Virus record (IMG/VR): IMGVR_UViG_3300017963_000585 | Coordinates: 1 to 31,350 of that record | Length of the DNA: 31,350 nucleotides | DNA from: a virus | Direction: 5' to 3' (one strand) | Part shown: one piece after another, positions 1 to 31,350 of the stretch | Position numbering within the stretch: the stretch's first letter is position 1 | Layout: each line of letters opens with the position of its first letter | Program-made: the position numbers and the translations under genes | Notes under the pieces: generated by a model | Seen by the model: the letters and a program-made list of their open reading frames with translations, nothing else | What the model was told of the DNA's origin: nothing | Databases searched by the model: none

Positions 1-175
1 AAGGACGATATGGGTTATAATCTTCAGCATCAATTATCTCACCACAATTAGGACATACGGAGATTTCTCTACCACAATGAGGGCATGTCTCCTTTTTCAG
101 CCTACGCGGGTGGCGCGATTTTGTATGGCAGTTATGTTTTGAAGTTAGTTCTGAGGGATGAAATGTGGTTTCCAT
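1..175 (-). CDS. Zinc-ribbon protein, partial (C-terminus cut by window edge)
   Basis: The reading frame begins at an ATG on the reverse strand (175-173) and runs off the left edge, so only 58 codons are visible. An AAAGGAG ribosome site lies at 189-183, and a near-consensus promoter lies further upstream. Cysteines 31, 34, 41 and 44 form two closely spaced CxxC pairs (CPHC, then CPNC), typical of a small zinc ribbon. The stretch before them is basic (SRHPRRLKK). It is the only minus-strand gene seen, so it probably starts a divergent operon outside the late region. Zinc ribbons of this kind occur in many small DNA- or RNA-binding proteins. I cannot assign a function, and the missing C-terminus could hold another domain. 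Confidence 0.75.
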   Translation of the reverse strand, partial: METTFHPSELTSKHNCHTKSRHPRRLKKETCPHCGREISVCPNCGEIIDAEDYNPYRP

Positions 176-219
176 ATCTATACTCCTTTAAATTGGTATA
201 TATTCCTCTCAGCCCCTCT

Positions 220-248
220 ATTATATATAGTTGCTATTTATATGTAAA
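220..248 (-). promoter_or_regulatory. Strong sigma70-type promoter for the divergent gene
   Basis: Read on the minus strand, TTTACA (248-243) is followed after exactly 17 nt by TATAAT (225-220), a 5/6 and a 6/6 match to the bacterial consensus. Transcription would begin near 213, and the ribosome site and ATG of the zinc-ribbon gene follow within about 40 nt. This is a direct sequence match; activity is inferred. Confidence 0.75.
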
Positions 249-363
249 GTAGTATGAAAAAATAATTTTTTTGCTACTTTTTTTAAGTTTGTTCTTATAG
301 TATGATATAAATGTATGAATTGCTTATAGGGGAGTATTGTAAAGTTTTAAAAGGAGTCAGTAT
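249..363 (+). promoter_or_regulatory. Presumed start region of the late operon
   Basis: This T-rich stretch precedes the first + strand gene and must contain or pass on its transcription. I find no good -35/-10 pair. TATGAT (301-306) lacks a recognisable -35. The overlapping TATAAATG (306-313) resembles the T4-type late promoter TATAAATA, but such matches are common in AT-rich DNA. An AAAAGGAG ribosome site is present just before the ATG at 364. Confidence 0.25.
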
Positions 364-711
364 ATGCCAGAAAAATCTAATAATACTAATAGCAAAACTA
401 TAACACAACTGATTTTTGATGTTGTTAAAACTAATTCTAAACAAATTTGTGACTTATCTAAAAAATTTGATGATTTTGTTAATAAAACTTATGATAAACA
501 AATTATTTGTATGTCTAGATTTACAGCTTTAGAGCAGCAAAAAAAGACAGAAGATGAAATTACTAAACAGTTTAAAAATGAACGATATAAAATAATGCAG
601 TATAGAAAATGGGTAATTGGTCTTTTAGTTACAATTGTTCTTTCTATTGGTTCGGCAGCTTATGGATTTATACAAATATTTCAAGTTCTCAGAAATATGA
701 ATGGTAGTTAA
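364..711 (+). CDS. Small membrane protein with C-terminal TM segment, possible XhlA-like lysis accessory protein
   Basis: The protein has 115 residues. A polar, Lys-rich N-terminal part (about 1-80) looks helical or coiled-coil. One hydrophobic segment follows at about residues 84-108 (WVIGLLVTIVLSIGSAAYGF) and then a short tail. This layout, coiled coil plus C-terminal membrane anchor preceded by a Trp, resembles XhlA-type haemolysin proteins that work with holins in Gram-positive phages. The match is in architecture only; I see no diagnostic motif. A good AAAAGGAG site precedes the ATG. It is the first gene of the late operon and is followed 2 nt later by another small membrane protein, which fits a lysis pair, although no endolysin lies in the window. 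Confidence 0.6.
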   Translation: MPEKSNNTNSKTITQLIFDVVKTNSKQICDLSKKFDDFVNKTYDKQIICMSRFTALEQQKKTEDEITKQFKNERYKIMQYRKWVIGLLVTIVLSIGSAAYGFIQIFQVLRNMNGS

Positions 712-713
712 TT

Positions 714-986
714 ATGTATTTGGATTGGTTACTTGAAAACTGGCAGACTTTATTAAGCGGGGTTGGGGTTGGTTTTATTTTAACAATTTTATCTTTGGCG
801 GTGGCTAAGAAGAAAGGTCATGTTTTAGGTGTGTATATCAGTTTTCATGGCAATAATATTTGTGTTAGAATATTTGGTATTCATAGAGGAAAAAAGATTT
901 GGGATTTCATAGAGAAGATGCTTATTAAGTTTCTTAATAATGTGTGTGCTGGATTAGTTTCTAATAATGTTAAAAAAGAGGATTAA
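714..986 (+). CDS. Small membrane protein, holin candidate
   Basis: The protein has 90 residues. One clear hydrophobic segment near the N-terminus (about 12-30, TLLSGVGVGFILTILSLAVA) is followed at once by AKKKGH, a positive-inside signal that should leave the C-terminal part in the cytoplasm. The remainder is basic and may be amphipathic (KIWDFIEKMLIKFL). Size, single membrane span and position after an XhlA-like protein make a holin-type role possible, but most holins have two or three spans. The ribosome site is weak, so translation is probably coupled to the preceding gene, which ends 2 nt upstream. Confidence 0.5.
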   Translation: MYLDWLLENWQTLLSGVGVGFILTILSLAVAKKKGHVLGVYISFHGNNICVRIFGIHRGKKIWDFIEKMLIKFLNNVCAGLVSNNVKKED

Positions 987-989
987 TGA

Positions 990-1298
990 ATGCCTAGAGA
1001 AGATTATAAACCTGTTCCTGAAAGGAAATTTTTAACTTCAGAAGAAGCTGAAGATGTTTTAAGAAAGTATAAGTTAGAGATAGAAGAATTAAAAAAAGTT
1101 ATTGGTGAGTATACAGATAGAAAAGATAGAAAAAAATACATGGCTTGGAGAAGTGCTTGGACTAAACTTGCTGCCTTATGTGCTAGTGAAGGGATTTATT
1201 GGAAAGATAAAAAGACTGTAAGAATAAATGTAAATAATTCTATACAAGAAAAAAATATTGATGATATTCAACTTACTGCTGTAAGGATTCCTAGATGA
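990..1298 (+). CDS. Hypothetical protein (102 aa)
   Basis: This is a charged, mainly helical protein. Residues about 15-50 (SEEAEDVLRKYKLEIEEL) could form a helix or short coiled coil. A Trp-rich stretch follows (YMAWRSAWTKLAAL), then a short beta-prone C-terminus. I do not recognise a family. The position, upstream of terminase, would allow a small terminase subunit, but no helix-turn-helix is evident. The stop overlaps the start of the next gene (ATGA at 1295-1298), so the two are translationally coupled. An in-frame upstream start is not available: an ATG at 986 meets a stop within four codons. Confidence 0.5.
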   Translation: MPREDYKPVPERKFLTSEEAEDVLRKYKLEIEELKKVIGEYTDRKDRKKYMAWRSAWTKLAALCASEGIYWKDKKTVRINVNNSIQEKNIDDIQLTAVRIPR

Positions 1299-3784
1299 GT
1301 ACAGATAATTTCTTAGATGGTTCTCGACACGCTGATTGGACTGACTATGCTGCTGGTGGTAGTGGTGTATCTGAATCTGCTGGCGTAGTTACAATAGATG
1401 TTCCTGCCAATGCCGCTTTTAATATGTGGGATGATGTGATGAATGGACCAGGATGGGATGCAGCACCAACTGAATCCGGTGATTTTGATGTTTGTGTCAA
1501 AATTAGATCAGATAATTTCGCTTCCATAAGTTATACAATTGGGTGTGTATTTTTTGCTTATACTGGAATGGGAGTAGGAACGGATAATTATGTTGCATTA
1601 GAGGTTTATTATGAAGAATGGCTTGGGACTGAGTATTTTGGTATTAGAAGAATAGATACTACAAACAGTGTTTCTTCCGAAACCAATATAATTGATTGGG
1701 AGACAGATCCAGTTTCAACATACAACGTGTGGCTTAGAATTAGACGTTCTGGTTCTACATTTTACACATATTATTGTAAATGTGATGCAAACGATAATGG
1801 ACATCCTAGAGCATGGACAGCGTTTAATTTTGATGCTGGTACAGAATTTACATCATCATCTACAGCAACCATTGGTACTATCATGCATTCTAATGCTACC
1901 GCTAAAGCATGGACATCAAATCATTATGAATTTGCTCAATCAACTACAAGCCCTGTGGTATATACATTCGATGCTGAATCTTCTACTGTTAGTAGAGCTT
2001 TAATTGAACATGAGGGTAATGGGAGTGGTGATTTTACAGAAGATGATTTTCCAGGATTTTTAAAAAATTGGGTAACAACTGGTTCTCTTTATTTTAAAGC
2101 TGACACACATAGTCAAATAAGCCAATATTTAAAGAAAGGATGTACTGTATATACACAAACTCAAAACCAAGCTTCTGAAGGTTATCAAGGTTCTGGTATT
2201 GTGTTTAGATATGATTATGACCATTTTGGGGCATTGGTGGTTGAAAGTGATACTAATAATAGATATATTTTTGCTTTTTATTGTGAGGGTGGCGCTGTTA
2301 GTGGTTCTCAAACAATTAATTTAGTTGCTAATGGTGCTGCTGGGTGGTCTTTTGAAACTCCAGTTCATTTGAAATTAGTCCATGATTCTGGAAATGGAAA
2401 ATTAACTTTTTATTATTCTCTTTATGGTGATACATATACAGAAATAAAAGCATCTAATGGTATTTCAGATTTTAATTTCACTAGTGCAGAAGATTCTTTT
2501 TGGGTTGGGCTTGGTGGATATAGTGAAGGAGCCGATCAAATAAATGCTAAATTTGATTATATGGGCACATCTGAACCTAGTGTACAATCGGATTTAACTA
2601 GTGATGAATTTGATGATGGTTCTGTTTCTGGAGATTGGACACAATCTCTTGGCGATGGTTCTTTATCAGAAGCTAATGATCAACTAACATTTACGATGGC
2701 AACTGGAACATTACTTGATGGGAATGATGGTGGATGGATTTATCAAACAATTTATGGTGATTTTACTCTTTATACACAGGTTCAGTCTACATTAGCGGCA
2801 GTTGGACAGAGTACTGGATTAATATATAAATTAAATGATGATAATAAAGTTTTAGTTTTAATTAGATATGAAGATACTAGAGCATATGCTGTTAGATACG
2901 ATGTTGTAGATGGTACTGTTTATGAAGGTGTTCGTTATCCAATTACAACATCACAGTCTATTGCTTTAAAACTAATGCGTAGCGTTAATACTTTTACTGC
3001 ATACTATGGGGAGGATGCAATTCATTTTGTTACTCTTCCTGCGCCTTCAACTGAATTATCTTGTGGGAGCAATGGGTATATTGGAATATGTGCGTTTAGT
3101 GATGGAGCCGCTGCTATAAATGCTGTTTTAGAATTTTGTGGTACTTCAATTATACAAAATGATATTACTGATAATAGTATTATATTTTATGAATATCCTG
3201 GAAGATTATTAAAAGATTCAATATTATTATATGACTATCAATCAACTTTAGCTCTATTTACTACATTACTATATAGTTATGAATTAAGAGAATGGATTAA
3301 TGATTTTACTACTTTACTTTATGAATACTCTGTTAAAGGATGGACTGAAGTAAATTATGTAATTTATTATAATTATATTCGTCGATGGGTGGAGCAATTA
3401 AAAACTACATTAACCACGTTTGCTCCTGATGTTGTTTATGTCACATGGGAATATACAATTCCTGATGGGTGGCCGGTATCAACACAACCCATTACCTTTG
3501 GGATATATGTGGATGGTGAATGTGTACTAAATAACGTGATAGAAAAGCAAGTATTTTTACCAGATATGGAAGCTAATATTAATTATGTTATAGATGTGTT
3601 TGCTAATGTATTTAAAAATCAAACTTATTCTGTTGATAGAGCTGCTTATGGTAGAAAAGTAAAAATAATATTTGAATTATCTAATTCTACTGATGTTGAC
3701 CATTATAGTATTTACGGAGATAATGGAACTGGAAGTATAGATTATAGTACTGAACTAGATAGAGTTGAAGTAGAAGGAGCATAG
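1295..3784 (+). CDS. Large adhesin-like structural protein: three lectin-like domains, Tyr-rich repeats, FN3-like C-terminus
   Basis: The protein has 829 residues. It opens with three consecutive beta-rich units (about 1-215, 220-430 and 435-620). Each follows the pattern of concanavalin A-like/DUF1349-type jelly rolls: a start such as DEFDDGSVSGDWT, a GDF-hydrophobic strand, a strand with (G/V)xxYxxDNxxxL, then a LRIxRSGxTFxxYY-type strand. Residues 628-703 hold five short repeats of about 15 residues (separate entry). Residues about 709-790 look like a fibronectin type III sandwich. There is no signal peptide or membrane segment. Such proteins usually bind carbohydrates or decorate virions, so a receptor-binding or capsid/tail decoration role is likely. 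The place is odd, because it precedes terminase rather than following the tail genes. The start uses an ATGA overlap. The domain calls rest on pattern similarity, not on a search. Confidence 0.7.
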   Translation: MSTDNFLDGSRHADWTDYAAGGSGVSESAGVVTIDVPANAAFNMWDDVMNGPGWDAAPTESGDFDVCVKIRSDNFASISYTIGCVFFAYTGMGVGTDNYVALEVYYEEWLGTEYFGIRRIDTTNSVSSETNIIDWETDPVSTYNVWLRIRRSGSTFYTYYCKCDANDNGHPRAWTAFNFDAGTEFTSSSTATIGTIMHSNATAKAWTSNHYEFAQSTTSPVVYTFDAESSTVSRALIEHEGNGSGDFTEDDFPGFLKNWVTTGSLYFKADTHSQISQYLKKGCTVYTQTQNQASEGYQGSGIVFRYDYDHFGALVVESDTNNRYIFAFYCEGGAVSGSQTINLVANGAAGWSFETPVHLKLVHDSGNGKLTFYYSLYGDTYTEIKASNGISDFNFTSAEDSFWVGLGGYSEGADQINAKFDYMGTSEPSVQSDLTSDEFDDGSVSGDWTQSLGDGSLSEANDQLTFTMATGTLLDGNDGGWIYQTIYGDFTLYTQVQSTLAAVGQSTGLIYKLNDDNKVLVLIRYEDTRAYAVRYDVVDGTVYEGVRYPITTSQSIALKLMRSVNTFTAYYGEDAIHFVTLPAPSTELSCGSNGYIGICAFSDGAAAINAVLEFCGTSIIQNDITDNSIIFYEYPGRLLKDSILLYDYQSTLALFTTLLYSYELREWINDFTTLLYEYSVKGWTEVNYVIYYNYIRRWVEQLKTTLTTFAPDVVYVTWEYTIPDGWPVSTQPITFGIYVDGECVLNNVIEKQVFLPDMEANINYVIDVFANVFKNQTYSVDRAAYGRKVKIIFELSNSTDVDHYSIYGDNGTGSIDYSTELDRVEVEGA
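3176..3403 (+). repeat. Five tandem ~15-residue Tyr/Trp repeats inside the adhesin-like gene
   Basis: Residues 628-703 form units beginning SIIFYEY, SILLYDY, TLLYSY, TLLYEY and YVIYYNY, each 14-16 residues long, and three of the five carry a Trp about four residues after the second Tyr. The shared pattern is [S/T]-hydrophobic-hydrophobic-[F/Y]-x-Y-x4-[W/L]. The repeat is clear in protein but diverged in DNA, so it is old rather than a recent slippage product. It may form a short beta repeat or stalk between the lectin-like and FN3-like parts. Confidence 0.7.
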
Positions 3785-3785
3785 A

Positions 3786-4055
3786 ATGATTGGGTTATCA
3801 GAAAAAGATATTATTAATGCATTTGTTATGAGTAGCGGCAGCAAGAAAATTCATACTATAAAAATTATACATTGTGAAATTTGTAGCAAAGAAATTAATC
3901 CAGATGTTTTTAAAGGTGAAATTTTAGGTCATATTATTTGTGCTAATTGTGTTAGAAAATTAGCAGATAGAGGAGAGCGGAATGAAAAAATTAAACAAAT
4001 TTCTGGAAACGATAGTTTGGATGCTTCTACCGGAGATTTTAAAACCGTATCCTAA
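3786..4055 (+). CDS. Small four-cysteine zinc-finger protein
   Basis: The protein has 89 residues with two CxxC pairs (C30/C33 in HCEICSKEI and C52/C55 in ICANCVRKL) about 18 residues apart. This is the spacing of a treble-clef or zinc-ribbon fold in which a short knuckle carries the second pair. A basic helix probably follows (VRKLADRGERNEKIKQI). I cannot name the family. It starts 1 nt after the adhesin-like gene stops. Its last 74 nt overlap the next gene in another frame, and the overlapping part encodes a low-complexity tail (SGNDSLDASTGDFK), so the tail may be little constrained. Possible DNA-binding or virion assembly role; no direct evidence. Confidence 0.65.
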   Translation: MIGLSEKDIINAFVMSSGSKKIHTIKIIHCEICSKEINPDVFKGEILGHIICANCVRKLADRGERNEKIKQISGNDSLDASTGDFKTVS

Positions 4056-4275
4056 CGAACACGCGTGTCGAATTCGGCCTCCAAGCGCATTTCAGAAGAA
4101 AAGTTTTGGAAGAATAAAAAATGGAAGGCTTCATATAATTATTGGAAAATTAAAGGGTAAGAATACTACAACAACTCAAGCATATAGATATCCTAAAGTT
4201 AGTTGGAAAGTTAAAGAGGCTAGATCACATTGTAAAAGACATAAAGGCCGTTTCGAGCCAGCTAAAGGGAATTAA
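3982..4275 (+). CDS. Conserved phage protein with HACR/RPP motif, function unknown
   Basis: The protein has 97 residues. From residue 23 on it matches a pattern I recognise from many phage head modules: YPNEHACRIRPPSAFQ, then a basic FGRIKNG, an IIIGKLKG strand, QAYRYPKVSW and finally EARSHCKRHKG. In other phages this segment occurs alone or fused to head maturation proteases; its function is not known to me. The start at 3982 is chosen because GAGGAG lies 7 nt upstream, although it makes the gene overlap its neighbour by 74 nt. A later ATG at residue 14 would reduce the overlap but lacks a ribosome site. The conserved part begins close to the end of the overlap. Confidence 0.75.
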   Translation: MKKLNKFLETIVWMLLPEILKPYPNEHACRIRPPSAFQKKSFGRIKNGRLHIIIGKLKGKNTTTTQAYRYPKVSWKVKEARSHCKRHKGRFEPAKGN

Positions 4276-4286
4276 AGGAGAAGATA

Positions 4287-4682
4287 ATGATAGATATCGC
4301 TAAATTTATTTTTTTAGATCCCCAACCTGAAGAAGAAGAAGAGAAAAATATTTATAATGGAAAGATTGAAAAAAAGACTTCTAGAGCAAATTTTCTTGGG
4401 ACAGAAAAATCTTATTTAGATTTAAAATCTATTGCAGTAATGTCAGGAGATCTTCCTATTGCTGGAGGTTCATTCTGGATGACATATTCTGGGTATTTTG
4501 ATGGCACAGAAGAATGTCCTCAAGTATATGGAACTATTAGGTTGGAAATTGTGAAAGATAGCCTTACTTTAGTTGCAAAGATTTATAATGTTCCAAAGGA
4601 ATTAGATTCACTTAATTTATGGTTGGTTATTGGAGATGAGGTAGTGGATTGTGGTAAATTTTCAAAAGAAAAACAAAAGTAA
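4287..4682 (+). CDS. Hypothetical protein (131 aa) upstream of terminase
   Basis: I do not recognise this protein. It has an acidic run near the N-terminus (EEEEEK), then a region predicted to be beta-rich (SGDLPIAGGSFWMTYSGYF, TIRLEIVKDSLTLVAKIY), with a Lys-rich end. It is unlike helix-turn-helix small terminase subunits, although it sits where a small subunit would be expected. A strong AAAGGAG ribosome site lies 6 nt before the ATG. The gene may overlap terminase by 32 nt, depending on which terminase start is used. Confidence 0.6.
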   Translation: MIDIAKFIFLDPQPEEEEEKNIYNGKIEKKTSRANFLGTEKSYLDLKSIAVMSGDLPIAGGSFWMTYSGYFDGTEECPQVYGTIRLEIVKDSLTLVAKIYNVPKELDSLNLWLVIGDEVVDCGKFSKEKQK

Positions 4683-6189
4683 TGTTGAGAATATGTGGGC
4701 TGGATTAGATGAAATAATTGTTAAACCTTCTAGCTCTAAATATTGGCAACAAAAACCTGTTAAGACCGAAGAATTCCTTTTAAGTAAGAAATATATGAAC
4801 TTAAAAGGAATTATTTGGCCTTCCTCTATAGAAGCTGTAATTAATTTAGATAAATCTAGTGTTCGCCAAGCAGCTTTGATTTGGGGGATGGGTAGTGGTA
4901 AATCTTTTGTAGTTTCGTGTCTCCAAGCACGATTGGTTTATTTAGCGTTATGTTTAGATAATCCTCAAACTTATTATGGATTAGCACCTGATGAGCGTGT
5001 TTTTTTCATTAATATGGCTACTAACAGATACCAAGCTGAGAATGTTGTATTTGCAGGAATAGTTGCAAGACTTAGAAATAGCCCCTGGTTTCAAGAAGTA
5101 AATTATGAACCGTTTACAACAGAAATTGTATTTCCTAAAAATCTTTATGTTATGTGCGGGAATAGTAGAGCATATGGGTGGCATGGTTTTCATATTTTAG
5201 GTGGTATTTTAGATGAGGCGTGTAAGTTCATGGATAGAGATGATAAACCTATCGGTGAAAGAATTTGGAACGCGTTGGAAACTAGTGGTAGAACCAGATT
5301 TCCAGATTATTATAAAACAATAGCAATCTCTTCTCCTCTTTGGGAAGATGATTTTGGTATGCGAAAATACAAAGATTTAAAATATGAAATGGATGAGGGC
5401 AACAAAACTGTTTATGCTGAATGTGCTCCTACATGGAAGAAGAGTCCTAAAGTTACTTTTGAAAGTTTAAAAGAAGATTTTAGACGTAATCCTGAAGTAG
5501 CCTGGAGAGATTATGGTGCTAGACCTCCTACTGCTGATAATCCTTATTTTGGAGATCCAGATATATTAGTAAGAAATGCAGATCGCTCTATTGTAAATCC
5601 AACAAATAGTGATGGTAGTTTTCATAAAGATTTCAAACCTAAACCTGGTGCAAGTTATTATATTCATGTTGACTTAGGTGCTGTTCACGATAGATGCGCA
5701 TTAGCTATGGTTCATGTAGATGGAGAATTAGATGATCCAAACAATCCTAGACCTATTGTTAAAGTTGATTTAATGGATGTTTGGGAAGCCCCACCACAAG
5801 GAGCCATTAAATTTTCTGAAGTTAGGAATAGAATTATATATTTACGAGATACTTTAGGATTCCCAATTGAAAAAGTAACTTTTGATAGATGGCAATCTAT
5901 AGATAGTCAACAATTACTTGAAGATGAGGGATTTACTGTGGACTTAATAGGCATTGATAGAACTTCAGAATATCATGACACATTAAAAGAGGCAATTATG
6001 GAAAAAAGAGTTAAATATTTTCCACATCCGATATTTATTAAGGAAGCAAAAACATTAAGATTAGTGAGAGGAACAAAAATAGATCATATGCCAGGAGGCA
6101 GTAAAGACTTGTGGGATGCAGTTGCAGGAGCAGTAGGATCTGCTATACTAGAAGCAGATATGGGGTCTAGTGTATATGCAATATATTAG
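4651..6189 (+). CDS. terL: Terminase large subunit (DNA packaging ATPase/nuclease)
   Basis: TerL cuts concatemeric phage DNA and pumps it into the prohead through the portal. The ATPase half has Walker A WGMGSGKS (78-85), Walker B ILGGILDEA (182-190) with the catalytic Glu, and a coupling motif TIAISSP (223-229). The nuclease half has the RNase H-like acidic residues expected in HVDLG (D341), VTFDRW (D412) and SKDLWDA (D486/D489). The length of 512 aa is normal. I give the GTG start at 4651 because GAGG lies 9 nt upstream. An in-frame ATG at 4693 would shorten the protein by 14 residues and remove the 32-nt overlap, and I cannot decide between them. No small subunit is recognised nearby. Portal follows after 9 nt, the usual order. 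Confidence 0.95.
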   Translation: MVNFQKKNKSNVENMWAGLDEIIVKPSSSKYWQQKPVKTEEFLLSKKYMNLKGIIWPSSIEAVINLDKSSVRQAALIWGMGSGKSFVVSCLQARLVYLALCLDNPQTYYGLAPDERVFFINMATNRYQAENVVFAGIVARLRNSPWFQEVNYEPFTTEIVFPKNLYVMCGNSRAYGWHGFHILGGILDEACKFMDRDDKPIGERIWNALETSGRTRFPDYYKTIAISSPLWEDDFGMRKYKDLKYEMDEGNKTVYAECAPTWKKSPKVTFESLKEDFRRNPEVAWRDYGARPPTADNPYFGDPDILVRNADRSIVNPTNSDGSFHKDFKPKPGASYYIHVDLGAVHDRCALAMVHVDGELDDPNNPRPIVKVDLMDVWEAPPQGAIKFSEVRNRIIYLRDTLGFPIEKVTFDRWQSIDSQQLLEDEGFTVDLIGIDRTSEYHDTLKEAIMEKRVKYFPHPIFIKEAKTLRLVRGTKIDHMPGGSKDLWDAVAGAVGSAILEADMGSSVYAIY

Positions 6190-6198
6190 GAGTAGATA

Positions 6199-7563
6199 AT
6201 GACAATATTTAAAACAATTAAAGATGTATTTTCTAATACATTAAATAGACTTTCTAAAGACACTACTGGAAATGTTCTAGATGTGAGTGACAGAACTGGT
6301 GATGTAGGAACTCCTAGAGATGATATTATAGATATTACTGAAATGTGGAATTTATATCAAAAATGTGAGTCTCTTAGAAACATTATAGATCGTATAGTTA
6401 CAGATGTTTCTTCAATACAACTTCGTGCTGCTCCTAGAAATAAAGCGGAAGAGCCTTCATCTAAGACTTTAGACAGGGTTAGAGAAGTTCAAGAACTTTT
6501 AGATAACCCAAATAAGAGAGATGAAAATCTTTCTTCTATTAGAGCGGCTATGCTGCGAGATTTATTAATTATGGATAGTGGATGTATAGAAGTTGTATAT
6601 GATGAGTACGACGAAACTCCTATGGAACTTTATGCTACTTCAGCCAAATGGATAAGAAAGAATACTGACGAAAAAGGAAATTTTATAGATCCTTCTGAAG
6701 CATATTATCTTTATCATAGAGGTAAATTGAAAGCTAAGTTCAATCAGAGAGAAATAGTATTCCTAATTGCTTGCCCAACAGCGCATAGTGTTTATGGTTT
6801 AAGTAGGGTAGCAACACTGGCTGTTAGTATTGCTTGTGATATTCTAGCTGCATTGCATAATGGTAATTTCTTTTTAAATTATGGAGAAGTTTCTGGTATT
6901 ATGCAATTTTTAGGAATGGGAAAAAATGAATTAAATGCTATTAGAGCTAGGTGGGAATCTACAATTAAAGGAAAACCTCATAAGCTTCTTTTAACAAACA
7001 AAGAATCTAAATTTACAAGAATGGCTGAGTCTAATAAAGATATGGAGTTTATGGATTATCAAAGACACATTTTACAAAAGATGATGGGGGCATATGGTAT
7101 GCAGCCATTGATTATGGGGATTCGTGATCCTGGTACTGGACGATTGAATTCAGTACAACAAACTCAAGCTTATATAGATAGAGCATTAAAGCCTATTATT
7201 AAATTAGAGTGTTATCATTATACAACTGAGATAGTTAAAGCAGGATTTGGGTATAATGATGTAATTATTGAACCTATTGATATGGAAAGAATGGACATAA
7301 TTACTCAATCTGAAATTGATGTTAATGAAGCTAATGCTGGTATTTTAAAAATTAATGAGATACGAGCAAGACGTGGGCTTCCTCCTGTTCCTTGGGGAGA
7401 GCGTCCTCTTAGTAATAGATTCAAAGGAACAAAACCTGGGCCTGATGCTGAAACTCCATCGCGGATTAGTGATCCAGAAGAAAGAAAGCCAGGATCATAT
7501 GAAGATAAAGATTATTCAAATATTCTTGAAACTATTTTAAGAGACGATATTAATGATTCTTAA
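6199..7563 (+). CDS. Portal protein (HK97/lambda-like family)
   Basis: The portal is the dodecameric ring at one capsid vertex through which DNA enters and to which the tail connector binds. The 454-residue protein shows the familiar order: N-terminal ...LYQKCESLRNIIDRIV helix, the AMLRDLLIMDSGCIEVVYDE strand region, HSVYGLSRV, the long stem helices around NAIRARWESTIKG, then YGMQPLIMGI and INEIRARRGLPPVPWGE near the end. The last is a typical feature of Phage_portal (PF04860) proteins. The C-terminal tail (about 410-454) is polar and acidic and probably disordered. A strong AGGAG site precedes the ATG. It follows terminase directly and overlaps the next gene by 11 nt. Confidence 0.93.
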   Translation: MTIFKTIKDVFSNTLNRLSKDTTGNVLDVSDRTGDVGTPRDDIIDITEMWNLYQKCESLRNIIDRIVTDVSSIQLRAAPRNKAEEPSSKTLDRVREVQELLDNPNKRDENLSSIRAAMLRDLLIMDSGCIEVVYDEYDETPMELYATSAKWIRKNTDEKGNFIDPSEAYYLYHRGKLKAKFNQREIVFLIACPTAHSVYGLSRVATLAVSIACDILAALHNGNFFLNYGEVSGIMQFLGMGKNELNAIRARWESTIKGKPHKLLLTNKESKFTRMAESNKDMEFMDYQRHILQKMMGAYGMQPLIMGIRDPGTGRLNSVQQTQAYIDRALKPIIKLECYHYTTEIVKAGFGYNDVIIEPIDMERMDIITQSEIDVNEANAGILKINEIRARRGLPPVPWGERPLSNRFKGTKPGPDAETPSRISDPEERKPGSYEDKDYSNILETILRDDINDS

Positions 7564-8533
7564 TAATAATCTAAGTGATGATAATAAACTTATACTTAGA
7601 GGTACAGATTTATTTGATAATGGATCTTGGTCTGCAACTTATAACATTGAACCAGATCTTATTGCTGTGAATCCTCAAACATTTGACATTCTATTAGGAT
7701 CTACTCGAACTAGGAATCCAATACGTTATTTATTTGATTATAATGGATATAAATATGATAATTGTTGGTGTATTATTTTAAAGGTTGTTGATATTTTATA
7801 TTTTTACAGAGTGGGAAATATAATTACTAATAGTAAAATACTTAATTTATTAGATATTTTGCATGGTGTGTTTAATAAGAATTTTAGAATTATTATTGAT
7901 GAAAATATATATAAGTATAATGAAATTTTGGATGTTAAATTAACTAGTTTAAAATTAGAAGATTTAAAAGATAAAATTATAGTATTAGAAACTGCTGATA
8001 AATTAAAAAAATGGTCTGATAGTTGCTTTAAGATGTTTACAATTGAACTTTCTTATAATCTATCTAAATTAAGCCCAACTAAAATTCTTAAAAAAGGATA
8101 TGAAAAAAGATGCAAAACTATTAAATCTGTATTTCCAGATGAGTATATGCTTGAGTGGCCTACTTTTCCTGTTTCTCTTAAAGATGATGAAATATATCCG
8201 TTTTATAAAGCTGTAAGTTTTTGGAAGTTGCATAGTTTATCTGGTATTTTATTAGATTTATTTTCTTATTGTAACAATATATTTAACTCAATAGATTATA
8301 ATGAGTTAAGCCAGCAGATATATGAATCAATATATCGTAGATTAATATCAATATTGTTGGAATGGACTACTAATAAATCGAAAAATAGTGTTATCACTAC
8401 CCTAAACTCTATTGAAACTGTTTTTAATACTCCGGTTATAATAGCCCCAGAAATTAGGAAGAATTTTAAAAATTTAGAAAATTGGTGGGATTTAATGGCT
8501 GAAATAGAATTTAAAAGATTGAAAAATATTTAG
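7553..8533 (+). CDS. Unknown 326-residue protein between portal and prohead protease
   Basis: No family is recognised. The N-terminal third is beta-rich and aromatic (NGSWSATYNIEP, then RYLFDYNGYKYDNCWCIILKVV), and the rest appears helical (IELSYNLSKLSP, KAVSFWKLHSLSGILLDLFSYC). There is no signal peptide, and no segment is long enough to be a confident membrane span. It starts inside the portal gene (11-nt overlap) and ends 5 nt before the -35 box of the capsid promoter, so it closes the packaging operon. In many phages the portal leads straight into the protease; here a sizeable extra protein is inserted. It is very AT-rich, more so than portal or protease, which may mean weak expression or separate origin. 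It could be a portal partner or minor head protein. Confidence 0.6.
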   Translation: MILNNNLSDDNKLILRGTDLFDNGSWSATYNIEPDLIAVNPQTFDILLGSTRTRNPIRYLFDYNGYKYDNCWCIILKVVDILYFYRVGNIITNSKILNLLDILHGVFNKNFRIIIDENIYKYNEILDVKLTSLKLEDLKDKIIVLETADKLKKWSDSCFKMFTIELSYNLSKLSPTKILKKGYEKRCKTIKSVFPDEYMLEWPTFPVSLKDDEIYPFYKAVSFWKLHSLSGILLDLFSYCNNIFNSIDYNELSQQIYESIYRRLISILLEWTTNKSKNSVITTLNSIETVFNTPVIIAPEIRKNFKNLENWWDLMAEIEFKRLKNI

Positions 8534-8538
8534 GTATA

Positions 8539-8566
8539 TTGACAAAATTTATAATATCTTGATAAT
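8539..8566 (+). promoter_or_regulatory. Near-consensus sigma70-type promoter for the capsid unit
   Basis: A perfect TTGACA (8539-8544) is followed after 16 nt by GATAAT (8561-8566, 5/6). An alternative reading uses TGA plus TAATAT (8563-8568) at 18 nt as an extended -10. Transcription would start about 8573-8575, 30 nt before the protease ATG. It lies in the only real gap between portal and capsid genes, which supports its being functional. Confidence 0.8.
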
Positions 8567-8578
8567 ATAAGTGAAACG

Positions 8579-8592
8579 TTACAACGTTGTAA
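8579..8592 (+). promoter_or_regulatory. 14-bp perfect palindrome between capsid promoter and ribosome site (operator candidate)
   Basis: TTACAACGTTGTAA is identical to its reverse complement. It lies about +5 to +19 from the predicted transcription start and touches the AAGGAG ribosome site (8591-8596). The hexamer AACGTT also occurs just before it (8575-8580), giving two copies 8 nt apart. It could be a repressor site in DNA or a small RNA hairpin (5-bp stem, ACGT loop) that partly masks the ribosome site. It is seen directly; the role is inferred. Confidence 0.5.
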
Positions 8593-8602
8593 GGAGAAGT
8601 CT

Positions 8603-9658
8603 ATGGAGAAAATTAAAAGTAATAAACATACCACGGAACTAGGATATTTAGGTATTACTAGACATTATGAAGGATCTGATGGTAAATGGTATGTTGAAGG
8701 ATATGCATCTACTGCTGATATTGATTCTCGTTCAGATAGAATAACTTTAGATGCTCTTAGAGGAGCTAAAGATAATTTAGTTAATAATTATGGAATTTTA
8801 CTATTTAATCATGACTCAAATAGTCCTACTGGAAGAGTAGTTAATGCAGAAGTAGATGCTAGAGGATTAAAAATTACCGCTTTCATTTCTAAACAAGCTG
8901 AGAAAGTTTGGGAATGGGTTAAAGAGGGCGTAATCAACTCTTTTTCAATAGGTGGATTTATTGTTAAAGCAGTTAAATTTTTTGATAAAGAAGTGAATCA
9001 GATGGTTAGAGAGATTCGCAGATTAGAATTAGTGGAAGTAAGTTTAGTTTCACTTCCAGCTAATCCTTATGCTAAAACTACTGGTTTTTATGTTGGAAAA
9101 GCTTTAGATGTTGTTGATTTAGAAGATCTGACTGAGAAATCGGTGGAAGAGGCTCAAGAAGAAGAAATCAAACAGGAGGTAGATATGACTAATGAAGTAA
9201 CAAAAGATGTGGAAGCTACTGAAGAAGAGGTTGTGGAAACCTCTTCTGATGAAGAAGAAACAAAAGATTTAGAAGAAGAAGAATCTGAAGTTACTGAAGA
9301 AGAGGAATCTACTGATGAGCCTGAAAAGGATGCAAAAATTGAAGATGAAGTTGAGGAAGAGGAAGAAGAGGATGAAGCTGAAGAGGACGAAGATATTGAT
9401 CCCGACTTAGTTGAGGATCTAGTTGATGAAATCGTTGAAAAAGTGGAAACTAAACTTCTTCCTATTCTTGAAGCTAAGATTACTTCAATTATAGAAGAAA
9501 AAATGCCTAAGAAAAAAGCAAAAGAAGCGAAGGGCATTAAGGAAGCTGAACATCCTAAAGACGGTGAATCTTTAGAGGACATCATGAATTCTGGTGACGA
9601 AGATGATAAAAAGAGAGCTTTAGATAGTTGGTTAGCTGGTGTTTTAAGAAGAAGATAA
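8603..9658 (+). CDS. HK97-family prohead protease fused to an acidic scaffold domain
   Basis: The protease domain covers residues about 15-165. It has the expected serine protease residues of the U35/S78 prohead family: H70 in LLFNHDS, S115 in NSFSIGGF and the LVEVSLVSLPANP strand at 142-154. It cleaves scaffold and itself once the prohead is built. Residues about 170-351 form a separate region, extremely rich in Glu/Asp (about 200-270), then a helical stretch (LVDEIVEKVETKLLPILEAK) and a basic end (LAGVLRRR). This looks like an internal scaffold that keeps capsid subunits in place. The capsid protein has no long N-terminal delta domain, so a separate scaffold is needed. A perfect internal ribosome site at 9174-9180 suggests the scaffold is also made alone. 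AAGGAG precedes the ATG at 8603. Confidence 0.93.
   Translation: MEKIKSNKHTTELGYLGITRHYEGSDGKWYVEGYASTADIDSRSDRITLDALRGAKDNLVNNYGILLFNHDSNSPTGRVVNAEVDARGLKITAFISKQAEKVWEWVKEGVINSFSIGGFIVKAVKFFDKEVNQMVREIRRLELVEVSLVSLPANPYAKTTGFYVGKALDVVDLEDLTEKSVEEAQEEEIKQEVDMTNEVTKDVEATEEEVVETSSDEEETKDLEEEESEVTEEEESTDEPEKDAKIEDEVEEEEEEDEAEEDEDIDPDLVEDLVDEIVEKVETKLLPILEAKITSIIEEKMPKKKAKEAKGIKEAEHPKDGESLEDIMNSGDEDDKKRALDSWLAGVLRRR
9185..9658 (+). CDS. Nested in-frame scaffold protein (internal start within the protease gene)
   Basis: An ATG at codon 195 of the protease gene lies 5 nt after AGGAGGT (9174-9180), the best ribosome site in the window and better than that of the full gene. It would yield a 157-residue acidic, helical protein identical to the C-terminal scaffold region. 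The same arrangement, protease with a nested scaffold, is known from lambda (C and Nu3). It would let the phage make many scaffold copies and few protease copies. The ribosome site could be chance, because the encoded QEVD lies in a Glu-rich region, but an exact 7-nt match at ideal spacing next to an ATG is unlikely. Confidence 0.7.
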   Translation: MTNEVTKDVEATEEEVVETSSDEEETKDLEEEESEVTEEEESTDEPEKDAKIEDEVEEEEEEDEAEEDEDIDPDLVEDLVDEIVEKVETKLLPILEAKITSIIEEKMPKKKAKEAKGIKEAEHPKDGESLEDIMNSGDEDDKKRALDSWLAGVLRRR

Positions 9659-9674
9659 TCAGACTTGATCTGAT
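9658..9674 (+). terminator. Weak hairpin after the protease/scaffold gene
   Basis: ATCAGA (9658-9663) and TCTGAT (9669-9674) form a 6-bp stem with a 5-nt loop directly at the stop codon, followed by ATTTTCTTATTT. The stem is short and AT-rich, so it would at most attenuate transcription or mark an mRNA processing point. The rest of the 111-nt gap up to the capsid gene shows no convincing promoter (CATAAT at 9749-9754 lacks a -35). Confidence 0.35.
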
Positions 9675-9769
9675 ATTTTCTTATTTAAGGAAGCTGAATA
9701 TAAGTGGAAGCAACAGCCATCAAACTGAGCGGAAACTTGTAGGAAGCGCATAATAGATAGGAGTGGCAT

Positions 9770-10726
9770 ATGAGTACACTGAGAAGAGAGCTTATTGAAA
9801 AGGCTGTTACTTCTAGCGGTGTCTCTGACTTTATCCCTACGATAGTGGCCGCAGAGTTTATAAAGAATCTTCGTGAAAAAAACATCATGAGACAAAACTT
9901 CCGTACTATCAATATGCCTTCTGCTGTTTACAACGTGCCTAGAGTTTCTACTGGTACTACTGTTTATTACGTTTCAGAGGGTTCAACTGCTCCTGAAACA
10001 AGTGTATCTAGTGGTGTTATGGCTCTTACAGCAAAGAAACTTTTTGCACAAGTGCTTGTAAATGAGGAAGCTATTGAGGATGCTGTTGCTAACATGATGG
10101 AAGTGGTTCGTGAAGATTTTGTAGATGCGATGGCTACTGCCGAAGAAAGGGCTATGATTCAGGGTGATAGTGATTATGCTGACACAACTGAAACTGAGGG
10201 TGACGCAGATGCAGATACTTGGTATACAAAAGACTCAAGACTTGCTTTTGATGGTGCTTTAGCACTTGCTGAATCTGGTGATGCTGCTACAAAGATTAAT
10301 GCTGACAGTGGTAGCATGACTACAAGTTTAGTTAACAGAGCAAGATATGGTCTTGGAAAATTCGGAAGATATGCATCTAACCTAATTATGGTTGTGAACC
10401 CAATTAGTGCAAAGCAGCTTCGTGAGGACGATAAAATCGTTACAATCGACAAGTTCGGTCCACAAGCTACTATTAAGCTTGGATGGGTTACTACTGTTTA
10501 CGGTATTAACATCATCGAAAGTGGACAATGCACAGATGGATATGCATTCTGTTGCCCAAAAGATAACCTAGTAATTGGTGATCGTAGAAAGATTAAAGTT
10601 AAGACTGAGGAAGTTATTGAATCTGATCAACGTAGAATTGTTCTTTCAGAAAGAATTGCTTTCTCTATCCGTTATCCTGGTGGGATCATCGAGATCTACG
10701 GCTTAAGCACAGACGCAAGTACATAA
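9770..10726 (+). CDS. Major capsid protein, HK97 fold
   Basis: The 318-residue protein has the Phage_capsid (PF05065-like) pattern. A short N-terminal arm with LRRELIEKA is followed by an E-loop region (VYYVSEGSTAPETS), the long spine helix (LVNEEAIEDAVANMMEVVREDF), a GDSDYADTTETEGDADADTW acidic loop and P-domain/A-domain strands ending IAFSIRYPGGIIEIYGL. It forms the icosahedral shell. No long delta domain precedes the arm. Codon use differs from its neighbours: Asn is AAC in 9 of 13 codons and CGT is frequent for Arg, whereas AAT and AGA dominate elsewhere. This suggests selection for heavy expression. It shares a transcription unit with the protease/scaffold gene and is closed by a strong terminator. 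The AGGAG site lies 8 nt before the ATG. Confidence 0.95.
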   Translation: MSTLRRELIEKAVTSSGVSDFIPTIVAAEFIKNLREKNIMRQNFRTINMPSAVYNVPRVSTGTTVYYVSEGSTAPETSVSSGVMALTAKKLFAQVLVNEEAIEDAVANMMEVVREDFVDAMATAEERAMIQGDSDYADTTETEGDADADTWYTKDSRLAFDGALALAESGDAATKINADSGSMTTSLVNRARYGLGKFGRYASNLIMVVNPISAKQLREDDKIVTIDKFGPQATIKLGWVTTVYGINIIESGQCTDGYAFCCPKDNLVIGDRRKIKVKTEEVIESDQRRIVLSERIAFSIRYPGGIIEIYGLSTDAST

Positions 10727-10746
10727 TCTAATTTTGGTAATTAATT

Positions 10747-10783
10747 GGGGGGAGGGCGAGAATTCTCCCCTCCCCCATTTTTT
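10747..10783 (+). terminator. Strong intrinsic terminator after the capsid gene
   Basis: A G-rich arm (10748-10760) pairs with a C-rich arm (10765-10776) in 12 base pairs with one bulged C (10757) and an AATT loop, followed by A and six Ts. It stands out as the most GC-rich spot in an AT-rich region. It ends the capsid unit; genes downstream would be transcribed by readthrough or from unseen promoters, since only 14 nt separate it from the next ATG. Confidence 0.92.
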
Positions 10784-10797
10784 GAAAGGTTGCGTAC

Positions 10798-13584
10798 ATG
10801 GGACGTTTGGATAACATTAGTGTTGTAGTTTTTTGTAAACATTATTCAGGACTTCATACAGGCGGTCGTCTGTATGCTCATTTAATGACACACGCTTTAG
10901 CTGCTGAAGGAGCTAAAGTAACTCTTTCCACAGAATATTTTCCTTCTTATCATGATTATTTTAAAGATATTCCTGGACATGATTCTATAGAGATAATTCA
11001 TGGAAGAAATTATGGTGGGGCCAAAAGACTGAAGCAAGTAAAGGCTGATATTGCTATTGGTGTTCAGTTTGAAGGTGCTGGGTATGCACGATGGTTTAAG
11101 GAGCAGAAGAAAGTTCCATTTATATTATTTATTTATGATACACCTAATTGGATGAAACAAGCTTGGGTTAATCCTTTAGAAGAGTTTACTTCAATTGAAG
11201 ATAAGATGAGAAGAGTAAATATATCTGCTAAAAAGGCAGATAGGATTGTTTATCTTTCTATTGAGGCTAGAAAATGGGGAATAGAATATTTTAAAGACTA
11301 TAAAGTTAAGGAAGAGACACATCAGCTTGTATTATATCCTGCCATTAATCAAATAATTGCTGATCAGGTAAAGCAAATTACTCCATTTGAAGTTCGTCAG
11401 GGAGCATGTTTCATTTCTAGATTATGTCATTACAAACGTCCTGATATGGCTATTGAGATTTGTGGATTAGCAAACATACGACATTTAACAATGATTGGTT
11501 GGGATAATCTAGGACAACATTCTGATAGATTGATAAAATTAGCCAGAGAAAAAGGTGTCGAATTACATTTATATAATAATATGGACGAGAAGGAGAAGTT
11601 CAAAGTTATACAAAATTCTAAGATGTTATTAGCCACCACTACTTTTGAAGGTTATGGTTTGCCAATAGAAGAAGCTTTGTATATGAATACACCGGCAATA
11701 GTTTATTCTAATGTGCCAGTATTTAAAGAGATTTTTGTTGATAGAGTTCATTATGCTAATACAACAGAGCAATTTGCTGAACTAGCTAAAACGTTAAACA
11801 AAGATAAAAAATTTTGGTTGTCTAAACAGGATAAAAATAGAGATGTTATTACTAGAAATAATTTTAGTAGATATTGTGATGCTTTAGCTGGTGTTGTTTT
11901 AAATACATTAAATAATACTGGTAAAGTTAGTGTTCCCATTACTAATACTGTTATTCCTGAGAAAGTTAGATTAGAGCATAAAACTAAGATAAGTATTTTA
12001 ATGCCGTTGTACAAACCAGACTATAGATATTTAAATATAGCTATAAATTCTATATTTAAACAATTTTATACAAATTGGGAACTTTGTATTGGTATGGATG
12101 GTGAAGATAAAGAATTAGAAGAAATTTTGGAAACATATAAAAAATCCGTAGGAAATAAAATTAAATGGAAAGTTCAGGAACATGATGGAATAGCTAAAGC
12201 TACATCTACAGCTATGAATTTAGCTACTGGAAATTATTGGGCATTTATGGATGGCGATGATGTACTAGAGCCTAATGCTTTGCTTGAATTTGCTAATTTA
12301 TTTGAAACTAACCCAAATCTTAAAATGGCATATTCTAATGAAAGACAAATTACTGGAACTGATAGCATAATTGGTGATAGAAAAAAACCTGATTGGAGTC
12401 CAGAATTTTTTAGACAAGAAATGTTTATTAACCATATGAAAATATTTAGAGCTAAAGAAGCGAAAAAAGTTGGTTATCCGCGCAAAGAGTATGGAGGTAG
12501 CCAAGATTATGATTGGGCATTAAGATTTACCGAACTATGTAAACCAAATGAAGTGGGGCATATACCAAAAGTGCTCTATAACTGGCGAATTCATGGAAAA
12601 AATATTAGTTCTGGGCATCCAGAACGTCAATGGTTGGCTTTTGTTTATGCTAAAAAGGCAGTAGAGGATCACATGAAGCGTATAGGACTTGATGCTAAAC
12701 TTTGGCCTTTAATAGATACTGGAAATTATCATATTAGAAGAAATATTCATGGTAAACCAAAGGTATTAATTATATTATTAACTAATAAAAAAGTTGGAAT
12801 GTTTAAAAAATGTTTAGATGCTATAGAACGTGAAACTAGTTATGATAATTATGATATACAATTAATGCATCATACTATTGAATCTAATGAAGTTATGGAT
12901 GAAATGCTTGATGTATTACCATATCCAGTAATTAAAATAGATGAACCATTTAATTTTGCTAAATTTCATAATAAAATTTGTTTGAAAAATAGAAATAAAT
13001 ACGACTATTTTGTAATTATTAATGATGATATAATAGTTAATAGAGATTGGTTATCTGAAATGTTAGGAATAGCTACACAAGATAAGAAAGTTGGGGTGGT
13101 TGGTGCAAAATTATTATATCCATATCACAAAGATGACTTTCGAGAATATTCATATCCGTTAACTTACTACAGTAATCAAGGAATATTGCAGCATGGTGGG
13201 GTGAATTTAGTAAAGGATTTAGGAGGATGTAGGCATAGATATTATCAAAAAGCAGCTAATTCTTTAAGAATTAATTATATAGATGAAGTTGATGCAGTAA
13301 CATTTGCTTTATGTTTGATTAAGGCAAATTTATTTAATCATACAAAGTTAGATGAGGAACTTCATATAGATTATAATGATGTAGATTTTTGTCTGCAAAT
13401 AAAGCAGAAAGGGTATAAGACTATGTACTGTCCTTGGGCACTGGCTTGGCATTTTGAATCTGCTACCCGTCCAAAAAAACCAACATACAAAAATGTAGAA
13501 TATTTTAGAAAAAAGTGGGCAAATTTATTAAAACAACAGCCCACTACAGCACAAAGGTTAATAATGGAGGAACAAGGATTATGA
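10798..13584 (+). CDS. Three-domain glycosyltransferase (GT4 + GT2 + GT2)
   Basis: The protein has 928 residues with three transferase domains in a row. Residues 1-375 are a GT-B, GT4-type domain with a GGR loop at 22-24 and the EX7E signature E284/E292 in EGYGLPIEEAL. Residues 395-640 are a GT-A, GT2-type domain with a DGDD metal site (485-488) and the base motif QDYDWALRF (569-577). Residues 653-895 are a second GT2-type domain, rhamnosyltransferase-like, with INDDI (741-745) and DYNDVDFCLQI (858-868). Key residues are intact in all three, so it could add three sugars in sequence to one acceptor. There is no membrane segment or signal peptide; it should act in the cytoplasm on soluble protein. 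It follows the capsid terminator and is coupled (ATGA) to two methyltransferases. Capsid is the obvious candidate substrate, but this is inferred from position; host glycan modification is an alternative. Confidence 0.9.
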   Translation: MGRLDNISVVVFCKHYSGLHTGGRLYAHLMTHALAAEGAKVTLSTEYFPSYHDYFKDIPGHDSIEIIHGRNYGGAKRLKQVKADIAIGVQFEGAGYARWFKEQKKVPFILFIYDTPNWMKQAWVNPLEEFTSIEDKMRRVNISAKKADRIVYLSIEARKWGIEYFKDYKVKEETHQLVLYPAINQIIADQVKQITPFEVRQGACFISRLCHYKRPDMAIEICGLANIRHLTMIGWDNLGQHSDRLIKLAREKGVELHLYNNMDEKEKFKVIQNSKMLLATTTFEGYGLPIEEALYMNTPAIVYSNVPVFKEIFVDRVHYANTTEQFAELAKTLNKDKKFWLSKQDKNRDVITRNNFSRYCDALAGVVLNTLNNTGKVSVPITNTVIPEKVRLEHKTKISILMPLYKPDYRYLNIAINSIFKQFYTNWELCIGMDGEDKELEEILETYKKSVGNKIKWKVQEHDGIAKATSTAMNLATGNYWAFMDGDDVLEPNALLEFANLFETNPNLKMAYSNERQITGTDSIIGDRKKPDWSPEFFRQEMFINHMKIFRAKEAKKVGYPRKEYGGSQDYDWALRFTELCKPNEVGHIPKVLYNWRIHGKNISSGHPERQWLAFVYAKKAVEDHMKRIGLDAKLWPLIDTGNYHIRRNIHGKPKVLIILLTNKKVGMFKKCLDAIERETSYDNYDIQLMHHTIESNEVMDEMLDVLPYPVIKIDEPFNFAKFHNKICLKNRNKYDYFVIINDDIIVNRDWLSEMLGIATQDKKVGVVGAKLLYPYHKDDFREYSYPLTYYSNQGILQHGGVNLVKDLGGCRHRYYQKAANSLRINYIDEVDAVTFALCLIKANLFNHTKLDEELHIDYNDVDFCLQIKQKGYKTMYCPWALAWHFESATRPKKPTYKNVEYFRKKWANLLKQQPTTAQRLIMEEQGL

Positions 13585-14129
13585 CAGTAGATAGACCAGA
13601 AATTAATTGGGCAGAACTTAAAAATTTAAAAATTGAATTAGGTGGTGGGCAGTACCCTAAAGGAGAGGGACTTATTAATATTGATATGCTTGATATTCCA
13701 GGAGTAGATCTTGTGATGAATTTTGATGTTGATAAATTTCCATTTTCCGATAATTCAGTATCATATATCTATTCTTCACACACATTTGAGCATATTAGAA
13801 GTCTTTTTCCTTTGTTAAATGAAATGCTTAGAATATCTATGAGTGGAGCTAGATGGAAGATAATTACTCCACATCCATTTAGAGCCTCCACAATGACTCC
13901 AGGACACATACAAGTTTTATCTAAAGAATTCTGGATTCAACGTTCCATGAATCAGTATAATCATTTCCCTGAAGGATGCGAAATCGAAATTGAATCTTTT
14001 GAGGAACCAATTGATGTTGGTGTTAGAGAGACTTTAGAACGAGCTAATATTAATCCTGATTTTGCTTTATTACACATGGTTAATATATCAGCAGATTTAA
14101 TAGCAAATTTAAGAGTACATAAAAAATGA
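13581..14129 (+). CDS. Class I SAM-dependent methyltransferase (first of a pair)
   Basis: The protein has 182 residues. The SAM-binding motif I is IELGGGQ (18-24), followed by LINID (31-35) at the end of strand 2, FPFSDNSVSYIYSSHTFEH (53-71), and WKIITPHP as a later strand. The HTFEH motif and the overall pattern fit the Methyltransf_11-like group, often found in sugar biosynthesis clusters. I use the ATG at 13581 because it overlaps the preceding stop (ATGA) and has AAGGA and GGAGG upstream. A longer in-frame start 66 nt earlier would overlap the transferase domain end and lacks support. Likely role: O-methylation of a sugar on the glycan made by the neighbouring transferases. The exact substrate is unknown. 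Confidence 0.85.
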   Translation: MTVDRPEINWAELKNLKIELGGGQYPKGEGLINIDMLDIPGVDLVMNFDVDKFPFSDNSVSYIYSSHTFEHIRSLFPLLNEMLRISMSGARWKIITPHPFRASTMTPGHIQVLSKEFWIQRSMNQYNHFPEGCEIEIESFEEPIDVGVRETLERANINPDFALLHMVNISADLIANLRVHKK

Positions 14130-14764
14130 CAATAGAGCCTGATTATAAAATAGTAAATAATGCTTCTACGACATGCCCTCATACACTTGATATTTTTTTG
14201 TCGCTACTAAATGAAATGAATGATGTTTCTATTTTAGAATTGGGAGCAAAAAATCAGGGCGGTGAACACACATCGAAATTACACAAAAAAGAATGGTTTA
14301 ATGGGGATAACATAAAAGAAATAATTACATCAGACATAGAAAATGGAGAAGAAATAGATCAAGTTGCTGATATACATGATTTAACTTCAGTTTTTGGTAA
14401 AGATAGATTTGATGTGGTGAGTTGTTCTGTTACTTTAGAACATGTTAAGTATCCGTGGATAGCGGCAGAGGAAATATCTAAAGTGACTAAAATAGGTGGA
14501 TTAGTCTATATTATTGTTCCACACACTTTTGTAACTCATGCATATCCTGATGATTACTGGAGATTTACAGACCATGCTTTAGAGATATTATTTGGCCCTC
14601 AAACCGGATTTGAAGTAATACAGTCTAGTTATATGTTTCAGTGCTATATTCATAGTGAACAAAATAAACAACAAAAAGATCTAACTACTGCATTTTTACT
14701 TTCTTCAATAGTATCTAGAAAAGTAAAGCATGTAGATAAAGTTATATGGTTTCAAAAGGAGTGA
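14126..14764 (+). CDS. Class I SAM-dependent methyltransferase (second of the pair)
   Basis: The protein has 212 residues with motif I ILELGAKNQGG (36-46), ITSDIENG (67-74), RFDVVSCSVTLEHV (94-107) and a late strand GGLVYIIVPHTF. A following YPDDYWRFT is typical of methyltransferases that act on small carbohydrate substrates or glycans. It differs too much from the preceding methyltransferase to be a recent duplicate. It starts at an ATGA overlap with its neighbour, so the two are probably made in equal amounts. A second modification position on the same glycan is the likely explanation. The 4-nt overlap makes an alternative start unlikely. Confidence 0.85.
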   Translation: MTIEPDYKIVNNASTTCPHTLDIFLSLLNEMNDVSILELGAKNQGGEHTSKLHKKEWFNGDNIKEIITSDIENGEEIDQVADIHDLTSVFGKDRFDVVSCSVTLEHVKYPWIAAEEISKVTKIGGLVYIIVPHTFVTHAYPDDYWRFTDHALEILFGPQTGFEVIQSSYMFQCYIHSEQNKQQKDLTTAFLLSSIVSRKVKHVDKVIWFQKE

Positions 14765-14767
14765 ACA

Positions 14768-15088
14768 ATGCCTAGATATGATTATAAATGCCCAAGATGC
14801 AATATTGTAGAAGAAAAAGAACATGGTATAAAAGAAAATCCTAATATTAGATGTCCAAAGTGTGATAGTAGAATGTTTATAATTATCACACAAAATCCTA
14901 CCGTAATCTGGATAGATAACCCATATGATCCATCAGGTCCAACATGGCAAAGTAAAGAAGATAGATGGTTAAATAGTGGTGAAGCAATTAGAGTTAAGGA
15001 ACAAAAAAAGAGAAGAGATACAAAAATTGAAGAGTCTTTTTATTCTGGTAATGCAAAAGACATGCTTAAAAAAGGAGTTGTTAAATGA
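14768..15088 (+). CDS. FmdB-like zinc-ribbon protein
   Basis: The protein has 106 residues. The N-terminal 45 residues match the FmdB/putative regulatory zinc ribbon family (PF09723-like): MPRYDYKCPRCN, a short spacer, then IRCPKCDSRM, giving two CxxC pairs (C8/C11 and C29/C32). The rest is polar and Lys-rich and probably disordered or helical. The family's molecular role is not settled; it binds zinc and occurs in phages and bacteria. A strong AAAAGGAG site precedes the ATG. It lies within the glycan block and overlaps the epimerase start by 4 nt (ATGA), so it is made with it, but I see nothing tying it to sugar chemistry. Confidence 0.8.
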   Translation: MPRYDYKCPRCNIVEEKEHGIKENPNIRCPKCDSRMFIIITQNPTVIWIDNPYDPSGPTWQSKEDRWLNSGEAIRVKEQKKRRDTKIEESFYSGNAKDMLKKGVVK

Positions 15089-16128
15089 ATATTCTTGTAA
15101 CTGGAGGAGCGGGATATCTTGGATCAATTATATCTGCTGAACTAGCTGTTGCTGGTCACAAAGTAACTGTATATGATGCTGGTTGGTATGGATTTGAAGG
15201 TATAAAGGATGTCCAACCTAGAATAAATGTAATTCAAAAAGACATCAGGCAAATACTCGAAGAGCATATAAATGGTAATGATGCGGTTATTCATTTAGCA
15301 GCATTATCGAATGATCCAAGTTTTGATTTTATTTCAACAGCAAATTGGGAAATGAACTATGAAGCAACTAAAAGACTCGTTGACTTAGTAGTAGAATGTG
15401 AAGTGGATAATTTTATTTTTGCCAGCACAGCAAGTGTTTATGGATTTGATCCTTGGAGAAAATTGGATGAGACATCTGAAATTAACCCACAGAGTAATTA
15501 TGGTAGATCTAAAGTTAAGTGTGAAGAGTATATTTTAGAAACTGCTAAAAAGACCTCTTTAAAACCCATTATTCTTAGAATGGGCACATTAATGGGAGCA
15601 AGTCCTAGAATGAGATATGATTTAGTAGCAAATGCTATGATAGCTTCCGCATTTTTTACTGGAGTTATTAGAGTTTTTGCTGGCGGAGAAAATTGGCGAC
15701 CTTTATTAAATGTTGTAGATGCAGCAAATGTTTATGTAGATATTGTAAACAGGGATCTTTTTGCTGAAAATAAATGTGAAATTTTTAATGTTGTTAGAAA
15801 AAACTATCGTATTTCTGAACTTGCAAATTATATAAAACATTGTATTATGATGATAGATAGTGGGTATCCAATAGAAATTTTAATAGATTATGAAGGACAG
15901 GAATCTAGAAGTTATCAAATTACTGGTGAAAAGCTTAAAAGTAAACTAGGAATTGAGCCTTCTAGCGGTGTTTTGCCTACAGTACAGCATTTATGGAGTT
16001 CATTTAAAGCGGGACAGGAGCCAGATTATCAAGATGCTCGTAATAATAATTTAAAATGGATGAAAGCTCTTGTTTCTGCTGAAGAAGTAATTTCTAAAGT
16101 AGGAGGAATTCTCTACTTAGAGAAATAA
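15085..16128 (+). CDS. NAD-dependent sugar epimerase/dehydratase (extended SDR)
   Basis: The protein has 347 residues. The N-terminal Rossmann motif is TGGAGYLG (6-13). The catalytic set is ASTASVYG (113-120) and Y139-x3-K143 in NYGRSKVK. IILRMGTLMGASPR and the WRPLLNVVDAA region match GalE/RmlB-like and NDP-sugar epimerase families. It probably interconverts or dehydrates an NDP-sugar to supply one of the transferases nearby. The C-terminal region (WMKALVSAEEVISKVGG) is less typical. I cannot tell which sugar from sequence alone. It ends the five-gene block and is followed by the head-tail connector 10 nt later, so the block is inserted inside the head module rather than at its end. Confidence 0.9.
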   Translation: MNILVTGGAGYLGSIISAELAVAGHKVTVYDAGWYGFEGIKDVQPRINVIQKDIRQILEEHINGNDAVIHLAALSNDPSFDFISTANWEMNYEATKRLVDLVVECEVDNFIFASTASVYGFDPWRKLDETSEINPQSNYGRSKVKCEEYILETAKKTSLKPIILRMGTLMGASPRMRYDLVANAMIASAFFTGVIRVFAGGENWRPLLNVVDAANVYVDIVNRDLFAENKCEIFNVVRKNYRISELANYIKHCIMMIDSGYPIEILIDYEGQESRSYQITGEKLKSKLGIEPSSGVLPTVQHLWSSFKAGQEPDYQDARNNNLKWMKALVSAEEVISKVGGILYLEK

Positions 16129-16138
16129 GGAGTAAAGA

Positions 16139-16765
16139 ATGACAAAAGGATATACTAATCAGACTACAGTGAATGAGTTTTTAACAACAGCTTATACAGT
16201 TCCCTCCTGGTGGTTTGATGAGGTAGAGGAAGAAATAGACGCAAATTTAGAATCTGATTTTCAAGCTTCTGCTGGTGCTCTCGCTTCTGAAACATTAACA
16301 CTAGATGGCTCTGGGGAGAATTGGCAAGATTTGGGGAAAGAATACATTGGAAGTATTGCATCAGTGGTTATTGATGATGAAGCTGTTAATGTGAATAATG
16401 TTCTTGTTTATAACGAATATGGTTATTTACGATTTAAAGATTCCTCTGATATTGTAACTGATTCTGATCATACTTATGATCAATATACTTTTACAAAAGG
16501 ACATCAAAATGTAGTTGTGTATGGTATTTTTGGTCGTTCAAATATACCACATAGGGTAAAAGAGCTTGCAACATTATTAATTGTTCAAAAAGTTCAGCGT
16601 ATAAAACCTGAAATAGTGAGAGCATATAATTCTGAACAAATAGGGTTTTATAGATATTCTATTGGTAATGGTGGTGTTGCTGGTTTGCCTCCAACAATAG
16701 CAGAAAGAATCACAGAGCTTTATAATCAACTTGGAGCTAGTGATGCATTTATAGAGGCTGTATAA
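16139..16765 (+). CDS. Head-tail connector/adaptor protein
   Basis: The protein has 208 residues and is the first gene of the neck set. It opens with TVNEFLTTAYTVPSWWFDEVEEEIDANLES, then a beta-rich middle with GHQNVVVYGIFGRSNIPHRVKELATLLIVQKVQRIKP. This helix pair after a strand is typical of gp6-like adaptors that bind below the portal ring. The C-terminus (PPTIAERITELYNQLGASDAF) is helical. The position directly before a stopper-like gene supports the call. AAGGAG precedes the ATG. The stop and the next start share one base. The assignment is from position and general pattern; I would not insist on the exact family. Confidence 0.65.
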   Translation: MTKGYTNQTTVNEFLTTAYTVPSWWFDEVEEEIDANLESDFQASAGALASETLTLDGSGENWQDLGKEYIGSIASVVIDDEAVNVNNVLVYNEYGYLRFKDSSDIVTDSDHTYDQYTFTKGHQNVVVYGIFGRSNIPHRVKELATLLIVQKVQRIKPEIVRAYNSEQIGFYRYSIGNGGVAGLPPTIAERITELYNQLGASDAFIEAV

Positions 16766-17115
16766 TGATAGAACATTTAATGCAACAGCCAGTAAGAGTA
16801 TATCGTCATAGTGTGGCCTCAACTACTGATATGGGTGAAAAGGTAACTACAAAATCATTTGTGGCTACTGAAAATTGTAATATACAAGTAGCTGGAGAAT
16901 TTGTGTCTTTTAGAGATATGGGATTTGCTATTACTGGAGATTATATTGTATTTGCAAGTGCTTCTTCTGTGATTAAAGAAGGAGATGTTTTATCCGCTAG
17001 TTTACATGGTTCTGTTGATTTAGATGTTAATTCTATCAATCCACATTATAGATATAATGAGTTGCATCATTTAAGAATTATGGCTGATTTGGTGAGGAGA
17101 CCAAAAGATGCCTAA
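16765..17115 (+). CDS. Head closure/stopper-like protein
   Basis: The protein has 116 residues and is beta-rich, as expected for the ring that closes the head after packaging (gp16/HK97 gp7-type). Strands are visible in VRVYRHSV, YIVFASASSVIKEGDVLSASL and LHHLRIMADLVRRP. The last resembles the end of many head-closure (Hc1-like) proteins. There is no membrane segment. The start overlaps the preceding stop by one base and the end overlaps the next gene by 8 nt. The call rests mainly on size, fold pattern and place between adaptor and neck protein. Confidence 0.55.
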   Translation: MIEHLMQQPVRVYRHSVASTTDMGEKVTTKSFVATENCNIQVAGEFVSFRDMGFAITGDYIVFASASSVIKEGDVLSASLHGSVDLDVNSINPHYRYNELHHLRIMADLVRRPKDA

Positions 17116-18016
17116 TATTAGTAGCATGATGTATAATCTAAGCTCTACAATAGGAAATGTTGGAGCAAAGCTGTCTGTTCCATTGGGTCAACCAAATGTT
17201 CTAGCTAACCGTATTATTTCAAAAGAATTAATGGGTGCTCCTTTTGGGGTACAAGTTAGTATATTTTTCTTTAAAAAGCCTTTTATTGATACTATAAAAA
17301 ATTTACAAAAAAGATATGAAATCCAACCATATAAAGTGTTTGAAGCTGTGACAAGAAATACTCATAGATTATGGGAACGTTGTAGAAAAGAAGCTCCTAT
17401 AAATACTGGATTTTTAAGAAATAGTTTAATTACTGCGGCTGGGTATGACAGAAAACACCCAGATTGGATTGTTGGTAAAGTTATATGTACTGCTCCATAT
17501 GGTATGTATGTACATTTTGGTACACTTAGATGGCATAAGAAAATTTATCCTAAAGAATCAAAGGCTTTGAGATTTAAACCCGTATCATCTTCGCGTGTTG
17601 GATATTTTAAGGTGAAAGATAGAAAAACTAAATCAGAAAAGTTAGTTACTAAATCTAATGCATCTACTATAAGAGGTAGAGGCAATATATATAGTGATGA
17701 AATTATATTTAGAAAATGGGTTAGAGGACAGAAAGCAAATCCATTTATGCGTAGAGCTTTTAGAGCTACATATCGTAGTATGTTTAGTAGAATAGCTACT
17801 GCATTAAAACCAAGACAAGTTGAATCTATTCCTAGTGGTAAAGTTCCTGCATTGCCATTACTTACTAGTGCTAGGCATCAACTTACTCATACAGCTAGAT
17901 GGATTAGAAATGTAAGTCCATATGCTAGCTTTTCTGTAGCACAATATGCTCAAAGATATGGTCGTAGATTGTACACAAAGAAAATTGTTAGCAAGATGGT
18001 TATAAGAAGGAGATAG
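17108..18016 (+). CDS. Neck/tail-completion protein (HK97 gp10-like), unusually long
   Basis: The central part carries the HK97 gp10-like signature: LWERCRKEAPINTGFLRNSL, then YGMYVHFGT, then FRKWVRGQKANPFMRRAFRA (about residues 89-220). These proteins join the head connector to the tail. The usual length is 110-180 residues; here 302. A roughly 70-residue N-terminal extension and a basic C-terminal extension (about 230-302, rich in Arg/Lys) are extra. The C-terminal part might contact DNA or the tail terminator. It follows the stopper and precedes the tail terminator, the standard order. Confidence 0.75.
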   Translation: MPNISSMMYNLSSTIGNVGAKLSVPLGQPNVLANRIISKELMGAPFGVQVSIFFFKKPFIDTIKNLQKRYEIQPYKVFEAVTRNTHRLWERCRKEAPINTGFLRNSLITAAGYDRKHPDWIVGKVICTAPYGMYVHFGTLRWHKKIYPKESKALRFKPVSSSRVGYFKVKDRKTKSEKLVTKSNASTIRGRGNIYSDEIIFRKWVRGQKANPFMRRAFRATYRSMFSRIATALKPRQVESIPSGKVPALPLLTSARHQLTHTARWIRNVSPYASFSVAQYAQRYGRRLYTKKIVSKMVIRRR

Positions 18017-18023
18017 TTATAAT

Positions 18024-18473
18024 ATGTCAACTGCTGAAGAAGTACTTATTATAAGCGCGGTGAGAAGTATCTTAATTAATGATGCTACTGTGATAACTAC
18101 TATACCAGCCACACGAATTTTAGCTGCAACCGCATCTGTTGCTGACGATGAAACTTTTTTAATACCGATGATTACTATAGATTGTGAATTAGGCGATTCA
18201 GATCCTCAGTTAGATGCTAGTGTTGCGTCTGTTGGAGTTTTGATATGGAGCAAAAGAGACACTGTAACGGTTGGTGGGAGCAAGCAAACATTATATAATT
18301 ATGCTAAAGTTATAGACGATATTTTAAATAAACAATTAGATAATTTATCTTCTTATGATTCAAGTTTAGATATCCATAAATTTAGAAGAGTAACTAGACG
18401 TGTGGATTATATAGACGATTTAGATTGTTGGTTAGTCATAATAGAATATGACTTAGTTTTGGCTGAATCATAA
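18024..18473 (+). CDS. Tail terminator protein (DUF3168/gpU-like)
   Basis: The protein has 149 residues. The start AEEVLIISAVRSILINDATV, the strand ITIDCEL, a central conserved YNYAKVIDDILN helix and the C-terminal strand pair (RVDYIDDLDCWLVIIEYDLVL) resemble the DUF3168/tail terminator fold, which caps the tail tube and binds the neck. A strong AAGGAGAT site precedes the ATG. The position after the gp10-like neck protein agrees. A glycosyltransferase gene begins 12 nt later where the tube gene would usually follow. Confidence 0.7.
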   Translation: MSTAEEVLIISAVRSILINDATVITTIPATRILAATASVADDETFLIPMITIDCELGDSDPQLDASVASVGVLIWSKRDTVTVGGSKQTLYNYAKVIDDILNKQLDNLSSYDSSLDIHKFRRVTRRVDYIDDLDCWLVIIEYDLVLAES

Positions 18474-18484
18474 GGAGATAATAT

Positions 18485-19819
18485 ATGCTTGAAGATAAAG
18501 ATTCTATTAAAAAATTTTATTCTTGGAAACCGTTATGTACTGAATTACTTCCTAACAAAGTAGCTACTTCAATCTTCGCTGAAAACAGGAAATTTACAAT
18601 CCCAGAGCTGTCTAAAACTCCATCAGTAATAGATTTGCTAGATAATAATTTAAGTCTACAGATAAATTTAACCGGATATGTTTATTACTATGGTGGGTAT
18701 GCCAGTTTTACTAGAGAAATAATAAAACGACTTGAAAGAAAAAATCATTTAATACGTCTTGATCCAATACCATCGGGTATAGATTTAGATCCGTTTGAAT
18801 TTCAATATTTTAAATTATTAACACAAGCTCCTTTAGACAAAGAGAAGCAGATTATAAATCTTCTTATTTCTTCTCCTAGATATTATAATCCAGAATTAAT
18901 TAAAGATATTGATAAAAAAATATTGTGGACAATGATGGAGACAAGACAAGTTCATAGTGAAGCGATTGATAGATGTTTTGATTTCGACGAAGTTTGGCTT
19001 CCAACTTCCTTAGATATAGAAAGATTTGGTGAAGATATAGATTTAAGAGGATCATTAAAATTAGTAAAATTTGGAATAGATTTTGAAAAATATGATGGTG
19101 AATTAGTGAGTCCTATGAAATTAGATAATATAGATAATAAATTTGTATTTATGTTTTGTGGTAATTGGAATAAAAGAAAAGGAATAGATATAATAATTCG
19201 CTCTTTTTGTAAGGCTTTTGATGGAAATCGTGACGTTGCTTTAGTTTTATTTTCTAAATATGCCACAAGACCTTATGGTGAGTTAAAGGATTATGAACAA
19301 AGATGGACTATAAAACATGAATTTGAGAAATTTACAGAAGATTTTAGGCTTTCTACGATGCCACAAATTTGTATTATAGATTGTGCTGTTCATCCTAATG
19401 TAGTTCCATCACTTATGAAACGAGCAAATTGTTGTGTGGCTGCTAGTTTAGGGGAAAGTTTGTGGCTACCAGGACTTGAATTTGGTGCATTAAAAGTGCC
19501 TATTATACAGACTGAGTGGGGAGGTTTTAGAGATTATTTGAATGATGAAAATTCTTTTTTAATAAATAATAAAGGATTTCAAGTTGCTGATGAGGAATTA
19601 GTAGAAGGCACTTCTGATTATTTTAAAGATCAAGAATTTGCAATTCCAGATGAAGATGATCTAATTGACAAAATGCAGTATATTTACAAAAATTACAATG
19701 CTGCTATAATAAAAGCGGAGAAATTGTATAATTTTATACAACCTAATTATGACTGGAAAATCTTGATCGACAAGATAAATAGTAATTTAAAGGAGGTAGC
19801 AAATGAGCCTAGCATATAA
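18485..19819 (+). CDS. GT4-type (GT-B) glycosyltransferase between tail terminator and tail tube genes
   Basis: The protein has 444 residues in two Rossmann-like halves. The N-terminal half has a glycine loop GGYASFTREI (70-79), and the C-terminal half contains the donor site: FCGNWNKRKGIDIIIRSF (224-241) and the EX7E signature E324/E332 in GESLWLPGLEFGALKVP, then IIQTEWGGFRDYL. Retaining GT4 enzymes of this type use NDP-sugars, and both key Glu residues are present. There is no membrane span. It begins with a good AAGGAG and overlaps the tube gene by 17 nt. The last 140 nt of the gene contain a consensus-like promoter and the ribosome site of the tube gene. The location suggests the tail tube or terminator as acceptor, which is inference. 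The DNA look is like its neighbours. Confidence 0.9.
   Translation: MLEDKDSIKKFYSWKPLCTELLPNKVATSIFAENRKFTIPELSKTPSVIDLLDNNLSLQINLTGYVYYYGGYASFTREIIKRLERKNHLIRLDPIPSGIDLDPFEFQYFKLLTQAPLDKEKQIINLLISSPRYYNPELIKDIDKKILWTMMETRQVHSEAIDRCFDFDEVWLPTSLDIERFGEDIDLRGSLKLVKFGIDFEKYDGELVSPMKLDNIDNKFVFMFCGNWNKRKGIDIIIRSFCKAFDGNRDVALVLFSKYATRPYGELKDYEQRWTIKHEFEKFTEDFRLSTMPQICIIDCAVHPNVVPSLMKRANCCVAASLGESLWLPGLEFGALKVPIIQTEWGGFRDYLNDENSFLINNKGFQVADEELVEGTSDYFKDQEFAIPDEDDLIDKMQYIYKNYNAAIIKAEKLYNFIQPNYDWKILIDKINSNLKEVANEPSI
19683..19710 (+). promoter_or_regulatory. Promoter with extended -10 inside the glycosyltransferase gene, upstream of the tail tube gene
   Basis: TTTACA (19683-19688, 5/6) is followed after 16 nt by TATAAT (19705-19710, 6/6), and the bases before the -10 are TGC, giving the extended -10 TGnTATAAT. 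Transcription would begin about 19717, roughly 86 nt before the tail tube ATG. The element lies within coding sequence, so it could be chance in AT-rich DNA. The match quality and its placement ahead of a highly expressed gene argue for function. Confidence 0.65.
19724..19741 (+). repeat. Inverted repeat just downstream of the tail tube promoter
   Basis: TTGTATAA (19724-19731) and TTATACAA (19734-19741) are perfect inverted copies with two Ts between, about +8 to +25 from the predicted start. It lies at nearly the same distance from its promoter as the palindrome at 8579-8592 from the capsid promoter. It could be an operator or a short RNA stem; being coding and AT-rich, it could also be chance. 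Confidence 0.45.
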
Positions 19820-20189
19820 ATTCTCTGTAGGAACAATTGCTCATAATAGTATTAATATGGGTGTTGCTAGAAGCATAGAAGTTACCTATGATGGCGATCC
19901 GCAAGAATTCAGGGGTGGAGACTATCGTTTACCACTTGCAATTGAGTTGGGAAATGTATCTGTTTCTGCTAGAGCAGAAACAGTTAAATTCGATACCTAT
20001 GATGATTTTGCAGATATTTTAGATGGTGCATGTAATGATATCACGCTTGCTGCTGGAGCAAATAGTGGTGGATTATCAGGAACATTATCTAACATGGTTC
20101 TAGTTAATTACACAATTAGAAGCGCACAAGAAGAGTTTGCATTAGCTAATGTTGAGTGGAGACAGGCAGATGCAAGCTTCGCATCTTAA
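19803..20189 (+). CDS. Major tail (tube) protein
   Basis: The protein has 128 residues, beta-rich, with a start like MSLAYKFSVGTIAHNSINMG, then RSIEVTYDGDPQEFRGGDYRLPLAIELGNVSVSARAE split over strands, DTYDDFADILDGA as a helix and a C-terminal strand pair. This strand-helix pattern matches phage tail tube proteins, which stack into hexameric rings. The length is short for a siphovirus tube but fits the minimal fold. The ribosome site AAAGGAGG is close to perfect. It has its own upstream promoter, precedes the chaperones and tape measure and is followed by a hairpin, all as expected for an abundant virion protein. Confidence 0.8.
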   Translation: MSLAYKFSVGTIAHNSINMGVARSIEVTYDGDPQEFRGGDYRLPLAIELGNVSVSARAETVKFDTYDDFADILDGACNDITLAAGANSGGLSGTLSNMVLVNYTIRSAQEEFALANVEWRQADASFAS

Positions 20190-20217
20190 AAATAGGTAAT
20201 GATTAGGAGAGTGGTGT

Positions 20218-20249
20218 GGGAGAGAATCTACTGTTGTGGGTTCTCTCCC
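20218..20249 (+). terminator. Hairpin after the tail tube gene, probably attenuating
   Basis: GGGAGAGAA (20218-20226) pairs perfectly with TTCTCTCCC (20241-20249) across a 14-nt loop. No T run follows (CATTCAAATT), so full intrinsic termination is doubtful; it may be a partial terminator or 3'-end stabiliser. The sequence after the tube stop (GGTAATGATTAGGAG) resembles that after the capsid stop (GGTAATTAATTGGGG), which also leads into a hairpin. Confidence 0.6.
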
Positions 20250-20273
20250 CATTCAAATTAAGGAGGTTTATGA

Positions 20274-20612
20274 ATGAAAGGATTTAAGATTGAGCTTGGA
20301 AAGACTAATGATGATTCTGAAGAATTTGTTGTGCAGCCAATTAAAGTAGAAGATTTACCAAAAGCTTTAGCGTTGATTAATAAATTAAATGATTTAGACA
20401 TCGAAGAAAAGGAAATTGATGAAACAGACCAAACTAAATCTAATGAGATTTTACAAAAAAGAGTGGATATTAGTGTAGATTTATTTACTTTAGTTATGTC
20501 TAGAAATTATCCTAATAAAAGTAGAGAAGATTGGTTAGAAATTGTTGATATTGGAGATGTTTTTGGTGTTATGAATAGAATGTGGGAAGGTATAGGACCA
20601 ACAAAGGTCTAA
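20274..20612 (+). CDS. Tail assembly chaperone-like protein (upstream ORF)
   Basis: The protein has 112 residues: a short beta start (FKIELGKTNDDSEEFVVQPIKVEDL), then helices. The pattern and location, between tube and tape measure, match tail assembly chaperones (lambda gpG role), which coat the tape measure during tail assembly and are absent from the finished virion. A strong AAGGAGG lies before the ATG. The reading frame ends 2 nt before the start of the next ORF, which is in the -1 frame relative to this one and overlaps it from 20579. In many phages these two are joined by -1 frameshifting; here no standard slippery heptamer is seen in the overlap. Confidence 0.7.
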   Translation: MKGFKIELGKTNDDSEEFVVQPIKVEDLPKALALINKLNDLDIEEKEIDETDQTKSNEILQKRVDISVDLFTLVMSRNYPNKSREDWLEIVDIGDVFGVMNRMWEGIGPTKV

Positions 20613-20614
20613 CA

Positions 20615-20956
20615 ATGGAACTAAATAATTTAAATGAAGATGAGTTATTTAAGATAATTGCTGGATTGATAAGTATGTTTCCAGCATATAAATTTGAAGA
20701 TTTTTTATCTATGGAAATAGATTTATTTTTCAAAATACTTAAAATTGCATCAGAAAGATCTAAAGAATTATCTGGTAAAGAGTTTTATGAGGAAGAAGAG
20801 ACAAAGATTGTTGATCAACAACAAGACAAGGCAAATTTATTAGGATTATTAACATTATATGGGGTTAATATTAAAGATTTAGAAGAGAAAAATTATAAAT
20901 TAAATCTAGTGGATTTAAAGAAACATCAAAGGGAGAAGTATAAACATGCCAAGTGA
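20615..20956 (+). CDS. Second tail assembly chaperone-like protein (gpGT partner position)
   Basis: The protein has 113 residues from the ATG at 20615, helical throughout (DELFKIIAGLISMFPAYKFEDFLSMEIDLFFKIL), with an acidic patch EEEETK and a basic end (KKHQREKYKHAK). The ATG has AAAGG 7 nt upstream, so independent translation is likely. A longer GTG start at 20582 would overlap the previous gene. It is in the -1 frame relative to the upstream ORF, and its frame is open from 20579, so a fused product by frameshifting is possible. It ends inside the tape measure gene (11-nt overlap), again typical of tail chaperones. Confidence 0.7.
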   Translation: MELNNLNEDELFKIIAGLISMFPAYKFEDFLSMEIDLFFKILKIASERSKELSGKEFYEEEETKIVDQQQDKANLLGLLTLYGVNIKDLEEKNYKLNLVDLKKHQREKYKHAK

Positions 20957-23486
20957 AGTAGAGGTTGGTAATTTAGTTGTTGGGATGCAAGTTAGATTAG
21001 ATGAACTTAAATCTAATCTTAGCAAAGCTGAACGTGAACTCAGGGACTTTCGAAAAAAATTACCACAACCTGAGAGTATAGGAAGAAAACTGGGAAGAGG
21101 TATATCTGATGCGGCCCGTCATTTAATGGGGTTTGCTAAAATTGGTCTTTCTGTTGTTTCTCTTGCGCTAATTCCGATTGTTGGTATTGCTAGAAAAGTT
21201 TTTGGGGTAATTTCTGCCGTTTTTAGTAAAATAGTACGAATTGCTGGAGATACAATTGGATTTATGGTTAATAAATTTAAATGGGGGCTTCTTGCTATTG
21301 GTGCTGCATTTGTTGGTATTTCTTATGTTGGATCGCAGTTTGAATTTGGTATGAAAAAAGTATTTGCTCGTTTAGGTGGTGAATCTTCATTATTAGGAAA
21401 TCAAATAACTATTCTAACAAAAAAAGCAAAAGAGCTGGGTCGTACTACGTTATTTACAGCCAGAGAATCTTCAGAAGGAATGGAAATTTTAGCTAGGGCT
21501 GGATTTTCAGTTAATGAAATTACTACACTAATTGGGCCTACTTTAAAAGCGGCTCAAGCTAACGCAATGGGATTAGCCAATACTGCTGATATTGCTTCTA
21601 CTATATTTAGAGCATTTACTGGAAAAGTAGATTCTCTTGAAACTGCCTTAGATATGGTAACATATACAGCTAATAGTAGTTTAAATACTTTTGAAGATTT
21701 AGGTGTGGCATATAGTTATATTGGTCAAGTTACAGGCCCATTAAAAACTTCATTTGCTGAAATTACTGCTGCTTTAGGGATTTTAGGTAATGTTGGATTA
21801 AAGGGAAGCAGGGCTGGAACTGCTTTAAGAAGAGTATTATTAAAACTTAATGATCTTAGTGGTCCTGCTGCTAGATTCTTAAATGAATTAGGATTAGCAG
21901 AGGAAGATGTCAGTACTAAAACTTACACACTTGCTCAAATTATTGATAAATTAAATAAAGCTGGATTAGATGCTGCCGATACAACGCAACTTGTTGGTAT
22001 TCGTGGTGGCCCTGCTTTATCTGCATTATTAACTCAGGGTGGAGATGCTGTTAGAGATTTTGCTAATGAAATTGCTGATACTTCTAGGTATGTTGATATA
22101 CTTCAAAAAGATATGCAGAGAGGATTAATTCCACAACTTAAATTATTAAAAAGCGCAGTAGAATCTGCTGCTGCATCTCTTTATGAAAAATATGGCCCAG
22201 CATTAACTAGAATAGTTGAAAAAATAAAAAATGGCGCAGAACAAGTTGCTAAGACTCTTGAAGAGGATACGCGGGTAGCTAATATATTAGATAAAATTGT
22301 GGAAGGATTGGAAGAGACTGGTAATCAAGCATTAAAAATTGGCAAAAATTTAGGAATTGGATTTGTTGCCTCATTAAATGCGTCTGCTGATAAATATATA
22401 GCTTTGTTTGAGAGATTTGGTGTTGGTGTTGAAGGATTAAGTGAATCTATAACTCCTGAAAGCGCTGCTGGTTTCTTTGATAAGATACATAGAGTTGTTA
22501 TACGAATTGGTACAGAAGTGGCAAATATAATGGAAGATATAAAAGTAGAGAATATATTACAGGTACTTAAAGACCTTTTAGAAGGGATGAGATCTTTTGG
22601 TGGGTATCTATTATCAGATGTCATACCAACAGCTATGGCGTTTATGGATGCATTTGCTAAAAAATTTATTGGCGCGTTGGGATGGGCGGACAGAAAAAAA
22701 GCGTGGTTAGCAGCAGGTATAACTAATGTTGGCAGACCAATTGCTACTGCTGGAGCGTGGGGGGCATCTTTGTTGGGGTCATTTTTTGGAATTCGTAGTA
22801 CAGGATTGCTTGGTGCTGGTAAGATGAGCGCAGAAGAATCTAAGTCTGCGCTTATAAGTGCTATGAGAGCCGCAAACAAAGACGCAGGAAAAGTGTGGAG
22901 AGATGCTGGTAAGGAAAATGCTGCAAGATACAGAAATCCTACATTAGATGCATATAATGCACTTTCTGAAGAATTAGGCGGAGATGTTGTGTCCGCTGCT
23001 TTAACTAGAGCACAAAATTTCTTTTTAGAACCTAGAGGTGGAGGTGTTTTAAAAAGAACAGGCAACTTAGTTAGTGATATCACTGATATAGTACAATCTC
23101 CAGCAAGAAATATACCAATCCCACCATCTACTGAGGAAATATTGGAAGAGCAAAGAAACGCATATAGAAAGTTAAAGCGCTTCATGTATAACATTTTACC
23201 TCATGAAGAATTCACAATACCAGAATTATTACGAATAAATGCTGAAATGATAGAAAGTTACAAAAATATTATTCACATTCATAGAGATATGATTGGTATT
23301 TACAGAAATGATACTGAACAACTTAAAGAAATTTATGATGAATTTAAGTTTGCGAATGAAAGAATAGAAATTCTTGAAGCCGAAAGAAAATTCTTACGTT
23401 GGAAAGAAGAGGAAGCTAAATTAAAATCTATATCTATTAAACAAAATTCAGATGCTCAAACTCCTTTAGGGATTAGAGGGAAATAA
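20946..23486 (+). CDS. Tape measure protein
   Basis: The protein has 846 residues. The N-terminal coiled region (LDELKSNLSKAERELRDF) is followed by hydrophobic stretches (about 62-130, including IGLSVVSLALIPIVGIA and WGLLAIGAAFVGISYVG). The conserved tape measure domain (PhageMin_Tail-like) lies at about 150-370, with KELGRTTLFTARESSEGMEILARAG, FRAFTGKVDSLETALDMVTYTANSS and GSRAGTALRRVLLKL. The C-terminus is long and helical. It sets tail length; at about 0.15 nm per residue the tail would be roughly 125 nm. The hydrophobic part may help DNA cross the host membrane. The ATG overlaps the chaperone by 11 nt with GGGAG upstream. I see no lysozyme or peptidase domain. Confidence 0.93.
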   Translation: MPSEVEVGNLVVGMQVRLDELKSNLSKAERELRDFRKKLPQPESIGRKLGRGISDAARHLMGFAKIGLSVVSLALIPIVGIARKVFGVISAVFSKIVRIAGDTIGFMVNKFKWGLLAIGAAFVGISYVGSQFEFGMKKVFARLGGESSLLGNQITILTKKAKELGRTTLFTARESSEGMEILARAGFSVNEITTLIGPTLKAAQANAMGLANTADIASTIFRAFTGKVDSLETALDMVTYTANSSLNTFEDLGVAYSYIGQVTGPLKTSFAEITAALGILGNVGLKGSRAGTALRRVLLKLNDLSGPAARFLNELGLAEEDVSTKTYTLAQIIDKLNKAGLDAADTTQLVGIRGGPALSALLTQGGDAVRDFANEIADTSRYVDILQKDMQRGLIPQLKLLKSAVESAAASLYEKYGPALTRIVEKIKNGAEQVAKTLEEDTRVANILDKIVEGLEETGNQALKIGKNLGIGFVASLNASADKYIALFERFGVGVEGLSESITPESAAGFFDKIHRVVIRIGTEVANIMEDIKVENILQVLKDLLEGMRSFGGYLLSDVIPTAMAFMDAFAKKFIGALGWADRKKAWLAAGITNVGRPIATAGAWGASLLGSFFGIRSTGLLGAGKMSAEESKSALISAMRAANKDAGKVWRDAGKENAARYRNPTLDAYNALSEELGGDVVSAALTRAQNFFLEPRGGGVLKRTGNLVSDITDIVQSPARNIPIPPSTEEILEEQRNAYRKLKRFMYNILPHEEFTIPELLRINAEMIESYKNIIHIHRDMIGIYRNDTEQLKEIYDEFKFANERIEILEAERKFLRWKEEEAKLKSISIKQNSDAQTPLGIRGK

Positions 23487-23488
23487 TA

Positions 23489-23872
23489 ATGGCTATAACA
23501 CCGCAAGATCAATTAGCTGGATGGTTTGGTTCTGTTCAAATAGGTTCTCATGCTTATTTGGTTAGGACTAGGCAGAAGAATATTCTTGTCGAACAGATTC
23601 CTAGATTAGATTATGTTGTTATTAAAGATCTAGGCGCTGGTACTCCTGCCACATTCACAGTAAAAGCCTGGTGTCGTGGTGGTAATATGACTAATAGACA
23701 AACTGTAGAACAGTATATGAATGAGTTAGAGGATGATTTAAGTGATGCTTCTCCAGACACATTAACTGTTTCTGGAAGATCATATACAAACTGTCATTTT
23801 TATGATATTTCATTTGATGGGAAGGATGAAAAGTGGTTGTATTTAACTATTACCTTCTACAGATCTAGTTAG
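23489..23872 (+). CDS. Small tail protein after the tape measure, unassigned
   Basis: The protein has 127 residues, mainly beta: WFGSVQIGSHAYLVRTRQKN, YVVIKDLGAGTPATFTVKAWC, then a helix MTNRQTVEQYMNELEDDLSD and strands ending WLYLTITFYRSS. The strand-helix-strand order resembles tail tube-like or distal-tail-like folds, and the position after the tape measure fits a tail tip or initiator component. There are no motifs that allow a name. It begins 2 nt after the tape measure stop. The gap to the next gene (10 nt) shows that a glycosyltransferase-like gene has been placed directly behind it. Confidence 0.65.
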   Translation: MAITPQDQLAGWFGSVQIGSHAYLVRTRQKNILVEQIPRLDYVVIKDLGAGTPATFTVKAWCRGGNMTNRQTVEQYMNELEDDLSDASPDTLTVSGRSYTNCHFYDISFDGKDEKWLYLTITFYRSS

Positions 23873-23882
23873 GAGTGTTTGC

Positions 23883-25772
23883 ATGAGAATATTGGTTGTT
23901 CATAGTGGTTTTGTGTTTAGTTCTGGCGAAATTGGACTTTCTCTTGTTGCAGCATTGAAGAGACAGGGGCATTGGGTAGTAGAATACGAAACTTATAAAA
24001 GTCTAGAAATGGCTAAACAATGGTTGCAAACTAGATATTTATTTACTTATAAACCTATGGTTGAAAGTGAAATACTCGAACTTACATCTGGTCATATAAC
24101 TAATGAATGTATTTATGATGAGATAGATACTGTATTGTTTATACATGGTGTGCATATCCATCCAATGCATATCAACGCTTTAAATAAATTAAATATTACT
24201 ACAGCATTATGGCTTTTAGATGATCCACATGAATTTGATTTAAATAAAGAGAGATCTAGGTATTACAAACTTATATTTACAAATGATAAAAATACTGTAG
24301 ACAAATATGAACGTCCTTCTTTCTATGTCCCAACTGCTGTAGATCCAGAAGTTTTTAAAGTATTAGATAAACCAATATCTGATGTTTCATATTATGATAT
24401 TTTGGTTTATGGAAGTTTCTATCCTGAAAGACTAAGTTTTTTATCAAAATTAATTCAGTTAAATAAAGATAAGTATTCTATTTTAGGATTTGGCAGGACA
24501 AAAAATGAGATAAATGGTTTAGATTGGGTTAATAAACCTTATTTGTGGAAATCTGTTGTGCCAAGAATAAATAATTGTCATATTGTATTAGACATAGCTA
24601 GAGATCCATTCCGATCTGCTTATGGTGCTACAAATAATGGAGAAATTTTACCTAGTAATATTAATCCAAGAATTTATGAAGCCGCTGCATGTGGAAAATT
24701 ACCAATTACTAATTGTAATATAGACACATTATCAGAAGCTTTTGGAGAAGATATAGCTAAAGCAATTCATTATGATTCTGTAGAGGAGGCACACGAAAAA
24801 ATAGATTGGTTTATTAATCACTTACCAGATTATTATGCTGTTGTGACTGACTTGAATTCAAAAGTTTTATCTGAGCATACATATGATAAACGAGCAGAAA
24901 TTATAACTCAAAAACTCAAAGAATTTTCTCCAAAGCCAATAACTAGAAGAATTAAAGTAGTTGAATCTACTAGACGACAACTTACTCCGATATGGGATAA
25001 TAATTATGAAGAAAACAAAAAAAGAATAAATAAAGAAAATACAATTAAAGTATTTGAGAATCAATTTAATAATAAAACAGGAATAATTGTCAGTAATGGA
25101 CCTAGTTTTAAGAATTTTGCTTACAAACAACAGGAAAGACTTTCTTATAAATATTTAGTAGAAGATGGAGCAATAGGAATTTCAGTTAATTCTGCGTATA
25201 AAGAGATGTGTAAACTGAATATTGATAATTTATTTGAAATGATTATAGATCCAAAAGAAGATCAGGCAAAGCATTTTAAGGATTGTAATACTGAAAAATC
25301 TATTCTTTTAGCAAGTTATTTAACTAGTCCAAAGATGTTAAATGAGTGGAAAGGAAACATAAAATTTTTTGCTACTTCTGCTGCGAATGAAAAATATAAA
25401 CCGTATGAGGGATTACCAAGACTATCTCCAGGTCTCACAGTAATTTACTCAGCCATGCAATTTCTAATATATACCGGATGCAAACGGATAATATTTGTAG
25501 GTTGCGATTTAGCCTATACAAATGGATTTGAATATTATAATGTTGAATTGGAAAAAGATAAAATTAGTGAAAAATCCGAGGATTATATAGTAACCCTAGA
25601 TTTACACGATAAAATGACTATTACTACACCTGTAATGATAGAAACTAGAAATTTAATTCGTGAAGAAGTAGAAAATAGAAAAGATGTAGTATTTATTAAT
25701 GCGTCTAATGATGGTATAATACACGGAGAGAACATTGTTTTAAAATCTTTAGAGAAGGTGTTGGAGGAATAA
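23883..25772 (+). CDS. CgeB-like glycosyltransferase fused to a DUF115/Maf-like domain
   Basis: The protein has 629 residues in two parts. Residues 1-345 look like a GT-B fold of the CgeB/Glyco_trans_1_2 group: start RILVVHSGF, the DDPHEF region (113-118) and the donor-site motif NPRIYEAAACGKLPITN (261-277). Residues about 385-600 match DUF115/Maf-like proteins: TGIIVSNGPSFKN (399-411), ISVNSAYK (433-440), IIDPKEDQAKHF (454-465) and GLTVIYSAMQF with IIFVGCDLAYTNG (517-548). Maf proteins attach nonulosonic acids to flagellin in bacteria. No membrane span is seen. The linker (350-385) is basic. It lies between tail genes, and only 1 nt separates it from the following structural gene. A transfer of sugars to a tail or fibre protein is the natural reading; acceptor and donor are unknown. 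Confidence 0.85.
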   Translation: MRILVVHSGFVFSSGEIGLSLVAALKRQGHWVVEYETYKSLEMAKQWLQTRYLFTYKPMVESEILELTSGHITNECIYDEIDTVLFIHGVHIHPMHINALNKLNITTALWLLDDPHEFDLNKERSRYYKLIFTNDKNTVDKYERPSFYVPTAVDPEVFKVLDKPISDVSYYDILVYGSFYPERLSFLSKLIQLNKDKYSILGFGRTKNEINGLDWVNKPYLWKSVVPRINNCHIVLDIARDPFRSAYGATNNGEILPSNINPRIYEAAACGKLPITNCNIDTLSEAFGEDIAKAIHYDSVEEAHEKIDWFINHLPDYYAVVTDLNSKVLSEHTYDKRAEIITQKLKEFSPKPITRRIKVVESTRRQLTPIWDNNYEENKKRINKENTIKVFENQFNNKTGIIVSNGPSFKNFAYKQQERLSYKYLVEDGAIGISVNSAYKEMCKLNIDNLFEMIIDPKEDQAKHFKDCNTEKSILLASYLTSPKMLNEWKGNIKFFATSAANEKYKPYEGLPRLSPGLTVIYSAMQFLIYTGCKRIIFVGCDLAYTNGFEYYNVELEKDKISEKSEDYIVTLDLHDKMTITTPVMIETRNLIREEVENRKDVVFINASNDGIIHGENIVLKSLEKVLEE

Positions 25773-25773
25773 T

Positions 25774-26337
25774 ATGCCTATTACTGCAAGTGAAATACAA
25801 TTTTATAAGCCTATGACTATAGCTGCTTCTGTTGGTGCGACTTCTTATGGTGGTAGCATTGGAGCTAGTGTTTTGTCTGGTACACTAAACGAAATATTAT
25901 TTGCTCAATCTGCTGAAGAAGCTGGAGGAGCAACAATTAAGCAATATCAAAAGCTCTTTATAAAGAATGCAGATCCTTCTATTAATTATACAAGTTGTTC
26001 TATTTGGTTAGGTTCCCAGGAACATTCATGGCAAGATACTGAAGCTGGATCTGTGTTGCTCCCACAAATCACTATTGCACTAGAAAAAGCATCTGCTTCT
26101 GGTAGCGCTATTTTAGATGGTACAAACGCTGGTTCTGCGCCAACAACCCTACCACCATACATAAGTTCTGGAGATTTTACTGCTCCTGCTTCTGCTGGCA
26201 TTGGTTTAGCTCCACCAAATGTTAGAATTGATGCTAATTCAGCACAAGGGATATGGATTAGACGGCAGTTGGTTGCTGGGGTAGTGGCAGATGCAAGTTC
26301 AACAGCTAGAATCAATGTGAAAGGCTATTCTACATAA
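25774..26337 (+). CDS. Tail/baseplate structural protein of a Mu-like-phage family
   Basis: The protein has 187 residues. The pattern ITASEIQFYKPM...SIGASVLSGTLNEILFAQSAEEAGGATIKQYQKLFIKNADPS recalls a structural family seen in many phages, in which ITAxxIxxxxS, an N-(I/L)LF strand, a YxKxFxKN strand and a C-terminal GIWIRRxxxAGxxAD strand recur. The exact role is not established to my knowledge. It is beta-rich and Ala/Ser/Gly-rich, with no signal peptide or membrane span, and probably part of the tail tip. It follows the CgeB-like fusion and overlaps the FN3-like gene by one base. The Ser/Thr-rich surface loops (SASGSAILDGTNAGSAPTT) would be suitable O-glycosylation sites; that is inference. 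Confidence 0.6.
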   Translation: MPITASEIQFYKPMTIAASVGATSYGGSIGASVLSGTLNEILFAQSAEEAGGATIKQYQKLFIKNADPSINYTSCSIWLGSQEHSWQDTEAGSVLLPQITIALEKASASGSAILDGTNAGSAPTTLPPYISSGDFTAPASAGIGLAPPNVRIDANSAQGIWIRRQLVAGVVADASSTARINVKGYST

Positions 26338-27131
26338 TGGCAATTTATGGCTCTATAATAATTGGTGTCACAACAAATGATACTTATCAATTTGCTATTG
26401 TTGCTGTTGATGAAGTTGGAAATGAAAGTACGCCTAAAGTTGGATCTATTATAGTTTCTGGTGTCCCAAACTCTCCAACTAATTTATCATTATCTTATGA
26501 TTCTGTGAATAAACAAATAACTCTTACTTGGGTAGATCCAACCAATTCAGATTTAGATGAATTGTTAGTTTATGGTAGTGGTGGAACTTCTGATTATCCA
26601 GATTTAAGTAGTCCAATTGATACAATAGCTTCTGGAGTGCAGCAATATCAAACAGCTACCAATTTAGCTGATGGTACATATGCATATATAGTAAGGGCTA
26701 AAAGCACTAACGGAAAAATAGAGAGAAATGGAAGTGTGGTTGGGCAAATTATTCCACAAACCCCTGCTGCTCCATACGGGGTTATTTCTGTTCCTATTGC
26801 TGGTGGAGGAGCAGAGATAGTGTGGAATAAACCAGTTCTAACTGATAATGCATTTTTTAAATATATTACTCCAACAAGATTTAGGATTTATAGTGATGGT
26901 GGATCATTAGCTTCATGTACAACATTAGAAAGTAGTGTGGAAGCAGAAACCGCGATTAGTCAGTCTTGTACTTTAGCTTCATTAACTGCTTCAGGAAGCG
27001 AATTATGGAAATTTGCAGTTAGTGGAACATATGGAAGTGCAGAAGGAATTAAATCTAATATGGCTAGTGCTATTTTAGATGCTGTAGTTCCTTCCGCTGT
27101 GGCTACTGCCACATTAGAAGTGGTGGCGTAA
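26337..27131 (+). CDS. Tail protein with fibronectin type III-like domains
   Basis: The protein has 264 residues. Residues about 1-40 form part of a beta sandwich (YQFAIVAVDEVGNESTPKVG), a typical FN3 G-strand ending. A complete FN3-like domain covers about 42-135 (PNSPTNLSLSYDSVNKQITLTWVDP, then the TYAYIVRAKS strand), and a second about 140-235 (GGAEIVWNKP, FRIYSDGG, WKFAVSGTYG). FN3 domains on phage tails are thought to bind surface carbohydrate or act as spacers. It shares one base with the previous gene and ends 1 nt before the hub-like gene. The first unit looks incomplete, so the gene may have lost its N-terminal part or the domain may be completed by the preceding protein. Confidence 0.7.
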   Translation: MAIYGSIIIGVTTNDTYQFAIVAVDEVGNESTPKVGSIIVSGVPNSPTNLSLSYDSVNKQITLTWVDPTNSDLDELLVYGSGGTSDYPDLSSPIDTIASGVQQYQTATNLADGTYAYIVRAKSTNGKIERNGSVVGQIIPQTPAAPYGVISVPIAGGGAEIVWNKPVLTDNAFFKYITPTRFRIYSDGGSLASCTTLESSVEAETAISQSCTLASLTASGSELWKFAVSGTYGSAEGIKSNMASAILDAVVPSAVATATLEVVA

Positions 27132-27132
27132 T

Positions 27133-29328
27133 ATGGTTACTACATATACTTTAGATTATAATTCATCACTTAAAAATGCAAAAATATATCTAGACATCCT
27201 TGAACAGCCTACATACAAAGGAACCATAACAACTTTGTCTAGTGTGTTTTCTACCGCAATAGTTAGTTCGTTAACTTATAGTGCTGCATACACAGCAAGT
27301 TTAGCACATGCAATGCTCCCAGCATTAAGATGTGGTCAATCTGTTAATGTGTTAAAAAATGCTGTGGTAAGACTTAGATTATGGTGTCCCCAAAGTAATA
27401 TTCATATGACATTATTTAAAGGAGTAATCACTAGAGTTAATTCTACATTAAGTAGTAGTGCTGATGATGTAGAAATAGATATTACTGATTATAATTATTT
27501 TTTAAGTAAGCATAATGTAATTGGGAAAATTATAAGAAAAAGTGTGTATGATGAAAGTTTAGATGGTACTTCATTGTTACGTTTTATAAGTGGTGATGAA
27601 TGTATATTTAATAAAGATGGAGAGAAAGATAGATCTTCAGCATTTTTTAGGATAAATCCATCAGCATCTAATATTTCTTTGGATGCAACAATAACTGAAG
27701 CACCAAAAGATTACCCAGAAGAAATTAATCATCAACTTGCTTTTCCTGTGTTTGGGGCAGAAGATTCTACAAATAATGAGTATTGGACATATGAAGATAT
27801 TTTAAGGTATGTTCTAGCTTTATATGTGTTTCCTTATGTTTCAGAATATTTAGAGCCAATTACAGATGAGGAGTTATACGAATTTGATTCTAAAAAATTA
27901 GGATCAACCTGGCCTTCTGACGATCCTGATCGACCATTTAATATTCAAGCACAGGATAATTTCGATTTAACTGGTTCTAATCTTACAGAGGCTTTAAATT
28001 CAATATTTCAATCTATAGAACCAAATGCTTTTTATTGGTGGTTAAATAGTAAAGAAGTGGCTGGTAAAACTTCTGAGTTTAAGTGGTTTAGAAGAGAAGG
28101 AACCTCTTCACCAGCAATAAATATAGCTATACCAACTACTTTAGGTACTCAAACTAGGTCGATTGGTTTTACACCTACAGATTTATCAATATCTGAAAAC
28201 ACTATGGATTCTTTTGATAAAATTATTGTTTTAGGAGATTTTATTGGTATTCAAACTACTGTAATTTTAGAAGAATTAAGTGATTATACAGATGAGGAAG
28301 TAACTGATGATGTTTTAGATACTGATGAAGAGTCTGATTACTATGGTCTTGAGGATGAGGATGAAATTAAATCTAAATATCCCTACAAGTATAGAAGATT
28401 TGGATTATCTGAAGAATATGATTTTACTGAATTGGATGCATATTTAACAGCAAATTTGGGCGCTCCAACAGACATATATGGAAATGAAGTGGATACATGG
28501 TTTCCAAGACGCCCAAAAATAAGGTTTAAGCGTTATACTGAAATAGAAAATGAAGGAAAGAAAAAGAAATTAGATATCGTAGTTTTAAAGAACGAATCTG
28601 AAAACTCTTGGAAGGCCGCTAAAGAAGAAGATTCTATTGTCGTAGACGAAGAAAATTGTATTATATCTTTTTCAGAGCCGTTATTTGAGCATGATTATGA
28701 GCCTGGGGAAGAAACTGATTATTCGGCGCACACTTTAACTCATATTCCTGTGGCTGTTGTGGCTTTAATTGAAACTGGAATAAGATACAAAGAGATTGTA
28801 ACAAAAGATAATGCTGAAACCACTGGAACTAAGATTATCATGGAAGAGGACGCCAGACTAATAATTAGAAAAGATGAATATGTAAGCAAAGAAGAAGTGC
28901 GAGATTCTGATGGCATCAGTAAATTAGTTGGAACCGCTGAAGATACTGGAATTAATTATTCTTTAATTGGTGCTCCAGATGCAGTTACCGCAGACGAAGA
29001 TGAGTCTGGAATATTTAGAGTATTAAGAGAAGATAATGATTTTTTATATGTTGTAAATGATGCAAATAAACTTGACGATGCAGCCAATCAGTTTATTGCT
29101 GGTAGAACAAAAGCTTCAAAATCTGTAAGTATATCTTTACCATGTATTAATACTTTAATTACCCCTGGAAAAACGATTAAAACAATAGAAAATGCTGGCG
29201 ATTACGGTAGGAGAAGGATAATTACAACAGGAGGATCTAATTCTTCAGAAAGTCCAGTTAATTGTTTAATTACTTCTGTATCTCATGATTTTGTAAATTG
29301 GAAAACTTCCTTAGAAGCGAGTGGATAA
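27133..29328 (+). CDS. Tail hub/baseplate protein (tentative gpD/tail-associated type)
   Basis: The protein has 731 residues. The N-terminal part (AKIYLDILEQPTYKGTITTLSSV, LRLWCPQSNIHMTLFKGVITRVNS, VEIDITDYNYFLSKH) has the strand pattern of the tail hub domain that forms the ring below the tail tube. A middle segment (about 381-413) is very acidic (DEEVTDDVLDTDEESD), with aromatic-rich flanks, and probably protrudes as a loop. The C-terminal part is mixed alpha/beta and includes IIRKDEYVSKEEV and a final LITSVSHDFVNWKTSLEASG, typical of hub proteins. No peptidase or lysozyme motif is evident. The position after FN3-type tail proteins and before a large terminal tail protein fits. Family assignment is tentative. 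Confidence 0.6.
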   Translation: MVTTYTLDYNSSLKNAKIYLDILEQPTYKGTITTLSSVFSTAIVSSLTYSAAYTASLAHAMLPALRCGQSVNVLKNAVVRLRLWCPQSNIHMTLFKGVITRVNSTLSSSADDVEIDITDYNYFLSKHNVIGKIIRKSVYDESLDGTSLLRFISGDECIFNKDGEKDRSSAFFRINPSASNISLDATITEAPKDYPEEINHQLAFPVFGAEDSTNNEYWTYEDILRYVLALYVFPYVSEYLEPITDEELYEFDSKKLGSTWPSDDPDRPFNIQAQDNFDLTGSNLTEALNSIFQSIEPNAFYWWLNSKEVAGKTSEFKWFRREGTSSPAINIAIPTTLGTQTRSIGFTPTDLSISENTMDSFDKIIVLGDFIGIQTTVILEELSDYTDEEVTDDVLDTDEESDYYGLEDEDEIKSKYPYKYRRFGLSEEYDFTELDAYLTANLGAPTDIYGNEVDTWFPRRPKIRFKRYTEIENEGKKKKLDIVVLKNESENSWKAAKEEDSIVVDEENCIISFSEPLFEHDYEPGEETDYSAHTLTHIPVAVVALIETGIRYKEIVTKDNAETTGTKIIMEEDARLIIRKDEYVSKEEVRDSDGISKLVGTAEDTGINYSLIGAPDAVTADEDESGIFRVLREDNDFLYVVNDANKLDDAANQFIAGRTKASKSVSISLPCINTLITPGKTIKTIENAGDYGRRRIITTGGSNSSESPVNCLITSVSHDFVNWKTSLEASG

Positions 29329-29329
29329 T

Positions 29330-29503
29330 ATGGATATATTAACTTCTGTTATTGCTAGATTATCAAATGTAGAAAGACAAATTATTAATATTAATAAAAA
29401 GATTATTAAGTTAGAAAGAAAACAGAGAGAATTAGAAAAGAAATTAAATATTGCGCATTCTATAGGTGGGTATCCAAGGCTTAGTTCAATTGAGAGGTTG
29501 TAG
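29330..29503 (+). CDS. Small coiled-coil protein
   Basis: The protein has 57 residues. From residue 5 on it forms a strongly predicted helix with hydrophobic heptads (VIARLSNVERQIININKKIIKLERK) and many Lys/Glu pairs, followed by a short tail (GGYPRLSSIERL). It starts 1 nt after the hub-like stop. A GTG at 29321 in the same frame overlaps that gene and is less likely. Its stop is adjacent to the ATG of the next gene. It probably serves as a trimerisation helix or a small chaperone/linker of the tail tip; no family recognised. Confidence 0.65.
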   Translation: MDILTSVIARLSNVERQIININKKIIKLERKQRELEKKLNIAHSIGGYPRLSSIERL

Positions 29504-31350
29504 ATGTCATATGCAAGTGAGTATATACAAGCAATTGAGAATTGGTATGCAGCAGATGGAGTAGGTGTTTCTAATATCATTCCTTCTAGTTATGCTCCTG
29601 GATGGAAAATTTTAGGTGATACAGATACAGTTTTTTATGACTTACCAGATCTCAAAAAATGGTTAACTTGGTTTTCAGATCTTAATGGTTCATTTGATAC
29701 ACTAACTTCTCTATACAATTACATGATGGTTTCTGCTGGGCTTTCAAACGGACTAGACATGAGCACGAAAAGGAAAGCAAATTTTAAATCTTTTTTAAGA
29801 AGTATAAAAGATTTAAAATCTTATAGACTAGGGCATGATTTTTATGAATTCTTATTTAGATTAATTCAATTTACTATTTATGGTGATGGAACTATCTGCA
29901 CAAAACCACCTTCTGCTAGACGTAAGTTTGTGGAAGATTTATTTGATTCAAATACATTTGTTAATTTTATTAATCCATTTTTATCATATCCATATAATCC
30001 CAACGATAATTTTTTTACATATTATTTAGCAGATTCAAAATTATCTCATAGAAGGATTATGGGTAGACGGTTTCAGACGGTTTCACAGGTTGCACATGAT
30101 TTAATTGGCGGCAAAGGATCTATTTTATTTATTTTATGTGATAATCCTCCAAGAGTACTAGAAATAGATATGACCAAGCTTGATTCTGCAAGCATATTAG
30201 ACGATATGGTTGTGGGGGTACATACACTGGATAGTCTAGATTCTGCTAGATCTATGTCTTACATTTATGTGGATACTGATTGTTCTGATTATTGGTGGAT
30301 GTACAAGAGAAAAATACTTATTCAAGAGAATAATTCTAGATATATAAAAATATTCAATAATGACTTTACAGAAGGAATAATTAATGGCAGTTCTACAATC
30401 ACTCTTCCAGATAGTAATTATAAATTAATAAAAGGAGAAACAGACCAAGAAAATACTTTCTTTTTATACAGAGATCCACCAGCAGGAGGTACAGTGGATT
30501 ATGGTAAATTTTATACCGCTACATTGGATTCTAATAATGTAGCGATAACATCGTGGCTACAAACAGTAGATAAACCTAATAATGGATATATTGCTGATAA
30601 TTTAAGAACTTTTCGACACTGTAGTAATGGATACTATACTTCATATGAAAAAACCTTAATAAGTGATGATGGATATGTTGCTACAAATCTTCCTAATTAT
30701 GGTAGTGATGACGCAATATCTATTTATTATGATTATAGTGGAAATAATATTAAATCTGTGCTATCTCCAAAAATTTATTCAGAAGCGCATTTACTTAGAA
30801 CTGGTAAAATGTTGGGGCCGTTCCCAAGACATTCTTTTGAGTGGGGCAATACTGACGCTTTATGTGCTTGTCGTGAATATATAGAGAACATAAGTGATCC
30901 TATATCAAGTTATGATCCATTAGATATTCCCTGGAACAACTATCCTGATAAATGGTGGGGGGTTAAAAAAGTATTTTCGGTTATTGGTAATATGTTGGAT
31001 GATATTGCACCAATAGGACTTGCTGATAGTCACTCTGTTTTTGCTACTTGTGATTTATTTGATTTCTTTAGGCAAGAAGGCAATTATAATAATACTTTTA
31101 CTTACTCAAGTCCAATGCCTTTAATTCTTACTTCTTCTACTCTAGGATTAGTAGATAAATATTCACCATTTTTTAAAGCCACGCATTACCAAGGTGGTGA
31201 TGATTCTGCTATATATAAAGAAATACATATTATAAATGGCCCAAGTAAATACGATAGAATAAAGATGATTCCAGTGTTGGAAACTGATGATGATTGGTGG
31301 CATTTACATCCCAATGCTCGATTAATATATACTGGTGGTTCGTCTTGTAC
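29504..31350 (+). CDS. Large distal tail protein, partial (C-terminus beyond window)
   Basis: An ATG at 29504, directly after the TAG of the coiled-coil gene, opens a frame that stays open for 615 codons to the window edge. The first residues are MSYASEYIQAIENWYAADGV. The protein is rich in Asp, Tyr and paired Trp (DYWWMYKRK, DKWWGVKK, DDDWWHLH) and in short beta segments, with conserved-looking DPPAGGTVDYGKFYTATLDS. I do not recognise a domain. There is no signal peptide or membrane span. Aromatic-rich, beta-heavy proteins at this place are often baseplate or receptor-binding components. The ribosome site is weak (GAGAGG 8 nt upstream), so coupling to the coiled-coil gene is likely. The frame has no stop, so the total length is unknown and certainly more than 615 residues. 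Confidence 0.7.
   Translation, partial: MSYASEYIQAIENWYAADGVGVSNIIPSSYAPGWKILGDTDTVFYDLPDLKKWLTWFSDLNGSFDTLTSLYNYMMVSAGLSNGLDMSTKRKANFKSFLRSIKDLKSYRLGHDFYEFLFRLIQFTIYGDGTICTKPPSARRKFVEDLFDSNTFVNFINPFLSYPYNPNDNFFTYYLADSKLSHRRIMGRRFQTVSQVAHDLIGGKGSILFILCDNPPRVLEIDMTKLDSASILDDMVVGVHTLDSLDSARSMSYIYVDTDCSDYWWMYKRKILIQENNSRYIKIFNNDFTEGIINGSSTITLPDSNYKLIKGETDQENTFFLYRDPPAGGTVDYGKFYTATLDSNNVAITSWLQTVDKPNNGYIADNLRTFRHCSNGYYTSYEKTLISDDGYVATNLPNYGSDDAISIYYDYSGNNIKSVLSPKIYSEAHLLRTGKMLGPFPRHSFEWGNTDALCACREYIENISDPISSYDPLDIPWNNYPDKWWGVKKVFSVIGNMLDDIAPIGLADSHSVFATCDLFDFFRQEGNYNNTFTYSSPMPLILTSSTLGLVDKYSPFFKATHYQGGDDSAIYKEIHIINGPSKYDRIKMIPVLETDDDWWHLHPNARLIYTGGSSC

Follow-up and report, generated by a model that had tools for sequence, protein, structure and literature searches.

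Maf proteins are protein O-glycosyltransferases (PMC11339370), and the Maf of Magnetospirillum (5MU5) is a solved representative of those that modify flagellin. In phages, particle glycosylation has been reported for few members. Virion glycans of Che8 were described by Freeman 2023 (as cited in PMC11256854), in a study whose title links mycobacteriophage virion glycosylation to immune recognition, and in mycobacteriophage Corndog, an O-methyltransferase gene and glycosyltransferase genes are located between the portal and protease genes (PMC4351075). In the parts of these sources drawn upon here, Corndog, with glycosyltransferases and a methyltransferase in a structural operon, is the closest published parallel to the locus described below, and neither a Maf-like enzyme nor a CgeB-Maf fusion is described for Corndog or Che8. 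In the open-licence literature, we found no paper on DUF115/Maf proteins in phage structural operons or on CgeB in phages.

Here, we report on P0001, a protein encoded by the 31,350 nt linear IMG/VR record IMGVR_UViG_3300017963_000585, the whole of which is referred to as the window. P0001 is similar to the Maf flagellin O-glycosyltransferases in having a PF01973 domain that scores above the cut-off, the Maf fold over 239 residues and the C-terminal extension. However, it lacks the Maf_flag10_N domain and has a CgeB-like GT-B enzyme in its place, it is encoded in a phage tail operon and not in a flagellin island, and two residues, His552 and Glu609, are replaced. Its N-terminal (N) half resembles the CgeB/PF13524 enzymes in PF13524, in the GT-B fold and in E266 with the NPRxYE..ACG motif, but differs from them in being fused to a Maf-like domain. 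Finally, the stand-alone Maf-like proteins encoded next to capsid genes in other uncultured phages (L179-L257) have the same PF01973 module and are also encoded in a structural operon, whereas they lack the GT-B half, are accompanied by other capsid and portal families, i.e. belong to a different phage lineage, and occupy a head rather than a tail position.

A fusion gene in the tail module

The P0001 gene (Table 1) is preceded by an AGGAG upstream of its ATG, is separated by 10 bp from the preceding and by 1 bp from the next gene, and its antisense, translated in a single frame, contains many stops. GC3 is alike in the two halves (0.154 and 0.179). In Pfam searches, PF13524 (Glyco_trans_1_2, the CgeB-type GT-B C-terminal domain) matched residues 214-341 (39.4 bits, cut-off 25; E 7e-10) and PF01973 (MptE-like, i.e. 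DUF115) matched residues 374-547 (92.2 bits, cut-off 34.6; E 4e-26); DUF3880 at residues 110-162 remained below threshold (18.7 bits versus a cut-off of 25.2). In the C-terminal (C) half, PF01973 is followed by the extension common to Maf proteins. Maf_flag10_N (PF20157) gave no match in P0001 at E values up to 1. Thus, a CgeB-like and a DUF115/Maf-like domain are present in one protein, as claimed in a preliminary description of this DNA, with both Pfam domains above cut-off and both folds matched; the division into two domains stands, while the C half begins around residues 360-374 and not at residue 385. P0001 has no strongly hydrophobic segment, making a cytosolic enzyme plausible.

Table 1. 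Features of the window, with positions numbered from its first nucleotide.
Feature	Position	Strand	Details
GT4-GT2-GT2 glycosyltransferase	10798-13584	+	928 aa; directly after capsid gene
Two class I methyltransferase genes	13515-14764	+	13515-14129 and 14126-14764
NAD-dependent sugar epimerase/dehydratase (SDR)	15085-16128	+	
Third glycosyltransferase ORF, GT4	18485-19819	+	phrog_2170; before putative tail tube gene
Tape measure protein	20946-23486	+	Tail-module marker
Dit-like gene	23489-23872		Weak match; just upstream of fusion
Whole fusion gene, P0001	23883-25772	+	629 aa; open from ATG to stop
N half, CgeB-like GT-B glycosyltransferase	23883-24932	+	Residues 1-350; Pfam, model, fold matches, viral relatives
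C half, Maf-like domain	24948-25769	+	Residues 356-629; Pfam, model, fold matches, 5MU5 profile match
Ser/Thr-rich protein	25774-26337	+	187 aa; next gene after fusion; 20% S+T
fn3/phrog_31-like tail protein	26337-27131	+	22% S+T

All main genes of the window are on the plus strand. They follow the order terminase, portal, protease, capsid, GT4-GT2-GT2 protein, two methyltransferases, zinc ribbon and SDR epimerase and then connector genes, GT4 protein, tail tube, chaperones, tape measure, Dit-like protein, the fusion and tail-tip genes, the labels tail tube, chaperone and tail terminator being based on position and size only. Three glycosyltransferase ORFs, including the fusion, are dispersed in one structural operon. 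With the tape measure and the weakly matching Dit-like gene upstream and the fn3/phrog_31-like gene downstream, the fusion gene is inside the tail module, in agreement with the preliminary description. The two genes immediately after the fusion have the highest Ser+Thr content of the genes measured, and their position and composition make the encoded proteins candidate acceptors. A search for relatives of the 187-aa candidate found none.

Several other features of this operon were observed. The GT4-GT2-GT2 protein represents another sugar enzyme adjoining the capsid gene in this phage. Two overlapping ORFs (20274-20612 and 20582-20956) in front of the tape measure gene would, by position, encode tail assembly chaperones; a search by eye of their overlap gave no clear slippery heptamer for a -1 frameshift. 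Upstream of the terminase gene, an 829-aa protein (1295-3784) contains a concanavalin-A-like GH43_C2 domain and is possibly a particle or sugar-binding protein.

Predicted folds and conserved residues

The two halves of P0001 were modelled separately using AlphaFold and alignments that comprise only the relatives found in this analysis, giving a pLDDT of 85.8 for the N half and 85.5 for the C half. In the comparison with known Maf structures, 5MU5 is the nearest solved fold to the C half (Z 23.8, rmsd 3.0 over 239 aligned residues), followed by MptE (8SD5; Z 15.6), an archaeal 6-hydroxymethylpterin diphosphokinase with the same Pfam family name and a related fold, and then by Cst-I/Cst-II and mammalian sialyltransferases (Z about 9-10). 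Profile comparisons gave the same ranking (5MU5, E 3e-18; MptE, E 3e-14; Cst-I/II, E 0.008-0.05). We considered the C half as an MptE-type kinase and rejected this assignment because Maf scores higher in profile as well as in fold and MptE lacks the C-terminal extension of Maf. The N half has a GT4-type GT-B fold and, as a model, matches several GT4 enzymes, BshA best (Z 26.9); T4 AGT is also among its fold matches (Z about 22.8).

We then tallied the positions at which at least 80% of relatives agree. In the C half, 17 conserved positions are kept, including GPS at residues 406-408, D456, G540, D542 and T581, and 15 are changed. The latter include His552, replaced by Tyr, and Glu609, replaced by Asn, both of which are conserved in 86-89% of relatives; in the alignment, 5MU5 itself has no Glu at the position of Glu609. 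In the N half, 32 conserved positions are kept (including R183, R244, N261, R263, E266 and C270, with the NPRxYE..ACG motif beside E266 intact) and 37 are changed (including N237 and R280). In the tree, no branch is longer than that of the C half, whose placement is unsure. As judged from the sequence and the models, we suggest that both halves are folded, diverged enzymes that are probably active.

Distribution of the joined form and of each half alone

In single-protein searches, no close relatives of whole P0001 were found in GenBank phages, IMG/VR or GTDB contigs, and a plasmid search with P0001 returned matches to one half only, with the CgeB-like relatives on plasmids located in bacterial sugar or spore-coat loci. 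P0001 is the only ORF with both domains among 178 loci and 79 further loci, and the fusion is absent from 80 CgeB-like and about 120 Maf-like viral loci. Similarly, among 398 genomes of Bacillota_A (the GTDB term for the phylum of Anaerocolumna, G002), 49 match either half at E 1e-8 and none spans both, where matches without a retrieved locus were judged by match range alone; the Maf half is missing from the two long CgeB-like frames checked in these genomes (602 and 625 aa). In other words, the domain pairing, which the preliminary description considered unusual, is rare within a sampling of viral loci, GenBank phages and 398 Bacillota_A genomes. The two activities also adjoin in one bacterial locus, where they are encoded separately. 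In the Lachnospiraceae MAG HAN041 (L047, 801-7311), genes for a Maf protein, a hydrolase-GT2 (GT2-like) protein, a CgeB-like protein and a PseB-like protein, labelled as such by reading of the sequence and not by family search, are found in a row, and at this locus CgeB-like enzymes may be involved in making a flagellin glycan.

Each half alone occurs in many uncultured phages. CgeB-like relatives of the N half were found in 128 viral contigs, of which 80 were examined. A portal or tape measure gene was recognisable in 15 CgeB-like contigs; it is on the same strand as the CgeB-like gene in 15/15 and within 4 kb of it in 11/15. For the Maf-like half, a motif scan with the DNA pattern of GCxxIxFxGxD yielded 36 viral loci, of which about 30 were true. 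Of two profile scans, one returned 17 viral loci and the other at least 148, 80 of which were kept. At least 148 IMG/VR contigs carry a stand-alone Maf-like family of about 341 aa, which has no match in 50,697 GenBank phage records. In all of the 72 checkable contigs, i.e. those with enough upstream sequence, a relative of the L092 capsid gene (phrog_9953) is upstream of the Maf-like gene on the same strand, with a median gap of 516 bp; these contigs form 62 clusters at 90% identity and, because the phages are related to each other, do not represent independent events. The stand-alone proteins have about 49-62% identity to the query, and the retention of the gene across such wide protein divergence indicates selection.

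This survey of CgeB-like and Maf-like viral loci does not support the view of the preliminary description that the location of the fusion is unusual: in many uncultured phages, CgeB-like genes are near the portal or tape measure gene, and in one phage group a stand-alone Maf-like gene comes after the capsid gene. The view that Maf-like proteins are usually chromosomal likewise does not hold for DUF115, given the stand-alone genes found throughout that group. The presence of each half among the structural genes of many uncultured phages suggests that such phages glycosylate their own particles.

In L179-L257, the Maf-like gene is separated from the capsid gene by one small gene (e.g. L092, 6448-8918). 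This gene of roughly 165 aa (L092, 7376-7870) has no PHROG or Pfam match, and its product could be a decoration protein and an acceptor. Some of the longer viral Maf proteins, which carry TPR repeats, may come from bacterial DNA included in IMG/VR.

Proposed function and alternative readings

Based on these data, we suggest that P0001 is a cytosolic, bifunctional glycosyltransferase that decorates virion proteins of its own phage, most likely the tail-tip proteins encoded next to it, and we assign this model a probability of about 0.5. In this model, P0001 would be soluble and, while particles are being assembled, act in the cytoplasm of the host. A first sugar would be put on Ser/Thr residues of a tail protein by the Maf-like half; judged by homology, its nucleotide-activated donor would be a CMP-linked acidic sugar that the host provides. 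The CgeB-like GT-B half would follow with a second sugar taken from a UDP-type donor; alternatively, the two reactions would take place in the reverse order. Such decoration might, as the preliminary description put forward, let the tail mimic a host surface sugar. No nonulosonic-acid biosynthesis genes were recognised among the proteins scanned from the window and 10 kb upstream of it, which make up an incomplete genome; with no gene for making a CMP-activated acidic sugar recognised, the host would need to supply the donor. The donor sugars, the acceptor, the reaction order and the benefit of P0001 are what we infer at present.

Several observations favor a role in the virion: both halves have glycosyltransferase folds and retain much of the core motifs, the gene has a tail-operon position, each half recurs in structural operons of phages, and sugar- and methyl-modifying genes are found among the virion genes. 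In addition, the closest solved relative of the C half glycosylates proteins, and Maf, CgeB-like and PseB-like genes are neighbours in the bacterial locus L047. Against it are the replacements of His552, Glu609, N237 and R280, the long branch of the C half and the lack of a recognised donor pathway for nonulosonic acids; moreover, the tail-gene neighbourhood of P0001 does not prove the acceptor. On balance, we prefer glycosylation of virion tail proteins to the alternative readings.

More tentatively, and with somewhat less than even odds, we speculate that Maf-like enzymes constitute an unrecognised class of phage virion O-glycosyltransferases, with a conserved capsid-adjacent form in one uncultured phage group and a CgeB-fused form in a tail module that would build a two-sugar glycan on tail-tip proteins. 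If Maf-like enzymes do glycosylate virions, the predicted trait would reach at least 148 uncultured phage contigs in IMG/VR, whose Maf-like gene lacks a match in GenBank phages; the enzyme can be named and candidate acceptors are nearby, and the fusion would combine both steps of building a protein glycan in one chain. The Maf-like gene kept beside the capsid gene in an uncultured phage group is the more general result and the one most worth following.

An unlikely alternative is that P0001 modifies a sugar of the host surface or capsule, e.g. to block superinfection, and that its place among tail genes is a mosaic insertion. There is precedent in pelagimyophages, in which glycosyltransferase islands within the structural region have been interpreted in terms of O-chain modification (PMC7029224), and CgeB-like and GT4 enzymes are able to act on polysaccharides. 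However, the Maf relatives glycosylate proteins (PMC11339370), no membrane partner or flippase was recognised adjacent to P0001, expression alongside late virion genes would be odd timing for such a function, and the Maf-like family hardly varies in its capsid-adjacent position. It is also rather improbable that the Maf-like half is catalytically dead and binds acceptor or donor, leaving the CgeB-like half as the only active enzyme. While the changes of His552 and Glu609, the other substitutions and the long branch would fit a loss of activity, the predicted fold is intact, GPS 406-408, D456, G540, D542 and T581 are kept, and Maf 5MU5 also does without the Glu.

We regard glycosylation of modified bases in phage DNA by P0001 as very improbable. 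Phage glycosyltransferases with a role in DNA hypermodification are known (Pyle 2024, cited in PMC12619734), and T4 AGT is among the N-half matches, but GT-B folds are broadly alike, P0001 is encoded in the tail and not in the replication module, and a scan of proteins from the window and the 10 kb upstream of it, in this incomplete genome, revealed no recognisable hydroxymethylase or like base-hypermodification partner. Finally, although the fusion is known from one IMG/VR contig and the sibling contig, which spans window positions 1-12127 only, stops before it, the idea that assembly joined two genes is scarcely credible given one unbroken frame, tight spacing on both sides and the similar GC3, which make an in-frame mis-join unlikely.

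The sibling contig, whose 12,127 bp shared with the window are 99.95% identical, extends about 10 kb further upstream. This region encodes a ribonucleotide reductase, two DNA methylases and, at positions 2498-4138 of that contig (L004), a Ro60/TROVE protein with a vWA domain (PF25045, PF05731).
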